Source: Streptomyces sp. NBC_01571
Lineage (GTDB): Bacteria; Actinomycetota; Actinomycetes; Streptomycetales; Streptomycetaceae
DNA length: 64,000 nucleotides
Direction of reading: 5' to 3'
Assembly (NCBI RefSeq): GCF_026339875.1
Contig: NZ_JAPEPZ010000001.1
Coordinates: forward strand, 1,054,001 to 1,118,000
Shown in pieces: positions 1-64,000 of the stretch. The notes beneath the pieces are model-generated. The model worked only from the letters and a program-made list of their open reading frames with translations, did no database searches and was not told where the DNA came from. Position 1 is the first letter of the stretch. The number at the start of each line of letters is the position of its first letter. The position numbers and the translations under genes are program-made.

Positions 1-1
1 C

Positions 2-874
2 CTCGCCGGGCTGCTGCTGGCCCGGCGCCTGTCCCGCCCGCTCACCGCGGCCGCGACCACGGCCCGGCGGCTGGCCGAGGGCGAACGCGGGCTGCGTGCC
101 GCGCCGGGCGGGCCCCGTGAACTGACTGACCTCACCCGCGCGTTGAACGTCCTCGACGCGGCACTGGCGCACAGCGAGAACCGGCAGCGGGAGTTCCTGC
201 TCTCCGTCTCGCACGAGCTGCGCACCCCGCTCACCGCGACCCTGGGCTACGCGGAGGCCCTCGCCGACGGCGTGGTCGGGCCCGAGGAACTCCCCATGGT
301 GGGCGAGACGTTGCTCAGCGAGACCCGGCGGCTCGAGCGCTTCGTGCAGGACCTGCTGGACCTCGCCCATCTGGAGACCGACGACTTCCGGGTCGAGACC
401 CGGCCGGTGGACCTGGACGCGCTGGCCGGGAAGGCGGGCACGGTCTGGGCGGGTCGCTGCGCGCGGCACGGTGTGGTCTTCCGGGTCGAGCGGCCGGGCC
501 GTCCCCTGACCGTCGAAACGGACGGCGTACGGGTGCGCCAGATGATCGACGGCCTCGCGGAGAACGCGCTGCGGGTGACCCCGGCGGGCGCGCCCCTGGT
601 CCTGGCCCTCGCCCCGGACGGCGACGGTGCCCGGATCCAGGTCCGCGACGGCGGTCCCGGGCTGACACCCGAGGACGCCGCGGTCGCCTTCGAACGCGGC
701 ACCCTGCACGCCCGCTACCAGGGCGTCCGCCCGGTCGGCACCGGCCTCGGCCTGGCCATCGTGCACCGGCTCGCCCAGCGCCTGGGCGGTTCGGTGACGG
801 CGCGGGGGCACGGGCCGGAGGGCGGCGCGTGTTTCACCGTACGGGTGCCGGGACGGCCGGGGGCGAGTGGCTGA
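2..874 (+). CDS. Two-component sensor histidine kinase, 3' part
   Basis: The gene is cut by the left edge; the frame is open from base 2, so the sensor and first membrane parts are missing. What remains starts with the end of a transmembrane helix and a HAMP linker, then a HisKA dimerisation domain with the H-box SHELRTPL (the phosphorylated His), then an HATPase_c domain with the N-box region, a DGGPG G1 box and a GTGLGLAIV G2 box. It should autophosphorylate at the membrane and pass phosphate to a response regulator, which normally lies next door and is presumably just left of the window. A TTG at 143 is only an internal codon, not a real start. The input signal cannot be inferred. Confidence 0.9.
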   Translation, partial: LAGLLLARRLSRPLTAAATTARRLAEGERGLRAAPGGPRELTDLTRALNVLDAALAHSENRQREFLLSVSHELRTPLTATLGYAEALADGVVGPEELPMVGETLLSETRRLERFVQDLLDLAHLETDDFRVETRPVDLDALAGKAGTVWAGRCARHGVVFRVERPGRPLTVETDGVRVRQMIDGLAENALRVTPAGAPLVLALAPDGDGARIQVRDGGPGLTPEDAAVAFERGTLHARYQGVRPVGTGLGLAIVHRLAQRLGGSVTARGHGPEGGACFTVRVPGRPGASG

Positions 875-1011
875 CCCGTGAACCGAGCTCAGCGCCTGCA
901 GTCGGTCAGTACTGTCGAGACAACTGCCGCCCACCAAACGCCCCTTCGGAATGTCCTGATCCCTGGTCAACCCACAGACGCGGTGGTCGACGGACTCGGT
1001 AGGCTCCCCGC

Positions 1012-1995
1012 ATGGTCGAGGACACGGGGCTGCCGCACGTCACTTCCGATTCGGACGATCAAGGCTGGGCGGCCACGCGTGCGTGGGTCGAGAAGCAGTT
1101 GCACGAAGGGGAGCGGGTCGAGGCTGCTGAGAGACTGCGCGGTGGCTGGACTTCGGAGATGCGTCGCCTCCACATCTCCGGGACTGGCGGCAGACGGCAG
1201 CTGGTGCTCCGGTCCTTCGTCAAACCCTTCTACCTGCGAGCCGCGCACGGCCTCCTCACACGCGAAGCGCAGGTCCTCACGCTGCTGCGGACCACCGATG
1301 TGCCCGCGGCCACCGTCCGGGCCGTCGACGCGACCGGAGAGCACTGCGACCACCCGTCGCTGCTGATGTCGATGCTGCCCGGCGGTGTCCGGCTGGAACA
1401 GGACCGGGCCGAGACGCGTGCCGCGCTCCTTGCCCGGCAATTGGTGACGATCCACCGGACACAGATCACCGAGCGGACGCGCCCCCGTTCCTACCAGGCA
1501 TGGACCTCTCCCGAACGCGTCCGTCCGCCGGCTGCCCCCGACCGTCCGGAGCTGTGGGAACGCGCGGTCGACGTCATTCGGCAAGACCCGCCGGACTACG
1601 AGGGGTGCTTCCTGCACCGGGACTTTCACCCCGGTAACGTGCTGTTCAGCGGGCACGGTGAGGACCTTCGCATCAGCGGCGTCGTGGACTGGGTCGAGAC
1701 GTCCTGGGGCCCGGCCGATCTGGATGTCGCCCACTGCTCCACCGCGCTCGCCCTCCTTCACGGCCCCGACATCGGCATGACGTTCGCCGACCTCTACGTC
1801 GCCGCAGGCGGCAAGTTGAGCAACGAGCCGGCCGCTCACCTGTACTGGAGACTGCTGGACGCCCTGGCCTTCGCGCCGGACGCCGAGAAGGTCGCCGGTC
1901 CCTGGAACGAGTTGGGGCGCACCGACCTCACTCCCCCGGCTCTCACCGGACGTCTGGAGGGTTACCTCGAGGCGCTGCTCCGACGCTACGGCTGA
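1012..1995 (+). CDS. Aminoglycoside phosphotransferase (APH) family kinase-like protein
   Basis: A 327-residue protein with the APH/choline kinase fold. The catalytic loop LHRDFHPGNVL lies at residues 201-211 (Asp204 as catalytic base, Asn209 as metal ligand), and the DFG-equivalent is the Asp in VVDWVE at about 226. Such enzymes transfer phosphate from ATP to a small-molecule hydroxyl. Environmental members of this family are mostly not proven resistance genes, so a drug substrate should not be assumed. It stands alone on the plus strand, with no operon partner within 120 bases. The ATG at 1012 has only a weak ribosome binding site, but nothing better lies nearby. Confidence 0.85.
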   Translation: MVEDTGLPHVTSDSDDQGWAATRAWVEKQLHEGERVEAAERLRGGWTSEMRRLHISGTGGRRQLVLRSFVKPFYLRAAHGLLTREAQVLTLLRTTDVPAATVRAVDATGEHCDHPSLLMSMLPGGVRLEQDRAETRAALLARQLVTIHRTQITERTRPRSYQAWTSPERVRPPAAPDRPELWERAVDVIRQDPPDYEGCFLHRDFHPGNVLFSGHGEDLRISGVVDWVETSWGPADLDVAHCSTALALLHGPDIGMTFADLYVAAGGKLSNEPAAHLYWRLLDALAFAPDAEKVAGPWNELGRTDLTPPALTGRLEGYLEALLRRYG

Positions 1996-2120
1996 TTACC
2001 TCGTGATGGAGAGGGGTCACCGACGAGAGGGGGGTGAACGGCGTCGACGGCGAGTGTTGTGGAGGTGTCACGGTCCGTCCGCCGTTTTCGCGGCGGACGG
2101 GTGACCGGTCCTCGTCGTCC

Positions 2121-3041
2121 TCAGTCCTCGGCGACCCGGATGATGCTCCGGCCCGGGACGTGCCTCCCGGGGGCGAAGGTGGCGGCTGCCTCGGTCAGTG
2201 GGCGCACCTCACCGATCCGCACGTCGAGTCTTCCGTCGCGGAGCCGCTGCGCGAGGTCCGTGAGGCGTGTGCGGTCGGGTTCCACGACGAAGAAGATCGC
2301 CCGCCCGTTCTCGGGCCGGACGGAAGGAGGCTGGGCGATCGTGACGAGGGTGCCGCCGTCGCGTACGAGTGCGGCCGAGCGGTCGAGGATGTCACCGCCG
2401 ATCACGTCGAACACCACGTCGACCTGGCCGGCGTCCCGCAGCGTGTCGGTCTCGAGGTCCAGGAACGCATGCGCGCCCAGCGCGAGGACGGTCTCCCGGG
2501 CGGCGGACCGGCCGGTGCCGATGACACGGGCGCCCGCCTCGTGTGCGAGCTGCACCGCGATGGAACCGACACCGCCCGCGGCACCGTGGATCAGGACGGT
2601 CTGGCCGGTCGTGAGGCGCGCGTGGTCGAACAGACCCTGCCAGGCGGTCAGTCCGGAGATCGGCAGCGCGGCCGCCGCCGTGTGCTCGATGTCGGCGGGC
2701 AGGGGGGCGAGGTTGCGGGCCTCGACGGCCACGTACTCGGCCAGCGAGCCGTTGCGGGTCCAGTCGGTCAGTCCGAAGACCCGCTGGCCGACGGTGAGGC
2801 CGGTGGTTCCGTATCCGAGCTCTGCCACGACACCCGAGACCTCGTGTCCGGGCACGCTCGGAGTGCGGTCGCGGCCGGCGCGATCGGACCAGGTCGCGGG
2901 CCAGTCGAGCTCTCCGCGGGTGAATCCCGCGGCATGCACCCGCAGGATGACATCGTTCTCGGCGGCATGGGGATAGGGCAGGTCCGTCAGGGCCAGCCCA
3001 CTGGCGGCGGCGTCGCGGTCTCGAACGGCGATGGCTTTCAT
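2121..3041 (-). CDS. NADP-dependent zinc-free alcohol dehydrogenase / quinone oxidoreductase family protein
   Basis: A 306-residue MDR-superfamily enzyme. The N-terminal GroES-like domain has GHEVSGVV and a GQRVFGL segment. The Rossmann domain has the glycine motif GAAGGVGSIAVQ for NADPH. Catalytic zinc ligands are absent, as in quinone oxidoreductases that reduce quinones or alpha,beta-unsaturated carbonyls. The ATG at 3041 follows an AGAAGGGAA site at good spacing; an upstream in-frame TTG at 3044 is less likely. The start overlaps by one base the stop of a possible small gene (3041-3355), as TGATG. The substrate is unknown. Confidence 0.88.
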   Translation of the reverse strand: MKAIAVRDRDAAASGLALTDLPYPHAAENDVILRVHAAGFTRGELDWPATWSDRAGRDRTPSVPGHEVSGVVAELGYGTTGLTVGQRVFGLTDWTRNGSLAEYVAVEARNLAPLPADIEHTAAAALPISGLTAWQGLFDHARLTTGQTVLIHGAAGGVGSIAVQLAHEAGARVIGTGRSAARETVLALGAHAFLDLETDTLRDAGQVDVVFDVIGGDILDRSAALVRDGGTLVTIAQPPSVRPENGRAIFFVVEPDRTRLTDLAQRLRDGRLDVRIGEVRPLTEAAATFAPGRHVPGRSIIRVAED

Positions 3042-3355
3042 CAATGTTCCCTTCTGGCTTCAGCGCTGGTTTCGGCGCCGGCTGCTGTGCCGGTTTCGAC
3101 CCTGGTGTCGGTGAGCAGGCGTGTGTCGATCACGTCAGCGGATCTTTCCCCGTAGGCCGTCGCCCTTTGCTCGTGACCGAGGCGTGGTGGACGCCCGTAC
3201 CGGCGGGTGCGACGACGGGTGCGGCCGGTCGATCCCTGGTCGTGCGGCCGGCCGCTCGCGGTCGCCGTCTTCTCGACGGTGGCGAGCGTCAGCACCGTGA
3301 AGGCGGTACCGCGTCCGGGACGATGTCGGTCGCGGCCTGGGCGCATCGGTGTCAT
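3041..3355 (-). CDS. Possible small coupled hypothetical protein (104 aa)
   Basis: This open frame would encode about 104 residues, rich in Arg, Thr and Gly, with no recognised domain. Two things speak for it: its ATG at 3355 is preceded by GGGAG at about six bases, and its stop overlaps the ATG of the next oxidoreductase as TGATG, an arrangement typical of translational coupling. Third-position G/C is moderately high. Against it are low complexity, many Arg codons and no known homologue. If it is not a gene, the 3042-3380 stretch is the untranslated leader of the oxidoreductase gene. Confidence 0.3.
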   Translation of the reverse strand: MTPMRPGRDRHRPGRGTAFTVLTLATVEKTATASGRPHDQGSTGRTRRRTRRYGRPPRLGHEQRATAYGERSADVIDTRLLTDTRVETGTAAGAETSAEARREH

Positions 3356-3380
3356 CGGTCTGCTCCCGGCTTCTTCGAAT

Positions 3381-4019
3381 TCACTTCGGCCAGGGCGCAT
3401 CCATGATCCGCTCGACCATGGTCGTGCGGTGGAAACCGGGGACGAAGTGTTCCAGCACGTCCGCATTGATGGTCCCGTATGTGGTGTCGGGACGATTCCT
3501 GAGTCCGTCGACGAATGCCTGCAGGAATTCCTTCTTGAATTCTCCGCGCGGATGGGCGGCGACGATCTCCTCCACCTGGCCGCCGTCCAGTCCGTCCAGC
3601 CCCCAGCCCACCGCGTCGGTGAGGACGCCGTAGGTCATGGCAGCCGTCTCCGGGCCCATGCGGCCGGGAATTCCCGGCGTCGTGTGCAGCGCGATCGTCG
3701 TCCAGACGACCTCGGCCGCGCCGGCCGGGAACCCGCGGTCGAGCAGGAACTTGCGCGCGTGGTCGGCGCCGTCGAGTTCGAAACGCTGCTCCTCGTCCGA
3801 GAACGGGGTCAACAGGCCCGTGTCGTGAAACATCGCGGAGATGTACAGCAGTTCCGGATCAGGATTGAGGCCGAGCTTCCGCGCGTGAAGGGAACCGAAG
3901 AGGAAGACACGCCGGGAGTGATGAAAGATGAGCGGCCCTGTCGTTTCCCGGAGGAAATCGGTGGCCTCCGCCACTGCCGCGGTCTCGGGAATTTCCACCT
4001 CTGCGATGATGTCGTTCAT
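3381..4019 (-). CDS. HD-domain phosphohydrolase-like protein
   Basis: A protein of 212 residues with the metal-binding HD signature: His33/34 in FHHSRR, the His65-Asp66 pair in AMFHDTGLL, and a later LHTTPG histidine. HD proteins are metal-dependent hydrolases, often acting on nucleotides; this subgroup resembles the cyanamide hydratase-like HD proteins, but the substrate cannot be named. I chose the ATG at 4019 (MNDIIAEV) because the conserved sequence begins there; the frame is open up to a GTG/ATG cluster at 4079-4088. The gene is divergent from the GlxA-type regulator at 4156, with about 136 bases between them, so that regulator may control it. Confidence 0.75.
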   Translation of the reverse strand: MNDIIAEVEIPETAAVAEATDFLRETTGPLIFHHSRRVFLFGSLHARKLGLNPDPELLYISAMFHDTGLLTPFSDEEQRFELDGADHARKFLLDRGFPAGAAEVVWTTIALHTTPGIPGRMGPETAAMTYGVLTDAVGWGLDGLDGGQVEEIVAAHPRGEFKKEFLQAFVDGLRNRPDTTYGTINADVLEHFVPGFHRTTMVERIMDAPWPK

Positions 4020-4155
4020 GATGTCCACGCTTTCCGATGTGGCGGGTGACGAGTAGACGGTGCTTCCGCCATCCACCATGCCGACCACATGACCGCGGCC
4101 GCCGCATCGGGACGGCCATGAACCACTCGAACCCAGACACCTGAGGAACGGGACC

Positions 4156-5121
4156 GTGAGCCTCGCCCCGCACCGAGTCGTGATCCTCGTCTACGACGGG
4201 GTCAAACTGCTGGACGTCGCCGGCCCCGCAGAAGTGTTCGCGGAAGCGAATCGACTGGGTACCGACTACCGCATCGCCCTGCTGTCGACGACCGGTGCCG
4301 ACGTCGCCTCGTCGATCGGCATCCGCATCGCGGTCGACGGCAGCCCCACCTCCGAGCCTGCCCCCGACACGTTCGTGATGCCAGGCGGGGACATCTATCC
4401 GAGAACACCCGTCACCCGCGATCTGGTCGAGGCCGCGGCGGATCTGGCGGTCCGGTCCGGGCGGGTGGCGTCCGTCTGCTCGGGGGCGTTCGTCCTCGGT
4501 GCCGCCGGCCTCCTGGACGGCAAACGTGCGACCACCCACTGGAAGGTCGCGGGGGAACTCGCCGCCCGGTACCCGAAGACCCGCGTCGAACCCGACTCCA
4601 TCTACGTCCGCGACGGCACCACGTACACCTCCGCGGGTGTCAGCGCCGGAATCGACCTGGCGCTGGCACTCGTCGAGGAGGACCACGGGCCGGACCTGAG
4701 CCGGGACGTCGCTCGCGCCCTGGTGGTCTATCTGCAACGAGCCGGTGGCCAGTCACAGTTCTCCGCTCCCCTTCAGGGCCCGCCGCCCCGGTCACCGGCC
4801 CTTCGCAGCGTCGTCGACCTGGTGATGGGGGATCCCGGCGGGAACCACTCCCTCGACGAACTCGCCAAGCACCTCAACCTCAGCTCCCGCCACCTGACAC
4901 GGCTGTTCCGGGAGGAGATGTCCACGACACCGGCCCGGTACGTCGAGTCGATCCGGTTCGACATCGCGAAGGCCCTGCTCGACCAGGGGCACACCGCGAC
5001 ACAGGCGGCGGCGCTGGCCGGATTTCCCAGTTACGAGAGTCTCCGGCGGGTCTTCGCCCGGGAGTTGTCCATCAGCCCGGCGGCCTACCAGCGCCGCTTC
5101 GGCACCGCCCGCCGCGCATAG
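4156..5121 (+). CDS. GlxA family transcriptional regulator (DJ-1/PfpI plus AraC HTH)
   Basis: A 321-residue two-domain regulator. Residues 1-170 or so form a DJ-1/PfpI (class I glutamine amidotransferase-like) domain with the nucleophile-elbow segment SVCSGAF. Residues of about 215-315 form a double helix-turn-helix AraC DNA-binding domain, with NLSSRHLTRLFREE as the first recognition segment and GFPSYESLRRVF in the second. The GTG at 4156 follows GAGGAACGG. Such proteins usually sense a small metabolite and act on a neighbour; the divergent HD gene is the obvious candidate. A strong hairpin follows the stop. Confidence 0.9.
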   Translation: MSLAPHRVVILVYDGVKLLDVAGPAEVFAEANRLGTDYRIALLSTTGADVASSIGIRIAVDGSPTSEPAPDTFVMPGGDIYPRTPVTRDLVEAAADLAVRSGRVASVCSGAFVLGAAGLLDGKRATTHWKVAGELAARYPKTRVEPDSIYVRDGTTYTSAGVSAGIDLALALVEEDHGPDLSRDVARALVVYLQRAGGQSQFSAPLQGPPPRSPALRSVVDLVMGDPGGNHSLDELAKHLNLSSRHLTRLFREEMSTTPARYVESIRFDIAKALLDQGHTATQAAALAGFPSYESLRRVFARELSISPAAYQRRFGTARRA

Positions 5122-5153
5122 ATCTCCCCCACGAAACGGTCCCTCCGAGCCGG

Positions 5154-5189
5154 CCGGATCCGGGCAGCACCCGGTGGGCCCGGATCCGG
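5154..5189 (+). terminator. Hairpin terminator after the GlxA-type gene
   Basis: A perfect 12-base stem (5154-5165 with 5178-5189) closes a 12-base loop about 30 bases after the stop of the regulator. There is no T-run, as is usual for actinomycete terminators. Confidence 0.6.
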
Positions 5190-5311
5190 AGTGTGTGTCC
5201 CGGGTGTTCCGGCACCTCGGTGGGTTCGGGGGAGGGCGAGGAGACGACGGCCGGACAGCCGGCGGCTCAGGGGGCAGCGCGCGCCCGGTGCGCTGACCTA
5301 AGGTCCCCTTC

Positions 5312-6901
5312 ATGACTTCGTTCCGTCCCGCCCCCGGCTGGCTGGCCGACGCCGTCTTCTACCAGATCTACCCGCAGTCCTTCGCCGACTCGAACGGCGA
5401 CGGCATCGGTGACTTCGACGGGATCACCGAGCGCCTCGACCACCTCGCGTGGCTGGGCGTCAACACCGTGTGGCTCAACCCCTGCTTCGTGTCGCCGTTC
5501 CGCGACGCCGGTTACGACGTCTCCGACTACCTGGCCGTGGCCCCCCGTTACGGCTCCGCCGACGACCTCGCCGCGCTGGTGGACGAGGCGGGCCGGCGCG
5601 GCATCCGGGTCCTGCTGGACCTGGTGGCCGGTCACACCTCCGACGAGCACCCGTGGTTCACGGCCGCCGCCGACGACCCGGCCGACGACCGCTACATCTG
5701 GGCGCCCGAGGGCCGCCCGGACGGTTTCGTCCCCTCCCCCGGCACCCGCCCCGGCGCGTATCTCCCCAACTTCTTCGCCTTCCAGCCCGCCCTCAACTTC
5801 GGGTACGCGCGCGGGAATCCGGCGGAGCCGTGGCGCGGCCCGGTGGACGCCGAGGGCCCGCGCGCCAACCGGGCGGCCCTGCGCACGGTCATGGATCACT
5901 GGCTGGGCCTCGGCCTGTCCGGCTTCCGTGTCGACATGGCCGCGTCACTCGTCAAGGACGACCCCGGAAGGCGCGAGACCGCCGCCGTCTGGAGGGAGTT
6001 GCGCCACTGGATGGACGGCGCGCATCCGGACGCGGTGCTGCTCTCGGAGTGGGGCGAGCCGGAGGTCTCCGTTCCCGCGGGCTTCCACGCCGACTTCTTC
6101 CTGCAGTTCGGCGGCGACACCGACGGTCTCGCACTGCGGTCGCTGTGGAGCAACGGCGCGGGGACGGTCAACGAGGCATGGGACCCGCTCGACTGCTTCT
6201 TCGACCCGAGCGGCCTGGGCTCGCCCGAGCCCTTCGTCGAAGCCTGGCGCCGGGCGTCCGGTGCGCTCGGCGCGAGCGGCTTCATCTCCCTGCCCACCGC
6301 CAACCACGACTTCTCCCGCCTCAACTGCGGTCCCCGCACGGCCGAACAGCTCCCGGTCGCCTTCGCCTTCCAGCTGACCTGGCCGACGCTCCCGGCGATC
6401 TACTACGGCGACGAGATCGGCATGCGCTACGTCCCCGATCTGCCCGACAAGGAGGGCAGTGTGCTCGGCCCGCGCTACAACCGCGCGGGCTCGCGCACCC
6501 CGATGCAGTGGGACGACGGCCCGAACGCCGGCTTCTCCACCGCTCCGGCGGACCGCCTCTACCTCCCCCTCGACCCGTCGCCGACCCGTCCCACCGTCGC
6601 CGCGCAGCGCGCCGACGAGACCTCGCTCCTGCACCTCGTACGCCGCCTCGTCGCCTTGCGCTCGGCCTCACCGGAGCTCGGCCCGGACGGCTCGGTGGAG
6701 GTGCTGCACGCCGGATACCCGTTCGTCTACCTGCGCGGCGGCCGCTATCTCGTGATCGTCAACCCGGCCCGCAGCGGCGGGAGTTGCACGATCGACGGCA
6801 TCCGTGACGCCCGCCCGCTGGAGACCGCTGGTGTCCGCCTGAACGGCTCCTCCGTCACCGCCGACGGTTTCGCGTACGGGGTCTTCGAACTCGACGGGTG
6901 A
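5312..6901 (+). CDS. GH13 alpha-glucosidase / alpha-amylase family enzyme
   Basis: A 529-residue TIM-barrel glycoside hydrolase. Conserved GH13 regions are visible in order: the N-terminal FYQIYPQSFADSNGDGIGD, region I-like DLVAGHTSDEH, region II GFRVDMA with the nucleophile Asp208, region III LLSEWGEP with the acid/base Glu246, and region IV TANHDFSRL with Asp334. The N-terminal SNGDGIGD loop is typical of oligo-1,6-glucosidase or trehalulose-type enzymes acting on short alpha-glucosides. No signal peptide is visible, so it is probably intracellular. No sugar transporter is adjacent. A hairpin follows the stop. Confidence 0.9.
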   Translation: MTSFRPAPGWLADAVFYQIYPQSFADSNGDGIGDFDGITERLDHLAWLGVNTVWLNPCFVSPFRDAGYDVSDYLAVAPRYGSADDLAALVDEAGRRGIRVLLDLVAGHTSDEHPWFTAAADDPADDRYIWAPEGRPDGFVPSPGTRPGAYLPNFFAFQPALNFGYARGNPAEPWRGPVDAEGPRANRAALRTVMDHWLGLGLSGFRVDMAASLVKDDPGRRETAAVWRELRHWMDGAHPDAVLLSEWGEPEVSVPAGFHADFFLQFGGDTDGLALRSLWSNGAGTVNEAWDPLDCFFDPSGLGSPEPFVEAWRRASGALGASGFISLPTANHDFSRLNCGPRTAEQLPVAFAFQLTWPTLPAIYYGDEIGMRYVPDLPDKEGSVLGPRYNRAGSRTPMQWDDGPNAGFSTAPADRLYLPLDPSPTRPTVAAQRADETSLLHLVRRLVALRSASPELGPDGSVEVLHAGYPFVYLRGGRYLVIVNPARSGGSCTIDGIRDARPLETAGVRLNGSSVTADGFAYGVFELDG

Positions 6902-6912
6902 GCCGTGGGCGG

Positions 6913-6949
6913 CCCGACCGGGCCCCGGTCACAAGGGGACCCGGTCGGG
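6913..6949. terminator. Bidirectional hairpin between convergent genes
   Basis: A 10-base perfect stem (6913-6922 with 6940-6949), extended by an inner CCCC/GGGG pairing, lies between the convergent stops of the GH13 gene and the sigma factor gene. It could stop transcription from both sides. Confidence 0.65.
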
Positions 6950-6972
6950 GGCGGAGCGCCTGCGCAGCGTGT

Positions 6973-8238
6973 CTACGCCGCTCGGCACTCCGCGAGGCGG
7001 CGTTCCAGGAAGCGCCGCTCGGCCGCGTTCTCGACCAGCTCCAGTGCCCTGGTGTACGCCTCGGCCGCCTCCGCCGTACGCCCCGTCCTGCGCAGCAGGT
7101 CCGCCCGGGTGGCGGCCAGCAGGTGGTATCCGTCCAGCTCACCCGTCCGCTCCAGCTCCGCCACCAGCTCCAGCCCCGCCGCCGGGCCGTCGGCCATGCC
7201 CACCGCCACCGCACGGTTGAGCCGCACCACCGCGGAGGGCACCAGACGCGCCAACTCCCCGTACAGCGCGGCGATGTCGGCCCAGTCCGTCTCCTCGGCC
7301 GTCGCGGCGGTGGTGTGGCAGGCGGCGATGGCGGCCTGGACCTGGTAGGGCCCCGGGCGCCCGCGGCGCAGGGCGGTCTCCAGCAGGGCGGCGCCCTCGT
7401 CGATCGCGGCCCGGTCCCACGCCGTACGGTCCTGGTCCTCCAGTGTCACCAGTTCACCGGCCGCGTCCACCCGGGTGGCCCGGCGGGAGTCGTGCAGCAG
7501 CAACAGGGCCAGCAGGCCGAGCACTTCGGGTTCGTCGGGCATGAGCCGGGCCAGCACACGGGCGAGACGGATCGCCTCCGCGCAAAGGCTCGTGCGCACC
7601 AGATCCACGCCGGACGTGGCGGCGTACCCCTCGTTGAAGAGCAGATAGACCACGCCGAGGACGCCGGTGGTGCGCTCGGGCAGCAGGTGCGCGGCCGGAA
7701 CACGGTACGGGATCCCGGCGTTGAGGATCTTCCGCTTGGCCCGCACCAGCCGCTGCGCCATCGTCGCCTCGGGGACGAGGAAGGCCCGGGCGATCTCGGG
7801 CGTGGTCAGCCCCGCCAGCGTCCGCAGGGTGAGGGCCACCCGGGCCTCGATGGGCAGCGCGGGATGGCAGCAGGTGAAGAGCAGCCGCAGCCGGTCGTCC
7901 GCCACCCCGGCGTCCTCTTCGTGTTCCGGGTCGTACGGTCCGTCGTGCCGCGCCAGCACAGCCACCTCCCGCAGTTTCTCCGCGCCCACCGCCTGCCGGC
8001 GCAGCACGTCCAGGGCGCGATGGCGCGCGGTCGTGGTCAGCCAGGCGCCGGGGCGGCGCGGGACTCCGTCGCGCCGCCACCGGTCCAGGGCCTGGGCGAA
8101 GGCGTCCTGCGCGCACTCCTCGGCGAGGTCCCAGTCGCCGGTCACCCTGATCAGGGTGGCGACGACCTGGCCCCATTCCTCGCGGAAGGCCGAGGCGACC
8201 GCTCTCTCGACGTCCCCCGCTGCCGGATTCTCGTTCAC
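6973..8238 (-). CDS. ECF42-type RNA polymerase sigma factor with C-terminal TPR extension
   Basis: A 421-residue sigma-70 family protein, twice the usual ECF size. Residues of about 10-80 carry sigma region 2 (AEECAQDAFAQALDRW) and residues of about 110-165 carry region 4 (LTTPEIARAFLVPEATMAQRL). The rest is the DUF6596/TPR-like helical extension that defines this group; in the studied S. venezuelae members the extension is needed for activity. No anti-sigma factor is present, as usual for the group. The GTG start overlaps the TGA of the preceding YciI gene (GTGA), so translation is coupled. The two upstream DGPF-protein genes are the standard ECF42 partners, and a matching promoter lies before the operon at 9361-9387. 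Confidence 0.92.
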   Translation of the reverse strand: MNENPAAGDVERAVASAFREEWGQVVATLIRVTGDWDLAEECAQDAFAQALDRWRRDGVPRRPGAWLTTTARHRALDVLRRQAVGAEKLREVAVLARHDGPYDPEHEEDAGVADDRLRLLFTCCHPALPIEARVALTLRTLAGLTTPEIARAFLVPEATMAQRLVRAKRKILNAGIPYRVPAAHLLPERTTGVLGVVYLLFNEGYAATSGVDLVRTSLCAEAIRLARVLARLMPDEPEVLGLLALLLLHDSRRATRVDAAGELVTLEDQDRTAWDRAAIDEGAALLETALRRGRPGPYQVQAAIAACHTTAATAEETDWADIAALYGELARLVPSAVVRLNRAVAVGMADGPAAGLELVAELERTGELDGYHLLAATRADLLRRTGRTAEAAEAYTRALELVENAAERRFLERRLAECRAA

Positions 8239-8576
8239 TCCCAGACCGGCCGTACCTCCACCGATCCGCCGGCCAGTGCCGCCGGATGCCGGGACGCGAG
8301 CGCGATGGCCTCGTCGAGGTCGGCCACCTCGATGATGTCGATGCCCGCCACGTACTCCTTCGACTCCACGAACGGCCCGTCGCTGAGCAGGACCTCGTCG
8401 CCCTGGACGCGGACGGTGGTGGCGTCGGTGGACGGCCGCAGCCGGGCGCCGCCCTTGACCAGGTCGCGGCCGCGCACCTCCTCGATGTAGGAGGTGAAGC
8501 GGGGGTCGTCGGCGATCTCCTCGGGGCTCAGTTCCTCGCCGCCGACGGGGGTGCAGATGAACAGGACGTACTTCAT
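8235..8576 (-). CDS. YciI family (DGPF) protein
   Basis: A 113-residue single-domain YCII-related protein. The defining SDGPFVESKEYVAG segment is present, followed by an ALASRHP helix. DGPF proteins have a ferredoxin-like fold; their reaction in ECF42 loci is unknown. The start overlaps the stop of the preceding fusion gene as ATGA, and its own stop overlaps the sigma factor start, so the three genes form one tightly coupled operon. This protein is the usual regulatory target or partner of ECF42 sigma factors. Confidence 0.9.
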   Translation of the reverse strand: MKYVLFICTPVGGEELSPEEIADDPRFTSYIEEVRGRDLVKGGARLRPSTDATTVRVQGDEVLLSDGPFVESKEYVAGIDIIEVADLDEAIALASRHPAALAGGSVEVRPVWE

Positions 8577-9322
8577 GACCGGCCCTCCTCGTTCCTGGTG
8601 ACGGCGGATGCGTCGCACGGGAGCGACGTGTGCTGGTGGACGATCCGCCAGCGGTCGCCGGCCAGGCGGTAGCCGGTGGTCACCCGCTCCGTGGTGTCCA
8701 GTTTCCCGCCGTCGGCGAGTGCGGCGCGCGTCCGTACGAGCGCGTGGCCGAACGCGATGCTCTCGTCGACCCGGATCCGGAGGTCGAGCACCTCGCGCCC
8801 GACCGGTCCGGCCACCGTCGTGAACCAGAGCTCCACCGCCTTGCGCAGGGCCCCGACCCCGCGCTCCTCCATGCCGCTGACGGGATGGAAGACCTCGACG
8901 TCCGGCGCGTAGCAGGCCATCGCCCGGTCGACGTCGTGGTCGCGGACGGCGGCGGTCAGTTCCGCGTCGAGCCGGCGGATCTCCCCCTCGGCGTCCTCGT
9001 CCTCCCAGAACGCGCGGACCTCCATGGCCCCGACGGACGCGACGGGGTGCTTCGCGGCCGCCTCGACGGCTTCCTCCAGGGTGGCGCACTCCAGGATGTC
9101 GTATCCGGCGACGTACTCCTTCGTCTCCGCGAACGGTCCGTCGGTGCGCAGCACCTCTCCGTCACGGACCCGTACGGTGACCGCGTCGGCGGGCAGGCGC
9201 AGGCGGTGGCCGTGCAGCCGTACGCCGCGTTCGGCGCTCAGCTCCTCCACCCAGGGTTCTACGGGGGCCATGCCGGAGGCGTCGGCGGTGTCGTCACCGC
9301 AGACCAGCAGCATGTACTTCAT
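8573..9322 (-). CDS. YciI (DGPF)-SnoaL/NTF2-like fusion protein
   Basis: A 249-residue fusion. Residues 1-110 or so are a second DGPF domain (TDGPFAETKEYVAG), and residues of about 115-245 are a SnoaL-like/NTF2 alpha+beta barrel (DHDVDRAMACYAPDVEVFHP, GYRLAGDRWRIVHQH). It is the first gene of the ECF42 operon and overlaps the next YciI gene by four bases. NTF2-like domains bind or convert small molecules, so this may be the ligand-handling component; that is inference. The ATG at 9322 has a GGGAGGAA site immediately upstream. Confidence 0.88.
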   Translation of the reverse strand: MKYMLLVCGDDTADASGMAPVEPWVEELSAERGVRLHGHRLRLPADAVTVRVRDGEVLRTDGPFAETKEYVAGYDILECATLEEAVEAAAKHPVASVGAMEVRAFWEDEDAEGEIRRLDAELTAAVRDHDVDRAMACYAPDVEVFHPVSGMEERGVGALRKAVELWFTTVAGPVGREVLDLRIRVDESIAFGHALVRTRAALADGGKLDTTERVTTGYRLAGDRWRIVHQHTSLPCDASAVTRNEEGRS

Positions 9323-9360
9323 GGTTCCTCCCGGTGCTCAAGAGCTTCCTACACCCCACC

Positions 9361-9387
9361 GACGAACGGGAGCGCGCCGAATCGACA
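9361..9387 (-). promoter_or_regulatory. Predicted ECF42 promoter
   Basis: Read on the minus strand, TGTCGA (9387-9382) is followed after 16 bases by TCGTC (9365-9361), about 39 bases before the first start of the ECF42 operon. As I recall, ECF42 promoters have a TGTCGA -35 and a short CG(A/T)C -10, so the operon is probably autoregulated. Confidence 0.6.
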
Positions 9388-9471
9388 CGCCTCGCACATC
9401 TTTCGTGGACGGCGGGCGGGACACGTCGTCCGGCGGGGAGGCTCCCGATCAGCCGTGGCAGGAACGCGCGG

Positions 9472-10725
9472 TCAGCCGCGAGGGGTTCCGAGCCGCACCG
9501 GAAGCGCCCGGACGCTGTTGCCGACGAAGCTGGAGTGGCGGACGAGCGCGGCCTCGGGCAGGGCCGGTTCGAGATCGGGGAAGCGGGCGAACAGCCGCTC
9601 CAGCGCGATCGTCGCCTCCATGCGCGCGAGCGGGGCGCCGAGGCAGTAGTGGGCGCCGTGCCCGAGGGAGAGATGGCGGACGGCGTCGGGCCGGGCCGGC
9701 CGGGTGACGTCGAAGAGGTCGGCGTCCGGACCGTGCGCCGCGGGGTCCCGTCCCGCCGCCGAGTACCCGGCGAGCACCGGAGTGCCCCGGGGGATCACCG
9801 TCCCGTCGACCGTGAGGTCCCGGACCGGATAGCGGAAGGGGAAGTAGCTGACGGGCGCGTCCCAGCGCAGTGTCTCCTCGACCACGTCCGCCCAGCTCAC
9901 CTCGCCCTCGAGGACCATCCGCAGCTGATCCCGGTGACCGCACAGCGCCCGTACGGCATTGGTGAGGAGATTGAGCGTGGTCTCGTGCCCGGCGATGATC
10001 ATCAGCACCAGGGTGCCGATGAGTTCCTCCTGGCTGAGCCGGTCGCCGTCCTCGTCGCGGGCCGCGATCAGCGCGCTGGTGAGGTCGTCGCCCGGCCGCT
10101 CGCCCCGGGCGGCGGCCACGGCCGTCAGCACGGCCACCAGGTCACGGTTGGCCGCGAGTGCCTTCTCGGGACCGATGTCCGTGGCGACGACCTGGTTCGA
10201 CAGATGGTGCAGTCGTTCGCGGTGCTCGGCGTCGACCCCGAGCAGTTCGCCGATGACCCCCATCGGCAGTGGCATCGCGTAGTGCCGCCGTAGATCGGCC
10301 ACACCGCCGTCCCGACCGGCCGCCCGGTCCAGGCCGTCCAGCAGCTCCGCCGTCAACTGCTCGACCCGGGGCCGGAGTTCCTCCACCCGGCGTGCGGTGA
10401 ACGCCTTGCTCACCAGTGACCGCAGCCGCCGGTGGTCGTCGCCGTCCGCGGTCGTCATCCCCCGCACGGTGGCGAAGGTCGCCAGCGGCCAGCCCGGCGC
10501 GATCCGGCCCTCCCACAGCGCGGTGAAGTGCGCGGCTCCCTTGGCGACTTCGGAGTGCGAGAGGAAGTCCCTCAAGGCCTCGTGGCCGAGCACCGCCATG
10601 CCTTCCACTCCGCCGGGCAGCACGACCGCCGCGACGGTGCCCCGCTCCAGGAGCCGCGCGTTGTCGGCGTGCGGGCAGCCGCCGGCCGGGTCCATACGGT
10701 GCGGCGTGCGGGGCGAGGTGTCCAC
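9472..10725 (-). CDS. Cytochrome P450
   Basis: A 417-residue bacterial class I P450. The I-helix oxygen-binding segment is AGHETTLNLL, the K-helix ExxR is EETLRW, and the heme-thiolate loop is LGHGAHYCLGAPLAR with the axial Cys. The canonical first Phe of that loop is Leu here. The start at 10725 (GTG) follows a strong GGAGAA site at five bases; an upstream in-frame GTG at 10761 is less likely. No ferredoxin gene is adjacent, so electrons must come from elsewhere. It is divergent from a methyltransferase gene, perhaps part of a small tailoring pair. The substrate is unknown. Confidence 0.9.
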   Translation of the reverse strand: MDTSPRTPHRMDPAGGCPHADNARLLERGTVAAVVLPGGVEGMAVLGHEALRDFLSHSEVAKGAAHFTALWEGRIAPGWPLATFATVRGMTTADGDDHRRLRSLVSKAFTARRVEELRPRVEQLTAELLDGLDRAAGRDGGVADLRRHYAMPLPMGVIGELLGVDAEHRERLHHLSNQVVATDIGPEKALAANRDLVAVLTAVAAARGERPGDDLTSALIAARDEDGDRLSQEELIGTLVLMIIAGHETTLNLLTNAVRALCGHRDQLRMVLEGEVSWADVVEETLRWDAPVSYFPFRYPVRDLTVDGTVIPRGTPVLAGYSAAGRDPAAHGPDADLFDVTRPARPDAVRHLSLGHGAHYCLGAPLARMEATIALERLFARFPDLEPALPEAALVRHSSFVGNSVRALPVRLGTPRG

Positions 10726-10981
10726 CGGTTCTCCTGACCACGACGGGGGGACGGATGCCACACGAGGTGCGGTTCCGCGCAGATCGTACGGTCAACGGGG
10801 GTCATTCGAAGGCCCGTTGGGCCGTTTCTTCCGGCCATCGTGCCGCGCCTCGCCCCGGGTGCCGGACCGTTCCCGCCGAACAGCCGGCGTCCGGCCGAGG
10901 CCCGCGCCTTCGCCCACGGACGGTTCCGCCGTCGCGGCGTTCCTCCCACCGTCCGCCGTCCGCGCGCGGTTGGATGGGTCC

Positions 10982-11839
10982 ATGACCGACGAGCCCATGC
11001 CCGACGCGCACACCCGGATGATGCGGGCCAACCAGGCCAACTGGGACGCGCGGACCCCCGTCCACGTCGCCAGCCGCTTCTACGGACTGCACGAGAGGCT
11101 CGACCCCGCCCGCTGGTTCGCCGCCTTCGAATGGGAGGACCTCGGCGAGCTGTCCGGCAGCGATCTGCTCCATCTCCAGTGCCACCTGGGCACCGAGACG
11201 ATCGCCTTCGCCGCGCGGGGCGCACGCGCCGTGGGGCTCGACATCTCCGAGGCCTCCGTGACGGCCGCGGCCGGCATCGCCGCCCGGGCGGGCGCGGACG
11301 TCGCATACGTACGGGCCAACGTGTACGACGCCGTCGAGGCCCTGGAGGGGCGGCGGTTCGACGTGATCTACACCGGCAAGGGCGCCCTGTGCTACCTGCC
11401 CGACCTGGACCGCTGGGCAGCGGTGATCTCCCGACTGCTGCGCCCGGAGGGGCGGTTGTACATCGCCGAGTTCCACCCGCTGCTCAACTCGCTGGGCCCC
11501 AAGCCGGCCCCGGGCGACGACGGCCGACTGCTGCTGCGCCACGACTACCTGAGCGGCCGCGACGCCGTGCACCGGGACGCCACGTACACCTACACCGATG
11601 GACCCGCCGTGCAGGGTTCGACCGACAGCTACGAGTGGATGCACGGCCTGGGCGACGTCGTCAACGCGCTGATCGGGGCTGGGTTCGGTATCCGGCGGCT
11701 GCGGGAGAGCGACGAACTGCCCTGGCCGCGCTGGCCGCAGATGACCCGTACGCCGTCCGGCTGGTGGCGGCTGCCGGAGAGCGAGCCGCGCATCCCGCTG
11801 CTCTACGGCCTGCTCGCCGGACACCGGAACGCGGGCTGA
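10982..11839 (+). CDS. Class I SAM-dependent methyltransferase
   Basis: A 285-residue enzyme with a Rossmann-like methyltransferase domain. Motif I is visible as LLHLQCHLGTETIAFA, the acidic loop as AVGLDISEASV, and the post-motif segment as FDVIYTGKGALCYLPDLDRW. It should methylate a small molecule using S-adenosylmethionine in the cytosol. The ATG at 10982 is followed by a conserved ANQANWDARTPVH start typical of this family. It is divergent from the P450, with 256 bases between them. A perfect 16-base palindrome begins two bases after its stop. Confidence 0.85.
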   Translation: MTDEPMPDAHTRMMRANQANWDARTPVHVASRFYGLHERLDPARWFAAFEWEDLGELSGSDLLHLQCHLGTETIAFAARGARAVGLDISEASVTAAAGIAARAGADVAYVRANVYDAVEALEGRRFDVIYTGKGALCYLPDLDRWAAVISRLLRPEGRLYIAEFHPLLNSLGPKPAPGDDGRLLLRHDYLSGRDAVHRDATYTYTDGPAVQGSTDSYEWMHGLGDVVNALIGAGFGIRRLRESDELPWPRWPQMTRTPSGWWRLPESEPRIPLLYGLLAGHRNAG

Positions 11840-11840
11840 T

Positions 11841-11856
11841 GTGCGCCTAGGCGCAC
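11841..11856. terminator. 16-base perfect palindrome after the methyltransferase
   Basis: GTGCGCCTAGGCGCAC is its own reverse complement, begins two bases after the methyltransferase stop, and lies 39 bases before the Rho promoter region. It could form a short terminator hairpin (six-base stem, CTAG loop) or be an operator for the next gene. Confidence 0.4.
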
Positions 11857-11894
11857 TGAGGCGGAGCTCACAGCGACATCCGGCCGTCAGGTGA

Positions 11895-11921
11895 TATAGT
11901 GCGTACAGCACTTGTGTACGC
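11895..11921 (+). promoter_or_regulatory. Promoter -10 with inverted repeat upstream of rho-like gene
   Basis: A good -10 hexamer TATAGT at 11895-11900 is followed at once by the inverted repeat GCGTACA (11901-11907), seven bases, TGTACGC (11915-11921). An inverted repeat over the likely transcription start suggests a repressor operator. No clear -35 was seen. Confidence 0.45.
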
Positions 11922-12158
11922 CCCCTCCCGGGCGCCGGTGCCGATCTTCCTTCTTCTCGCTGACCCGCCCGTCGCGTCCGACCGGCCGTCAGCTTCCTCG
12001 TATCACCTTCCGAGTACGCACTGGCGTGGCTCCTCAGGTGATCTCCCCCGCCGTACGGAGGCGTGACCACGCCGCCTCCCCCGGCACCCCCTCTCTCCCT
12101 TCCTCATGACCTCATGAACCCGAACCTCATGAACCCGTCCTCGAAAGGACCCCCTCTC
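11922..12158 (+). promoter_or_regulatory. Long C-rich, G-poor leader of the rho-like gene
   Basis: The roughly 240 bases before the start are rich in C and T and poor in G, most strongly from about 12065 to 12158. They also hold three closely spaced in-frame ATGs within near-repeats of CCTCATGAACC. C>G unstructured RNA is what Rho loads on. E. coli rho is known to be autoregulated by termination in its own leader, so this leader may do the same. Confidence 0.45.
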
Positions 12159-13301
12159 ATGACCACCACACTCGAACACCCTCCCGTACGGCAGCAACTC
12201 CCGGCCCGCACCGCCGGTGTCCTCGACATCGCCCCCAACGGCCAGGGATACCTGCGCGGCGCCGGCACCTGCCTGCCCACGTCGGCCGACGTCCAGGTGT
12301 CCGCCGCGCTGATCCGGCGTCACGGCCTGCGCAAGGGCGACACCGTCGAAGGCGTACGCGGCGGCCCCCGCGCCCTCACCGAGATCGAACGGATCAACGG
12401 CCGGGCACCCGAGGAGCTGCGCCGCCGCCCCCACTTCCGCGACCTCACCCCGCTGCACCCCCGCGACCGGCTCCGGCTGGAACACCCGGCGAGCGGTATG
12501 GCCGGACGCGTCATGGACCTCGTCTCGCCCGTCGGCAAGGGCCAGCGCGGACTGATCGTCGCCCCGCCCAAGACCGGCAAGACGGTACTGCTCCAGCAGA
12601 TCGCCGCCGCCGTCGCGGGCAACCATCCCGAATGCCGTCTGATGGTCGTCCTGCTCGACGAACGACCCGAAGAGGTGACCGACATGCGGCGCTCCGTCCG
12701 GGGCGAGGTCTACGCCTCGACCTTCGACCAGACGCCGAAGCAGCACATCGCCCTTGCGGAACTCGTCGTCGAACGGGCCAAGCGGCTCGTCGAACAGGGC
12801 GAGGACGTCGTCATCCTGATGGACTCCCTCACCCGGCTGTGCCGGGCCCACAACAACGCGGCCGCCGCCGGCGGCCGCACCCTCAGCGGCGGCGTCGACG
12901 CGGCCGCGCTGCACGGCCCCAAGAAGCTCTTCGGCGCCGCGCGCCTCGCCGAGGAGGGCGGCTCGCTCACCATCTTGGCCACCGCCCTCGTCGAGACCGG
13001 TTCCCGCGCCGACGACTTCTTCTTCGAGGAGCTCAAGGGCACCGGCAACATGGAGCTCCGCCTCGACCGCCTCACGGCCTCCCGGCGGATCTTCCCGGCC
13101 GTCGACGTCACCCCGTCCGGCACCCGCCGCGAGGAACTCCTGCTGGCCTCGAACGAGTTGTCGGCCGTACGAGGGCTGCGACGCGCTCTGCAGACCCGGG
13201 ACCCCCAGGCCGCCCTGGAGACCCTCCTGGAGCGGATGCGCGCCACCCCGGACAACGCGGCCTTCCTGCGTCAGGTCCAGCCCACCCTTCCCACGGCCTG
13301 A
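12159..13301 (+). CDS. Short transcription termination factor Rho paralogue
   Basis: A 380-residue RecA-like hexameric helicase of the Rho family. After a short N-terminal part comes a compact cold-shock-like RNA-binding domain (residues of about 15-75), then the ATPase core: Walker A APPKTGKTVLL, catalytic VVLLDERPEEVTDM, Q-loop region ILMDSLTRLCRAHN, and R-loop/arginine-finger region with SRADDFFFEELKGTGNMELRLDR split across conserved blocks. It lacks the long Arg/Asp-rich N-terminal insertion of the main actinobacterial Rho (over 600 residues), so it is probably a second Rho. I chose the ATG at 12159 because GAAAGGA precedes it; the frame is open to 12063. Confidence 0.88.
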   Translation: MTTTLEHPPVRQQLPARTAGVLDIAPNGQGYLRGAGTCLPTSADVQVSAALIRRHGLRKGDTVEGVRGGPRALTEIERINGRAPEELRRRPHFRDLTPLHPRDRLRLEHPASGMAGRVMDLVSPVGKGQRGLIVAPPKTGKTVLLQQIAAAVAGNHPECRLMVVLLDERPEEVTDMRRSVRGEVYASTFDQTPKQHIALAELVVERAKRLVEQGEDVVILMDSLTRLCRAHNNAAAAGGRTLSGGVDAAALHGPKKLFGAARLAEEGGSLTILATALVETGSRADDFFFEELKGTGNMELRLDRLTASRRIFPAVDVTPSGTRREELLLASNELSAVRGLRRALQTRDPQAALETLLERMRATPDNAAFLRQVQPTLPTA

Positions 13302-13401
13302 CCCCCTCCCGGCCCCGTCCGCGTGCGGCATCCGGGTGCTCGATCCGCGCGCTCGGGCCCGGCGTCCCCGCGTAGAGCGACTCCGTTCCTACGTTTGCGG
13401 T

Positions 13402-14592
13402 ATGACTATCGGATTCGCACCCTGGGCTGCCGTCTCTCGCGCCGCCGTCTCCTGCTCCGTCGTCTGCGTGGTCGGCGCGCTGGCCCTCGCCCCGAGCCCG
13501 GCCCTGGCACGCTCGGGCTCCGGCCAGAGCCCCGCTCCGGGCCTGTCCAGCCCCAAACCCTCGGTAGCGCCGTCACTCCAGGGATCCGGAACCCGGGTAC
13601 TGCCACGGGCCGGGGCGCCCGCGGTCCCCGACGTCTCCGCGCTTTCGTGGCTGGTGGCCGACGCCCGGACCGGTGACGTGCTCGCGGCGCACAACGCGCA
13701 TCGCGAACTCGCGCCCGCCAGCACTCTCAAGACCCTGTTCGCGCTCACCGTGCTGCCGACGCTGCCCGGCAACACCCGGCACACCGTCAAAGGCGCGGAG
13801 CTGGAGGGCATCGGTGAAGGCAGCAGCCTGGTGGGCGTCACCGCCGGGCACACCTATCGGGTCGCCGACCTGTGGCGCGGTGTCTTCCTCCACTCCGGCA
13901 ACGACGCCGTGCACGTGCTGGCGGCGATGAACGGCGGCTGGACGAAGACCGCCGAACAGATGCAGGCCAAGGCCCGCGAACTGGGCGCCCGCGACACGTA
14001 CGTCGTCTCGCCCGACGGCTACGACACGCCCGGTCAGGTCTCGTCGGCGTACGACCTCGCGGTCTTCGGACGGGCCGGGCTGCTCAACCCGGAGTTCGCG
14101 CAGTACTGCTCGACCGCCGAGGCCACCTTCCCCGGCACCGACTTCCCGTACCGGATCGAGAACACCAACCGGCTGCTGACCGGTGCCGACGGGGTGGAGC
14201 CGTACCCGGGGCTGCTCGGGGTCAAGAACGGCTACACCACCAAGGCGGGCAACACGCTCGTCGCCGCCGCGCGACACGGCGGCCGCACCCTCGTGGTCAC
14301 GGTCATGAACCCTCAGGCGGGCGGCGGCTTGACGGTGTACGAGGAGGCGCGTGCGCTGCTGGACTGGGGCTTCGCGTCCGCCGGGCACGTCGATCCCGTC
14401 GGGTCGATCCTCGCGGCCCGGACCCCTGCGCTGCCGAGGCCGGCCGCACCCAACCCACCCACACTCCCGGACAACGACGGCGCCGACGTCGGCTGGCCGG
14501 AGACGGCCGGGATCATGGGCGCCGCCGGCCTCGGCGCCGGCGGAGTGGCCTTCGCCCTGCGGCTCAGGAACGGGCGGACCGGCCGCGGCTGA
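13402..14592 (+). CDS. D-alanyl-D-alanine carboxypeptidase (peptidase S11)
   Basis: A 396-residue secreted or membrane-anchored penicillin-binding protein-like enzyme. An N-terminal signal peptide (hydrophobic residues of about 8-35, ending near ALA) is followed by the S11 domain with the SxxK box STLK, the SxN box SGN in FLHSGNDAVH, and a KxG-type box KNGYTTKAG. A C-terminal hydrophobic segment (GIMGAAGLGAGGVAF) followed by basic residues suggests a membrane anchor. It trims D-Ala from peptidoglycan stem peptides outside the cell. The last 280 bases overlap the 3' end of the convergent glycosyltransferase gene. Confidence 0.88.
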   Translation: MTIGFAPWAAVSRAAVSCSVVCVVGALALAPSPALARSGSGQSPAPGLSSPKPSVAPSLQGSGTRVLPRAGAPAVPDVSALSWLVADARTGDVLAAHNAHRELAPASTLKTLFALTVLPTLPGNTRHTVKGAELEGIGEGSSLVGVTAGHTYRVADLWRGVFLHSGNDAVHVLAAMNGGWTKTAEQMQAKARELGARDTYVVSPDGYDTPGQVSSAYDLAVFGRAGLLNPEFAQYCSTAEATFPGTDFPYRIENTNRLLTGADGVEPYPGLLGVKNGYTTKAGNTLVAAARHGGRTLVVTVMNPQAGGGLTVYEEARALLDWGFASAGHVDPVGSILAARTPALPRPAAPNPPTLPDNDGADVGWPETAGIMGAAGLGAGGVAFALRLRNGRTGRG

Positions 14593-15701
14593 CCCACCGG
14601 CAGCCACAGCAGGAGGCCCAGCGTGATCCACGTATAGGCGTTGCTGCCGAGGAATCCGTCGAGTCCGGAGGCGTCGTCGAACCACAACCACACCACGCTG
14701 CTGCACAGGACCGCGTACAGGACGGCCGCGACCCGCGTACGGTGCCGGTGCAGCAGCACCGCGAAGGACGGCAGCAGCCAGACGAGGTGGTGCACCCAGG
14801 TGATCGGACTGACCAGGCAGGCGGCGAGTCCGGTGAGGGCGAACGCGCCCGCCCAGTCCTCGGCCGCCACCGCCCGCGACGCCCGCCACGCCCACACGCT
14901 CAGGGCCAGCAGGACCGCCGTCGCCCAGGCGGCCCTGCTCGGTTCACCCGGCACCGCGAGCCGGGCCAGGACGCCCTGGAGCGACTGGTTGGAGACGTAG
15001 TCGAGACGTCCGATGCGGCCTGTGTCCCACAGCGCCTCGGTCCAGTAGACACGCGACGGGCCCGGCGCCGCCCACGCCGCCAGAGCGGTGGCGCCCGCGG
15101 TGACGGCCGTCGCGACCCCCGCCGCCCGCCAGCGCCGCGCGAGCAGCAGCAGACCGATGAAGATCGCGGGGGTGAGCTTGACGGCCGCGGCCAGACCGAT
15201 GCCGACGCCCGCCCGGCGGCCCCGTCCGGTGGACAGCAGCCACGCGTCGCTCAGTACGAGGGCCAGCAGCAGCAGGTTCACCTGCCCGAAGCTGAAGGTG
15301 TCACGGACGGGTTCGAACAGGGCGAGAACGCAGCCGACGAGGGCGAAGCCGAACCACCCGTAGCGGCGCAGCGCCGGCCCGACGAGGATCCACACCACGG
15401 CGGCCAGCGCCACGAGGTTGAGCAGCAGCGCGAGCGCGATCGCCGTGCGCTCCCCCACCAGTGCCATCGGAAGCATGGTGAGGGCCGCGAACGGTGGATA
15501 GGTGAAACCGTACGTCGTCCCGGGCAGCAGGTAGTCGTAGATGCCGCCGCCGTGATGGGTCCAGGCGTCGACGGTGCCGTAGTACACACGCAGGTCGAAC
15601 CAGTCGCGCAGCAGCGGCACGGTGGCGGTGAACACAGCGACGGCGGTGGCGAGTACGCACACGAGCAGCAGTCGCCGGCCGCCGCTCTCCGGCAGCCTCA
15701 C
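14313..15701 (-). CDS. GT87 family polyprenol-phosphate-mannose mannosyltransferase
   Basis: A 462-residue multi-pass membrane protein of the GT-C/DUF2029 class. About ten hydrophobic helices are visible, with an early acidic loop (DWFDLRVYYG) and YDYLLPGTTYGFTYPP, typical of alpha-1,2-mannosyltransferases that use lipid-linked mannose. The GTG start at 15701 overlaps the stop of the upstream MptB-like gene (GTGA) and has GGGAGGGA before it, so the two are coupled. The last 90 or so residues are hydrophilic, Pro/Ala-rich, and lie entirely antisense to the carboxypeptidase gene; no stop occurs earlier. That tail is unusual for the family. Confidence 0.82.
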   Translation of the reverse strand: MRLPESGGRRLLLVCVLATAVAVFTATVPLLRDWFDLRVYYGTVDAWTHHGGGIYDYLLPGTTYGFTYPPFAALTMLPMALVGERTAIALALLLNLVALAAVVWILVGPALRRYGWFGFALVGCVLALFEPVRDTFSFGQVNLLLLALVLSDAWLLSTGRGRRAGVGIGLAAAVKLTPAIFIGLLLLARRWRAAGVATAVTAGATALAAWAAPGPSRVYWTEALWDTGRIGRLDYVSNQSLQGVLARLAVPGEPSRAAWATAVLLALSVWAWRASRAVAAEDWAGAFALTGLAACLVSPITWVHHLVWLLPSFAVLLHRHRTRVAAVLYAVLCSSVVWLWFDDASGLDGFLGSNAYTWITLGLLLWLPVGQPRPVRPFLSRRAKATPPAPRPAAPMIPAVSGQPTSAPSLSGSVGGLGAAGLGSAGVRAARIDPTGSTCPADAKPQSSSARASSYTVKPPPA

Positions 15702-17107
15702 GCGGTCCCTCCCAGCATCGGGGGCCGTGACTCCGACAGAGCCGCCTGACGGGCCTGCCAGAGGACGACGAGGGCGAGCGCTCCGCCGGAGACGGCCAGC
15801 ACCACCTGGCCCACGTCCGCGGGCGCGCCGCTCGGCAGCACGGCGAGCGCGAGCACTCCGCTGACTGCCGCGACGCGGTGGCGTACCGAACCGTTCGGTG
15901 CCGCGGCGGCGATCAGGAACAGGCCCCACAGGGCGTACCAGGGGCGGATCGCCGGGCCGAACACGGCGACCGCGCCCAGGCTGAGCCCGAGCGCGTAGAT
16001 GGGGCCCGGCCGCAGGCGCAGCCAGATGAACAGCACGACGAGCACGGTCACGACCAGTCCGGTCGCGTGCCAGACGGGCATGGCGAGCGGTGCGAGGCCG
16101 CTGCCGAGGTCCCCCAGCACGGCGGCGGTGCCCCGGCCGAGCAGGCTGGTGAGCGACCAGTTGTGCGGGGAGACCGGGGTCTTCAGGGCCGCTATCCAGC
16201 CGTATCCGGTGCCCGCCGCCGCGGTGGCCGCGACAGTGGTGGCGAGCGCGACGACCGCGGTGGTCAGGACGGTCCGCGCCGCGCCGCGCCGCCCGCGAAT
16301 TGCCACGACCGCCAGCAGGCCGAGCGCGGCGGGCGCCTTGACCAGGGCGGCGAGGGTGATGAGGACGATGCCCACGACGTGCCATCGGCCGCGTGCGGCG
16401 ACCAGGCCGACCCCGAGCAGCCCGAGCATGATGGCGTCGTTGTGCGCGCCGGCCACCAGGTGCAGCAGGACGAGCGGGTTGAGCGCGCCGAGCCACAGCG
16501 CCGCGGCCGGATCGGCACCGCTGTGCCGGGCCAGCCGGGGCAGCGCCGCCGCCATCAGCGCGACACCGAGCAGGGCGACCAGGCGCATGCCGAGCAGTCC
16601 GGCCGGTATCTCGCCGCGGGTCAGGCCGGACAGCGCGGAGGCGACGGCGAGGAAGACCGGGCCGTACGGGGTGGTGGTCTGCTGCCACACGGGTGCCACC
16701 TCGTCGGCGAGCGGGCCGCCGAGTTGTGCGGGCCCGTGCGCGTAGACGTCGATGTGCGCGTCGACCATGGCGCCTTGCGCGAGGTAGCTGTACACGTCCC
16801 TGCTGAACAGCGGCGGGGCGAGCAGCAGCGGAGCCGCCCACGCGGCCAGCACCAGCAACAGGGCGCGCGGGGTGGGCGGTTCGGGGCCGCGTACGACGGT
16901 GCCGAGCAGTGCCCACGCGGCTATCAGCAGGACGACGCCGAAATACACGCCGACCAGCCCGAGCACCGCACGGCTGGAGCCGGGGGCGAGGAGATCGTGC
17001 GCGGGCAGGGCGCCGGCCGTCTCACCGCCCAGCGCGAGGAAGGCGGTGCCGGCCAGGCCCAGAGCCTGGCAGCGGCGGAGATCGACGGGGTAAGCCTTGG
17101 CCAACAC
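15698..17107 (-). CDS. mptB: MptB-like polyprenol-phosphomannose-dependent alpha-1,6-mannosyltransferase
   Basis: A 469-residue integral membrane protein with about 12 helices. Features of the MptB/GT-C family are visible: the SRDVYSYLAQGAM loop with acidic residues, TTTPYGPVFL, and LVAGAHNDAIMLGLL. Such proteins add alpha-1,6-mannose to lipid-linked glycans on the outer face of the membrane; in mycobacteria MptB acts on lipomannan. It forms a two-gene operon with the GT87 gene. The GTG at 17107 is the first usable start; its ribosome binding site is weak. Confidence 0.82.
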   Translation of the reverse strand: MLAKAYPVDLRRCQALGLAGTAFLALGGETAGALPAHDLLAPGSSRAVLGLVGVYFGVVLLIAAWALLGTVVRGPEPPTPRALLLVLAAWAAPLLLAPPLFSRDVYSYLAQGAMVDAHIDVYAHGPAQLGGPLADEVAPVWQQTTTPYGPVFLAVASALSGLTRGEIPAGLLGMRLVALLGVALMAAALPRLARHSGADPAAALWLGALNPLVLLHLVAGAHNDAIMLGLLGVGLVAARGRWHVVGIVLITLAALVKAPAALGLLAVVAIRGRRGAARTVLTTAVVALATTVAATAAAGTGYGWIAALKTPVSPHNWSLTSLLGRGTAAVLGDLGSGLAPLAMPVWHATGLVVTVLVVLFIWLRLRPGPIYALGLSLGAVAVFGPAIRPWYALWGLFLIAAAAPNGSVRHRVAAVSGVLALAVLPSGAPADVGQVVLAVSGGALALVVLWQARQAALSESRPPMLGGTA

Positions 17108-17275
17108 TTGGAAAGCGTGTCAAGGGCGGGTGGCCGGAAAGCGACGTGGTGACCTCCGGGCGGGGGCAGTCGAGTTACCTCCGTGTGGCGTGCCGGGGCG
17201 GCGCGGCTCGTCGCGGGGATTCCCGTGCCTTCCGGAGGGACGGGCACGTCGCTCCTCGCGGGCCGGCCCACGAAC

Positions 17276-18208
17276 TCAGAACACCGACAGTCCGGTCAGC
17301 GTGGTGAAGCGGTCCAGGGCCGCCACCCCGGCGACCGAGTTGCCCCGCTCGTCCAGGCCCGGGCTCCAGACGCACAGGGTGCAGCGTCCCGGGACCACCG
17401 CGATGATGCCGCCGCCGACGCCGCTCTTGCCGGGCAGGCCGACCCGGTAGGCGAATTCGCCGGCCGCGTCGTACGTGCCGCAGGTGAGCATCACCGCGTT
17501 GACCTGCTTGGCCTGACTGCGGGTGAGCAGCCGGGAGCCGTCGGCCCTGATGCCGTGCCGGGCCAGGAAGCCGGTGGCGAGCGCCAGGTCGGCGCAGGAC
17601 GCCTCGATCGAGCACTGCCGGAAGTACTGGTCGAGGAGGACCGGCACCGGGTTGTCGATGTTGCCGTACGACGCCATGAAGTGGCCGAGGGCCGCGTTGC
17701 GGTCGCCGTGCCTGGCCTCCGAGGCGGCCACCTCCTTGTCGAAGGTGAGGGCGGCGTTGCCGCTCTCGGCGCGCAGGAATCCGAGCAGGGTGCCCGCCGC
17801 GTCGCCGGTCCGGGTCTGCAGCCGGTCGGTGACGACGAGGGCACCGGCGTTGATGAACGGATTGCGCGGGATGCCGTTCTCGTATTCGAGCTGCACGAGC
17901 GAGTTGAAGGGGTTGCCCGAGGGTTCGCGGCCCACGTGCTCCCACAGCTCGTCGCCCTCGCGGGCCAGGTCGAGGGCGAGGGTGAAGACCTTGGTGATGG
18001 ACTGGGTGGAGAACGGCCGGCGCCAGTCCCGGACCCCGTACACCGTGCCGTCGAGCTCCGCCACGGCCATGCCGAAGCGCCGGGGGTCGCAGGCGGCCAG
18101 CGCCGGGATGTAGTCGGCGGACCGTCCGTGGCCGGGTGTCTGTTCGATCTCGGTGGCGATGCGTTCCAGGACCGGCAGGAACGTCGGGGAGGACAGCGAC
18201 GCGGACAT
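17276..18208 (-). CDS. glsA: Glutaminase A
   Basis: A 310-residue serine-dependent beta-lactamase-fold glutaminase. The catalytic SxxK is visible in FSTQSITK, with conserved NPFINAGA, ESGNAA and GLPGKSGVGGG segments. It hydrolyses L-glutamine to glutamate and ammonia in the cytosol. Length and motifs match the family closely. The ATG at 18208 is preceded by GGTGAT; an in-frame ATG at 18217 is an alternative. It stands alone, without a glutamine transporter nearby. Confidence 0.95.
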   Translation of the reverse strand: MSASLSSPTFLPVLERIATEIEQTPGHGRSADYIPALAACDPRRFGMAVAELDGTVYGVRDWRRPFSTQSITKVFTLALDLAREGDELWEHVGREPSGNPFNSLVQLEYENGIPRNPFINAGALVVTDRLQTRTGDAAGTLLGFLRAESGNAALTFDKEVAASEARHGDRNAALGHFMASYGNIDNPVPVLLDQYFRQCSIEASCADLALATGFLARHGIRADGSRLLTRSQAKQVNAVMLTCGTYDAAGEFAYRVGLPGKSGVGGGIIAVVPGRCTLCVWSPGLDERGNSVAGVAALDRFTTLTGLSVF

Positions 18209-18350
18209 GATCACCATTGTGCCGCCCGTGCGGTCCGGTTGCCCATCGGCTCGGGCCGGGCGTGGGGTGCCGCCGTCCGCGGCCGCTTCGGGCCGGTGCG
18301 CAGCGACCGGCCGACCGGCGGCCGACGGCGCCTCCTGCGGGCCGAGTTCG

Positions 18351-18410
18351 GCGACGCCGTGCTCTGCGACGCCGTGGTGGGCAACGCCGTGGTCTGCGAC
18401 GCCGTGGTCT
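18351..18410. repeat. Four 15-base tandem repeats
   Basis: Four consecutive copies of GCGACGCCGTGGTCT, with a few mismatches, lie in the gap between glsA and uppP. The unit is a multiple of three and is open in several frames, encoding CDAVV on the plus strand and TTASQ on the minus strand, but no convincing gene contains it. Confidence 0.7.
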
Positions 18411-18489
18411 GCAGCGAGGCCTCCTCGGCGGCACCTTCGCGGGGTATGAGGTCACGGACAGGACGGCGTGACCTCACGCCCCGCTGTGG

Positions 18490-19326
18490 TCAGCTGCTGA
18501 GGGTGCCCGTCGCGAGCAGTCCGAGCAGCGCCACCCCGATCACGATCCGGTAGATCACGAAGGCGTTGAAGGAGTGCTTGGCCACGAACTTCAGCAGCCA
18601 GGCGATCGAGCCGTAGGCGACCACGAACGACACGATCGTGCCGACGGCCAGCGGCGCGGCACCCACGCCGGTGCCCAGGGCGTCCTTCAGCTCGTAGAGA
18701 CCGGCACCGGTCAGGGCCGGGATGCCGAGGAAGAAGGAGAGCCGGGTCGCGGCCACCCGGTCCAGGTCGAGAATGAGCGCGGTCGACATCGTGGCGCCGG
18801 AGCGCGAGAAGCCCGGGAAGAGCAGCGCGAGGATCTGCGAACTGCCCACCAGCATCGCGTCCTTGAACGAGGTGTCGTCCTCGCCGCGCTTGTGCCGGCC
18901 CATCTGGTCGGCCACCCACATCACGCCGCTGCCGACGATCAGTGAGGCCGCGACCACCCACAGCGAGGCCAGCGGCCCCTCGATGAGCGGCTTCGCCGCC
19001 AGGCCGACCACGACGATCGGGATCGTCGCGTAGATCACCCACCAGGCGAACTTGTAGTCGTGGTGCTGACGCTCCTCCTTGTCGCGCAGTCCGCGGCCCC
19101 AGGCGGAGACGATCCGCACGATGTCCTTGAAGAAGTACACGAGCACGGCGGCGATGGCGCCGACCTGGATGACCGCCGAGAACCCGACGACGGCGTCGTC
19201 GTCGACGGGGATGTTCATCAGCCCCTCGGTGATCTTGAGATGGCCGGTGGAGGAGACGGGGAGGAATTCGGTCACTCCCTCGACGACTCCGAGGACGACG
19301 GCCTGACCGACGTTGATGACGCTCAT
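18490..19326 (-). CDS. uppP: Undecaprenyl-diphosphatase UppP/BacA
   Basis: A 278-residue membrane phosphatase with eight or so helices. Both signature motifs are present: the (E/Q)GxTEFLPVSSTGH box as VVEGVTEFLPVSSTGH near the N terminus, and PGFSRSGAT in the middle. It recycles undecaprenyl diphosphate to the monophosphate carrier for peptidoglycan and other wall glycans, and raised levels give bacitracin tolerance. The ATG at 19326 begins MSVINVGQAVVLG; longer frames upstream have no support. Confidence 0.95.
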   Translation of the reverse strand: MSVINVGQAVVLGVVEGVTEFLPVSSTGHLKITEGLMNIPVDDDAVVGFSAVIQVGAIAAVLVYFFKDIVRIVSAWGRGLRDKEERQHHDYKFAWWVIYATIPIVVVGLAAKPLIEGPLASLWVVAASLIVGSGVMWVADQMGRHKRGEDDTSFKDAMLVGSSQILALLFPGFSRSGATMSTALILDLDRVAATRLSFFLGIPALTGAGLYELKDALGTGVGAAPLAVGTIVSFVVAYGSIAWLLKFVAKHSFNAFVIYRIVIGVALLGLLATGTLSS

Positions 19327-19397
19327 GGAATCCAGTTCTGAGGAGTTGGTCGACAGTGCTGTAGACAGTCTTACTATGCCCGGGTCGCACGCAAGGC

Positions 19398-19772
19398 CTA
19401 GGCCCACACGGCTTGCGCGAGCGAAACCCCCGCGAATGCCGCGCCGAGCCCGGCCGCCACGCTCACGATCACGTTCGCCGCAGCGTAGAACCCCGCTCCG
19501 GTCTCGGTCAGCCGTAGTGTCTCGTACGAGAACGTGGAGTACGTGGTCAGTGCCCCGCACAGACCGGTACCGAGGAACAGCTGAAGGTGTTGGCCCGCCG
19601 CCCCCGCGGCGACCGCGCCGGTCAGCAGGCCGAGCACCAGACAGCCGGCCACGTTGACCGCGAAGGTGCCCCAGGGGAAGACGGTGTCGTGCCGGGTCTG
19701 CACCGCACGGTCGGTCAGGTAGCGCAGGGGCGCGCCGAGCATCCCGCCGACGATCACCAGCAGCCAGTTCAC
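19398..19772 (-). CDS. crcB: Fluoride channel CrcB/Fluc, first subunit
   Basis: A 124-residue small membrane protein with four helices, conserved GGMLGAPLRYL, PWGTFAVNVAGC and GLCGALTTYSTFSYE (the Na+/Phe-box region). Fluc channels form dual-topology dimers that let fluoride leave the cell. The GTG at 19772 lies two bases past the stop of the DUF190 gene, so it is the last gene of a three-gene operon. A second crcB lies at the other end; such pairs usually form heterodimers of opposite orientation. Confidence 0.93.
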   Translation of the reverse strand: MNWLLVIVGGMLGAPLRYLTDRAVQTRHDTVFPWGTFAVNVAGCLVLGLLTGAVAAGAAGQHLQLFLGTGLCGALTTYSTFSYETLRLTETGAGFYAAANVIVSVAAGLGAAFAGVSLAQAVWA

Positions 19773-19774
19773 AA

Positions 19775-20149
19775 CTACTTCTTACCTTCCCTGCCCGTTT
19801 TGCCGGACTCGGCGTCGCGGCCCACGTACCGGACGACCTCGCAGTCGTCGAGGATCACCAGCCCTTCCACGACGAGTTCGTCGAGCTGGGGGAGGAAGGC
19901 GCGGACGCGTTCCTCGTCGTCCACGAGCACGATCGCCACCGGGAGGTCCTCGCTCAGCGACAGCAGCCGTGAGGTGTGGATCAGCGAGGAGGCGCCGAAG
20001 CCCTCGATACCACGGAAGACACTGGCGCCGGCCAGGCCCGCCGCGCGGGCGCGGTGCACGATCTCCGCGTAGAGCGGCTTGTGGTGCCAGGTGTCGTTCT
20101 CGCCGATGAAGATCGTCACGCGCAGGGCACTGCCTGTCAGCCGGGTCAT
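19775..20149 (-). CDS. DUF190 family PII-like protein
   Basis: A 124-residue cytosolic protein of the DUF190 family, which has a PII-like ferredoxin fold. Characteristic segments are [18 protein letters not shown] and [13 protein letters not shown]. It is sandwiched between two crcB genes, starting within an ATGA overlap with the upstream crcB and ending two bases before the next. DUF190 genes often sit with fluoride channel genes; a regulatory or sensing role is inferred from the PII-like fold. The C terminus is lysine/glycine-rich and short. Confidence 0.88.
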
Positions 20150-20622
20150 CGCCGCCTCCCCGCCAGCGCACGGCGGGTCACCGTGACCGCGGCCCATACC
20201 GCCGCCAGGGCCGCGAACAGGGTCGCCGCGAGGTAGCCGAACGCGGTCGCGGGGTGCCCCCCGTCCAGAAGTCTCTGGACGTCGACGGCGTAGGTCGAGA
20301 AGGTGGTGAACCCGCCGAGCACCCCGGTGCCGAAGAAGGGCCGCACCAGCCGGTGGGCCGCCCACACGTCGGTGATGACGACCATGAAGACGCCGATCAC
20401 GGCGCAGCCGACGACGTTCACCCAGAACGTGGTCCAGGGGAAGCCGCCGGTCTCCACGGGCCACAGCCGGGCCGCCCCGTACCGGGCGGTGGCGCCGAGG
20501 GCGCCGCCGAGCGCGACCATCGCCACCACCGGCCCCTGGCCGTCCCAGGAGGACGCGCGGCGGGCGGACGGGCGTACGGGAGCGTCGGGTGTGCCGACTC
20601 GCTCGGGGTGCGGGACTGTCAT
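20146..20622 (-). CDS. crcB: Fluoride channel CrcB/Fluc, second subunit
   Basis: A 158-residue Fluc subunit, longer at the N terminus by about 35 hydrophilic residues than its partner. Four helices follow, with [23 protein letters not shown] and [11 protein letters not shown]. As the first gene of the crcB-DUF190-crcB operon it overlaps DUF190 by ATGA. The ATG at 20622 begins [10 protein letters not shown]. The leader upstream (20623-20760) was inspected for a fluoride riboswitch and none could be supported. Confidence 0.92.
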
Positions 20623-20800
20623 GGACGTACTTCTCCTACTCGCCGGGCCCCAGGGGGCACACGTCATCGCAAGTAGGGACCGTTGGCGGCAGCCGCGCCG
20701 CGGTTCGGGTACGGCGGGCCCCACCGCCGCGCCGCGACACAAGATCGCGGCCGGTGAACAGCCTACCGCCGGTGACGGTGGCCCCGCACACCCGGACCGG

Positions 20801-21787
20801 TCACGTGCGGCCGGTGCCGGGCGGCAGGTCGCACACCGCGATCCCCCGTTCCCAGATGCTTCCCAGCACCAGGCGGCCATCCGCCACGCACACGCTGGTG
20901 ACCATGCGGAACCGTGCGTGGCGGCGTTCCAGACGGTGGACGACGCGGCCCTCGTCGTCGACCGCGACAACCCCGGTGGTGCCCGGCGGCCGGAACGGCG
21001 CGCGCACCGCGACGCCGGCTGCCGCGTGGCGCAGAGCGGGGCCGCGGCGGTGCAGGAGCTCCAGGGCGGGGACGCGGGGACCGGCCAGCGCCACCCAGAT
21101 CGGGCCGCCGGGTTCGCGCCAGAGGTTGTCCGGCTGTCCCGGCAGGTCCTCGGCGAAGATGTCGGCGCGACCCGCGGCCGGACCGGTGAGCCGGACCCGG
21201 GTGAGACGCCGGGCGCCGGTCTCCGCGACGACCAGGAAGGACTCGTCGGCGGCCGACGCGAGACCGTTGGCGAACTGCAGCCCCTCCACCACCACGTCGG
21301 GTTCCGTGGCGCCGGGAGCCAGGCGCAGCAGCATGCCCGTACCGGTGTGTTCGACCAGGTCTCCGATCCACTGGTCCAGCGGATAGCGGCGGCTGGAGAC
21401 GGTGAAGTAGACGGTGCCGTCCGTGAGCGCGATCGCGTTGCTGCAGAAACGCAGCGGTGCGCCGGCCACGGTGTCCGCCAGGACACGTACGGTGCCGTCG
21501 CGGACGCCGACCCCGAGCAGTCCGCGTCGGGCGTCGCAGACCAGCAGGTCGCCGTCCGGGAGGAGTTCGAGCCCGAGGGGCCGGCCGCCGGTCCGCGCGA
21601 TCACCCGGACCCGGACGCGGGCGGGGTCCGCGAGTCCCTCGACGCGCAGGACACGGCCGTCCTCGACGCCGGTCAGGATCCCGCCGTGCGGGTCGGCCAC
21701 CACGTCCTCGGGGCCGTGACCGCCGAGGGACACGCAGTGGCGTGGCACGAGTGCCGTGGGGCGGCCGGAGTTCCGGGTGTGCGTCAT
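20801..21787 (-). CDS. SMP-30/gluconolactonase/strictosidine synthase-like protein
   Basis: A 328-residue six-bladed beta-propeller protein. Repeated propeller strands are visible ([64 protein letters not shown]), matching the LRE/SMP-30 and strictosidine synthase-like families. These are metal-dependent lactonases or related hydrolases; the substrate here is unknown. The ATG at 21787 has a strong GGAGG site seven bases upstream. It has no clear operon partner; a decayed LacI-type regulator lies divergently just upstream. Confidence 0.85.
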
Positions 21788-21944
21788 AGGGGCCTCCGTA
21801 CCCCTGTCGGCCTTTCTCGAACAGGAGCCGGACCTCGGCCGGACCTCGGCGGTGCGGTGGTCGTCGCGCGGCGGAGGTCCGTGAGGGGTCTCGGGGACCT
21901 TCACGGGGCGAGGCCACGCCGGTTGGGGCCGGCGCACGAGTTCA

Positions 21945-22214
21945 CGGCCGGCCGGCCGGTCCACCGACGCACGGTGCGTTCGTCGCCTTCGACCTGATGG
22001 CACAGGGGGTGCCGGTGCGCTGCACGGAGCCGGCCGCCGGGTCCCGCAGGACGAGCGGTGGGCGGCTTCGACGACTCCCCGCCGCCACACGTCCCTCCGG
22101 CAGTCTTCGGACCGGCTCGGCAGCGGGACGGAGGTGCTGCTCGCGAGGACCGGTGGCGAGGATCCGGCCGCGGTGATCCTGCCGACCGAGCCGGTGCGGC
22201 GCGGCTCGACCTGA
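21945..22214 (+). pseudogene. Decayed C-terminal remnant of a LacI-family regulator
   Basis: The 610-base gap between 21787 and 22398 has no intact gene, but pieces of a LacI-family effector domain can be read in order in three frames: AFVAFDLMAQGV from 21976 (frame 1), VGGFDDSPPP from 22058 (frame 2), then SLRQSSDRLGSGTEVLLA and ILPTEPVRRGST up to a TGA at 22212-22214 (frame 0). These match the DLMAxG, VGFDD, TVRQ and LPTxLVxRxS landmarks of LacI proteins. The DNA-binding N terminus is missing. The frames change by different steps from those in the other broken genes, so this looks like true decay. Confidence 0.6.
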
Positions 22215-22397
22215 GCCACCGCCCGCGTCGGAACTCCCCGGCACGGGCGTGGCGCCCGCGGGTGTCGGCGCGCCCGCCCTCTCCGTGGCGACCGGTCAGG
22301 ATTCGAGAAGCCATCGGGCACTCCCCCGTCCTAGCGTGGAGGAGCCGGCGCAGCCCGTCGGCCGACAGCCAACGACACGCATCACCAGGGAGTCGCC

Positions 22398-22751
22398 ATG
22401 ACCGCCGGTCTGAAAACCATCATCTACCCCGTCAAGGACCTCGCACGGGCGAAGGCCATGTTCGCCGGACTGCTGGGGGCGGAACCGTACGCGGACACCG
22501 CCTACTACGTCGGGTTCAAGGACGCCGGGCAGGACGTGGGCCTCGATCCCAACGGGCACGCCAAGGGAATGACCGGGCCGGTTCCGTTCTGGCACGTCGA
22601 CGACATCAGGGCCGCGCTCGCCGGGCTGCTGGAGGCCGGGGCCGAGACGCTGCAGGAGGTCCAGGACGTGGGCGGCGGCAGGCTGATCGCCTCGGTCAAG
22701 GACCCGGACGGCAACCTCGTCGGGCTCCTCCAGGACGCGCCCGGCGCATAG
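22398..22751 (+). CDS. VOC family (glyoxalase-like) protein
   Basis: A 117-residue vicinal-oxygen-chelate protein with paired beta-alpha-beta-beta-beta modules (KTIIYPVKDLARAKAMF, then VPFWHVDDIRAALA and DPDGNLVGLLQ). Members are metal-dependent dioxygenases, lyases or resistance binders; this one has a FWHV histidine but the full metal set cannot be assigned by eye. The ATG has GGGAG at seven bases. The MarR gene starts 83 bases downstream. Confidence 0.85.
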   Translation: MTAGLKTIIYPVKDLARAKAMFAGLLGAEPYADTAYYVGFKDAGQDVGLDPNGHAKGMTGPVPFWHVDDIRAALAGLLEAGAETLQEVQDVGGGRLIASVKDPDGNLVGLLQDAPGA

Positions 22752-22777
22752 TCACGGACACGCCCTTGCCGTATTGA

Positions 22778-22796
22778 TGCAACTGCACTGGTTGCA
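22778..22796. promoter_or_regulatory. Inverted repeat, probable MarR operator
   Basis: TGCAAC, seven bases, GTTGCA form a perfect inverted repeat 39 bases upstream of the MarR-type gene, flanked further out by TTGA and TCAA. Size and place fit a MarR dimer site for autoregulation. Confidence 0.55.
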
Positions 22797-22834
22797 CACT
22801 CAACGAACGGCGGCGCCTCTGTTACCGTGCAGAC

Positions 22835-23230
22835 ATGGCAGCGAACACGGTGGATGAGGTCCGGCTCGAGGACCGGTGGCGGGACATCCTGTCCGTGCAC
22901 GCGCGCACCATGTGCGAGATCGACCGCGCGCTGCATCCGCACGGTCTGGGAGCCAGCGACTTCGAGGTGCTGGACATCCTCGCCTCCGGCGAGCTCTCGC
23001 ACGCGGGTGAGCACTGCCGGGTGCAGAACATCGCCGACCGCGTCCATCTCAGCCAGAGCGCCCTGTCCCGCCTGATCGGGCGGCTGGAGAAGGACGGTCT
23101 GGTGCAACGCACGGTGTGTGCGGAGGACCGGCGCGGAGTGTGGGTCGCGCTCACCGGCAAGGGCCGCGACCTGCACGCCGAGGTGCGCCCGCTGCAGCGC
23201 GCCGTCCTCGCCCGCACCCTGGCCGGCTGA
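22835..23230 (+). CDS. MarR family transcriptional regulator
   Basis: A 131-residue winged-helix regulator. The helix-turn-helix and wing are visible as VQNIADRVHLSQSALSRLIGRLE and the DRRGVWVALTGKG hairpin. MarR proteins bind as dimers to short palindromes and release when a small phenolic or oxidant signal binds. The inverted repeat at 22778-22796 is the likely operator. The protein is slightly short at its C terminus, ending soon after the dimerisation helix begins. Confidence 0.88.
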   Translation: MAANTVDEVRLEDRWRDILSVHARTMCEIDRALHPHGLGASDFEVLDILASGELSHAGEHCRVQNIADRVHLSQSALSRLIGRLEKDGLVQRTVCAEDRRGVWVALTGKGRDLHAEVRPLQRAVLARTLAG

Positions 23231-23260
23231 GGCTGTCCTTCGCGGACTCCTCCGGCACGG

Positions 23261-24370
23261 CTACGGGGCGGCCGGGGGCAGCGCCGCATCGCCGTCGCCC
23301 GGGCGGCGGTCGACCGGCCGGGCCGGCGGGATGGGCGTGGTGGCGAAGTCCCGTGTCCCGGTCCACAGCGCGGGGACCGCGTCGCCGCGGCGGCACAACT
23401 CGTAGGCGATCGCCTCGTAGTTGACCCGCCAGCCGCGGAAGTGCGGCCATGCCTCCCGCGCCGTCCGCTCGGCGGGGAAGCCCGCTGCCCGCACCATGGA
23501 CACCGCCGCGTCGAACTCCGCGAAGGACAGCTGGATCGGAGTGTCCGGGGCGGGGTCGGCGTCGTAGGCGAAACGCAGCGAGCGCGCGATGTCGCGCAGT
23601 GCGGTGAAACCCGCGCGCAGGACCAGGCGGGCTTCGGGCGGGGCGCTGCCCGGGGTGAGGGAGAGGTGCAGGGCGGCCGCGTCCATGACGGAGACGAGAC
23701 CGACGATCCAGCTGCGGTACGGCCGCGGGGAGCGGAACGCCAGCAGGACCGGATACGTGGAGTGGCTCTCGCCGATGTCGGAGGCGAGCCGCTCCCAGGA
23801 GCGGTACAGCTCGGGCAGCGCGGTCTCGGTGTCCACCAGCCACTGCCGGGCCAGGATCTCCGGACCCCAGGCGGGTTCGCCCGCGCGCGACTGGAGCAGG
23901 GTCACCTCCAGTTCGCGGCGGTTGTAGGCCGCGTACAGGGTGGGCAGGTACGCGATCTGGAGGGCGATCACGACCGGTCCGGTAGCCGCCGCGAGGAAGT
24001 CCACGACGGACAGGTGCAGACGGTCACCGCTGGCGAAACCGAGCGTGAACAGGCTCGATCCGGCCTCCCGTACGGACTGGGTCCAGGTGAGCGCGGAGAG
24101 GGCGTGCAGCAGCAGTCCGAAGCCGAGCAGGGCGCCGCCGAGCCAGCTCGCGAGCATGCCGACCAGCATGAGCGGGGCCAGCCAGGTCTGTGCGCGGTCG
24201 ATGGCGTCGTAGCCGCCGGGGGCCGCCAGGCGCAGCAGCAGACGCAGCCCGCGCCACCAGCGGATCACCAGCGAGGAGTAGAGCCCTCGCGGCACCACGA
24301 GGGTGCGCAGGATGCTGGCGAGCACCAGGACGAGAAGCAGTCCGCCGGCGACGCCCGAGATCCAGTTCAT
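23261..24370 (-). CDS. Membrane protein with a potassium-channel-like pore segment
   Basis: A 369-residue protein with an N-terminal membrane part and a long cytosolic part. Hydrophobic helices lie at about 5-25, 60-95 and 130-150. Between the second and third is SSLFTLGFASGDRL, which has the layout of an ion-channel pore helix and filter, but with TLGFA in place of TVGYG. The cytosolic region (150-369) is helical and Ala/Arg-rich, with no known domain recognised. It may be a degenerate two-helix channel or an unrelated membrane protein. No operon partner is present. Confidence 0.6.
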   Translation of the reverse strand: MNWISGVAGGLLLVLVLASILRTLVVPRGLYSSLVIRWWRGLRLLLRLAAPGGYDAIDRAQTWLAPLMLVGMLASWLGGALLGFGLLLHALSALTWTQSVREAGSSLFTLGFASGDRLHLSVVDFLAAATGPVVIALQIAYLPTLYAAYNRRELEVTLLQSRAGEPAWGPEILARQWLVDTETALPELYRSWERLASDIGESHSTYPVLLAFRSPRPYRSWIVGLVSVMDAAALHLSLTPGSAPPEARLVLRAGFTALRDIARSLRFAYDADPAPDTPIQLSFAEFDAAVSMVRAAGFPAERTAREAWPHFRGWRVNYEAIAYELCRRGDAVPALWTGTRDFATTPIPPARPVDRRPGDGDAALPPAAP

Positions 24371-24528
24371 GCGGCCATTGTCACGCCCGGTACGGGCCGG
24401 CCGGCGCTACGGACCCGGTGTCCACGGACGTCCGAGACGTCCGCGCGGGCCGGCGCCGCTCATGGCGACGGCGCGGGCAGGCCCTCCACCCGTGTCTCGT
24501 CGAGGGCCCGTCGCCGCGTCGCTCCGGG

Positions 24529-24948
24529 TCAGGCGCCCGGGCGGGCCAGGAGGGTGCGGACGCCCTCGGAGGTGAGGGTCAGACCGTGCGGCGAGCTCGC
24601 GTCGATGGTGAGCGCCAGATCGCCGGACGGCCACTGGGAGGCCAGCGCGCCCAGGGGAACCATCCGGTAGCGGGAGACGAAGGGCAGCAGACCGGCCATC
24701 TCCAGTTCCGAGGTGAAGACCGGTACCACCTGCTCCCCGTCCGGCTGGTCGAGGACAGGCAGCGCCACGGCCGCGGGATCGGTGGCGTCCTGCTCGCTCA
24801 CGTCGTCCGGCACGGGAACCAGCACCTCGCTGCCGGCCAGCGTGTCCAGTGCCACCGTGTCGCGGGTGTTCTCCGCGAGGGTGTCCAGGGCCCGCTGGGC
24901 CGGGGTCGCGGGCGTGGGCCGGTGGTGGTCGTTCGAGGGTGTGTCCAT
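24529..24948 (-). CDS. SseB-like N-terminal domain protein
   Basis: A 139-residue cytosolic protein. The region from about residue 25 to 120 resembles the SseB family (VLVPVPDD, VVPVFTSELEMAGLLP), small alpha/beta proteins of unclear function first tied to serine sensitivity in E. coli. The ATG at 24948 has GGGGATC at six bases; the frame is open a further 93 bases upstream without support. It stands alone on the minus strand. Confidence 0.65.
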   Translation of the reverse strand: MDTPSNDHHRPTPATPAQRALDTLAENTRDTVALDTLAGSEVLVPVPDDVSEQDATDPAAVALPVLDQPDGEQVVPVFTSELEMAGLLPFVSRYRMVPLGALASQWPSGDLALTIDASSPHGLTLTSEGVRTLLARPGA

Positions 24949-25291
24949 GGCAGATCCCCATGAGTAGCGGACGGACCGCCCGGAATGTGATCCGTTCCGG
25001 GCGCGGTTCCCGTCGCGCGTACCCGTCCACGGCCGGGACATGCCTCCGCGACCGGTCGTTCGTGGTGCTCAGGGGATCAGCGGGACGTCGTACGAGGGCA
25101 GGCCGAGGTGGTCGCGGCCGACGCGCCGGGCGAGCGGTTCCGCCATGGTGGGTCCGACACCACGTCACCCACGTCACCGGCGGGCTCGCCACCGTGGCGG
25201 GCGTGACCTGGTGCGACGTACCCGCTGCGGCCGATCTCGGCCGTTCGCCACCGTGCTCGCCCGTCGGGCCGGACGGCGGCCCGGACCTGTG
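24949..25291. other. Intergenic region with no supported gene
   Basis: Between the SseB-like and GtrA genes nothing convincing was found. A 25-codon minus-strand frame (25069-25146) ending LPSYDVPLIP looks like the tail of some gene but has a stop shortly upstream and no ribosome binding site; it may be a remnant. Confidence 0.4.
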
Positions 25292-25687
25292 TCAGCGCGC
25301 CGTGCGCGACTGACGCGAGGCGTCCGAGGACGGAATCATGATCGCCCGACTGGCCAGGAACGTGAACGGCACGGCCACGGCCGAGGCGAGCAGCGCCGCG
25401 GTCCGGGACCCGCAGTGGCCCACCTCGACCAGGAAGTGCAGGGCGAGCGTGGAGACGACGAGGTTGGTGACGGTGGCCAGCGGGAAGCGCACGAACTTCC
25501 GCAGCGTGGGACGCGTCCGGTAGGTGAACCGCGCGTTGAGGAAGAACGAGACGACCGTGGCCCCGGCGAACGCCACGAGGTGGGCGGCCAGGTAGGGAAG
25601 GACCGTCAGCAGTGTGAGGTAGAAGCCGTAGTACGCCGCGGTGTTGGCCACGCCGACCATGGCGAACCTGAGGAACTGGCCGCCCAT
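25292..25687 (-). CDS. GtrA family membrane protein
   Basis: A 131-residue protein with four predicted helices and the conserved FAMVGVANTAAYY start and FFLNARFTYR segment of the GtrA/DPMS-like family. GtrA proteins help move or hold polyprenyl-phosphate sugars at the membrane for glycan decoration. Here no glycosyltransferase is adjacent, so its partner is unknown. It is divergent from the RNA ligase-kinase gene, with 255 bases between. Confidence 0.88.
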   Translation of the reverse strand: MGGQFLRFAMVGVANTAAYYGFYLTLLTVLPYLAAHLVAFAGATVVSFFLNARFTYRTRPTLRKFVRFPLATVTNLVVSTLALHFLVEVGHCGSRTAALLASAVAVPFTFLASRAIMIPSSDASRQSRTAR

Positions 25688-25942
25688 CAGCCGCTGCCGG
25701 TGGCGCGCCGGGGCGGCGCGGACGGCGGCCGTCGGTCGAGACGTCGAGAGAAAAGTCCGATCATGTCCTCATCATTGAAGCAGAGCCGGGGAGCGTCCCC
25801 GCGCACTCCCCTCCCCCGCCGCGACGGCGCGGCCCGGAAAACCGCGGGCCGTCGCCGCCCCGGGCGATTACAGTCGGCGTTCTCATTTCCGGACCCGTGC
25901 CGTGACCGGGCCGCGCCGTTTTCCACCGGGGGACAGAGCACC

Positions 25943-27850
25943 ATGGGGTCCGAAAATTCAGGCCTGCCCGTCAGGGGTGCGCGCGTGCACTATCCGCGCA
26001 CCCCGCATCTGGCCTGGTCACCGGGGGCGACCTCGGACGACGTACGGGTGACGGACCTGGCGGGCCTGCGGGACCTGGAGGTGGTGGTCACCGAGAAGCT
26101 CGACGGGGAGAACACCACCCTCTACGCCGACGGACTGCACGCCAGATCGCTCGACTCGGCGCACCATCCCTCGCGGGCGTGGGTGAAGGCTCTGCAGGGA
26201 CGGATCGGCGCGGCCCTCCCGCCGGGGTGGCGGGTGTGCGGCGAGAACCTGTACGCGCGGCACTCGATCGCGTACACCGGACTCGACAGCTGGTTCTACG
26301 GGTTCTCCGTCTGGGACGGCGACCGGTGCCTGGACTGGGACCGGACGGTGCGGTTCCTGCGGCGGCTGGGCGTGCCGGTGCCGCGGGTGCTGTGGCGGGG
26401 GGTCCTCGACGAGCGGGCCGTACGGGCGCTGCGCGTCCTGCGGCTGGATCCCGCCCGGCAGGAGGGGTACGTCGTACGGACCGTCGAAGGGTTCGGACAC
26501 GAGGAGTTCGGCCGCCGGGTGGCCAAGTGGGTGCGGCCAGGGCACGTGCGGACCGACACGCACTGGATGCACGCCGAAGTGGTGGCCAACGGGCGGGGCA
26601 CGGCCGCCGCGCTGTGGGACGTGCGGTCGGGCGCGGCCCCCGACGCCCGGGCGCTCGCGGCGGCGACGGGAACGGGTTCCCATTCGGGGACGGCAACGGG
26701 CTCGGGCTCGGGAACGGCGACGGGTTCGGGTGCGGGGACGGGAGCGACGACGGGCTCGGCTTCGGGGACGGGAGCGGCAACGGCGGCCGCGGGCTCGGGA
26801 ACGGCCGAGGAGGCACCCGTCGGTGAAGCCGTCGTCGCGGAGGTGTCCGCCAGGCTCGATGTGCTGGGGCGGACCGGGGACGCCCGGCTGACGGGGGTGC
26901 TCGCCGCCCTGCTGCACGGTCGGCGCCGTGCCCGGCTGGCTCCCCGGCTGGCCGGACCGCTCGGCATGCCGTCGGCACGGCGGGTCGCGGACCTGGTCGG
27001 ACTCCAGTCCCTGCTGCACCGTCCGTACCCCGACGAGCAACGACGTGCCGGACTGGGACGCATGGCCGTCGCGGCCGACCTGGGTGTACTGCACGCGGTC
27101 GCCGCGGCCGTCGCCGTCACCGAGGGTGCCGCGGCGCGCGAACAGGTCGACTGGTCCGCGCTGCACGCGGAGGAGGCGGGCCTCCTCGGGGAGGAACCGT
27201 TCGAGCGTCTCCGCGCGAGCCTGCACGGTGCCCTCGACGGCCTCGGTGACGCCGATGTGGCCGACCGCTGCTGGGCGCAGGCGCGGGCGTCGTACGCCGC
27301 GGGCCACGTGGCCACCGCAGAGGCGGCCGTGGCGGCGACCTGGCGGCTGCGGAGCGGCGCGTTCCCCCGGCTGATCCATTTGGTGGGCCCGTCGGGCAGC
27401 GGCAAGAGCACGTTCGCCGCCGGCCTGCACGGGATCGACGGTCGGGTCTCCCTGGACGACCTGCGCTCGGCGCGCGGCTCACGCTCCGACCAGCGCGCCA
27501 ACGCGGACGTCCTCCGCGAGGGCCTGCGACGGCTGGACTCCGCGCTCGCGGCCGGTCCCGCGACCGTGGTCTGGGACGCCACCTCGCTCGGCCGGCACCA
27601 GCGTTCCCTGGTGGACGCCGTGGCGCACCGTCGTGACGCGCTGATCACCCACGTGGTCGTGCTGGCCACGGACGACGAGCTGGCCGGGCGCAACGCCGAA
27701 CGGGCGCACCCGGTGCCACCCGAGGTGCTCGAAGCACAGCTGCGCCGGTTCGACCCGCCCTACCCGGGCCAGGCGCACCGGACGTGGTACGTCGGCGCGG
27801 GCGGAACCGTGGACGACGTCGACGGCGCACTGGACGGGGGCGAGCGGTGA
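25943..27850 (+). CDS. RNA ligase-polynucleotide kinase fusion (predicted RNA repair)
   Basis: A 635-residue two-enzyme protein. Residues of about 10-230 are an Rnl2-type ATP-dependent RNA ligase: motif I EKLDGEN with the adenylated Lys52, motif III-like SWFYGFSVWD (116-125), motif IV EGYVVR (174-179) and motif V VAKWVRP with Lys195. A Gly/Ala/Ser/Thr linker fills about 240-290. A helical domain of unknown role spans about 295-475. Residues of about 476-620 are a P-loop kinase: Walker A GPSGSGKST (482-490), a VWDATSLGRHQR segment and an Arg lid, like T4 polynucleotide kinase. It should phosphorylate 5'-OH RNA ends and seal them. The ATG at 25943 has GGGGGAC upstream. It overlaps the next gene by one base (TGATG). 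Confidence 0.85.
   Translation: MGSENSGLPVRGARVHYPRTPHLAWSPGATSDDVRVTDLAGLRDLEVVVTEKLDGENTTLYADGLHARSLDSAHHPSRAWVKALQGRIGAALPPGWRVCGENLYARHSIAYTGLDSWFYGFSVWDGDRCLDWDRTVRFLRRLGVPVPRVLWRGVLDERAVRALRVLRLDPARQEGYVVRTVEGFGHEEFGRRVAKWVRPGHVRTDTHWMHAEVVANGRGTAAALWDVRSGAAPDARALAAATGTGSHSGTATGSGSGTATGSGAGTGATTGSASGTGAATAAAGSGTAEEAPVGEAVVAEVSARLDVLGRTGDARLTGVLAALLHGRRRARLAPRLAGPLGMPSARRVADLVGLQSLLHRPYPDEQRRAGLGRMAVAADLGVLHAVAAAVAVTEGAAAREQVDWSALHAEEAGLLGEEPFERLRASLHGALDGLGDADVADRCWAQARASYAAGHVATAEAAVAATWRLRSGAFPRLIHLVGPSGSGKSTFAAGLHGIDGRVSLDDLRSARGSRSDQRANADVLREGLRRLDSALAAGPATVVWDATSLGRHQRSLVDAVAHRRDALITHVVVLATDDELAGRNAERAHPVPPEVLEAQLRRFDPPYPGQAHRTWYVGAGGTVDDVDGALDGGER
26661..26815 (+). repeat. Imperfect hexamer-rich coding repeat (linker of ligase-kinase)
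   Basis: This stretch is built from near copies of GGGAACGG-, GGCTCGG- and GGGACGG-like units and encodes only Gly, Ala, Ser, Thr and a His. It separates the ligase from the middle domain and looks like a slippage-expanded flexible linker. Confidence 0.7.
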
Positions 27851-30800
27851 TGCGTACCAGTGACGAGATCTACCACCGGGTCCGCTGGGACCCGCGCTTC
27901 GACCCGGCCCGTTTCGTGCTGGGCGTCAACCAGCGCGGGGCCGCCCCCAAGCGCGTCCCGCTGCCCGCCTTCGTGCCCGGGGGCGACATCCCCTGGCACC
28001 GGGTGCTGTTCGTCGAGGCGGACGGCGAGTTGGTGTGGGACCGGGCCACGGGCGTCGACCGTATCGACATGTCGTCCGCCGGCCGGGTGCGGGCCCCACG
28101 CCTTCTGCGGGCCCCGTTCTTCACGGCCGACACGCCGTACGGGTGGGACGACGCGGTGGCGCGGTGGCGAGCCCCCGAGGGACCGCCGGTCACGTCCGAC
28201 GGTTCGCGGGTGTCGCCCCACCGTCTGCGGGTGCTGACCTGGAACACGCTGTGGGACCGCTACGACAGCGACCGCATCGACACCGACCGCCGCCGGCCCC
28301 TGCTGCTCGCGGCCCTGGAGGAAGCCGACGCCGACGTCATCGCGCTCCAGGAGGTCGAGGCCGGCCTGCTCGACCTGCTGCTGCGGGCTCCCTGGATCCG
28401 TGCCGCCTACACGGTGGGCTGCGACCCCCGCGGGAAACGGGTCGACGACACCGGGCTGCTGCTGCTCAGCCGGTTGCCCGTGCGGGAGGCCGGCCACCAC
28501 GCGCTCGGGCCGCACAAGGCCGTCACCGCCCTCACGCTGGAGACGGCGTCCGGCCCGCTCGTCGTCGCCGCCACCCACCTCAGCAGCGACCACTCCGACA
28601 ACGGCCCGGCCCGCCGCAAGGCCGAACTCGCGCGCGTCGCCGAGGGACTTGCCGACCTGGACGGTCCCCTGGTGCTGCTCGGCGACTTCAACGACGGCGG
28701 CGACGGCCCGGCCGGCCCCGCCGCCGCCCTCGGACTGCGGGACGCCTGGACCGAGGTGCGCGGGCCCGCCGACGGGAGCCCCACCTTCGACCCCGCCGTC
28801 AATCCGCTGGCCGCGATCTCCTCGCTGTCCGGCCGTTCCTCCCGGCTCGACCGGATCCTGCTGCGGGGCCGCGCGCTTCACCCGACGGACGCGGCCCTGC
28901 GGGGCGACTCCCCCGGCCCCGGCGGCCTGTACGTCTCCGACCACTTCGGCGTGGAGGCCGTGCTGAGCCTGGAGGGGGCGGGCGTCGTCGCGGCCCGCGA
29001 CGGCGTCGGCTCCGCGGCGGATCCCGGCTCCGCGTACGACCCGGGGCCCGTCGGCGCCGACCACGCCGTCGACTCCATCGCCGCCCTCGACACCCTCGAC
29101 CTCGCTCCGACCGCGCGGACGGCGGTGGCGTGGCTGCCGTCGGAGGATCTGTGGCCGGCGATCCAAGTACTCCGGCGGACGTACGACCCGCAGGCCCGGC
29201 GCTGGCCGCCGCACGTCAACCTGCTCTTCGGTTTCGTCCCTGAATCCGCGTTCGAGCGGGCCGTCCCGCTGCTGTCCCGGGCTGCGGCCACGACACCGCC
29301 GTTCGACATCCGGCTCGACGGCGTGCACACCTTCGGACACCGGGACGACGCCACGGTGTGGCTCGACCCGGCGGGAACCGACCCGGAGCCATGGGCGCGG
29401 CTGCGGGCCGCGCTGGAACGGCGGTTCCCGCGGTGCCGGGGCCGTGCCGAGGGATTCACCCCGCATCTGACCCTGGGTCGTGTCCAGGACCCGCGGCCGG
29501 TCGCCGCCGACTGCGTCGCGCGGCTCGGCTCCGCCGTGCCGGCCCGGGTCGGGCACCTCGTCCTGCTCTCCCGCCGGGGCGACGAACCGATGTGTCCGCG
29601 GGCGACGGTCGCGCTGGGCACCGGCGAGGTGCGGTGGCTGCCCGACCCGACCACCACGTCCACCACGTCCCCCATGGCCACGACGGCCGGCACGCTCGGC
29701 GCTGCTGCCGCGGCTGTGGCCGTGGACCCGGACGACCGTGGTGCCGAGCGCACCGCGCGGCGCCTCTCCGACGCCCTCGGCGAAGGCACCGTGCACGTCG
29801 TAGGGTCCCGGCGGATGGGCGGCGCGCTGCCCGGAGCGGATCTGGACCTGGTCGCGGCCCTGCCCGGCGTCGTCGGCATGACGGACGTCCTGGCTCGGGT
29901 GACCGGGGCTCTTCCGGACGCCGCCCGGGTACGGCAGGTGACCGGCGCCCGGGTGCCGGGGCTTCGGCTGAGCGTCGACGGACTCGGTGTCGACCTGAGC
30001 GTGGTCGCCACCGGTCCTCTCCCTCCCGCCGAAGCGGTGGACCACCGCGCCGAGCTGGGCGCGGCGGCCGCGACCGCGCTGAGCGCGGTCAGCGACGCGG
30101 ACGCCGTACGGAGCGCCGTCGCCGGCCGGCACGCCGCGTTCGCCGGGCTGGCCGCGGAGGTCAAGGCCTGGGCGAAGGCACGCGGTCTCGACTCGGCGCC
30201 GTTCGGCGGGCTGCCGGGCCTCGCCTGGTCCGTCCTGGCGGCCCGTACGACCCGCGAGGCGGAGGTCCTGTCCCCGGCCGGACTGCTCCGGGACTTCTTC
30301 GGGACCTGGGCCGCATGGGACTGGCGCGAACCGGTCGGCCTCGATCCGGTCGGCCTGGAACCGACCGGGCCCGGTCCGACCGGCCTCGATCAGGCCGGCC
30401 ACGAACCCTTCGGCCTCGTGGGTGCCGCGTTCGCACGGTCGCCCTCCGCGGTGTCGGTCATGACCCCGACCGACCCGGTCCGTCTCTGCACTTCACAGGT
30501 CGGTCCCGGCTTCCGCGACCTCCTGACGGACGAGCTGTACCGCGCCTGGGACATCCTGGAGACGGCCGCGCGGACCGGCGCGGATCCGCTGCCCGCACTG
30601 CTGTCTCCCCCGCCTCTGCACCGCCGGCACGCCGCGTGGCTGGTGGTGAGCGTACGTGCGGCCGGGACGGAGGAGTTCGAGCAGACCCGGGGTCGCGTGC
30701 GCGGGCGCGTAAGGGCGCTCCTCACTGCTCTGGAGGATGCCGGGACGCCCGACGCGCATGCCTGGCCCCACCCGTTCGGGGAGGGCACGGCGTCGGCGAC

Positions 30801-30966
30801 GTACGCCATCGGCCTCGGCCGGAACCCGCTCGACGCGGCCCGGCTCGACGGGCTCACCCGGGGATGGGGCAGGGGGCTGCCCGGGGTCGTGACCGAGAGG
30901 GCGGAATGCGGTGACGTGCCCACCCTCCGCTGCCCCGCACACATTCTTCCTGCGCACCGGGAATGA
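27850..30966 (+). CDS. Multidomain RNA end-processing protein: MJ1316-EEP-2H-nucleotidyltransferase
   Basis: A 1038-residue protein with four or five domains in series. Residues 1-75: MJ1316/DUF504 domain (SDEIYHRVRWDPRFDP), predicted to recognise cyclic-phosphate RNA ends. Residues of about 125-375: endonuclease/exonuclease/phosphatase fold with Asn132, Glu168, GDFND (278-282) and SDHFG (363-367). Residues of about 420-600: 2H phosphoesterase (LigT-like) with HVNLLF (455) and HLTLG (539). Residues of about 630-1010: nucleotidyltransferase of the poly(A)/CCA polymerase type with GSRRMGG, Asp664/Asp666 in GADLDLV, Asp715 in GVDLSVV, and a PAP-like RNA-binding C domain. All key catalytic residues seem present. 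It is coupled to the ligase-kinase by TGATG. Together they should clean damaged RNA ends and prepare them for ligation. Confidence 0.85.
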   Translation: MRTSDEIYHRVRWDPRFDPARFVLGVNQRGAAPKRVPLPAFVPGGDIPWHRVLFVEADGELVWDRATGVDRIDMSSAGRVRAPRLLRAPFFTADTPYGWDDAVARWRAPEGPPVTSDGSRVSPHRLRVLTWNTLWDRYDSDRIDTDRRRPLLLAALEEADADVIALQEVEAGLLDLLLRAPWIRAAYTVGCDPRGKRVDDTGLLLLSRLPVREAGHHALGPHKAVTALTLETASGPLVVAATHLSSDHSDNGPARRKAELARVAEGLADLDGPLVLLGDFNDGGDGPAGPAAALGLRDAWTEVRGPADGSPTFDPAVNPLAAISSLSGRSSRLDRILLRGRALHPTDAALRGDSPGPGGLYVSDHFGVEAVLSLEGAGVVAARDGVGSAADPGSAYDPGPVGADHAVDSIAALDTLDLAPTARTAVAWLPSEDLWPAIQVLRRTYDPQARRWPPHVNLLFGFVPESAFERAVPLLSRAAATTPPFDIRLDGVHTFGHRDDATVWLDPAGTDPEPWARLRAALERRFPRCRGRAEGFTPHLTLGRVQDPRPVAADCVARLGSAVPARVGHLVLLSRRGDEPMCPRATVALGTGEVRWLPDPTTTSTTSPMATTAGTLGAAAAAVAVDPDDRGAERTARRLSDALGEGTVHVVGSRRMGGALPGADLDLVAALPGVVGMTDVLARVTGALPDAARVRQVTGARVPGLRLSVDGLGVDLSVVATGPLPPAEAVDHRAELGAAAATALSAVSDADAVRSAVAGRHAAFAGLAAEVKAWAKARGLDSAPFGGLPGLAWSVLAARTTREAEVLSPAGLLRDFFGTWAAWDWREPVGLDPVGLEPTGPGPTGLDQAGHEPFGLVGAAFARSPSAVSVMTPTDPVRLCTSQVGPGFRDLLTDELYRAWDILETAARTGADPLPALLSPPPLHRRHAAWLVVSVRAAGTEEFEQTRGRVRGRVRALLTALEDAGTPDAHAWPHPFGEGTASATYAIGLGRNPLDAARLDGLTRGWGRGLPGVVTERAECGDVPTLRCPAHILPAHRE

Positions 30967-31082
30967 GTCGGCTCTTCGAGGGAAACCCCCTTCATTTCTC
31001 GTCCGAGCGGGTTTGGGACGGTCCTCTCAGGTCAGCCGTAACAGTGGATCGCACAGTCAATGCGGTAAGGACGTGATCTGCA

Positions 31083-31256
31083 GTGACCAAGAACCAGAAG
31101 GCACAGGCGAAGACGGAGCAGGCCAAGGGCAAGGCCAAGGAAACCGTCGGCCGCACCGTGGGCAACGAGCGTATGACCGCCGAAGGCAGGGCGGAGAAGG
31201 CCAAGGGCGACACCCGCCAGGCCAAGGAGAAAATGAAGGACATTTTCCGGCACTGA
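31083..31256 (+). CDS. CsbD family stress protein
   Basis: A 57-residue hydrophilic protein, nearly all Lys, Glu, Ala, Gln, Thr and Gly, with the repeated AKGKAKETVG and AEGRAEKAKGD signatures of the CsbD family. CsbD proteins are general-stress proteins of unknown mechanism. The GTG start at 31083 has AAGGACG ten bases upstream. It was too short for a standard length cut-off. A perfect terminator follows 17 bases after the stop. Confidence 0.9.
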   Translation: MTKNQKAQAKTEQAKGKAKETVGRTVGNERMTAEGRAEKAKGDTRQAKEKMKDIFRH

Positions 31257-31272
31257 GGGTCACGCGCTGCAC

Positions 31273-31304
31273 CGGGCCCGCCGCACGCTCATGCGGCGGG
31301 CCCG
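31273..31304 (+). terminator. Rho-independent terminator of the csbD-like gene
   Basis: A perfect 13-base stem (31273-31285 with 31292-31304), a six-base loop and a following CTTCTTTT tract make this the clearest intrinsic terminator in the window. Confidence 0.9.
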
Positions 31305-31331
31305 CTTCTTTTCCAAGAAGGAGTGAAGGAA

Positions 31332-31787
31332 ATGTGCGGAGAGTACCGGGCGCACGCCACCGACACGGCGGCCGACCCGCCCGCATCGCGCTCCCCCGGA
31401 CCGCGCAGCCCGGCCGAGGTACGAGAGGCCGTACGGCAGGCGCTCGACAACGCGCGACGATCCCGCGGACCCGAGGCGACGGCCGATGCGACAGCCGTCG
31501 GCGACGTCCTGCTCGTCGCCTCCGAGCTCACCACCAACGCGATGCTGCACGGCGGCGGGGTCACGGCGTTCGAGGTGATACCGGGCGAGCGCGAGGTGCG
31601 CCTGTCGGTGAGCGACCGCAGCGAGGAAATGCCGACGCCCGCGCGGCGCGCCGGCGGTTCGGGGTCCTTGCAGATCGGCGGCCATGGCTGGCCGATCATC
31701 TGCCTGCTGGCCCGCGACATCATGATCTCGATTCTCCAGGCCGGAGGAAAGCGCATCACGGCCGTCGTGCCGCTCTCTCCCCGGTAA
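31332..31787 (+). CDS. RsbW-like ATP-binding regulatory protein
   Basis: A 151-residue single-domain GHKL ATPase (HATPase_c_2). The N-box LVASELTTNAMLHG and the G1-like VSDRSEEMP are present; the glycine-rich lid is GGHGWPIICLL. Such small kinases act as anti-sigma factors or phosphorylate STAS anti-anti-sigma proteins; Streptomyces has dozens. The ATG at 31332 sits eight bases from AAGGAG; an in-frame GTG lies at 31323. Setting among csbD, WhiB and GAF-ANTAR genes suggests a stress-response role. Confidence 0.82.
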   Translation: MCGEYRAHATDTAADPPASRSPGPRSPAEVREAVRQALDNARRSRGPEATADATAVGDVLLVASELTTNAMLHGGGVTAFEVIPGEREVRLSVSDRSEEMPTPARRAGGSGSLQIGGHGWPIICLLARDIMISILQAGGKRITAVVPLSPR

Positions 31788-31920
31788 AGACATTCTCTGC
31801 GGCCCTGCTGCGCCAGATACGTACGAAGGACCGCACCATTCTTTTCCTTGAAGGTATTCCGAGGACATTGGATCCACCGAAACCATCGCCGGGTCGTCCG
31901 GGGTCAGCCGGGAGGAAAAT

Positions 31921-32442
31921 TTGTCGGAGTCGGCACATGACGAAGCCCGCCGTGACGCGGAGCGCACACGGGGCGACACGGGGCGTGAGGAGACCGAGGA
32001 GGAGAGGGCCGACCGCAAATGGGGTGACCTGCTCCAGGAGATCCGGGTCGCGCAGACGGGCGTCCAGATTCTGTTCGGCTTTCTGCTGACGGTCGTCTTC
32101 ACGCCCAGGTACACGCAATTGGAACAGATGGACAGAACGATCTACATCGTCACCGTCGTTCTCGGGGCCTCCGCCACCGGGGCACTGATCGGCCCCGTGT
32201 CCCTGCACCGGATCGTCGCCGGCAGGCGGGTGAAGGAGCGGGCCGTCGTGTGGGCGTCACGGCTGACGCTCGCGGGGCTCGTGCTGCTGCTCGCGACGAT
32301 GACCGCGTCGCTCCTGCTGATCCTGCGGGTCGCCACCCACGACGCCTACGTGCCCTGGCTCGTCACGGGGATCGTGGCCTGGTACCTGTTCTGCTGGTTC
32401 GCCGTACCGATGTGGATCCGCAGCCGCCACACGACTCCGTGA
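31921..32442 (+). CDS. DUF6328 family membrane protein
   Basis: A 173-residue protein. After about 40 charged residues come four hydrophobic helices (about 47-65, 75-95, 115-138 and 142-163). The conserved block EIRVAQTGVQILFGFLLTV fits the DUF6328 family, of unknown function. The TTG start at 31921 is chosen because GGAGGAAAA lies five bases before it. The charged N terminus should be cytosolic. Confidence 0.8.
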   Translation: MSESAHDEARRDAERTRGDTGREETEEERADRKWGDLLQEIRVAQTGVQILFGFLLTVVFTPRYTQLEQMDRTIYIVTVVLGASATGALIGPVSLHRIVAGRRVKERAVVWASRLTLAGLVLLLATMTASLLLILRVATHDAYVPWLVTGIVAWYLFCWFAVPMWIRSRHTTP

Positions 32443-32458
32443 CCCTCACGGCAGGCCT

Positions 32459-32794
32459 TCACGCGGTGAGGGCCTGCCGTGGCACACCGGGCAGCGAGGA
32501 CGTGCCCCGCGCGGCGGGGCGCACCGGATACGTGGTCTTCCCCGGGTCCACCACGGGGTCCCCCAGCACGATCCGGCCCGCCGCGTGCAGCGCGTCGCAC
32601 TCGTCGGTGGGCAGGGCGACGTAGCACCCTCCACGCCCGGCGCCGGCGTCCATGGGCTGCCAGTAGCCGTACCGGCGTCGCCCACTGGCCTGCACGGTGA
32701 GGCAGACGGGAGCCCGCTGCACGGTGATGAGACGCAGCACTTCGGCACCCTCGGGGCCGAGAGGAGCGGAGGGGCGCGGGAGGGCTCGGAGCAT
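32459..32794 (-). CDS. Hypothetical protein
   Basis: A 111-residue protein with no recognised domain. The core (VLRLITVQRAPVCLTVQ, RRYGYWQPM, CYVALPTDECDALHAAGRI) looks like a compact beta-rich fold and has normal codon use. I favour the ATG at 32794, with GGAGA upstream, over the ATG at 32854, because the added 20 residues have rare codons. It is convergent with the DUF6328 gene, 16 bases apart. Confidence 0.6.
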   Translation of the reverse strand: MLRALPRPSAPLGPEGAEVLRLITVQRAPVCLTVQASGRRRYGYWQPMDAGAGRGGCYVALPTDECDALHAAGRIVLGDPVVDPGKTTYPVRPAARGTSSLPGVPRQALTA

Positions 32795-32983
32795 CGTCAG
32801 CGGTCTCCGTTCAGGGCTCGCGGCACGGCGCGGCGATGGGAGGGTGGGCGTCATGTGCGGGTGGCCTCTCGACGGACAGGTCCGGTCACGTACCGCGGGA
32901 GGCGGAAACGATCTTCGTTGCTGCTCGGCATTGTTGCGGACGGCACTGACATCGCGGTCGCGGTCCTCACGGAGCTGGTTCGT

Positions 32984-33382
32984 TCAGCCGGTGCGTTCAG
33001 CCGGTGTGCCGGGCCGATTCGTGGAGCCGGTTCCCCGAGGGCGGGTCGCCGTCCCGGTCCGATGTGCGCGAGCGGCGAGTTCGCCCTGGACGAAGGGGTC
33101 GTGGTCGGGGTCGTACGTCCCCGCATGGTCGGCGAGCGCCTCGGTGATCCGCTCCCACTCCTCGACCTCCGCGCGCACGACCAGCGCCTCCTGACCGGTG
33201 AGCGCACCGCCCCGCGCCGCCTCCCGGACGTCCTCCAGCGCGGCCTTCGCCTCGTGGTGCCGCATTCCGGTGGCCGTACGGCACACGCGCGCCCAGGCGG
33301 CACGTTCCTCCTCGGAGGGCTCACGCACCTCGTCGTCCGTCGCGTCGACGCGTGCCGGCGTTCGGTCCTGCTCCAGGCTCAC
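32984..33382 (-). CDS. Hypothetical charged helical protein
   Basis: A 132-residue acidic, Glu/Ala/Arg-rich protein, mostly helical, with no known domain. The stretch EEERAAWARVCRTATGMRHH and ALVVRAEVEEWERITEA suggests amphipathic helices, perhaps a coiled coil. The tail is low complexity (Thr/Arg/Gly). The GTG at 33382 has GGGGTGGAG just upstream. No functional context beyond nearby regulator genes. Confidence 0.5.
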   Translation of the reverse strand: MSLEQDRTPARVDATDDEVREPSEEERAAWARVCRTATGMRHHEAKAALEDVREAARGGALTGQEALVVRAEVEEWERITEALADHAGTYDPDHDPFVQGELAARAHRTGTATRPRGTGSTNRPGTPAERTG

Positions 33383-33550
33383 TGCTCCACCCCGTTCAGG
33401 TGCACGGAACTGATGTGTCCTACAGCAGTCCCGTCTGCCCCCGACCGGAGAAACGACACCTACCGAGAACGACGAGACGGTACGGGGAGCAGTGCGCGGT
33501 GCGCCCGAGGTGGGCGTTCGCACCCCCCGGGCGCCCGTGGGGCCGGAAGG

Positions 33551-33985
33551 TCACCAGGGCAGCAGGGCGTGCACGTCCTTGCCGTCGGGACGCACCACCA
33601 CACTCACCCGATGACAGAGCGCGTGGATGAGGTGCCAGCCGATGCCGCCCGCGCCCCGGGACGGGTTCATGCGGCGGGGCGTGGGCGGCGTGGTGCTGCT
33701 GTCACGCAGTGTCACCTGGAGGCCGTCGCCGGTGGGTCGTACCCGCAGTTGGAAGGGGCCGGGAGCGTACTGGATCGTGTTGGCGGCCAGCTCCGTCACC
33801 ACCAGCAGGACGTCGTCCCAGTACTCGGGCGACGAGGGCGGTGACGCCCGGGCGAAGACCCGCAGATAGCCCTCCGCCGAGAGGCGGGCGTCGGTCACGT
33901 CGCACAACTGGCCGGGGAAGACGACGTCGAGGCTCTCGAACTCCTCGTCCGACGGCCGCTTGTCCCCGCTCGGATCACTTTCCAT
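33551..33985 (-). CDS. RsbW-like ATP-binding regulatory protein
   Basis: A 144-residue GHKL ATPase (HATPase_c_2), the second of its type within 2.5 kb. The N-box is LLVVTELAANTIQYAPG, followed by VTLRDSSTTPP and the lid GAGGIGWHLIHAL. It is probably an anti-sigma factor kinase or partner of a STAS protein. The ATG at 33985 is the likely start; the frame is open to 34099 with less support. It precedes, on the same strand, two hypothetical genes and follows the WhiB gene. Confidence 0.78.
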   Translation of the reverse strand: MESDPSGDKRPSDEEFESLDVVFPGQLCDVTDARLSAEGYLRVFARASPPSSPEYWDDVLLVVTELAANTIQYAPGPFQLRVRPTGDGLQVTLRDSSTTPPTPRRMNPSRGAGGIGWHLIHALCHRVSVVVRPDGKDVHALLPW

Positions 33986-34085
33986 CACGCCTGCCCCGGA
34001 CTCGTCGGCGGGATCTCTCCTCTTACTCCACACCACGCGGACGCCACCTTTCGTGCGCTCCTGCCCGCCTGCCGGCCCCACTCGC

Positions 34086-34346
34086 CTAGGTTCCGGCATC
34101 CCTGGAGGCGCGGCCGACCGTGCGCCGCCTCAGCGCGCGCCGCTCGTTCTCGCTCGTCCCGCCCCAGACGCCGATGGTCTGGCCCGTGTCGAGCGCCCAG
34201 CGCAGGCACTCGTCACGGACGGGGCACCGCCGGCAGACGGCCTTCGCCTCCTCGACCTGCGGAAGTGCGGGGCCCGTGTTGCCGATGGGGAAGAAGAGAT
34301 CGGGGTCGACGGTGCGGCATGCTGCCGATTCGCGCCAGTTGTCCAT
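34086..34346 (-). CDS. WhiB family iron-sulfur transcription factor
   Basis: An 86-residue WhiB-like protein. The four Fe-S ligands are Cys10, Cys38, Cys41 and Cys47 (CxxC then CxxxxxC), followed by the GVWGG turn and a basic C-terminal stretch (RRALRRRT) that contacts DNA. Wbl proteins bind region 4 of the principal sigma factor and sense NO or oxygen through a 4Fe-4S cluster. The ATG at 34346 has a strong AGGAGG site. The N-terminal WRESAACRTVDPDLFFP is of the WblE/WhiB1-like short type. Confidence 0.93.
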   Translation of the reverse strand: MDNWRESAACRTVDPDLFFPIGNTGPALPQVEEAKAVCRRCPVRDECLRWALDTGQTIGVWGGTSENERRALRRRTVGRASRDAGT

Positions 34347-34589
34347 GGGAGCCTCCTGCGATCACGGTGATGTCGTTCGTCGGACTTCGGTCTCCCTTCG
34401 GGTCACCGTTGATCCACGGGTGAAACACAGGGCTTGCCGGGACGGCATTGCTTGAACGCGAAATGACGCCGTCGGCGGTGCGCGGGCACGCCCTCCGGAT
34501 CGCCCGTGGGGCGCGACGAGGAAGCGCGGGTGGCAAGATGGGAGCCCTGGTGGGCGACGACGCGGCTTCAACAGCAGAGCAGGTGGCAC

Positions 34590-35294
34590 ATGTCACATGA
34601 GCCCGGCGAGATCTGGGAACAGTTCGCCGTCGCCCTGGCGGAAATGGCGCGCGATCTGCTGGCCCAGGACTCGGTCCAGGACACGCTGAACCGCATCGTG
34701 GAGCACGCGACGCTGCTGATCAACGGCTGCGACGACGCCGGCATCCTCACCGTGCGACGGGGTGAGGTGCATGCCCTGGCGGCCACGAGCGAGGTGGTGC
34801 GCCGCGCGGACCGGATCCAGCAGGACCTGCGGGAGGGCCCCTGCTTCGACGCCGTGACCGACCGCCAACAGGTCTATGTCATCGAGGACTTGAACCAGCC
34901 GCACGAACGCTGGTCCCGCTTCGCCCCCGAGCTGAGGAAGCTGGGCATGGGGAGCGTGATGGGATTCCTCCTCTTCACCGAGGACGACGAACTGGGCGCC
35001 CTCAACCTGTACTCCCACCGGCCCCGCGCCTTCGACGAGAACGCCCGGCGGGCCGGCTGGATCCTCGCCTCGCACGCCGCCGTGGCCTTCTCGGCGGCGC
35101 GGACACACCAGCAGCTCGGCGACGCCCTGGAGACCCGTCACGAGATCGGCGAGGCGATGGGCATCCTCATGGAGCGCTACGGGCTGCCCGAGAACGCGGC
35201 CTTCAAGGTGCTCAAGAAGGCATCACAGGACCGCAACATCAAACTGCGCGAGATCGCCCGCCAGGTCTGCGAGACCGGCGAGAAGCCCGGCTGA
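34590..35294 (+). CDS. GAF and ANTAR domain protein (RNA-binding antiterminator)
   Basis: A 234-residue two-domain regulator. Residues of about 25-165 form a GAF sensory domain, and residues of about 170-230 an ANTAR domain (ETRHEIGEAMGILMERYGLPENAAFKVL), which binds paired hairpins in nascent RNA to prevent termination. The ATG at 34590 follows AGGTGG closely. The ligand is unknown. It is divergent from the WhiB gene, and its last 56 bases overlap the tail of a disrupted minus-strand gene. Confidence 0.88.
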   Translation: MSHEPGEIWEQFAVALAEMARDLLAQDSVQDTLNRIVEHATLLINGCDDAGILTVRRGEVHALAATSEVVRRADRIQQDLREGPCFDAVTDRQQVYVIEDLNQPHERWSRFAPELRKLGMGSVMGFLLFTEDDELGALNLYSHRPRAFDENARRAGWILASHAAVAFSAARTHQQLGDALETRHEIGEAMGILMERYGLPENAAFKVLKKASQDRNIKLREIARQVCETGEKPG

Positions 35295-35900
35295 CCGCCG
35301 CGGAAACGGTACGGGGTGCGCCGCCACGTGGCCGGACCGCCGCGCGGCGCGCCGGCACGGGCGACGGCCGCGCGGGCACCCGCCCCCCGACGGACGACCG
35401 GGCCTGGACGGAACGGACAGGGTGCCCGGGTTGCGCTCCGGGAGCCGCCAGCCGTCGGATGCGTCCGTACTCGGCGGCCATCTCGGGGGTCCCGAGCAAG
35501 TCACCGAGACCGGCCGAGGCCTCGTGGTCGACGTCCTCGACCGAGCGGATGGCCAGCTCGTGGAACTCTGCGCGGCGGTTCTGCTCCAGGTAGGTCTGCC
35601 AGTGCGCGAGCGCGCTGATGACGGCGAGGATTCCGGCGTCCGTGTCGTCGTCGGACCGGATGCCGTCGTGGATCGTCGCAAGCTCGCGGCCGAGGTCTTC
35701 GGGGCTGAGCGTCAGGAAGTTCTCGCGGGCGGTGGTGGGCGCCGCCCAGGCGTCGTCGGTGAGTTCGTCCTCGGCGGCGTACCGCAGCAGCTCCGGCCGC
35801 GTCAGGCCACGACCGTCTCCCGCCCGAGGGCACGGGCACTGTCTTCGTCGGCGGCGACGCTCAACTGCAGGGTGTCCGCCTCGAGTTCGCTGTATCTCAC
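35239..35900 (-). pseudogene. Hypothetical gene disrupted by a frameshift near 35805 (or CTG-started)
   Basis: A frame starting at GTG 35900 (MRYSELEADTLQLS...) runs 32 codons and stops at 35802. The next frame takes over at once from 35805 with a well-coded helical sequence (LTRPELLRYAAEDELTDDAW, then ENFLTLSPEDLGRELATIHD, LAHWQTYLEQNRRAEFHELA) and stays open to 35239. Loss of one base would explain this. Alternatively the second part starts at CTG 35805, overlapping the stop as CTGA, with GGGAGACGG upstream. No family was recognised; the last 60 residues look non-coding. Confidence 0.5.
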
Positions 35901-35999
35901 CAGCGCAGCCCTAAGCGCCGGCCCCTCCCGTCTGGCGGACGGTGCCCCCGGCCCGGCACCCGCGTCGGGTCACGCGGGCGTGGACCGGGGACGCGGTGC

Positions 36000-37061
36000 T
36001 CACCGGCTTCGGCGTCGGGGCGGCGGGCCCGGGGTGTCGGGAGGGTCCGGGAGGGCGGGAGGATCCGCGGTGGGCCGCGCCCTGCGCTGACCGACGGCCA
36101 CCTGTTCGGGGTCGAGAAGGTCCTCGCCGTAGAGATCCTGCAGCCAGTTGGTCTGGTAGATGGTGTCGAGGTAGCGCTCGCCGAGGTCGGGGGCGATGGC
36201 CACCGCGGTGATGCCGGGCGCGTCCTGCCGGTTCAGCCAGTCCATGGCGCCGCTTACCACCGTCCCGGTGGAGCCGCCGAACAGGAAGCCGCGGCGGGCC
36301 AGCCGATGGCAGGTGCGGATGGTGTCCGCCTCCTCGACCCGGATCACCTCGTCCACGAACGACTCGTCGAGCAGCGGCGGACGCATGCTCATGCCCAGGC
36401 CAGGGATCATCCGGCGGCCCGGTTTGCCGCCGAAGGCCACCGAGCCGACGCTGTCGACGGCGACGATCCGCACCGGCCGGTGCCACTTCCGGAAATAACG
36501 CGCACAGCCCATCAGGGTCCCGGTGGTGCCCGCCCCGACGAACAGGACGTCCAGGCCCGGGAAGTGACTGGCGATCTCGGGCGCCGTCGTGCGGTAGTGC
36601 GCCTGCCAGTTGCCCGGATTGGTGTACTGGCTGAGCCACACGTAGCGGTCGTCGGACGCGCACAGCGCGCGGACGTAGTCGATCCGCGCGCCGAGGAAAC
36701 CCGCGTTGGCGTCCAGTTCGGAGATGACGTGCACCTCACTGCCGAGCGCCTCCATCAGCAGTCGGGTCGAGAGGTTGCACCGGGAGTCGGTGACGCACAG
36801 GAACTGATAGCCCTTGCTCGCGGCGATCATGCTCAGCGCCACGCCCAGGTTCCCGGACGACGACTCCACCAGGATCGAGTCCGGCTTCAGGACCCCTTCG
36901 CGCTCGGCGCTCTCCACCATCTCGTTCGCGGCCTTCAGCTTGATGGAGCCGGCGAAGTTGAAGCCCTCGCACTTCAGATACAGCGAGCGCCCGAAGATCG
37001 ACTGGAGGTCGACGTAGAGCTGGCTTTCGTTGAAGGCGTGAGGAGCGGAGATGACGGGCAC
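36000..37061 (-). CDS. sbnA: SbnA-like 2,3-diaminopropionate synthase subunit (PLP-dependent)
   Basis: A 353-residue PLP enzyme of the cysteine synthase fold. The Schiff-base Lys is in FAGSIKLKAA, the phosphate-gripping and substrate loops are VESSSGNLG and VGAGTTGTLMG. SbnA in staphyloferrin B synthesis joins O-phospho-L-serine and L-glutamate to N-(1-amino-1-carboxy-2-ethyl)-glutamate. The adjacent SbnB homologue supports that role rather than cysteine synthesis. The GTG start has GGAGG at six bases. It is the last gene of a leftward operon. The C-terminal 30 residues are Pro/Arg-rich and probably disordered. Confidence 0.88.
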   Translation of the reverse strand: MPVISAPHAFNESQLYVDLQSIFGRSLYLKCEGFNFAGSIKLKAANEMVESAEREGVLKPDSILVESSSGNLGVALSMIAASKGYQFLCVTDSRCNLSTRLLMEALGSEVHVISELDANAGFLGARIDYVRALCASDDRYVWLSQYTNPGNWQAHYRTTAPEIASHFPGLDVLFVGAGTTGTLMGCARYFRKWHRPVRIVAVDSVGSVAFGGKPGRRMIPGLGMSMRPPLLDESFVDEVIRVEEADTIRTCHRLARRGFLFGGSTGTVVSGAMDWLNRQDAPGITAVAIAPDLGERYLDTIYQTNWLQDLYGEDLLDPEQVAVGQRRARPTADPPALPDPPDTPGPPPRRRSR

Positions 37062-37099
37062 GGTGGGCCTCCTGATGCCAGAGCTGAGGTGGTTCCGCT

Positions 37100-38191
37100 T
37101 CAGCCGTACCGACGCAGGTCGTGGAAGAAGTCGTCGACGAGACGGAGGTCCCCCCTCCTGGCCACTTCGTCATAGACGTACTTGCCGACGGCGAGGTCGA
37201 GAACACCGAGCCCGAAGGGCGAGAAGATCACGGTCCGGTCGGCCGGCGAGGTCACCCGTCCGGTCAGGACGTCGTCGAGGGTGCCGTCCAGGAAGTCCCG
37301 GCCGCCGGTGAGCTGTTCGGCCAGGTGGGGTGAGGTGTCGGCCTTCAGGCAGTGCTCGACGTCGTCGACGATGTTGGCGGCGGCGAGCAGGACCTCGGGG
37401 GCGAGGTCGCGCAGCGACACGTTCAGCACCAGGGGGTGGTGGGAGAACCAGTCCGGGTCCGTGACGTGGGGTTCGCCCGCGACGGTCGCGAAGACCACCA
37501 GGTCGCTGGCCCGGATGAGCTCCTCGGCGCTGTCGTGGACCGTGATCCGAGGGGCGTGCCCGCCGGTCCCGGCCCCGGCTCCGGCCTCCCGCAGGTATCC
37601 GGAGAACCCCGCGGCGCTGTCGGCCGACAGGTCGTGCACACCCACGGAGTCGAAGGCCCAGCCGGTGCCGGCCAGGAAGGTGTGGATGTAGCGGGCGATG
37701 AGACCGGTGCCGACGAATCCGACCCGGGTGGGGCGGGAGCGGCCGCGGCTGAGGCGGTCGGCCGCCAGCGCGGCGGACGCCGCGGTCCTGGTGGCGCTGA
37801 TGACGGAGCTTTCCAGGCAGGCGAAGGGGTAGCCGGTGTCGTGGTCGTTGAGGACGAGGACCGCCGAGGCCCGGGGGATGCCCGCCTGGACGTTGCCCGG
37901 GAAGCTGGAGATCCACTTCATGCCGTCCACCCGGATCGGCCCGCCGATGGAGGCGGGCAGCGCGATGATCCGGTCCGCCGGGCGGTCGGGGAAGCGCAGG
38001 AAGTACGAGGGCGGGTTGACCGAGTCCCCCACGCCGTGCAGCCGGTAGGCGGCCTCGACCAGGTCCACGATCTGTCGCTCGCGTCCGCCGAGTGCTTGCT
38101 GTACCTGCGCGCCGGAGATCACCGCGAAGGTGGGCGCCGGGCCGGAACGGGGAGCGGCGGCCTCGGTGAGAGGAGAGGGCAGGACGGTCAT
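37100..38191 (-). CDS. sbnB: SbnB-like N-((2S)-2-amino-2-carboxyethyl)-L-glutamate dehydrogenase
   Basis: A 363-residue enzyme of the ornithine cyclodeaminase/mu-crystallin family. The NAD-binding glycine motif is VGFVGTGLIARYIHTF, and the active-site region is VDGMKWISSFPGN. SbnB oxidatively splits the SbnA product into L-2,3-diaminopropionate and 2-oxoglutarate. Its ATG overlaps the stop of the dioxygenase gene (ATGA). With SbnA it gives a complete two-step route to L-Dap. A Gly/Ala-rich loop near residues 235-245 is unusual but lies at the surface. Confidence 0.88.
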   Translation of the reverse strand: MTVLPSPLTEAAAPRSGPAPTFAVISGAQVQQALGGRERQIVDLVEAAYRLHGVGDSVNPPSYFLRFPDRPADRIIALPASIGGPIRVDGMKWISSFPGNVQAGIPRASAVLVLNDHDTGYPFACLESSVISATRTAASAALAADRLSRGRSRPTRVGFVGTGLIARYIHTFLAGTGWAFDSVGVHDLSADSAAGFSGYLREAGAGAGTGGHAPRITVHDSAEELIRASDLVVFATVAGEPHVTDPDWFSHHPLVLNVSLRDLAPEVLLAAANIVDDVEHCLKADTSPHLAEQLTGGRDFLDGTLDDVLTGRVTSPADRTVIFSPFGLGVLDLAVGKYVYDEVARRGDLRLVDDFFHDLRRYG

Positions 38192-39192
38192 CGCCGGCCC
38201 CCCTCGGGGGTGCGGCGGCGCTCGGCGGACCGCTGGGGCTCGGCCATGGCGACCAGCACCTCGCGTTCCCCGGTGAACGCCTCCCGGCTGTGCGCGGTGC
38301 GTACGTTGTCTACCAGCAGCAGGTCGCCGGCCTGCCAGGGCTCGCGCCGGGTGTGGTCCTCGTAGGTGGCGTTGATGAGCTGGACGACGTCCTCGCCGAT
38401 CGGGGAGCCGTCTCCGAAGCGGGTGTTGAACGGCAGTCCGTCCTCGCCGTAGACGTCCACCAGGTACTCGCGCACCTCGGGCGCCAGCGTCCACTCGTTG
38501 AGGAAGGCGATCTGGTTGAACCAGCAGCGCCTGCCGGTGACCGGGTGCCGCACCACGGCGTCGCGGTGCTGCCGCGTGCGCAGGGACCCGTCGGGCTCCC
38601 AGGTGAAGTCGATGGCGTGGTCGCGGCAATAGCGTTCGATGGCGGCGTGGTCGTCGGTGCCGAACGACTCGGTCAGGGACGCCCCGATCTCGTCGTTGTA
38701 GCTACGGGTGAGCAGCCAGCCCTCGCGCTCGAACCGCTCGGTCAGCGCGGCGGGCAGTGCCTCGAGCACCCGCTCGGCGTCGGCCACCGCGGTCGCTCCG
38801 CCCTGGCCCGGCGCGCTCAGGCAGGCGAACAGCATCAGGCCGGGGAACTCCAGCCGGTAGCTCAGCTCGTGGTGCATGCACATCGGCTGGTTGGCGGGCC
38901 AGGTGGAAGAGGAGTACAGCCCGGGTCCGTGGACCTGCCGGGGGGCGAACGCCTCCCTGTCCTCCATCGGTTCGCCGCCCAGTCCCCTGAAGACGGCACC
39001 GACCTGCTCCGCCGCCCGCAACCCCAGGCCCCGGACGAGCAGTGCGCCGTGCTGCGCGACCTGCCCGCGCAGTGCCTCGCGGTTGTCGGCCGCCCAGGCG
39101 GGCGCGTCACCGGGGGCGTCGACATGCAGGATCGGTGGCTTGCCGGGGTGCAGTTCCACCTCGGGCAGGGCTGCCAGGAACGAGGACGACAT
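38188..39192 (-). CDS. TauD/TfdA-like Fe(II)/2-oxoglutarate dioxygenase
   Basis: A 334-residue non-heme iron oxygenase similar to clavaminate synthase-like and SyrP-like enzymes. The metal triad is probably His and Glu in MHHELSY plus the distal His in NVRTAHSREAF; the 2-oxoglutarate-binding Arg is SREAFTGER or the one just after. It would hydroxylate or otherwise oxidise an amino acid, free or carrier-bound. Its place inside the Dap-NRPS operon suggests it acts on Dap or the peptide. The ATG at 39192 has AAAGGA upstream. SbnB made 2-oxoglutarate as a by-product, which this enzyme uses. Confidence 0.87.
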   Translation of the reverse strand: MSSSFLAALPEVELHPGKPPILHVDAPGDAPAWAADNREALRGQVAQHGALLVRGLGLRAAEQVGAVFRGLGGEPMEDREAFAPRQVHGPGLYSSSTWPANQPMCMHHELSYRLEFPGLMLFACLSAPGQGGATAVADAERVLEALPAALTERFEREGWLLTRSYNDEIGASLTESFGTDDHAAIERYCRDHAIDFTWEPDGSLRTRQHRDAVVRHPVTGRRCWFNQIAFLNEWTLAPEVREYLVDVYGEDGLPFNTRFGDGSPIGEDVVQLINATYEDHTRREPWQAGDLLLVDNVRTAHSREAFTGEREVLVAMAEPQRSAERRRTPEGGRR

Positions 39193-39249
39193 CGGGAATC
39201 CTTTCGGTTGCCGCTCACGAGGGTGAGGCCGCTCAGGGGTGAGCTCCGC

Positions 39250-42200
39250 TCAGGTGGGTGAGGGGGAGGCCAGCAGTTCGGCGGCGTCCAGGACCGCCTG
39301 CGCGGCCGCGTCCGGCCGGGTGCGCGGGAAGTAGTGGCCGCCGTCGGCGAGTTCGCGCAGTTCCACCTGTTCGGCCAGGAGCTGCCAGTCGCGGTACCGG
39401 TCGGCGAACCCCGCCGTGTGGGGATCGTCGGCGGCGACAACCACGGTGACCGGCACGGAGAGCCTGGCCGCCGGGGAGCTCTCCATGGCGTCGGTGAGAT
39501 AGCGGTGCGCGGCCACGCAGTCGTTCCGGTAGGCGGCACCGATCTGTTCGGCGTGGAGCGCGTTCAGCTCACCGAGCTCGGTGTATCCGCTGTCCGAACT
39601 CAGCGCGGCGGCGATCTCGGCGTTGCTTCGCCCCGCCAGTTCGGTGACGGCCGCACGCCGGGTGTCGGCGGTGCCCAGGAGTTGGGCGCCCAGGAACACC
39701 CGGGGCACGTCCACTCCGCGCTCCCGCAGCAGCCTCGCCGTCTCCAGGGCCGGAGCGGCACCCGAGGAATGGCCCCAGAGCACGACCCGGGTCAGGCCAC
39801 GCCCGACGATCTCGGTGACGACCTGCCGCGCCACCTGTGCCAGCGGCGCGAACGGCTCCTCGTGGGCGGCCAGGTCGTGGCCGGGCAGGTCGACGGCGTA
39901 GACCGAGGGTCCGTGTCCCGTGGCCGCCAGGGCGTCGGCCATCGGCCGGAAGTTGACCGCGTTGCCGCCCGCGTAGGGGAAGCACACCAGGGCGCACTCC
40001 GAGGCGGCGTCCGGTTCCGCGAGCGGCTGCAGCAGTTCGTGGCGCCGGCGGGCGGCGCCGTCCAGGAGCGCGGCGAGGTCGGCGAGCACCGGGTGGGAGG
40101 TGATGTCCTTGAGGGACACCGCGCGGTCCAGGGCGACGGTGAGCTTCACGGCCGTCAGCGAGGTGCCGCCGGAGTCGAAGAAGTGGTCCCGCCGTCCGAC
40201 GCTGTGCTCGGGCACGCCCAGCAACTCGGCCCACAAGCCCGCCAGTTTGCGCTCGGCAGGGGTGTGCGGCGCGCTCCGAGGCCCTCCGGCGAGGTCGTCG
40301 TCGGTACCCGTCGAGGTCTGTTCGGCCAGCGCCGTCAGGGCTTTGGTGTCGATCTTCCCGTTGGCCGTCAGGGGCAGGCTCTCCTGCCAGTGGAAGGCGG
40401 AGGGGATCATGTATGCGGGCAGTACGGCGCCCAGCGCCTCGCGCAGCGCCTCCGTGGGCAGGGGCCGGCCGCAGTAGTAGGCGATCAGGTGCGTGCCACC
40501 GGCCGACTCGGCGACCACCACCGCGCCGTCCCGGACGCCGGGCACCCGCAGCAGGGTGCTCTCGATCTCACCGATCTCGATGCGGAAACCCCGGATCTTG
40601 ACCTGGTTGTCCCGGCGGCCGAGGAACTCCAGCGAGCCGCCCGGATGCCAGCGCCCGCGGTCGCCGCCCAGGTAGAGCCGCTCCCCCGACCGGTACGGAT
40701 CCTTCCGGTACGCCTCGCGGGTCCGCTCGGGGTCGTTGACGTACCCCCGGCCCACGCAGACCCCGGAGAACGCGATCAGGCCCGGGGCACCGAGCGGCAC
40801 CAGCGAGAGGTGTTCGTCGACGACGTAGACGTGCACGTTGTTGACCGCGCGCCCGAGCAGCACACGGTCCGGGACGCCGTCCATGATCTCGTGGTTGGTG
40901 TCGTCCGAGGTCTCGGTCAGCCCGTAGGCGTTGACGAGCCCGATCCCCGGCTGGACGGCGAACCAGCGCTGGACCAGCTCGCGCTTCAGTGCCTCTCCGG
41001 TCACCGACACCCGGGTCAGGTCGGGCAGTTCACGGGGGTGCTGCTCCAGGTACGACACCACCACCTCCAGGTAGGAGGGCACGACCTGCGCCACCCCCAC
41101 CCGGCCCTGGACCAGCGTGTCGACGAACCGCTCCACGTCGACGATCACCTGCTGTCCGACGAGCAGCGTCCGGCCGCCCACCAGCAGCGCGGCCAGCAGT
41201 TGCCACAGCGAGATGTCGAAGCACTGGGGGGCCGTCTGCGCCACTACCCGGTCCTCGTCGATCCCCAGGTCGTCGATCTTGGCGTAGAGGTGGTTGAGCA
41301 TGCCCGCGTGCTCGCACATCGCGCCCTTCGGCTCGCCGGTGGAGCCCGAGGTGAAGTAGATGTAGGCCAGTTGACCGGCCGACACCCTCACCCCGAGGTC
41401 ACCGTCGTCGTGCTGTTCCGCGTACGCCGTCTCGACCAGCAGTCTCTCGACGCCCGACAGCGCGCCCAGCGCCCCGTCGAGCGTGTCGGTGCTGCCGGAC
41501 TCGGTCAGCACGAGCCGGCATCCGGCGCGCGACAGGGTCGCCTCGATGCGTCCCGCGGGGAAGTGGGGCTCGATCGGCAGATAGACGCCGCCGGCCTTGA
41601 ACACCGCCAGCACCGCGGCCAGCCAGTCGAGGTTGCGTTCGGTGACGACGGCGACCGCTTCCTCGCGGCCCAGTCCACGCGCCAGCAGGGCCCGCGCGAG
41701 CCGGTTCGCGCGCGCGTTGAGCTCCCCGTACGTCCACTCCCGCTCGCCGTGGACCGCCGCCACCGTCTCCGGGTGCATGCGAACCCGCTGCTCGAACAGT
41801 TCGTGCACCCGTCCTTCGGGCAGCGGCCGCCGGGGTCCGGCCAGTGCCTGGAGCTGGTACCGCACCTCCTCGGCCGGCAGCAGACTCTGCGGTGCGTGGT
41901 CGGCGTCCGCGTCGCCCGCCATCAGCGTGAGCGCGGCGAGGTGGTACCCGGCGATCCGGGCCGCGCACTCGGCGTCCAGCACCTCCGTGCGGTACCGCAG
42001 CCGCAGCACCGGGTCCGCGCCGCGATCGCACCAGCCCACATCGAGCACCACGTCCTCGGCCAGTGCGCCCGCGGTCCCGGCGGGGTCGAACGTGATCTCG
42101 TACGACGGGCCGGTCGTCCCCGACTCGCGGCGCAGCGCGTCGACGGAGAAGTCCCGGTGCGCCAGCAGATCGGCCTCGGCCCCACGGACACCCACCACGA

Positions 42201-42528
42201 GCCGGCGCCACGACTGCGGGGCGACGGTCAGCCGGCAGGGCAGCGGACCGGTGTCCGTCCCCGCGGCGGAGTATCCCGTCACCACGTCCCGCTCACCGGA
42301 CAGCACGGCCAGTACCTTCGCGTGCGCGGCCAGCAGCACCGAACTGACCGGAGCTCCCACGTCGCGCGCCAGGCCGCGCACCGCCTCCAGCACGTCCCCC
42401 GGCACCGCGGCCTCGTACTCGGCCACACCGGCGACCGGCTCCCGCGACCACCGTGGGGCCGGGGTGAATCCCCCGGCTGCCAGTACACGGCCCCAGTACT
42501 CCCGGTCCGCCTCCACGTTCGCTCCCAT
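39250..42528 (-). CDS. Non-ribosomal peptide synthetase, partial C-A-T-TE
   Basis: A 1092-residue NRPS. Residues 1-225: only the C-terminal lobe of a condensation domain; no HHxxxDG motif. Residues of about 235-740: adenylation domain with YFTSGSTGEPKG, YGLTETSDD and KIRGFRIE cores. Residues of about 775-845: carrier domain with FFDSGGTSLTA (phosphopantetheine Ser). Residues of about 865-1085: thioesterase with GHSSG. Aligning by eye to GrsA gives the pocket code D-I-W-Q-S-T-A-D-D; two acidic residues would suit a basic substrate such as Dap, but this is inference. The ATG at 42528 has AGGAAGG; the gene is 13 bases behind the Pls-like gene. Confidence 0.9.
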   Translation of the reverse strand: MGANVEADREYWGRVLAAGGFTPAPRWSREPVAGVAEYEAAVPGDVLEAVRGLARDVGAPVSSVLLAAHAKVLAVLSGERDVVTGYSAAGTDTGPLPCRLTVAPQSWRRLVVGVRGAEADLLAHRDFSVDALRRESGTTGPSYEITFDPAGTAGALAEDVVLDVGWCDRGADPVLRLRYRTEVLDAECAARIAGYHLAALTLMAGDADADHAPQSLLPAEEVRYQLQALAGPRRPLPEGRVHELFEQRVRMHPETVAAVHGEREWTYGELNARANRLARALLARGLGREEAVAVVTERNLDWLAAVLAVFKAGGVYLPIEPHFPAGRIEATLSRAGCRLVLTESGSTDTLDGALGALSGVERLLVETAYAEQHDDGDLGVRVSAGQLAYIYFTSGSTGEPKGAMCEHAGMLNHLYAKIDDLGIDEDRVVAQTAPQCFDISLWQLLAALLVGGRTLLVGQQVIVDVERFVDTLVQGRVGVAQVVPSYLEVVVSYLEQHPRELPDLTRVSVTGEALKRELVQRWFAVQPGIGLVNAYGLTETSDDTNHEIMDGVPDRVLLGRAVNNVHVYVVDEHLSLVPLGAPGLIAFSGVCVGRGYVNDPERTREAYRKDPYRSGERLYLGGDRGRWHPGGSLEFLGRRDNQVKIRGFRIEIGEIESTLLRVPGVRDGAVVVAESAGGTHLIAYYCGRPLPTEALREALGAVLPAYMIPSAFHWQESLPLTANGKIDTKALTALAEQTSTGTDDDLAGGPRSAPHTPAERKLAGLWAELLGVPEHSVGRRDHFFDSGGTSLTAVKLTVALDRAVSLKDITSHPVLADLAALLDGAARRRHELLQPLAEPDAASECALVCFPYAGGNAVNFRPMADALAATGHGPSVYAVDLPGHDLAAHEEPFAPLAQVARQVVTEIVGRGLTRVVLWGHSSGAAPALETARLLRERGVDVPRVFLGAQLLGTADTRRAAVTELAGRSNAEIAAALSSDSGYTELGELNALHAEQIGAAYRNDCVAAHRYLTDAMESSPAARLSVPVTVVVAADDPHTAGFADRYRDWQLLAEQVELRELADGGHYFPRTRPDAAAQAVLDAAELLASPSPT

Positions 42529-42541
42529 CGAATGGCCTTCC

Positions 42542-45145
42542 TCAACTCGCCCGGGACGTGTTGCCGCCGGCCGAGTACGTTCCCGCCGCCGCTGCCGCGC
42601 CGACTCCTTCGGGGGGCGCCGGGGCGGTCGCGGTCTCCACGGCGGGGTTTCCTCCCCAGTGAGCGGACGAGGGGACCTCCTCGCCCTTCATGAGGAAGGA
42701 GTCGGGTGCCAGCACGGCGCCGTCACCCATCGTCACGCCGTAGTGCACGTGGGCGCCGACCCCGAGGGTGCAGCCGGCACCGAGAGTGGTGCGGTCGGAC
42801 TTGAACGTCCCGTCCTCCTGCGAGTGGCACTGGATCTTGCTTCCGGCGCTGAGCGTGCAGTCGTCCCCGATCGCGGCGAGCGTCCGCTCCGTCAGATAGC
42901 AGCCGTCGTCGAAGACCCTGCGGCCGATCCGGACGCCCAGCAGCCGCCAGATCACGTTCTTGAAGGGGGTGCCGTTGAAGATGTTGAGGTAGTGGTCCGG
43001 CACCTTCCACAGGCGCTCGTGCCACCAGAAGTACGGGTCGTAGATGGAGCACAGCCGCGGGCTCAGCAGCCGGAACCAGGCGATGCAACGTTCCACCAGG
43101 ACGAAGTACAGGGCGGTGAACGTCAGGGTGATCGCCACGTACGCGCCGATCACGATGTGCCCGAAGACTCCGTACAGGCTGACGGAGGCGAGAGCGAACG
43201 CCGTGAGCGCGAGGGTGTGCAGCCAGCGCAGGAACAGGAAGAGCGCCATCGTGCGGAGGTTGTAGCGGTTCTTCGCGGCGAGATTGCGGCGCAGTTCCCC
43301 ACCGGTCCGGAGATGGTCGAACCGGGAGTCGCGCTCCACCGACCGGGGGATCTCGAAGCACGGTGAGCCGAGCAGCCCGACACCCGTGCGGACCTCGCCG
43401 TCCAGGGGAACCATCACCTTCGTCGCGAGCAGGCAGTTCTCCCCCGTCCGGCCGCCGGCGGGATAGGCGATGTTGTTGCCGAGGAAGTTGCGCGCCCCGA
43501 TGGTCGCCCGGGACACCCGGAACGACGTGCTCGAGAAGTCCGCGTTGATGAGCGAGAGGCCGTCCGCGATCATCGTCCCGCTGCCGACGGTCGCCAGGAG
43601 CGGGGTCTCGTGCTGCACCTCCGAGCCGAAGTTCGAACCCGTCTGCTCGACCTCCGACAGGTCGTACCCGAGGCCGCGCAGGTAGGGGACGACGTACGAG
43701 CTGTCGCCGAAGAGCCAGGCGTAGAACCTGATGTTCGTCAGGGCCGTCGTCGCCCGGTGCAGCGCGTAGTGGAAGCCGTACAGCGGATAGACCCGGTCGG
43801 GTTCGATGACCAGGCTCAGCAGGCGCGGCACGGTGAACAGGGCCACGAGACCCAGGACCACGAAGCCGAAGAACAGCGCGAGGGACAGGACCACGGCGTC
43901 GACGAGGAAGTCCGACGACGTGATCGCGGGCGTGGCCGCGTCCAGCCGCCTGCCGAGCGCCGGGACCTGGGCGAACAGCATGTACACCCCGCCGACGGCC
44001 AGCGGGAGGTACAGGAAGAACAGCTGGAGCAGGCCGGCGATCCCGAACCAGGCCCGGCGCGGGGTGCCGCAGGCCGCCGGCGCGACCCGCACGTGGTCGA
44101 TCCGCGTGGGTTCCGCCGGGGAGCCGTGCCGGCGCTCACCGTCCGGGACGACCTGGCCGCGGTACAGGGCGGACGAGTGGCCGAGCTGGGCTCCGTCGCC
44201 CATCGCCGTGTCGATGTCGAGGACAGTCTTCTCGCCGACGAACACATCCCGGCCGAGTGTGACCCGGCCGGTCTCGATCCGTCCCGAGTGCGCCCGGTAG
44301 CAGAGGAAGAACGAGTCCTTGCGGATCACCGTCCCGGAGCCGATCGTGAGCAGGTCGGTGCAGACGGGGACCGAGCGGGAGAGGATCGTTACTCCGCCGC
44401 CGATGCGCGCGCCGAGCGCGCGCAGATACAGCACGTACAGCGGATTACCGACAAAGAAGATCATCGGATTGGCGTGGAGCAGTACTTTAACGAGCCAGAA
44501 ACGCAGATAGGTCAGACTCCAGACGGGGAAATCACGGGGTCTCCAGCGGCCGATGAGAATCCACTTGGCGGCGATCGGGAATCCGCACAGTGCGATGAAT
44601 CCGAGGCCGCCGAACACGAACGACCGCACGTAGACCTCGGCCAGGCCCGATCCGGCGGCGATCCATTCGTAGCCGCGGGCGGCGACCAGGCCGGTGAAGA
44701 AGGAGTACCCGAGGAAAATCATCAACTGGGCGGTTCCGCACAGGACGTAGCGTGACGTGCTCGGCCGCGGCACGGGGGTCGGCGACGGTGCCGGTACGGA
44801 CGGCGTCACGGGAAGCGACGCGTCGACCGGGGCGGCGACGACCTCCGCGAGAGCCGTCGCCAGGCTCCGGATCGTGGGGTACCGGTAGATGTCCTTCATC
44901 GACGCGGACGGCAGATCCGGCCGCTTCCTGACCCGTGCGCAGAACTGGGCCATGACCAGCGAGTTGGCGCCGAGGTCGTCGAAGAAGTGGCTGTCGACCG
45001 GAACGTGTTCCGCGGACACGACGCCTGCCAGTACTTCCGCGAGTTTCCTCTCGGTCTCCGCCGTCGTCGGGTCGGCACTGCTCGGCCTGGCGGCGGCTGC
45101 GTCGTCCGGTCCGACTATGAAGACCTCGGAGGACTGCTCCACCAT
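42542..45145 (-). CDS. Pls/PosA-family protein: carrier domain plus membrane and tandem hexapeptide domains
   Basis: An 867-residue protein. Residues of about 30-105 are a peptidyl carrier domain with DDLGANSLVMAQ (Ser62). The rest matches the C-terminal half of epsilon-poly-lysine synthetase-like proteins: groups of transmembrane helices (about 145-165, 190-215, 400-425, 450-485 and 615-675) between repeated left-handed beta-helix/condensation-like domains (IGGGVTILSRSVPV, VGSGTMIADG, IGDDCTLSAGSKI). In Pls those domains elongate a peptide at the membrane. No adenylation domain is present, so the NRPS encoded next must load it. The ATG at 45145 has GGAGG upstream. It is the first gene of the operon. 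Confidence 0.83.
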   Translation of the reverse strand: MVEQSSEVFIVGPDDAAAARPSSADPTTAETERKLAEVLAGVVSAEHVPVDSHFFDDLGANSLVMAQFCARVRKRPDLPSASMKDIYRYPTIRSLATALAEVVAAPVDASLPVTPSVPAPSPTPVPRPSTSRYVLCGTAQLMIFLGYSFFTGLVAARGYEWIAAGSGLAEVYVRSFVFGGLGFIALCGFPIAAKWILIGRWRPRDFPVWSLTYLRFWLVKVLLHANPMIFFVGNPLYVLYLRALGARIGGGVTILSRSVPVCTDLLTIGSGTVIRKDSFFLCYRAHSGRIETGRVTLGRDVFVGEKTVLDIDTAMGDGAQLGHSSALYRGQVVPDGERRHGSPAEPTRIDHVRVAPAACGTPRRAWFGIAGLLQLFFLYLPLAVGGVYMLFAQVPALGRRLDAATPAITSSDFLVDAVVLSLALFFGFVVLGLVALFTVPRLLSLVIEPDRVYPLYGFHYALHRATTALTNIRFYAWLFGDSSYVVPYLRGLGYDLSEVEQTGSNFGSEVQHETPLLATVGSGTMIADGLSLINADFSSTSFRVSRATIGARNFLGNNIAYPAGGRTGENCLLATKVMVPLDGEVRTGVGLLGSPCFEIPRSVERDSRFDHLRTGGELRRNLAAKNRYNLRTMALFLFLRWLHTLALTAFALASVSLYGVFGHIVIGAYVAITLTFTALYFVLVERCIAWFRLLSPRLCSIYDPYFWWHERLWKVPDHYLNIFNGTPFKNVIWRLLGVRIGRRVFDDGCYLTERTLAAIGDDCTLSAGSKIQCHSQEDGTFKSDRTTLGAGCTLGVGAHVHYGVTMGDGAVLAPDSFLMKGEEVPSSAHWGGNPAVETATAPAPPEGVGAAAAAGTYSAGGNTSRAS

Positions 45146-45544
45146 TCGACCTCCTGAGAAGACATTTCGGCTCCCGATTGCCGCGGGCGGCCGGTCCGGT
45201 GTCCTCACGCTTCGGCGAATGGCCCGACCGAGCCGTTTCCGAGCCACGAGACCGCACTCTCTTACCGTGATCACGAAACCGTGAACCCCAGTCTTATTCG
45301 TCCACCCTCAAGGCTGCCACTCCGAATCAGTGGCGCGGAATCCACGGCACCGCGTGGCAGGCCTCTGCCAGTTGGCCCCTTACACAAGTGGAGTAACGCG
45401 CCGCTTCACTCGAATGGCTGCCGATTTGTGACAAGGCCCGAAAAGAGAAAAGACAGGCCGCTGACAACCGGCGCCGGCACCGTCGACCGCGGGCGATGGC
45501 GTGGTGCCGGTCCACCCGATCGGCGGCCCTGGCAGGATGGCGGC
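45146..45544. promoter_or_regulatory. Upstream region of the Dap-NRPS operon
   Basis: About 400 bases without a gene, locally AT-richer than the rest (45281-45440), as expected for promoters. A perfect 10-base palindrome CGTGATCACG lies at 45266-45275 and may be an operator for the leftward operon. No clear -10/-35 pair could be fixed by eye. Confidence 0.4.
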
Positions 45545-45898
45545 ATGGAACGTGTGCTGGGAATCGGCGGGTACTTCATGCGGGCCGCGGACCCGGCGGC
45601 CCTGAGTGCCTGGTATCGCGACTGCCTGGGCCTGGACGCCGACGAGCACGGCCTGTGGCACCAGGGAGCCGGGCCGACGGTGTTCGCGGCGTTCGAGTCC
45701 GAGACCGACTACTTCGGGTCCCGCGCCCAGCGGACCATGCTCAACTTCCGGGTCCGCGACCTGGACGCGATGCTCGCGCAGTTGCGGGCGAAGGGAGCGG
45801 ACGTGGCCGACGGGACGCAGGACATGGAGGGTGTCGGCCGATTCGGCTGGGTCACCGACCCCGAGGGCAATCGGGTCGAGCTGTGGCAGCCCGCCTGA
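45545..45898 (+). CDS. VOC family (glyoxalase-like) protein
   Basis: A 117-residue vicinal-oxygen-chelate protein (GYFMRAADPAALSAWYRDCL, LNFRVRDLDAMLAQLR, WVTDPEGNRVELWQP). The C-terminal DPEGNRVELWQ is typical, with the metal-ligand Glu in ELWQ. Members range from glyoxalases to antibiotic-binding proteins. It is divergent from the NRPS operon, 400 bases away, so a resistance or tailoring role is possible but unproven. The ATG at 45545 has AGGATGG close by. Confidence 0.87.
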   Translation: MERVLGIGGYFMRAADPAALSAWYRDCLGLDADEHGLWHQGAGPTVFAAFESETDYFGSRAQRTMLNFRVRDLDAMLAQLRAKGADVADGTQDMEGVGRFGWVTDPEGNRVELWQPA

Positions 45899-45982
45899 CC
45901 TGACCGCCGCTTCGCGCGGACGGTGACGTGCTGGTGGCCCACCGGACCGCCGAGGTGTGCGGTCCGGCCCGGCCCGTTTCTG

Positions 45983-46011
45983 CCGGTTACTGCTAATCTA
46001 GAAGTAACCGG
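45983..46011. promoter_or_regulatory. Nine-base inverted repeat upstream of the AlkD-like gene
   Basis: CCGGTTACT (45983-45991), 11 bases, AGTAACCGG (46003-46011) form a perfect inverted repeat, 76 bases before the likely start at 46087. The spacer is AT-rich (GCTAATCTAGA) and may contain a -10. This looks like a repressor operator. Confidence 0.5.
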
Positions 46012-46086
46012 CTCCGGGCCCCCCACCAGGAATTTCCCGCGAGCTGTTCCCCCGAGTTCCGCTTGCGCGGAGAGAAGGAGCGTCCC

Positions 46087-47193
46087 GTGCCGCTGGCCGA
46101 GGAACTGCTGGGATCGGCGGCGGTGGCCGGTCTCGCCGAGTGTCTCGACAGGGCCGGCCGACCGCGCGACGCGGAGGCCGTACGCGCGTGCGGGAAGAAG
46201 CTCGACGGACTGGCCCTGCGGGAACGAAGCGACCTGGTGCGGGATGTCCTGACGGCGCACCTCCCCGGGGGCTACTCCGCGACACAGGCCGTCGTCCGTA
46301 CGGCGCTCGCAGATCCCGGATTCACCGGATGGATGATCTGGCCGGTGACGGAGGCCGTCGTCACGCGCGCCCTCGAGGACGACGATCCGGACTCCTTCGA
46401 GGCGGCACTGCACCTGCTGGCGGACCTGACTCCCCGGCTGACCGCGGAGTTCGCGATCCGGCGGATGCTCAGGGCCGATCTCGAGCGGAGTCTCCGCGTC
46501 GTCCAGCGGTGGACCGACCATCCGGACGAGCACGTGAGGCGCCTGGCGAGCGAGGGAACACGGCCCCGGCTGCCGTGGGCGATCCGGGTGCCCGGACTCC
46601 TGGACAGCCCCGAACTCACCCGCCCGGTCCTCGACGCGCTCTACCGCGATCCGTCCGAGTACGTGCGGCGTTCCGTGGCCAACCACGTGAACGACATCAG
46701 TCACGCCGTCCCGGACCTGGCCGTCGAGGTCGCGGCCGGGTGGAGCGCGGCGCCGGACGAACACACACCTCGAGTCGTACGGCACGCGCTGCGCACGGCC
46801 GTGAAGAAGGGGCACCCCGGGGCGCTGGCCCTGATGGGCTTCGAACCGGCGACGGAGGTCGCCGTCCTCGGCCCCCGGCTGGGCGAGGACCGGGTGGCGG
46901 TGGGCGACGAGATCACGTTCGCGTTCGACGTCGCCAACGAGGGAGCGGCACCGGCCAAGCTGGTGATCGACTACGTGATCCACTACCAGAAGGCCAACGG
47001 CAGCACCGCGCCCAAGGTCTTCAAGCTCACCACCAGAACACTGGAGGCGGGCGAACGCGTCTCCATCAGCCGCCGGCACTCGTTCAGGAAGATCACCACC
47101 CGGGTCTTCCATCCGGGTGCGCACGCCCTGGAACTCCAGGTCAACGGTGAAGTCCGGGGCCGTGCGGAGTTCACCCTGCTCGCAGCGTCCTGA
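46087..47193 (+). CDS. DNA alkylation repair (AlkD-like) HEAT-repeat protein
   Basis: A 368-residue protein. Residues of about 1-235 are HEAT-like helical repeats of the AlkD family (SATQAVVRTALADPGFTGW, WTDHPDEHVRRLASEGTRPR, YVRRSVANHVNDIS), which remove positively charged alkylated bases by binding the DNA backbone. The C-terminal 120 residues form a beta-rich domain (GDEITFAFDVANEGAAPAKL, HALELQVNG), seen in some longer members. The GTG at 46087 has GAAGGAG at six bases. It is convergent with an HxlR regulator. Confidence 0.85.
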   Translation: MPLAEELLGSAAVAGLAECLDRAGRPRDAEAVRACGKKLDGLALRERSDLVRDVLTAHLPGGYSATQAVVRTALADPGFTGWMIWPVTEAVVTRALEDDDPDSFEAALHLLADLTPRLTAEFAIRRMLRADLERSLRVVQRWTDHPDEHVRRLASEGTRPRLPWAIRVPGLLDSPELTRPVLDALYRDPSEYVRRSVANHVNDISHAVPDLAVEVAAGWSAAPDEHTPRVVRHALRTAVKKGHPGALALMGFEPATEVAVLGPRLGEDRVAVGDEITFAFDVANEGAAPAKLVIDYVIHYQKANGSTAPKVFKLTTRTLEAGERVSISRRHSFRKITTRVFHPGAHALELQVNGEVRGRAEFTLLAAS

Positions 47194-47235
47194 CCGGGGG
47201 TTCACCGGAGAGGTGACGGTGACCGACGGGGACGG

Positions 47236-47730
47236 TCAGGCGCCGTTCACCGTGTCCGCGTACCGGGTCCGCATGGCCTCGCTCGCGGCCGGGCCGGCCG
47301 TGAAGACGAACTCGTCCGTGTCGACGCGCCGGCCCGTCGTCCGGTCGACGACCACGGGATCGACCTCGGCGCCCGTCCGCGCGTCGACCAGGATCATGGC
47401 CCGCTCGTCCGCGTCGAGCCGGGAATTGCCCCAGGCGGCGAGAGCGACGATGACCGAGCGCAGCGAGCGGCCGTACTCCGTGAGGACGTACTCGTAGCGG
47501 TTCGGGTGCGTCTGGTACTGGCGACGCTCGAAGAGCCCTTCGGCCACCAGGGATTTGAGCCTGCTCGTCAGCATGCTGGACGAGATGCCGAGGTTCTCCT
47601 GGAACTGATCGAACCTGGTGAAGCCGTCGAACGCGTCGTGCAGGATCAGCAGCGTCCACCACTCGCCCACATGCTGGACGGTCTGGGACAGCGGGCACTC
47701 GCGGTCTTCCAGGCGTATACGGGCCGGCAT
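47236..47730 (-). CDS. HxlR family transcriptional regulator
   Basis: A 164-residue winged-helix regulator with the HxlR signature: CPLSQTVQHVGEWWTLLIL (N-terminal Cys and W-W), then ISSSMLTSRLKSLVAEGLFE as recognition helix and HPNRYEYVLTEYG in the wing. A C-terminal extension of about 50 residues (VVDRTTGRRVDTDEF) is unlike the shortest family members but common in actinomycetes. Such proteins often sense electrophiles through the Cys. The ATG at 47730 has GGAAGGGGG upstream; a GTG at 47754 is possible. It is divergent from the NTF2-like gene. Confidence 0.9.
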   Translation of the reverse strand: MPARIRLEDRECPLSQTVQHVGEWWTLLILHDAFDGFTRFDQFQENLGISSSMLTSRLKSLVAEGLFERRQYQTHPNRYEYVLTEYGRSLRSVIVALAAWGNSRLDADERAMILVDARTGAEVDPVVVDRTTGRRVDTDEFVFTAGPAASEAMRTRYADTVNGA

Positions 47731-47770
47731 GCGCGCCCCCTTCCGTTCCGTCACCTACAGGGTTCTACGT

Positions 47771-47824
47771 TAGCAGTAATGACTGCTACAGTCGAAGTGA
47801 GTCACTTTGGATTTAGCAGTGACT
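47771..47824. promoter_or_regulatory. Two inverted repeats between HxlR and NTF2-like genes
   Basis: TAGCAGT-AATG-ACTGCTA (47771-47788) is a perfect seven-base inverted repeat. AGTCACT, 11 bases, AGTGACT (47800-47824) is a second, and a further TAGCAGT half site lies at 47814-47820. They sit in the divergent promoter region and are the likely operators of the HxlR protein. Confidence 0.6.
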
Positions 47825-47887
47825 CCCTGCGCGCGATGCGCCCTGCCCACACGGCAGCCCTGCCCCCCGAGCTCCGAGGAACATCCC

Positions 47888-48232
47888 ATGTCACCCGTCA
47901 CCCTCGACGCACTCCCCCAGGCCGTCACCCGCTATCTGGCCGCCCACCGTCTGCACGACACCGCGGCACAGCTCGCGAACTTCACCCCGGACGCCACGGT
48001 GACCGACGACGGGGAGACCCACAACGGCATCGACGCCGTCGAGCGGTGGATGAACCGCACCGCCGGCGAGTACAGCTACACGATCGAGCCCACGGCGGTC
48101 CACAAGACCTCCGACCGGGAGTACACGGTCACCCAGCGGCTCGAAGGCGACTTCCCCGGCGGGGTCGTCGACCTGCACTTCCGGTTCACCCTGCGCGACG
48201 GACTCATCGAGCGGCTCGTCATCGAGGCCTGA
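47888..48232 (+). CDS. SnoaL/NTF2-like protein
   Basis: A 114-residue NTF2-fold protein (AQLANFTPDATVTDDGETH, GIDAVERWMN, YTVTQRLEGDF). The fold is used by small-molecule isomerases, hydrolases and binding proteins, so no reaction is assigned. The ATG at 47888 has GAGGAA at six bases. It is divergent from the HxlR gene and followed after 118 bases by a short-chain dehydrogenase gene; all three may be one HxlR-controlled redox unit, a common arrangement. Confidence 0.83.
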   Translation: MSPVTLDALPQAVTRYLAAHRLHDTAAQLANFTPDATVTDDGETHNGIDAVERWMNRTAGEYSYTIEPTAVHKTSDREYTVTQRLEGDFPGGVVDLHFRFTLRDGLIERLVIEA

Positions 48233-48350
48233 GTTCCCCACGTCCGCCGCCCGAGACGGTGCGAGGACGCGCTCGCCGCGCAGTCCGAAGCGGCGCACGA
48301 AACAGCAGACGGAGCAGCAGGAACCAGTAGGAAGCAGAGGGAAGCAGACC

Positions 48351-49192
48351 ATGAAGACCTGGTTCATCACCGGGGGAACCCCAGGCGGATTCGGCATGAC
48401 CTACGGGACGCGGCCCTGGAAAGAGGCGACAACGTCGTCCTGACGGCACGCAGGCCGGAGCTGCTCGAGGAGTGGGCCCGACCCCACGCCGACCGGGTGC
48501 TGGTCCTGCCACTGGACGTCACCGACGCCCGGCAGATCGAGGACGCCGTCACAGCGGCGGAGGCACGCTTCGGTGGCATCGACGTCCTGGTCAACAATGC
48601 CGGACGGGGCTGGTACGGCTCCGTCGAGGGCATGGCCGACGACACCGTGCGGCGCACCTTCGAACTGAACTTCTTCGCCGTCGTGGCCGTCCTGCGCGCC
48701 GTTCTGCCGGGCATGCGCGCCCGGCGCAGCGGATGGATCGTCAACATGTCCTCCGTGGCGGGGCTGAGGGGGGTCACCGGCTTCGGCTACTACACCGCCT
48801 CCAAGTTCGCGCTCGAGGGGCTCACCCAGGTGCTGCGCGAGGAAGTGGCGCCGCTGGGCATCCGCGTCCTCGCCGTGGAGCCCGGCGCCTTCCGCACCCG
48901 GGCGTACGCCGGCTTCGCGGACGAGCCGGTGGCCGAGACCGTGGACGCCTACCGGCCGATGGTGGAGTCCGTACGGGACTTCATGATCACGCAGGACGGC
49001 AACCAGCCCGGTGATCCCGTCCGCGCCGTCCGCGCCGTCGTCGAGGCGCTCGACGAGGAGGAGCCGCCGCGCCACCTCGTCCTGGGCAGCGACGGATACG
49101 ACGCCGTGGTCGAGCAACTCGACGCACTGCTCGCGGACATCCGCGCACGCGAGGCCGTCTCCCGCGGCGCGGACTTCCCGGCCTCCGGTTGA
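48351..49192 (+). pseudogene. Short-chain dehydrogenase/reductase, frameshifted near 48405
   Basis: The start is clear: ATG 48351 after GGAAGCAGACC, encoding MKTWFITGGTPGGFGMTY, the NAD(P)-binding TGxxxGxG region. After base 48406 the frame is wrong and hits TGA. The proper frame resumes at 48407 with DAALERGDNVVLTARRPELL and continues through NNAG, the catalytic YYTASK box and the C terminus at 49192, about 280 residues in all. One missing base accounts for it. An internal GTG at 48497 would give a protein without the cofactor site. Either a pseudogene or a sequence error. Confidence 0.8.
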
Positions 49193-49225
49193 ACCGGGGA
49201 CCGTCCGGGTCGGAGCGGCGCGCAG

Positions 49226-49272
49226 CGCCCCGGGGCCGCCGCCGGATCACGTCCGGCGGCGGCCCCGGGGCG
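49226..49272. terminator. Strong bidirectional hairpin
   Basis: A perfect 21-base stem (49226-49246 with 49252-49272) around a five-base loop lies between the convergent SDR gene and the small gene at 49286. There is no T-run on either side. Confidence 0.75.
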
Positions 49273-49285
49273 GGACCGCGGGTGG

Positions 49286-49543
49286 CTACTGTTCGCGCTG
49301 CTCGGTGCGATTGAGGCCCCGGGCGATCTCCTGGAGGATCTCCAGCTCCTGCTTCCCCGTCATCTCCGCCAGCTGCCGCAGAAGCAGAGCGCACAGCCCC
49401 GTCACACCGTCCGCGACCTGGTCGAGGTTCCCGTCCGACTCCGCGCGCTCCATCATGTACTTCGTCATGAGGTTGTCGCCGGAGACGTAGGCGGTCATGG
49501 CCTCGATACCGAGGCGTACGCGGTCGTAGTCGTTCGTCGTCAT
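49286..49543 (-). CDS. Small hypothetical helical protein (85 aa)
   Basis: An 85-residue acidic, apparently all-helical protein without cysteine-rich or membrane segments (YDRVRLGIEAMTAYVSGDN, VTGLCALLLRQLAEMTGKQ). Codon use is normal for the genome and the frame is terminated by the strong hairpin. No family was recognised. It lies divergent from, and 282 bases away from, the large SpoIIE-type phosphatase gene, so a regulatory link is possible but unshown. Confidence 0.7.
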   Translation of the reverse strand: MTTNDYDRVRLGIEAMTAYVSGDNLMTKYMMERAESDGNLDQVADGVTGLCALLLRQLAEMTGKQELEILQEIARGLNRTEQREQ

Positions 49544-49825
49544 CGCGCCACCGTCGCATGCCGCGCGCGATCATGCCACCGTCCGCCAGGATCGGCGCTC
49601 CCTGCCCCCCCGTTCCCGCCTTCCGCGACCGGCCGCCGAAGCCCGCCGGGACGGAACGCGGGTCCGGTTGACGCCGCCCGCGTACGGCGTTCCGGAGCCG
49701 TCGGCAACCGGAACGAACTGGTTCCGTGCGGCGCCGTTGAGGCTCAGGTGGCGCGTACGGCGGCGCGGCGTGACAATCCTGCGAGGCACGGTTTCGGGCG
49801 AAACGGGGACGATAGGGTTTCCACC

Positions 49826-52792
49826 ATGAACGCACGGCTGGCTCTGCTGCGTACAGTGGCCCCCGGAGTCACGGAGAGTGACATCTTCCGGTTGGCGCTC
49901 CAGCACGCGTTGGGAGAGCTGGGTGCCCTGGGCGGAACGATCCATCTGCGTGGCCCCATGTCCATGCTGCGCATGGTGTCGTCGGCCGGTCTCCCGCCCG
50001 CCCTCACCCAGGCCTGGGAGATCGTCGACCAGGAGGGCCCGCTCGCCCCGGCCCGTGCCCTGCAGCGGGGCAGCGGCGTGTGGGTGCCTCTGCCCACCAC
50101 CACGCCACCCCCCGGTCCGGCCGGGCCCGGCAGCCCCGCGACGGAGCCCGCCGAGGCCGTCTGGCCCGGCACCGGCCTGGCCGCCCTGCCGCTGTTCGGC
50201 AGGGATCGCGGCATCGGTGCGCTGACCGTGCTGATGGGCGACGCCGGGGAGCCCAGCCCCGAGCAGTGGGACTTCCTCCGGGCCGTCGTCACCTGGGCCG
50301 AGGAGCGCATGATCCAGGCACCGCCGCCGTCCGGGCCCTCGCACACGGAGTTGAACAGGGACCATCTGCGGGAGGCGCTGAAGGAGGTCAGCGTCGGATC
50401 GTGGGACTGGGACATCCGGACCGGCGAGCTGATCTGGGACGCGGCGGCCCTGGAGCTCTACGGCACCCTGCCGGCGGACTTCACCGGCAGGATCGAGAAC
50501 TGGATGCGGATCGTCCACCCCGACGACCTGGCACCGACCCTCGCGGCGGCGGAACGGGCGATCCGGGACCACGGTGTGTTCGAGGCCGAGTACCGGGTGC
50601 GCAAACGGGACGGCACCTGGGGCTGGACCCAGACCCGCGCCGGAGCCACGTACGACGAGAACGGCGAACCGGTCCGGATGGGCGGCCTCGGATGGAACAG
50701 CGACGAGTCCCGCTCCGCCCGTGACTCGCTCAGCCGGGCCCTGCGCCACATGAGCGACGGCTTCCTGGCCGTGGACGACGAGTGGCGGATCACCTTCGCC
50801 AACCTGGAAGCCGAACGCACGCTGGGTTTCTCCGAGGAGGAGCTGTTCGGGCGTGTCCTGTGGGACCTGCCCGCCGCACGGCAGGTTCCCGGACTGGAGA
50901 GCCAGTGCCGGAAGGCCGCCGCCGAGGAGAAACCCGCCAGCTTCGACGTGCGCATGCAGGACAGCGGGCGCCGCTACCAGGTGCGCCTCGTCCCGGGACC
51001 AGACGGCCGCACCCTCTACTTCACCGATGTCACCGAGAAACGGCGTATGGAGGAGGAACGCCTGGCGGCCGAGCTCGCCGCGTCCACACGATCGGCCCGG
51101 ATCAGCGAGCTGACCACCGCGCTCGCCAAGGCGACGACCTCACGCGACGTGGTGGACGCCGTCGCCCACCGGGTGCTGCCCCCGTTCGCGGCGACCGGAC
51201 TCCTGGTCCAGGCCGTCGAGGACGACCTGCTCCGCAACGTCGGGGCCGTCGGGTACCCGGCCGACTTCCTCGCCCTCCTCGACAACCGTCCCCGGGCGCC
51301 CGGGGACCCGTCCTGGGACGCGATCGCGTCCGGCCGGCCTCTCTTCCTGGCCTCGCTGCAGGAGCTGACCGAGCACGCGCCCTTGCTGGCCCACCGGGCC
51401 GACCGCACCGACAAGCAGGCGTGGGCGTTCCTGCCGCTGACGGCGTCCGGTCACACGTTCGGAGTGTGTGTCCTTTCCTTCGACCGGCCACGGCGCCTCA
51501 CCCACGAGGAACGCACCCTCCTGGCGACCATCAGCGCGCTCGTCGCCCAGGCCCTGGAGCGGGCCCGGCTCTACGACGCCGAGCACATCCGCTCCCGTGA
51601 GCTCCAGCGCAGTCTCCTCCCCCAGGCCCTGCCCAGCCTGCCCGCGTGCACGGCCGCCGCCCGCTATCTCCCCGCCGGACAGGGCATGGACGTGGGCGGC
51701 GACTGGTACGACGTCATCCCGCTCTCCGGGGGCCAGGTCGCCCTCGTCGTCGGCGACGTCATGGGCCACGGCCTTCCCGAGGCGGCCACCATGGGGCGGC
51801 TGCGCACCGCCGTGCACACCCTGGCCGACCTCGAGCTGCCCCCCGACGAGATCATGAGCCGCCTCAACGACATCGTCGGCGGCATGGGCGAGGGGTCGTA
51901 CGTCACCTGTCTGTACGCGCTGTACGACTCCACCACCCAGATCTGCTCCATCGCCCGTGCCGGGCACCCGCCGCCCGCGTTGGTCCACCCCGACGGCACC
52001 GTGCTCTTCCCGGAGCTCGCCACCGATCCGCCACTGGGCGCGGCGGAGCCGCCGTTCGAGACGGTCGAGCTGCCGGTGCCCGAGGGGAGCCTGCTCGTGC
52101 TCTACACCGACGGTCTGGTCGAGTCGGCGAAGCGCGACATCGACGAGGGCATGGCGGATCTCGCCGAACTGCTCCGCACGGTCCGCAGGAACGGCACCGA
52201 CACGGACCTCGACCAGCTCTGCGACATCCTGACGGCCGGCCTGCTGCCCGCCGAGCACCAGGCGGCCGACGACGCGGCGGTGCTCGTGGCCCGCCTGCAC
52301 GCCCTGACCAGCGACCGGATGGCCTCCTGGCCCCTCCCCGAGGACCCGCGGGCGGCCGGCCAGGCCCGTCGGCATGTCCGGGAGCAGCTCACCCGCTGGG
52401 GGCTGGACAGCCTGACACCCACCACGGAGCTCCTCGCCAGCGAGCTGGTGGGCAACGTCGTACGCCATGCCAAGGGTCCGCTCCGTCTGCGTCTGCTCCG
52501 CAGTGCCGGGCTGATCTGCGAGGTCTTCGACGGCAGCCTGACGATGCCACGCATCCGTCGCGCGACCGACACCGACGAAGGAGGGCGCGGCCTGCAACTG
52601 ATCACCGCGCTCTCCCAGCGCTGGGGCACGCGCTACACGCCGACGGGTAAGTGCATCTGGACCGAACAGCCGCTGCTCGGCCCGGACGGTCAGAAGGACG
52701 TGCCGCCCGAGGCCCTGGACCGGATGTTCCCGAGCGCCGAGGGATTCGACGCGGACCTGGACACGCTCCTGCTGGAGGAGTCCGACGAGTAG
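49826..52792 (+). CDS. Multisensor SpoIIE/PP2C phosphatase with PAS, GAF and ATPase domains
   Basis: A 988-residue soluble regulator. In order: a GAF-like domain (about 10-165), PAS 1 with PAC (about 190-300, WDWDIRTGELIWD), PAS 2 (about 310-420, VDDEWRITFANLEAER), GAF 2 (about 450-590), a SpoIIE-type PP2C phosphatase (about 605-830, GMDVGGDWYDVI, VGDVMGHG, YTDGLVE) and a C-terminal RsbW-like GHKL ATPase (about 845-965, LLASELVGNVVRHA). The two last domains have opposing activities on STAS anti-anti-sigma proteins, so it probably integrates signals into sigma factor control. The ATG at 49826 has ATAGGG upstream. Confidence 0.9.
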   Translation: MNARLALLRTVAPGVTESDIFRLALQHALGELGALGGTIHLRGPMSMLRMVSSAGLPPALTQAWEIVDQEGPLAPARALQRGSGVWVPLPTTTPPPGPAGPGSPATEPAEAVWPGTGLAALPLFGRDRGIGALTVLMGDAGEPSPEQWDFLRAVVTWAEERMIQAPPPSGPSHTELNRDHLREALKEVSVGSWDWDIRTGELIWDAAALELYGTLPADFTGRIENWMRIVHPDDLAPTLAAAERAIRDHGVFEAEYRVRKRDGTWGWTQTRAGATYDENGEPVRMGGLGWNSDESRSARDSLSRALRHMSDGFLAVDDEWRITFANLEAERTLGFSEEELFGRVLWDLPAARQVPGLESQCRKAAAEEKPASFDVRMQDSGRRYQVRLVPGPDGRTLYFTDVTEKRRMEEERLAAELAASTRSARISELTTALAKATTSRDVVDAVAHRVLPPFAATGLLVQAVEDDLLRNVGAVGYPADFLALLDNRPRAPGDPSWDAIASGRPLFLASLQELTEHAPLLAHRADRTDKQAWAFLPLTASGHTFGVCVLSFDRPRRLTHEERTLLATISALVAQALERARLYDAEHIRSRELQRSLLPQALPSLPACTAAARYLPAGQGMDVGGDWYDVIPLSGGQVALVVGDVMGHGLPEAATMGRLRTAVHTLADLELPPDEIMSRLNDIVGGMGEGSYVTCLYALYDSTTQICSIARAGHPPPALVHPDGTVLFPELATDPPLGAAEPPFETVELPVPEGSLLVLYTDGLVESAKRDIDEGMADLAELLRTVRRNGTDTDLDQLCDILTAGLLPAEHQAADDAAVLVARLHALTSDRMASWPLPEDPRAAGQARRHVREQLTRWGLDSLTPTTELLASELVGNVVRHAKGPLRLRLLRSAGLICEVFDGSLTMPRIRRATDTDEGGRGLQLITALSQRWGTRYTPTGKCIWTEQPLLGPDGQKDVPPEALDRMFPSAEGFDADLDTLLLEESDE

Positions 52793-52809
52793 CGGGAGCG
52801 GGCCTGGTC

Positions 52810-52841
52810 CGGCGCTCCGGCGCTCCGGCGCTTCGGCGCTC
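52810..52841. repeat. Four 8-base tandem repeats
   Basis: Four copies of CGGCGCTC (one with a final T) lie just after the stop of the SpoIIE-type gene. Intergenic, no function suggested. Confidence 0.7.
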
Positions 52842-52883
52842 TGTCGTTCCTGTCGTGACGCGGGCCGGCGTCGCGCTGCCCCT

Positions 52884-52963
52884 TGTTCCCGTCGGTCGCT
52901 GTTCCCGTCGGTCCCTGTTCCCGTCGGTCGCTGTGCGCGTCGATCGCTGTGCGCGTCGGTCAC
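52884..52963. repeat. Five 16-base tandem repeats
   Basis: Five consecutive copies of TGTTCCCGTCGGTCGC with few mismatches end within the stop region of the WYL-regulator gene (its stop is at 52960). The unit is not a multiple of three, so it is not a protein repeat. Likely a slippage-prone minisatellite. Confidence 0.8.
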
Positions 52964-53997
52964 CGGCTGGTCGTCGGCGGCGCGGCCCCGGCGGATCCGT
53001 TCGTCGCGGCGGCGGCACAGCGGCGGGCCAGGAGCGCGAAGGCGTCCCTGAGCTCGTCCGGCCCGACGACCTGGATGTCGGCGTCGAACCTGCCGAGGGT
53101 GGCGGCAAGTCCGGGCCATGACCACGCGCCCAGGACGAGCCGGCAGCGCTCGGGGCCGAGTTCCTCGACGACTCCGTCACGCGTGTAGGTGGACACGACG
53201 GACGCGGGCAGGCCGAGGATCACCTCGCCGGTGCAGGGCCGGCCGCCGGAGCCGTCGGAGCCCTGGAAGCGGCCGGCGACGAAGGCGCTCACCTCCCCTC
53301 CGGGCAGTTCCCGCGGGGTGAAGCGGGGCCCCGTGGGTGTGCGCGGGGTGATCCGGTCCACGCGGAAGGTACGCCAGTCGTCGCGGTCGAGGTCCCAGGC
53401 GACGAGGTACCAGCGTCCGCCCCAGGTGACGAGGTGGTGGGGTTCCGCCCGGCGCGGCCCGGCCGCAATGACATCGGCCCCGGCAGCTCCCGGTGCGGAA
53501 GCCCGGGTGTAGTCGAAGCGCAGCACCTCGCGGGCCTGGACGGCCGCGCCGAGCGTCCCGAGCACCCGGGCGTCGGCCCCCGTGTCCGGCCCGGTCCCCG
53601 CGCGCTCGACGGCGGTGACCCGGAGGGCGTCGACGCGATGCCTCAGCCGTGCGGGCATGACCTGCCGGACGGTGTTCAGCGCGCGCACCGCGGCCTCCTC
53701 GATTCCGGCACCGGTCGTGCCGACGGTCTGGAGCGCGACGGCGAGTGCGACGGCCTGGTCGTCGTCGAACAGCAGCGGCGGCAGCTCCGTACCGGCGTCG
53801 AGGCGGTAGCCCCCGTCGGGACCCTTCGTGGCCGCTACGGGGTAACCGAGCTCGCGCAGGCGGTCGACGTCGCGGCGCACGGTGCGCGGGCTGACCTCCA
53901 GCCGCTCGGCCAGCGACTGCCCCGGCCAGTCGCGGCGTGCCTGAAGCAGGGACAGCAGGGTCAGCAGTCGCGCTGAGGTCTTCGGCATGACGCTCAT
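52960..53997 (-). CDS. WYL-domain transcriptional regulator (DeoR/YafY-like)
   Basis: A 345-residue regulator. An N-terminal winged helix (residues of about 10-60, SLAERLEVSPRTVRRDVDRL) is followed by a WYL domain (about 140-220), with HHLVTWGGRWYLVAWD giving the W-Y-L signature, and a WCX-type C-terminal domain. WYL domains bind nucleic acids or nucleotides as ligands. The ATG at 53997 has CGGGGC upstream. It is divergent from the DinB-like gene, with about 90 bases between, and probably regulates it. Confidence 0.9.
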   Translation of the reverse strand: MSVMPKTSARLLTLLSLLQARRDWPGQSLAERLEVSPRTVRRDVDRLRELGYPVAATKGPDGGYRLDAGTELPPLLFDDDQAVALAVALQTVGTTGAGIEEAAVRALNTVRQVMPARLRHRVDALRVTAVERAGTGPDTGADARVLGTLGAAVQAREVLRFDYTRASAPGAAGADVIAAGPRRAEPHHLVTWGGRWYLVAWDLDRDDWRTFRVDRITPRTPTGPRFTPRELPGGEVSAFVAGRFQGSDGSGGRPCTGEVILGLPASVVSTYTRDGVVEELGPERCRLVLGAWSWPGLAATLGRFDADIQVVGPDELRDAFALLARRCAAAATNGSAGAAPPTTSR

Positions 53998-54089
53998 GTT
54001 GCCCCGAGTAGAGGACACGACCTGACCGCTTCCCCTGCGACTGTGGTCCTGTGCCAGACAACGAGTACGACCGGAAGGACCAGATCACC

Positions 54090-54668
54090 GTGACCGTCAC
54101 GACCACCCCCTCCACAAACCTCGACGGCGAGCGGGCCGACCTGCTCGCCGAACTCGCGACCGTGCGCGCCGCCTTGACAAACACGACGCGCGGTCTCGAC
54201 GACGAGCAAGCTGGCGAGCGGCCGACGGTCAGCGCGCTGTGCCTGGGCGGCCTGATCAAGCACGTCGCGTCCATCGAGGACGCGTGGATGCGGTTCGCGG
54301 TCGAGGGCCCCTCGGCGATGCGTCACGACCTGCCCGAGGGTGTCACCTGGGCCGACCTCGCGGCCGGAACCGCTCGTGAGTTCCCGCAGTGGGCGATCGA
54401 CCACCAGAACAACTTCCTGATGCTGCCCGGCGAGACGCTGGCCGACATCGTCCGGGGCTACGAGCAGGTCGCCGCCCGGACCGAGCGGACCGTCGCCTCC
54501 GTGCCCGACCTGTCGGCGGCGCACCCGCTGCCGGAGGCGCCCTGGCACGAGCCGGGAGCGGTGCGGAGTGTGCGCCGCGTGCTGATGCACGTCATCGCGG
54601 AGACCGCCCAGCACGCCGGGCACGCGGACATCCTGCGCGAGACGCTCGACGGACAGAAGTCGACCTGA
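54090..54668 (+). CDS. DinB family protein
   Basis: A 192-residue four-helix-bundle protein of the DinB/DUF664 superfamily. The metal-binding histidines are the His in LIKHVASIEDAW and the two in ETAQHAGHADIL. Members include mycothiol-, bacillithiol- or glutathione-S-transferase-like enzymes and maleylpyruvate isomerases, so a thiol-dependent reaction is plausible. I chose the GTG at 54090 because AAGGA lies nine bases upstream; an in-frame GTG at 54051 would add 13 residues. Confidence 0.83.
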   Translation: MTVTTTPSTNLDGERADLLAELATVRAALTNTTRGLDDEQAGERPTVSALCLGGLIKHVASIEDAWMRFAVEGPSAMRHDLPEGVTWADLAAGTAREFPQWAIDHQNNFLMLPGETLADIVRGYEQVAARTERTVASVPDLSAAHPLPEAPWHEPGAVRSVRRVLMHVIAETAQHAGHADILRETLDGQKST

Positions 54669-54939
54669 CCGCCGCGGGATTCCTGCCGGACCGGGCCGTC
54701 GCCCTGACCGGCGCCGCGGATCGCACGACCCCGTGGCAGGGGCCGCGGCCGCGCCGGTGACAGCCGTCACCGGCGCGGTTCCGGTGGCCTCGTCGAGGCC
54801 GAGCCCCGCACGTAGGGTGTCCGGCCCGCCCACCGCCCGGACCACCCGCGTCCGGGCCGACCGGCGATGCCCCGGGCCGACCGGCCGGGTCCGGCACCCG
54901 CCGGCGCACGAAACCCCCACGGAACCGAAAGGAGCGGCG

Positions 54940-56039
54940 ATGACCGTGCTCGACAGCCGGGCGCTCAACCGGGCAACGCTCGCCCGGCAGTTGCTGCTCG
55001 ATCGCGCCGGCGTGCCGGTCCTCGACGCCGTCGCGCATCTCTGCGGTCTTCAGGCGCAGGAACCGCAGGAACCCTTCGTCGGGCTCTGGTCACGGCTGCG
55101 GGCGTTCGACCCGGCGGTGCTCTCGGACCTGTGGTCCGGCGGAGTGTGGTGCGGACCCACCTCATGCGCCGTACCGTCCACCTCGTCACCGCCGCCGACG
55201 TCCTGGCCTGGCGGGGCCGCCACGACGCCATGCTGCGGCAGCGGGTGCTCGGGAACTACCGGCGCGAGCTCGGCGGCACGGACCTCGACGAACTCGCCGC
55301 TGCGGGGCGGGCGGTGATGGCCGACGGCGAGCCCCGGTCGATGACCGAACTCGCGCGGACGCTCGCCGGACGCTGGCCGGAACCGGGGCCGCGGGCGCTG
55401 GGCGAAATGCTGGTCGCCGCGCTCGTCCCGATGGCGCAGCTGCCGCCGCGCGGGCTGTGGCGGACCAAGGCGGGGGTGCGCAACCTCCCGCTCTCCTCCT
55501 GGCTGGGCCGGGAGATCGACCCGCCCGCCGCCGACGGCGCCGATCCGGTCGGCCAGGCACTGGTACGCCGCTATCTGGCCGCCTTCGGCCCCGCGGCCTC
55601 GGCCGATCTGCGCGCCTGGTGCGCTCTGGCCGGGCTGCCCGCCGCGGTGGCCGCGATCCGCGAGGAACTGGTCGCCTTCCGCGACGAGCGCGGCCGGGAA
55701 CTGCTGGACCTCCCCGGTGCGCCCCGCCCCGACCCCGGCACACCCGCCCCGGTGCGGTTCCTGCCGGCGTTCGACAACGCGATCCTCGGCTACCACGACC
55801 GCGGCCGGATCATCGACGACGCCCACCGCGGTCTGTCGGTCGCCGGTGAGCGTGTCGTGCTGGTCGACGGGCGAGTAGCCGCGACCTGGAACGTCGGCGC
55901 CGGCACCGTGGTCGTCACCCCGCTGCGCCGGCTCTCCCGCGCCGACCGTGCCGACGTCGCCGAGGAGGGACGCGAACTGGCCCTGTTCCTCTCCGAGAAC
56001 GACAGCGCTCGCGTACGGGTCGCCGCGTCGCCGGACTGA
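54940..56039 (+). pseudogene. Winged-helix DNA-binding domain protein (HTH_42 family), frameshifted near 55131
   Basis: The start is strong: AAAGGAG seven bases before ATG 54940. The first 64 codons (LDSRALNRATLARQLLLDR, GLQAQEPQEPFVGLWSRL) and a second frame from 55131 (VVRRSVVRTHLMRRTVHLVT to the stop at 56039) together make one full-length HTH_42/DUF1006-type protein of about 365 residues. The join needs one extra base. These proteins include DNA glycosylase-like members (AlkX/YcaQ family) that unhook crosslinks. Sequence error or recent pseudogene. Confidence 0.8.
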
Positions 56040-56110
56040 GCGGCTGAGGGAGCGGCCGAGGGAGCGGCTCACGGAAATGGACAATCGGAATTAGGCATTC
56101 GGCATTCCAC

Positions 56111-56176
56111 TTCGACTTCGACGTCTGCTTCGGCTTCGACTTTCGTTTCTGCTTCGGCTTCGACTTTTGCTTCGCC
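56111..56176. repeat. TTCGAC/TTCGGC-rich repeat tract
   Basis: A pyrimidine-skewed run of TTCGNC hexamers in the 337-base gap between the HTH_42-type gene and hchA. A 20-base block, TCTGCTTCGGCTTCGACTTT, is repeated exactly at 56124-56143 and 56148-56167. The minus strand would encode Lys/Glu/Ala/Val repeats, but no start or family supports a gene. The rest of the gap is unremarkable apart from GAAAGAAGG before hchA. Confidence 0.65.
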
Positions 56177-56376
56177 TGCGGGAAGCCCGCCGCCCTCACC
56201 CACGCCATTCGGCGGGAGTGCTCCCCTTGTGCGTTGTCGCCGTCCACGACCTGCCGGGACGACCCGGTCGCAGTAGCATGGGCTCAATCAACGCGAAGTC
56301 GCAGCCACGCCACTTTCTCCGGTCTTTCACCCCATTCGTAGCCACCGACGAGCCGGGCAGGAAAGAAGGTGCTCGC

Positions 56377-57258
56377 ATGTCTCACGCCGCAGACGATCTG
56401 AGCAGGGATCCCACGCCGGATCCGGCGGAGGAAAACGCGTTCTTCCCTTCACCTTATTCACTGAGCAAGTACACCACGCCGACGACCGATTTCGATGGAG
56501 TGCAGCACAAGGGCGCCTACACCGGGGGAAAGTGGAAGGTGCTCATGATTGCGGCCGAGGAACGCTACGTGCTGGTGAAGAACGGGAAGATGTTCTCCAC
56601 CGGAAACCACCCGGTCGAGATGCTGCTCCCGCTTCACCACATGATGGAAGCAGGCTTCGGCGTCGATGTCGCCACGGTGGAGGGCTACCCCGCCAAGCTC
56701 GAACTGTGGGCCATGCCGCGTCAGGACGAGGCGGTCATGGCCACGTACGAGGTTCTGAAACCGCAGCTCAAGCAGCCCAGGCGGCTCTCCGAGGTCATCG
56801 CCCACGGTCTCGGGGACGACTCGGACTACCTCGCGGTGTTCATCCCGGGCGGCCACGGGGCGGTGGTCGGCCTGCCGACGAGCGAGCCGGTGGGGCGCAC
56901 GCTCGACTGGGCCCTGGAGAACGACAGATTCGTCATCACCTTGTGCCACGGCCCGGCAGCTCTGCTCGCCGCCTCACTGGGCAAGGACGAGTCGCCGTTC
57001 AAGGGGTATTCGGTCTGCGTCTTCCCCGACGCGCTCGACGAGGGGCCGAATCTTGAGATCGGCTATCTTCCCGGCCGCCTGCCGTGGCTCGTCGCCGATC
57101 TCCTGAGCGTGCAGGGCCTGAAGATCGTCAATGACGACATGACCGGCCGGACCCACCGGGACCGGAAGCTCCTCACGGGCGACAGTCCCCTCGCCTCCCA
57201 CCGCCTCGGTCTTCTCGCGGCGGACGCCCTGGTCGAAGCCGCCCGGTCCGCCGGCTGA
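56377..57258 (+). CDS. hchA: Glyoxalase III / protein deglycase HchA (Hsp31)
   Basis: A 293-residue class I DJ-1/PfpI-superfamily protein with the Hsp31 extensions. The catalytic Cys is in the nucleophile elbow TLCHGPAAL, with the adjacent His; an acidic residue in AAEERYVL near residue 65 completes the triad region; GYLPGRLPW is family-specific. HchA converts methylglyoxal to lactate without cofactor and repairs glycated proteins, and also acts as a holdase. The ATG at 56377 has AAGAAGG upstream. The disrupted SDR gene follows on the same strand. Confidence 0.93.
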
Positions 57259-57388
57259 ATCCTCGGCCGTGGATCGTCGGACCCGGGACGTCGAGTGGAG
57301 CGTTCACATAACGGACCACGGCCGGAACAGCGCTCGGCGTGGCATGAAATCGCTTCTTAAAAAGGGAACTCAGGGGAAACATGAGTTT

Positions 57389-58074
57389 ATGAGCGTTCAT
57401 TTCATCACCGGCGCCAATTCGGGTATCGGGGCGGCGGTGGCTCGACTGCTGGCCGCGCGCGGGGAGGTTCTGTGGCTGCTGGCCAGGGACCCGGATCGGG
57501 CGGCGGCCCTGCGTGCCGCCTTCCCCGGCAGCCGCACCCTGGTGGCCGATCTCGCCGTGCCGGGGGAACTGGCAACCGCGCTCGAACTCCAGGGAATGCC
57601 CGAGCAGTTGGACTCGCTGCTGCACGTGGCCGGTGTCCTGGAGCCCGGTACGGTGGGGCAGTTGGGAGCCGGACCGTGGCAGGAGATCTGCGCGGTGAAC
57701 CTCTTGGCACCGCCGAGCTGACCCGGCTGTTGCTCCCGGCGCTCCGCGCCCGGCGGGGACACGTCGTGTTCCTCAACTCCGGTGCGGGCCTGCACGCGCC
57801 ACCGGGACTGGCCGCGTACGCGGCGTCGAAGTTCGCCCTCAAGGCACTCGCCGAGTCCCTCCGCGCGGAGGAGTACCAGCACGGTGTCCGCGTGACGTCC
57901 GTCTACCCCGGCGAGGTCGACACACCGATGCGGGCCGAACTGCACGCCCGGCTCGGCATCGCCTACGACCCCGCCACCTGTCTCACCGTGGATTCCGTGG
58001 CCCGGGTGGTGGCGGGCGCGTTGGACCTGTCTCGGGACGGGACGGTGAGCGATCTGATGCTCCGTCCCGGCTGA
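57389..58074 (+). pseudogene. Short-chain dehydrogenase/reductase, frameshifted near 57706
   Basis: From ATG 57389 the frame encodes MSVHFITGANSGIGAAVARL (the TGxxxGIG cofactor motif) and runs to VNLL before a stop at 57721. The neighbouring frame takes over at 57706 with GTAELTRLLLPALRARRGHV, the Ser of LNSGAG and the YAASKFALK catalytic box, ending at 58074. Restoring one G in TTGGC makes VNLLGTAEL, the normal family sequence, and one protein of about 228 residues. Sequence error or pseudogene. Confidence 0.85.
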
Positions 58075-58180
58075 GCGTGCGGAGGCGGGCGGCCCGGATT
58101 CCGGTCCGCCCGCGCAGCCGTGCCCGTCGTGCCCGTCTCGCCCGTCGTGCCTGCCGGGCGGCCGTCGGCGGGAGTGGTCG

Positions 58181-60222
58181 TCAGTCCGTGGAGTCGAGGC
58201 CCGCTCCGTGACCGCCGACCAGCGCCCGGTATCCGGGCGCGGCGGCCAGCAGCTCGCTGTGGGTCCCCACCAGGGCCCGGTCTCCGTCGAGGAACAGGAC
58301 ACGGTCGGCGCGCCGTGCCGGACCGGGCCGGTGGGTGATGGTGACGACCGTGCCGGGACGGGTGCGAAAGGCTTCTTCCACGCGCAGCTCCGCCTGGGCG
58401 TCCAGGTGGCGGGTGGCCTCGTCGAGGATGACCAGTCGGGCCCGCGAGAGGTGGGCGCGCGGACCAGGGCGATGATCTGCCGCTCCCCCGCGGACAGCGC
58501 GGCCGGATCGACCGTGGCCTCCAGACCGCCGAGGCGTTCCAGCAGAGGAGCCGCGCCGACGGCGCGTACGGCGGACAGGACGTCCCGCTCCCGCGCGCAC
58601 GGACGAAGCCATCGCAGGTTCTCCTGAAGCTCGCCCGCGAACACATAGGCGTCCTGCGGCAACAGGACGCGGACGCGCGCCAGTTCCCGGGGGGTGAGCC
58701 GGCCCGCTGCCGTACCGCCGAGCACGACGTGCCCCCGATCCGGCGGGACGTCACCCGCCAGTACGTCGGCGAGGGTGGACTTGCCGACCCCGGAAGGGCC
58801 GACCACGGCAAGGTGCTCCCCGTCGTGCAGGGTGAGGTCCAGGGCGTCGAAGACGGGTTGCGCGGCGGCTCCGTAGGAGTAGGAGATGCCGCGGAGGAGG
58901 ACGGATCCGTCCGCGGGACGGTGACCGTGCTCGCCGTCCGGCGCGGCAGCGGGGTCCGTCCGCCGCTTCGGGGGGAGCACGGCATCCGGGGGCAGTGGGC
59001 CTTCTTCGTGTGCGCCCTCGTGGGGCGCGCCGTTCGTCTCCCCGTGGTCCGCGCCGTCCGCCGGGCTCCGTGGAACAGCCGGGGCTACGGGGGCGGGTGG
59101 CGGCTGGGAGGCGGCGGCGAGGCGCTCGGCGGCGACGGCGAGGCGCAGCCAGGACGATCCCACGCCCTGGACGAGCAGCCGCAGGGCCGGTTCCAGCGTC
59201 CCGGTGAGGTAGGCCAGTACGCCCATGACCTCGCCAGGGGTCAGCCCTCGGCGGACCAGCGCAGGGGCCGCCAGGACGACGAGCAGGAGTGGCAGGTGTG
59301 CCCCCAGCGCGACGAGGAGCCGTCGCAGGGCTGCGGTGACCGCCAGTGCGCGGTTCGCGCGGACCGCGGCGTCGACGGCGGCGAGCAGGTCCTGTTCGGC
59401 TAGCCCGCGGGCTCCGCAGGTGACGATGTCGCGCAACGCGGTCAGGGTGTCGGCGCACAGGCGCGCCAGGTTCTCGTCGGCGGCGAACGCCTGTCGCTGG
59501 CGCCGCATGGTGACCGGCGTGGAGGCCGCGAACCCCGTCAGCGCGAGCAGCAGCGGTACGGCGATCAGGGGGGTGGCCGCCGGGGCGAGCATCGCGGTGC
59601 CCCCCAGCACCGCCGCCGCCGTGAGGGCGAAGTGGGAGACGACCAGCAGCTGTCCGGCGGTGGCGTCACGAACTGCCTCCACCTGGCGGGTCAGTTGGGC
59701 CACGGCCGCGGCGGCGGACGCGTCCGGGCGGCCTCGGGCCGCGACGCCCCGGTGCAGCAGGCCGGACACCAGTCGGCGTACCAGCCGGTCGCGCATCGGC
59801 TCGACGACGTGCGCGAGTTGAGGGTAGGTCTGCCGGGTCGCCCACGCACCGATCAGCGCGGCCGCCGCGAACACGGTGAGCCAGCACGCGGCCTGGCCCG
59901 GCCGGTGTTCGAGGAAGCCACGGTCGACGGCCAGGGCCATCGCCTTGCCGGACACCAGGGCCGGCAGGGCCGACAGCGGGGTCCACGCGAGCAGCCGGAG
60001 AACCGCCGCGCGGCTGTCGGTGAAGGCCGAGCGCAGCACCTCGGCGGCGGCGCGGGCGGGCCGCCGCGGCCGGGCTCCGGCAGCCGGGACAGCAGCGTCG
60101 TGGGCCACAGGCGCCGCGAGGGTGACGGGGGTGACAGGGGCGGGCATCGGTTCGGCCCCCGGTGACGGCGGGCGGACGGGAGGGACCGTGGCACGGACGG
60201 CCGGTGTCGTGTCGTCAGTCAC
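58181..60222 (-). pseudogene. ABC exporter of the lanthipeptide cluster (RamB-like), frameshifted near 58460
   Basis: A half-transporter fusing a six-helix membrane domain (about residues 60-360) and an ATPase domain: Walker A VVGPSGVGKST, Q-loop LLPQDAY and signature LSAGERQ. After ALVRA the frame is lost within GCGCGCC at about 58455-58462; the next frame continues HLSRARLVILDEATRHLDAQ (Walker B and D-loop) and the H-loop THRPG to a stop at 58181. One missing base explains it. Intact length would be about 680 residues. The GTG start overlaps the end of the partner ABC gene by eight bases. It should pair with that protein to export the modified lanthipeptide. Confidence 0.82.
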
Positions 60223-62053
60223 CGGCGGAGGCCTTCAGGGGAGCCGGCCGGGGGCCGGGCGTTCCGCCGTCGAGCACGTCACGGTAGGCGGCGTGGGGCC
60301 AGAGGTCGTCGTGGGCGGCGACGGTGCGGACGCGGCCCTCGTGGAGCCAGGCGACCCTGTCGGCCGCGGCGGCCACGGTGGCGCGCCGGGTGATGTGCAG
60401 GACGGTGCGTCCGGCCGTCTCCCCGCGCAGGGCGTGCAGCGCCGCGGCTTCGGTGGCGCCGTCCAGGCCGCAGGTCGCGTCGTCCAGGACGATCAGGCGG
60501 CTGTCGCGGGCGAGCGCTCTGGCCAGGCCGAGGCGCTGGCGTTCTCCGCCGGACAGGACGAGGGAGGCCATCGGCGTGCGGTAGCCGTCCGGCGGACGAA
60601 GGCCTCGGCCTGCGCGGCCCGCGCGGCCGCGGAGTCGCGACGGCGGCGGCGCCGGGCCGAGGCCTAGGCCGAGTGCGTCCTGGACCGTGGCGCCGGTCAG
60701 CACCGGGTCGGCGAAGGCACAGGAGATCGCGGTGGGCAGTTCGTCGGGGTGGATCGCCGCCAGCGGGACGCCGTCGAGCGTGACGGTGCCCTCGTCGGGT
60801 TCGGCCAGGCCCACGGCGAGCGCGGCCACCAGCGAGGTCACCGAGTCGGGGGCGCCCACGAGGGCGGTCCAGGAGCCGTCGGGCACCGTCAGGTCCAGTC
60901 CGTCCAGGGCGACGGCACCCTGACGGTGTACGACGACGCCCCGCAGTTCCAGACGGCCCGGACCGGCGGGCAGCGGACGGGGGGTGATCCTGCGGACCGG
61001 CAGGGTGAGTACGTCGGTGAGCCGGGCCGCGCCCGCCCGGGCCTGGGCCACGTCGAGGAGGCTCTGTGCGGTACCGAGGCCGCTGAGGCCGATGCCGGTG
61101 TAGCCGAGGGCGGTCAGCAGATCACCGACCTCGAGCCGGCCCGCGGCGACCTGCGTTCCCGCGACGGCCAGGACCGTGAGCTGGGTGGCCGGGGCGAGCA
61201 GGCCGGTGCACCAGGCGGTGCGGCGCTGGGTGTCCCACAGTTCGTGTCCCAGTCTCGACAGGTGCGGCAGGGGACGCAGCACGCGCTGGATCTCCCGGGT
61301 GACGGTGGCCGAGGCGGCGATGCTGCGGCTGCCGCTCAGCGCGTCGAGCAGTCCGGACGCCAGTTGCGCCTGGGTCCGCTGGTATCCGTCGCCCGCGTGG
61401 GTGGTGCGGCGCAGTGGGCGGCGGATCACCGCGTAGCCGGTGGGCGCGGTGACCAGGAACGCCAGGGACAGCAGCGGGGAGAGCAGGGTCAGGGCGACGA
61501 CGGCGACGGCGGCCATGAGCAGTTGCGCGGCCGAGTAGACCAGTGCGGGCGCGGCCAGTGCGGCCTGCGGGGCGCTGGCGGTCAGACGGGCGACGAGGTC
61601 ACCGACCGGCATACGGGAGACGGCGGCGGGACCGGCGGCCAGCATGCGGCGGATCGCCGTGGTGCGGATGCGGGATGCCGCGTCGGCGCTGGAGCGCGGG
61701 GCGGCGTACTGGGCTGCGGCCTCGGCGGCTGTCAGCAGGGCGAGCAGCGCGATGAGTTGGCGGCCAGTGGCTGTACCGGCCCCGGCCAGCGCCTGGTTGA
61801 CGGCGCGGGCCAGCAGGGCCGGCAGCAGCAGGGTCGCGGTGGTGCTGGCGGCCACGGCCAGGGCCAGGACGGCCGCCCAGCGTCCGCCCGCGGCCGGCAG
61901 CAACAGGTGTGGTGGCCGGGGCGTTTCGGGCCGGTCACTGTCATCTGGCCCGGTGTCGTCGGCGGTGGGGGGAACCGGTCGTGCGGGGGGCCGGTCCGGC
62001 GAGCCGGTCGGGGCGGGCTGCGGCGGAGCGGCGTCGGTTCGGTCGCTGTGCAT
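60215..62053 (-). CDS. ABC exporter of the lanthipeptide cluster (RamA-like)
   Basis: A 612-residue fused membrane/ATPase half-transporter. A Pro-rich N terminus (1-50) precedes six helices (about 58-330) and the nucleotide-binding domain. Signature LSGGERQRLGLARAL, Walker B LIVLDDAT and H-loop-like ITRRAT (Arg where His is usual) are visible, but the Walker A position reads VGAPDSVTS, lacking the GxGKS core. So one ATP site of the heterodimer is probably inactive. The ATG at 62053 has GGAGGG at six bases. Two hairpins separate it from the precursor gene. Confidence 0.87.
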   Translation of the reverse strand: MHSDRTDAAPPQPAPTGSPDRPPARPVPPTADDTGPDDSDRPETPRPPHLLLPAAGGRWAAVLALAVAASTTATLLLPALLARAVNQALAGAGTATGRQLIALLALLTAAEAAAQYAAPRSSADAASRIRTTAIRRMLAAGPAAVSRMPVGDLVARLTASAPQAALAAPALVYSAAQLLMAAVAVVALTLLSPLLSLAFLVTAPTGYAVIRRPLRRTTHAGDGYQRTQAQLASGLLDALSGSRSIAASATVTREIQRVLRPLPHLSRLGHELWDTQRRTAWCTGLLAPATQLTVLAVAGTQVAAGRLEVGDLLTALGYTGIGLSGLGTAQSLLDVAQARAGAARLTDVLTLPVRRITPRPLPAGPGRLELRGVVVHRQGAVALDGLDLTVPDGSWTALVGAPDSVTSLVAALAVGLAEPDEGTVTLDGVPLAAIHPDELPTAISCAFADPVLTGATVQDALGLGLGPAPPPSRLRGRAGRAGRGLRPPDGYRTPMASLVLSGGERQRLGLARALARDSRLIVLDDATCGLDGATEAAALHALRGETAGRTVLHITRRATVAAAADRVAWLHEGRVRTVAAHDDLWPHAAYRDVLDGGTPGPRPAPLKASAGD

Positions 62054-62075
62054 GAAGCCCTCCGGGGGAAAGTGG

Positions 62076-62107
62076 CCGGTCCGGACGGCCGAAGCCGCCC
62101 GGACCGG
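62076..62107 (-). other. Hairpin before the ABC gene
   Basis: CCGGTCCGG (62076-62084) pairs with CCGGACCGG (62099-62107), and the stem extends inward with one mismatch. It lies between the precursor and transporter genes and may modulate read-through or RNA stability. Confidence 0.5.
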
Positions 62108-62120
62108 TTCGTCGGGGGGT

Positions 62121-62149
62121 GCCGGCCGCGCCGGGGCGGCGCGGCCGGC
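62121..62149 (-). terminator. Attenuator-like hairpin after the lanthipeptide precursor
   Basis: A perfect 12-base stem (62121-62132 with 62138-62149) with a five-base loop begins eight bases after the precursor stop on the minus strand. Partial termination here would make more precursor than transporter mRNA, a common layout in lanthipeptide operons. Confidence 0.6.
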
Positions 62150-62156
62150 GGCTGGA

Positions 62157-62282
62157 TCAGAGGCAGAGCAGGGTGCTCACGGTGCTGTTGGTGCAGTTGA
62201 CGGCGCTCAGGGAGCTGAGAACGGAGCGGTACTCGAGGATTTCCTCGGGGGTCTCCAGGGCCTGCAGGCTGAGGATGGACAT
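62157..62282 (-). CDS. Class III lanthipeptide precursor peptide (SapB/AmfS-like)
   Basis: A 41-residue peptide starting MSILSLQALETPEE and ending in a Ser/Thr/Cys-rich core. The leader has the LQALETP block that matches the LxLQxM(E/D)TP recognition box of RamS and AmfS. The core has two copies of the SxxSxxxC labionin/lanthionine motif: Ser23-Ser26-Cys30 and Ser33-Ser36-Cys40. These should become two rings by dehydration and Michael-type cyclisation by the adjacent LanKC. The core (SSLSAVNC...STVSTLLC) is hydrophobic and lacks basic residues, suggesting a surfactant morphogen like SapB rather than an antibiotic. The ATG at 62282 has GGAAGGGG at six bases. The gene lies between the LanKC and two ABC genes, the ramCSAB order. 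Confidence 0.92.
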   Translation of the reverse strand: MSILSLQALETPEEILEYRSVLSSLSAVNCTNSTVSTLLCL

Positions 62283-62400
62283 GATGGTCCCCTTCCGGGT
62301 GGTGGTGGGTGCTTCCGGCGGTCTGCCGGAACTCTGTGGGCGGCCTGATTCCCGGGCCGCGGGCGGGATGCGCCGGCGCGCTGTCGGACAGTCGGTGCCG

Positions 62401-62468
62401 TGTCAGCCGGTGCCGCGTCAGTCGTCCGGTGCCGTGTCAGCCGGTGCCGCGTCAGTCGTCCGGTGCCG
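62401..62468. repeat. Two perfect 34-base tandem repeats
   Basis: Bases 62401-62434 and 62435-62468 are identical; partial copies flank them (about 62392-62502). They fill most of the gap between the LanKC stop and the precursor start, the probable promoter region of the precursor gene. A regulator-binding array or slippage product. Confidence 0.8.
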
Positions 62469-62534
62469 GCCGGTCGCAGTCGGTCGTCCGGTGCCGGCCG
62501 GTTGAGTCCGTTGATCGCTACCGGCCGGTCGGAG

Positions 62535-63998
62535 TCAGCCGGCCGGTGTCGGGAGGGCGCCGGACGGTGGCCGCTGCCGGGCGGAACCGGTCTTCGGAGC
62601 GGCGAGTTCGGCCGGCTCGGTGGGAACGGTCAGGAAGGGCAGCGTCGGGGTCCCCGCGTACACGGCGCCGAGGGCGGTCATCACACCCGCGTTCCCCGTG
62701 GCCAGGTCCATGGACAGACGCAGCAACTGCTCCCCGGGAAAGGCCGGATGGCCCTCGTACGGAACGACGTGCCACAGCAGTCGGCGTACGTGCCGCCGGA
62801 TCACCTCGGTGCGCTCCGCGGCGTCGGGGTCCAGCAGCGCCTGCAGCCCGATCAGTCCGGCGCGACCGTTGAACAGCCCGGGCTGGACGATGAACTCCGG
62901 TACGGCGTCACGGGCGATGCGCTCCAGCTGATCCGCGAGCCCGACGTCGGGCCGGTGTTTCAGGTGCGCCTGCACCACCGCGGCGATGCCCGCGCTGCCG
63001 GACTCCAGGTAGGGCAGGACGCGGACGCCGTCGTCGACCTGGAGGGTGCCATCCTCGGCCACCACGCACCGCGCGAGGTCGTGCTCCAGGGCGCGGCCCG
63101 CCAGATCGAGCAGGTTGCTGTCGGCCGAGACCTGGTGCAGGTGCAGCAACAGCAGCGCGGTTCCACTGGCCCCGTGGACGAGGCCGGTCCTCGATCCGTC
63201 CGGCGGCGCGGCCCGGTCGAGGTGCAGTCCGGCGGCGGCCCGCTCGGCGGCCTCGACCGCGGCGTCGTACAGGGTCCGGTCCCCGGTGGTCCGGGCGAAG
63301 GAGAGCAGGCACAGCCCGATGCCGGCCAGGCCGCCCAGCAGATCCGGGCCGTATCCCTCGGAATCGTCCTTCAGCAGACGGTCAAGCAGGTCCATGGCCT
63401 GTTGCCGGTGTCCGAGCAGGTCGAGGACGTAGGCCACGCCATGTCCTCCAACCAGCAGGCCGGGCCGCAGTGGCTGGCGGTCGACCGCCTTGAGCAGCCA
63501 GCCCACATGTGCGGGATCCACCCGGGCACCGGTCGTATGGCAGGCCCACAGCACACCCGCCGCGCCGTACGCCAGTCCCAGGCCGTCGTGGGTGAACTGG
63601 CTCGGGTCGCCGGGGAAGAGTCTGTCGGTGCGGTGCGGGGTGGCGCTGGCCGCTGTCGCCGCGGCCAGTTCGTCGCGCAAGCGGGGCCACGCGGCCGCCT
63701 CGCCGCTGAACAGCTCGCCGAACTCCTCCGGCGGAACCCGGCGTTGGGGGTTCGCGGGACGGCCGGCGAGCTCCGGCGGCTCCGCCGTGGGCAGTGCGAA
63801 CCTCTCCCGCGCGGCGGCCCGGAGCGTGTCGGCCTTGTGCGCACTCAGTACCGTCAGGGGCAGCAGCGGCATGAAGATCCACAGCCGCAGGGCGGCCGGG
63901 GCGTGGTCGTCGACGGCGAACCCGGTCAGCCCGGGCGGCGCGGCGAAACCCGCTGCGCCCAGTGCGGGCCGGACGAACGCGTCGGCGGGCGAGGAGAG
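62535..63998 (-). CDS. Class III lanthipeptide synthetase LanKC (RamC-like), C-terminal part
   Basis: The frame is open from the right edge (last full codon at 63998), so the lyase and kinase domains lie outside the window. What remains is about 487 residues: the end of the kinase-cyclase linker and a LanC-like alpha-barrel cyclase domain with the repeated GGxxG segments (YGAAGVLWACH, GGHGVAYVLDLLG, LLGGLAGIGLCLLS, VHGASGTALLLLH, FNGRAGLIGLQAL). The Cys-His zinc ligands of class I, II and IV cyclases are not seen, which points to class III. Full-length relatives dehydrate Ser by phosphorylation and elimination, then form lanthionine or labionin rings. It precedes the precursor gene, as ramC precedes ramS. 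Confidence 0.9.
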   Translation of the reverse strand, partial: LSSPADAFVRPALGAAGFAAPPGLTGFAVDDHAPAALRLWIFMPLLPLTVLSAHKADTLRAAARERFALPTAEPPELAGRPANPQRRVPPEEFGELFSGEAAAWPRLRDELAAATAASATPHRTDRLFPGDPSQFTHDGLGLAYGAAGVLWACHTTGARVDPAHVGWLLKAVDRQPLRPGLLVGGHGVAYVLDLLGHRQQAMDLLDRLLKDDSEGYGPDLLGGLAGIGLCLLSFARTTGDRTLYDAAVEAAERAAAGLHLDRAAPPDGSRTGLVHGASGTALLLLHLHQVSADSNLLDLAGRALEHDLARCVVAEDGTLQVDDGVRVLPYLESGSAGIAAVVQAHLKHRPDVGLADQLERIARDAVPEFIVQPGLFNGRAGLIGLQALLDPDAAERTEVIRRHVRRLLWHVVPYEGHPAFPGEQLLRLSMDLATGNAGVMTALGAVYAGTPTLPFLTVPTEPAELAAPKTGSARQRPPSGALPTPAG

Positions 63999-64000
63999 TT

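Follow-up and report, generated by a model that had tools for sequence, protein, structure and literature searches.

A Streptomyces gene pair predicted to heal, refill and seal broken RNA ends

A pair of overlapping genes in Streptomyces sp. NBC_01571 (contig NZ_JAPEPZ010000001.1), here termed gene A and gene B, is predicted to encode a two-protein system for the healing, refilling and sealing of RNA ends; we put the probability of this reading at roughly two in three. The evidence computed here comprises the domains of both proteins, their conserved residues, the pairing of the genes across genomes, the relation of gene A to Deinococcus radiodurans DRB0098 and DRB0100, the loss of HD-domain residues and the existence of gene B forms without a 2H domain. 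Coordinates are positions within the window, the whole 64,000-nt stretch of DNA that was analysed.

Gene layout and domain composition

The features of the locus are as follows:

25943..27850, + strand: gene A, predicted RNA ligase / decayed HD domain / polynucleotide 5'-kinase, 635 aa
25982..26593, + strand: predicted ligase domain, residues 14-217 (PF09414, identity to DRB0100, conserved motifs)
26660..26812, + strand: Gly/Ser/Thr/Ala low-complexity linker, residues ~240-290 (sequence; pLDDT <50 at 248-287)
26810..27358, + strand: helical domain, residues ~290-472, predicted HD phosphohydrolase minus most catalytic residues (hhalign, residue counts)
27365..27823, + strand: predicted polynucleotide 5'-kinase domain, residues 475-627 (GPSGSGKS, D505, R508, R583)
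27850..30966, + strand: gene B, MJ1316 / EEP / 2H / poly(A)-polymerase-type module, 1038 aa
27850..28044, + strand: MJ1316 domain (predicted RNA cyclic-end recognition), residues 1-65 (Pfam 5.5e-18)
28234..28944, + strand: EEP (endonuclease/exonuclease/phosphatase) domain, residues 129-365 (Exo_endo_phos 3.6e-19)
29137..29586, + strand: 2H phosphoesterase domain, residues 430-579 (2_5_RNA_ligase2 2.9e-36)
29767..30789, + strand: predicted eukaryotic-type poly(A) polymerase module, residues ~640-980 (PAP_central, matches to polymerases of known structure, conserved aspartates)
31273..31304, + strand: terminator-like hairpin, ~300 bases 3' of gene B

Both frames are open over these coordinates and meet at TGATG, in which the stop codon of gene A (TGA, 27848-27850) shares one base with the start codon of gene B (ATG, 27850), just as the initial annotation had described. 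The domains that it named are likewise all present: in the HMM search that it proposed, PF09414, AAA_33, MJ1316, Exo_endo_phos, 2_5_RNA_ligase2 and PAP_central exceeded their cut-offs, with matches far beyond chance. Its claim of intact catalytic motifs agrees with the conservation of the residues checked (102 rows for gene A, 121 rows for gene B). The 'five-function' description of gene B, however, was an overcount, the protein having four functional modules.

Terminator-like sites between 25000 and 31400 numbered 4 against 0.8 expected. A small frame, CsbD-like by eye, lies between gene B and the hairpin. No tRNA gene was found within the 64-kb window, an Rfam scan of 22000-36000 at the gathering threshold returned no match and no ncRNA, and the few annotated neighbours include no recognisable toxin or stress regulator. 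The same genome encodes RtcB, another RNA repair ligase, at a separate locus (C1:5921266-5922372); RtcB differs from PF09414 ligases in having an unrelated fold and chemistry.

The ligase region of gene A matches RNA_ligase PF09414 (1.3e-34, residues 46-197). We take the ligase motifs to be KLDG (52-55), E101, EG (174-175) and KWV (195-197); K52, D54, G55, E101, E174 and K195 are each present in 102/102 rows. The match, the adenylation lysine and the other motifs identify gene A as a predicted ATP-dependent RNA ligase of the PF09414 kind, and its ligase domain shares 56% identity over 205 residues with D. radiodurans DRB0100. RNA sealing by gene A is putative, since this nearest studied relative was negative in vitro: according to excerpts of PMC1997131, DRB0100 self-adenylates to form an AMP adduct yet joined neither DNA nor RNA, and gave no DNA ligation when combined with its operon partners. 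Radiation resistance is described as intact after DRB0100 disruption in excerpts of PMC1978522.

At the other end of the protein, AAA_33 was matched (6.8e-24, residues 477-606), with K488, S489, D505, R508 and R583 each conserved in all 102 rows. The AAA_33 kinase of the initial annotation is thus present; with its P-loop, D and R residues it is predicted to be of the polynucleotide-kinase kind, not a generic AAA_33 protein. In gene A, PADLOC recognised only a P-loop stretch at residues 473-518 (mad3, 1.1e-4), with nothing in gene B, and assigned the pair to no anti-phage defence system.

Between these domains lies a further one (residues ~290-472) that the initial annotation had missed. Compared with the HD region from four Deinococcus HD-Pnks, it gave an hhalign probability of 97.0 (E 9.9e-11), against controls of ≤3.4 for 40 column shuffles and 0.3 on reversal. 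The HD pair reads HG in this protein. Decay of the domain is incomplete among its relatives: the histidine of the pair is retained in 88/102 rows, the aspartate in 14/102 and both in 12/102. The aspartate that follows the HHH stretch aligns with V390 and is D in 0/102 rows, while within the stretch itself only the middle position is H, in 70/102 rows (Q here). The H107-containing stretch is deleted in gene A, and the first HD histidines lie outside the aligned part.

Structure prediction of gene A from 15 rows gave a pLDDT of 49.7 and was set aside; with 102 rows this rose to 80.1, and AlphaFold modelled residues 291 to 470 as all-helix with a block pLDDT of 84-98. Fold searches with this model matched the kinase, and the PDB and the viral library also returned ligases and some HD-kinase-sized proteins. 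HD structures were absent from the matches listed, and kinase matches fill the VIA list; the HD assignment of the middle domain derives from sequence comparison. With the HD fold apparently kept and most catalytic residues gone, its probable role is that of a spacer or a surface for docking.

Within gene B, EEP residues N132, E168, H243, D279, N281, D334, D364 and H365 are each found in 121/121 actinobacterial rows, as are both histidines of the two 2H motifs, H455 x N/T and H539 x T/S. The partner position of the first motif is N in 109/121 rows (including this protein) and T in 11/121, and that of the second is T or S in 120/121. With two H-x-T/S motifs, this domain is assigned as a predicted 2H cyclic phosphodiesterase. 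The conservation seen in gene B is partly a matter of kinship, because the 121 actinobacterial rows are close relatives (58-97% identical).

The assumption that every long gene B form possesses a 2H domain was ruled out, the segment being absent from 3/22 such forms in our Streptomyces genus sample. These three cassettes retain MJ1316-EEP-PAP adjoining a ligase-kinase gene (Pfam was run on two), pointing to EEP, and not 2H, as the core healing enzyme. The EEP domain could, however, act as a nuclease instead of a phosphatase. As described in excerpts of PMC9525292, the EEP-family enzyme ANGEL2 strips terminal phosphates, including cyclic ones, ahead of polyadenylation. In a tree of the 2H part, built to trace the origin of the short forms, L126, L127 and lone 2H proteins fell among the full-length actinobacterial proteins (support 0.6), and L128 and L129 fell outside that group.

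The C-terminal module of gene B matched PAP_central above its cut-off (1.2e-8, residues 770-906), with the palm model NTP_transf_2 below it (15.5 vs 21 bits). Known-structure poly(A) polymerases were matched by residues 646-974 (phmmer 6.1e-16, profile 1e-34), and G652, S653, D664, D666 and D715 are each present in 121/121 actinobacterial rows. The 'template-free nucleotidyltransferase' of the initial annotation can hence be sharpened: with the palm G-S, three aspartates and PAP central domain, the module is predicted to be a canonical eukaryotic-type poly(A) polymerase. The ATP-contact residues of the yeast enzyme are K215, Y224 and N226. At these positions the actinobacterial proteins keep the lysine (K772), with D781 and A783 replacing Y and N in 121/121 rows; in a mainly cyanobacterial set, N is present in 120/121, Y or H in 115/121 and R at the lysine position in 110/121. 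Two ATP-pocket positions are thus altered in the actinobacterial polymerase, which lacks the full yeast set.

Pairing, distribution and relatives

A scan of genome contigs kept 80 of 293 confirmed loci, and these 80 actinobacterial loci were inspected. In 77/80, the place directly upstream of gene B is taken by gene A or by whatever part of it could be found, bearing out the earlier description of a coupled two-gene unit. Ligase and kinase parts are both present in 66 of the 77, and on a second look in L083; L062 and L119 show part of the ligase only, near a contig end, and the kinase part stands alone in 8, of which 7 are at a contig end. In L076 gene A has shrunk to the kinase. The three loci with gene B and no upstream gene A (L058, L078 and L123) come from genomes of which two have no ligase match and one a weak 39% match. 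A rough neighbour count found no third gene common to more than 16 of 81 loci. Recurrent upstream genes in some loci, considered as a third partner, proved to be ribosomal protein genes and a lineage trait.

Among 101 Streptomyces genomes, 20 match both genes (hand count), two have a long gene B alone (G477, the genome of L078, and G451, a fragment) and two the ligase alone; the pair is accessory in the genus. Seventeen Streptomyces genomes hold a 2H part only, with or without MJ1316, and 0/17 carry the ligase. In one genome, G407, the two genes seemed at first to be separated by 2.8 Mb, and this case of unlinked retention was dropped because its gene A is broken at ~residues 382-399 with the kinase part still beside gene B. 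In a phylum sample, at least 12/396 genomes have any match and at least 3 a near-full-length gene B, these being lower bounds as at most two candidates per genome were scored. Protein relatives among the matches listed belong to Streptomyces and other Actinomycetota; the searches cover the best 120 of 1238, 1313 and 197 matches, and rarer hosts, eukaryotes included, may fall outside these.

Gene A resembles parts of a Deinococcus operon. In D. radiodurans, a ligase, a PARG macro protein and an HD-Pnk are encoded consecutively (DRB0100 - DRB0099 - DRB0098), and the remainder of gene A is 33% identical to DRB0098 over 294 columns that include the kinase and the latter half of the HD domain. Gene A thus looks like the DRB0100 ligase and the DRB0098 HD-Pnk joined in one protein, whether as their descendant or as a cousin, sharing with that operon a homologous ligase and a polynucleotide kinase. 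Unlike in Deinococcus, the ligase and HD-kinase are fused, the intact HD phosphohydrolase residues typical of DRB0098 are lacking, there is no PARG, and MJ1316-EEP-2H-PAP comes as an additional gene. PARG is also missing between ligase and HD-Pnk on three Deinococcus plasmids and so may not be a defining component. Excerpts of PMC11833690 report an active Deinococcus HD-Pnk kinase and, with those of PMC1997131, induction of the operon by DNA damage or radiation.

The architecture of gene B is shared by cyanobacterial proteins, one of them encoded on a conjugative plasmid: the 'poly(A) polymerase' P0243 of the Calothrix brevissima NIES-22 plasmid has the same MJ1316-EEP-2H-PAP order, with 29% identity over 995 columns. 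Unlike gene B, the cyanobacterial proteins mostly retain N at one of the altered ATP-pocket positions and have Y or H at the other. A search of the whole plasmid record, separate from the chromosome, gave no ligase match. Solo occurrence of gene B (3/80 loci, one of them that of G477, plus G451 and this plasmid) implies that it must have some use of its own.

Several other repair systems invite comparison. Burroughs and Aravind reportedly predicted MJ1316-containing RNA repair systems in 2016, with a syntax of ligase, nucleotidyltransferase and end-modifying enzymes; as in such systems, MJ1316 here adjoins repair enzymes. Fungal and plant Trl1 is a tRNA ligase with ligase, kinase and 2H cyclic phosphodiesterase activities, all of which are represented in gene A and gene B. 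Unlike in Trl1, 2H resides in a separate protein, EEP and PAP are additional, and the PF09414 ligase belongs to what we take to be another family than the Trl1/Rnl1 kind. Foldseek placed the fungal Trl1 ligase-kinase 9r3w at rank 39, a likeness that is only loose because the rmsd is 18.6 over 677 columns. In contrast to Pnkp-Hen1 and Pnkp1-Rnl-Hen1, Pfam detected neither a metallophosphoesterase nor a Hen1 methyltransferase in gene A or B. Jumbo-phage RNA ligases share 39-50% identity over ~200 residues in the best 20 of 30 phage records, those of Caulobacter phage CcrSC and Xanthomonas phage XacN1 also being PF09414 proteins. A viral scan with query A1 gave no relative, and a search of 50,697 phage records found none for gene B at E 1e-5. 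Searches of the open-licence literature found nothing on the gene A-gene B pair; the 2016 survey, cited in the excerpts of PMC6514570, lies outside that scope.

Proposed RNA repair and its alternatives

We propose that the MJ1316 domain of gene B would bind RNA ending in a 2',3'-cyclic phosphate, possibly a tRNA or rRNA fragment, and that gene B would convert this end to a 3'-OH, with EEP as the terminal phosphatase in the manner of animal ANGEL2. The 2H domain would assist by opening the ring and is presumably not essential, given the cassettes that do without it. Nucleotides would then be added by the poly(A)-polymerase module, the gene A kinase would phosphorylate the 5'-OH and the gene A ligase would join the ends with ATP, perhaps with the two proteins in contact. 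Gene B would have taken over 3'-healing from the HD domain as the latter decayed. A repair pathway that refills lost nucleotides, as initially suggested, is predicted from domain logic. Defence against ribotoxins, also raised in the initial annotation, would be a possible role, although the annotated neighbours showed no toxin gene. A fuller version, in which the HD domain became a structural or docking part, gene B took over both 3'-healing and refilling, and the actinobacterial pocket was retuned to a non-A base, is more tentative, and we consider it possible rather than probable.

Gene B might instead be mainly a 3'-end tailing and trimming machine, in which EEP would shorten the RNA, PAP extend it and 2H clear blocked ends; it would mark broken RNA for decay or protect it, with gene A repairing only some of its products. 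Its occurrence without gene A, the deadenylases of the EEP family (excerpts of PMC9525292), the canonical eukaryotic kind of the PAP module and the forms without 2H would all suit this; the position of gene A directly upstream in nearly all loci, together with cyclic RNA ends as the MJ1316 target in the family description, makes it rather unlikely. A nucleotide-signal device, in which an oligonucleotide signal, 2'-5' or of another kind, is synthesised by the nucleotidyltransferase and destroyed by 2H and EEP, is very improbable. Animal 2H and EEP enzymes destroy 2-5A, and the cyanobacterial PAP part weakly resembles a CBASS cyclase model (32 vs a cut-off of 200 bits), but its poly(A) polymerase match is far stronger (7.7e-38) and the ligase-kinase partner would have no role.

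Repair of DNA or mixed nucleic-acid breaks, as formerly proposed for DRB0098-DRB0100, would fit the radiation-induced operon and active kinase of Deinococcus (excerpts of PMC1997131 and PMC11833690). It is improbable given the lack of DNA ligation by DRB0100 and of a radiation phenotype upon its disruption (excerpts of PMC1997131 and PMC1978522), and given RNA-directed families throughout: MJ1316, 2H, PAP and a PF09414 RNA_ligase. Within the preferred reading of RNA healing, refilling and sealing, a special case would have gene B restore a base removed from tRNA by an anticodon nuclease before gene A seals the break. The changed pocket (D781, A783) shared by all 121 actinobacterial rows may favour a base other than plain A, and Iyer and colleagues predict such refilling by phage RlaP enzymes (excerpts of PMC7824862). 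Against this stand the lack of tRNA genes and Rfam matches noted above and the fact that sequence cannot reveal base choice; we regard it as unlikely, though less so than tailing or trimming.

New here are the relation of gene A to DRB0100 and DRB0098 with an HD domain stripped of most catalytic residues, the gene B architecture in cyanobacteria, the two-position ATP-pocket change in actinobacteria and the Streptomyces cassettes without 2H. If the fuller, more tentative version holds, the pair would have exchanged its original phosphatase for another and would clean, refill and seal RNA as one complete machine; the EEP domain would then be a bacterial counterpart of ANGEL2 acting on cyclic phosphates, and the DRB0100-type ligase lineage may have in gene B the partner it lacks for sealing. 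The pair provides, in a culturable genus, a compact and testable system for the role of these DRB0100-related 'ligases' and their need for a partner. The finding bears on the means by which 2',3'-cyclic-phosphate RNA is healed in bacteria when no Pnkp phosphatase takes part, and on the question of whether missing nucleotides are put back by a bacterial repair enzyme ahead of sealing. A predicted eukaryotic-type poly(A) polymerase within an RNA repair protein of actinobacteria and cyanobacteria would also bear on the origin of that enzyme.

Layout and pairing of the cassette

Two overlapping genes on the forward strand, sharing a single base at position 27850, make up the cassette.

25943-27850, + strand: gene A (635 aa), RNA ligase, middle domain and polynucleotide 5'-kinase; Pfam RNA_ligase and AAA_33
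27850-30966, + strand: gene B (1038 aa), Pfam MJ1316, Exo_endo_phos (EEP), 2_5_RNA_ligase2 (2H) and PAP_central (PAP)

The initial annotation had proposed a two-gene RNA repair pair. Its coordinates and overlap were borne out, all six domains matched above their Pfam cut-offs, and the observation is thereby confirmed. The start of gene A at 25943 matches close relatives, several with the same MGS leader; others start 12-13 residues downstream. Gene B is 97% identical to its closest relative among the matches listed, a Streptomyces protein. The 11.5 Mb source genome also encodes an RtcB RNA ligase (G000, contig C1, 5921266-5922372). Upstream of gene A lie approximately 900 bases without a convincing gene (25042-25942), bordered by a divergent SseB-like gene (24529-25041). 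An Rfam search around the cassette, including this stretch, returned no RNA match, and the ten window frames and ten recurrent families that were annotated included no recognisable toxin or regulator.

Pairing was assessed in 80 of the 293 gene-B loci from the genome collection, all actinobacterial. Gene A, or the part of it found, lay directly upstream of gene B in 77. Both ligase and kinase parts were detected by tblastn in 66 loci and, on re-examination, in L083; a partial ligase was found close to a contig end in L062 and L119, and the kinase part alone in eight loci, seven of which have the contig beginning there. At L076 (Microtetraspora sp. NBRC 16547), gene B is complete and all that remains of gene A upstream is the kinase with a small piece of the middle domain, despite 4 kb of upstream sequence. 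Gene A was not found near gene B at L058, L078 or L123; the ligase had no match in two of these genomes and a weak match in the third. No other gene family was common to more than 16 loci in a rough count of neighbours at 81 loci, for which a home-made gene caller and clustering recovered gene B in 65 and gene A in 61.

Among 101 Streptomyces genomes (up to seven candidates scored per genome), gene B was matched in 39. The 22 long forms comprise 18 with all modules, three without 2H and a fragment with MJ1316 and EEP (G451); the other 17 genomes hold short forms consisting of the 2H part only, with or without MJ1316. The ligase was matched in 22 genomes (G441 has a 30-residue remnant and G444 a poor assembly), in 20 together with gene B, and in none of the 17 with only short forms. 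In G407, one of the 20, a break at roughly residues 382-399 splits gene A, and the two parts (L171, L172) lie 2.8 Mb apart through inversion or assembly error. Given its 77 of 80 upstream placements and joint presence in 20 of 101 genomes, the pair is inherited together yet accessory in the genus.

In 15 of the 80 loci, all Streptomyces (L067, L079, L086, L088, L090, L092, L095, L098, L100, L102, L109, L114, L121, L122 and L124, with L069 and L081 named alongside), the cassette comes immediately after the S10-operon ribosomal protein genes and is encoded on the strand opposite to them. In seven of the 15 the cassette is flanked on its far side by EF-Tu or EF-G, placing it in the fus/tuf-S10 gap.

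The middle domain of gene A

Residues 290-472 of gene A gave no Pfam match. BLASTP against two whole Deinococcus HD-Pnks produced an alignment taking in the second half of the HD part, and comparison of profiles (102 actinobacterial rows against four Deinococcus HD-Pnks with the kinase cut off) matched the domain to the HD part over 167 columns (probability 97.0, E 9.9e-11). Forty column shuffles reached a probability of at most 3.4 and the reversed profile 0.3. On this profile evidence, residues 290-472 are a relative of the HD part. The predicted structure is all-helical (block pLDDT 84-98); no HD structure was among the fold-search matches listed for the gene A model, where kinase matches dominate.

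The HD pair reads HG in the window protein; across the 102 rows, H is retained in 88, D in 14 and both in 12. At the position of the aspartate following the HHH stretch the window protein has V390, and none of the 102 rows has D. Only the middle position of HHH retains H (70 of 102 rows; Q in the window protein). A deletion has removed the segment that carries H107, and the alignment does not extend to the segment with the first histidines. By alignment, most HD catalytic residues have been lost and, because losses differ by position and row, the decay is clear yet uneven.

Catalytic sites and modules of gene B

The catalytic motifs that the initial annotation could check appeared intact to it, which holds for gene B: EEP N132, E168, H243, D279, N281, D334, D364 and H365, 2H H455 and H539, and polymerase D664, D666 and D715 are invariant over 121 actinobacterial rows (58-97% identity to the window protein) and almost invariant over 121 mainly cyanobacterial rows. 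The polymerase module is similar to structurally characterised poly(A) polymerases, with a profile match of 1e-34 to PAP gamma; the polymerase part of a Calothrix copy matched 2hhp, the yeast enzyme, at 7.7e-38. Y224 and N226 of yeast Pap1, which contact ATP, correspond to D781 and A783, present in all 121 actinobacterial rows. The mainly cyanobacterial set has Y or H at the former position (115/121), N at the latter (120/121) and R in place of K772 (110/121). The D781/A783 change suggests a different base choice by the actinobacterial polymerase.

Three of the 121 cyanobacterial-set rows (P0336, P0351, P0362) lack 2H wholly or by half through internal deletion. In Streptomyces G462, G467 and G484 (L176, L177, L178), gene B has an MJ1316-EEP-PAP layout from which 2H is cleanly missing (Pfam run on two of the three proteins), and adjoins a ligase-kinase gene. 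Conversely, short Streptomyces proteins contain MJ1316 and 2H only (L126-L129) or 2H only (L130-L133, L135), with no ligase-kinase match in the surrounding 17 kb. Since 2H-less forms adjoin the ligase-kinase while such short forms exist, the paired form seems to be built around MJ1316, EEP and PAP, with 2H as an aid.

The Calothrix brevissima NIES-22 copy is full-length (L137, 7995-10970) on a plasmid typed as conjugative (AP018209.1), near some unnamed genes and one for a dynamin-like GTPase; the plasmid gave no ligase match.

A putative repair pathway

This kind of system is already known as a prediction, since Burroughs and Aravind reportedly described in 2016 a role for MJ1316 in RNA repair and diverse MJ1316 fusions, and NCBI names some gene-B relatives 'RNA repair domain-containing protein'. 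No account of the gene A-gene B pair was found in the open-licence literature searched. The HD decay, the DRB0098/DRB0100 link, the 2H-less forms and the polymerase pocket change emerged from the present analysis and may be new relative to the 2016 survey.

The repair interpretation is partly supported, by domains, conserved catalytic residues and pairing, its enzyme activities being predicted ones. The persistence of gene B without gene A in some genomes counts against paired repair. In Deinococcus, the ligase DRB0100 formed an AMP adduct at K40 yet joined no DNA or RNA under any condition tried, nor DNA with its operon partners (PMC1997131), and its disruption left radiation resistance unchanged (PMC1978522). 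With the changes H81A and D82E, the HD-Pnk DRB0098 showed no drop in 3'-phosphatase signal, which empty-vector samples also gave (PMC1997131); the role of its HD is thus unsettled in the literature consulted. RNA ligases of jumbo phages (CcrSC, XacN1 and others; L138, L139, L140) are 39-50% identical to the gene A ligase domain across the 20 records listed of 30, which suggests exchange among phages, Deinococcus plasmids and actinobacteria.

Having neither a metallophosphoesterase match nor an intact HD, gene A would depend on another protein to heal 3' ends, a role that gene B fits. The EEP enzyme ANGEL2 is known to clear terminal phosphates, cyclic included, prior to tailing (PMC9525292).

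In the proposed pathway, MJ1316, by its family description, would recognise 2',3'-cyclic-phosphate RNA ends; 2H, where present, would open the ring, EEP would take off the terminal phosphate and the polymerase module would append nucleotides when required. The gene A kinase would then supply the 5'-phosphate and its ligase seal the ends. Metal-independent RNases leave 5'-OH and 2',3'-cyclic phosphate ends. Judged from sequence, healing, refilling, 5' phosphorylation and sealing, in that order, is probably how the pair works.
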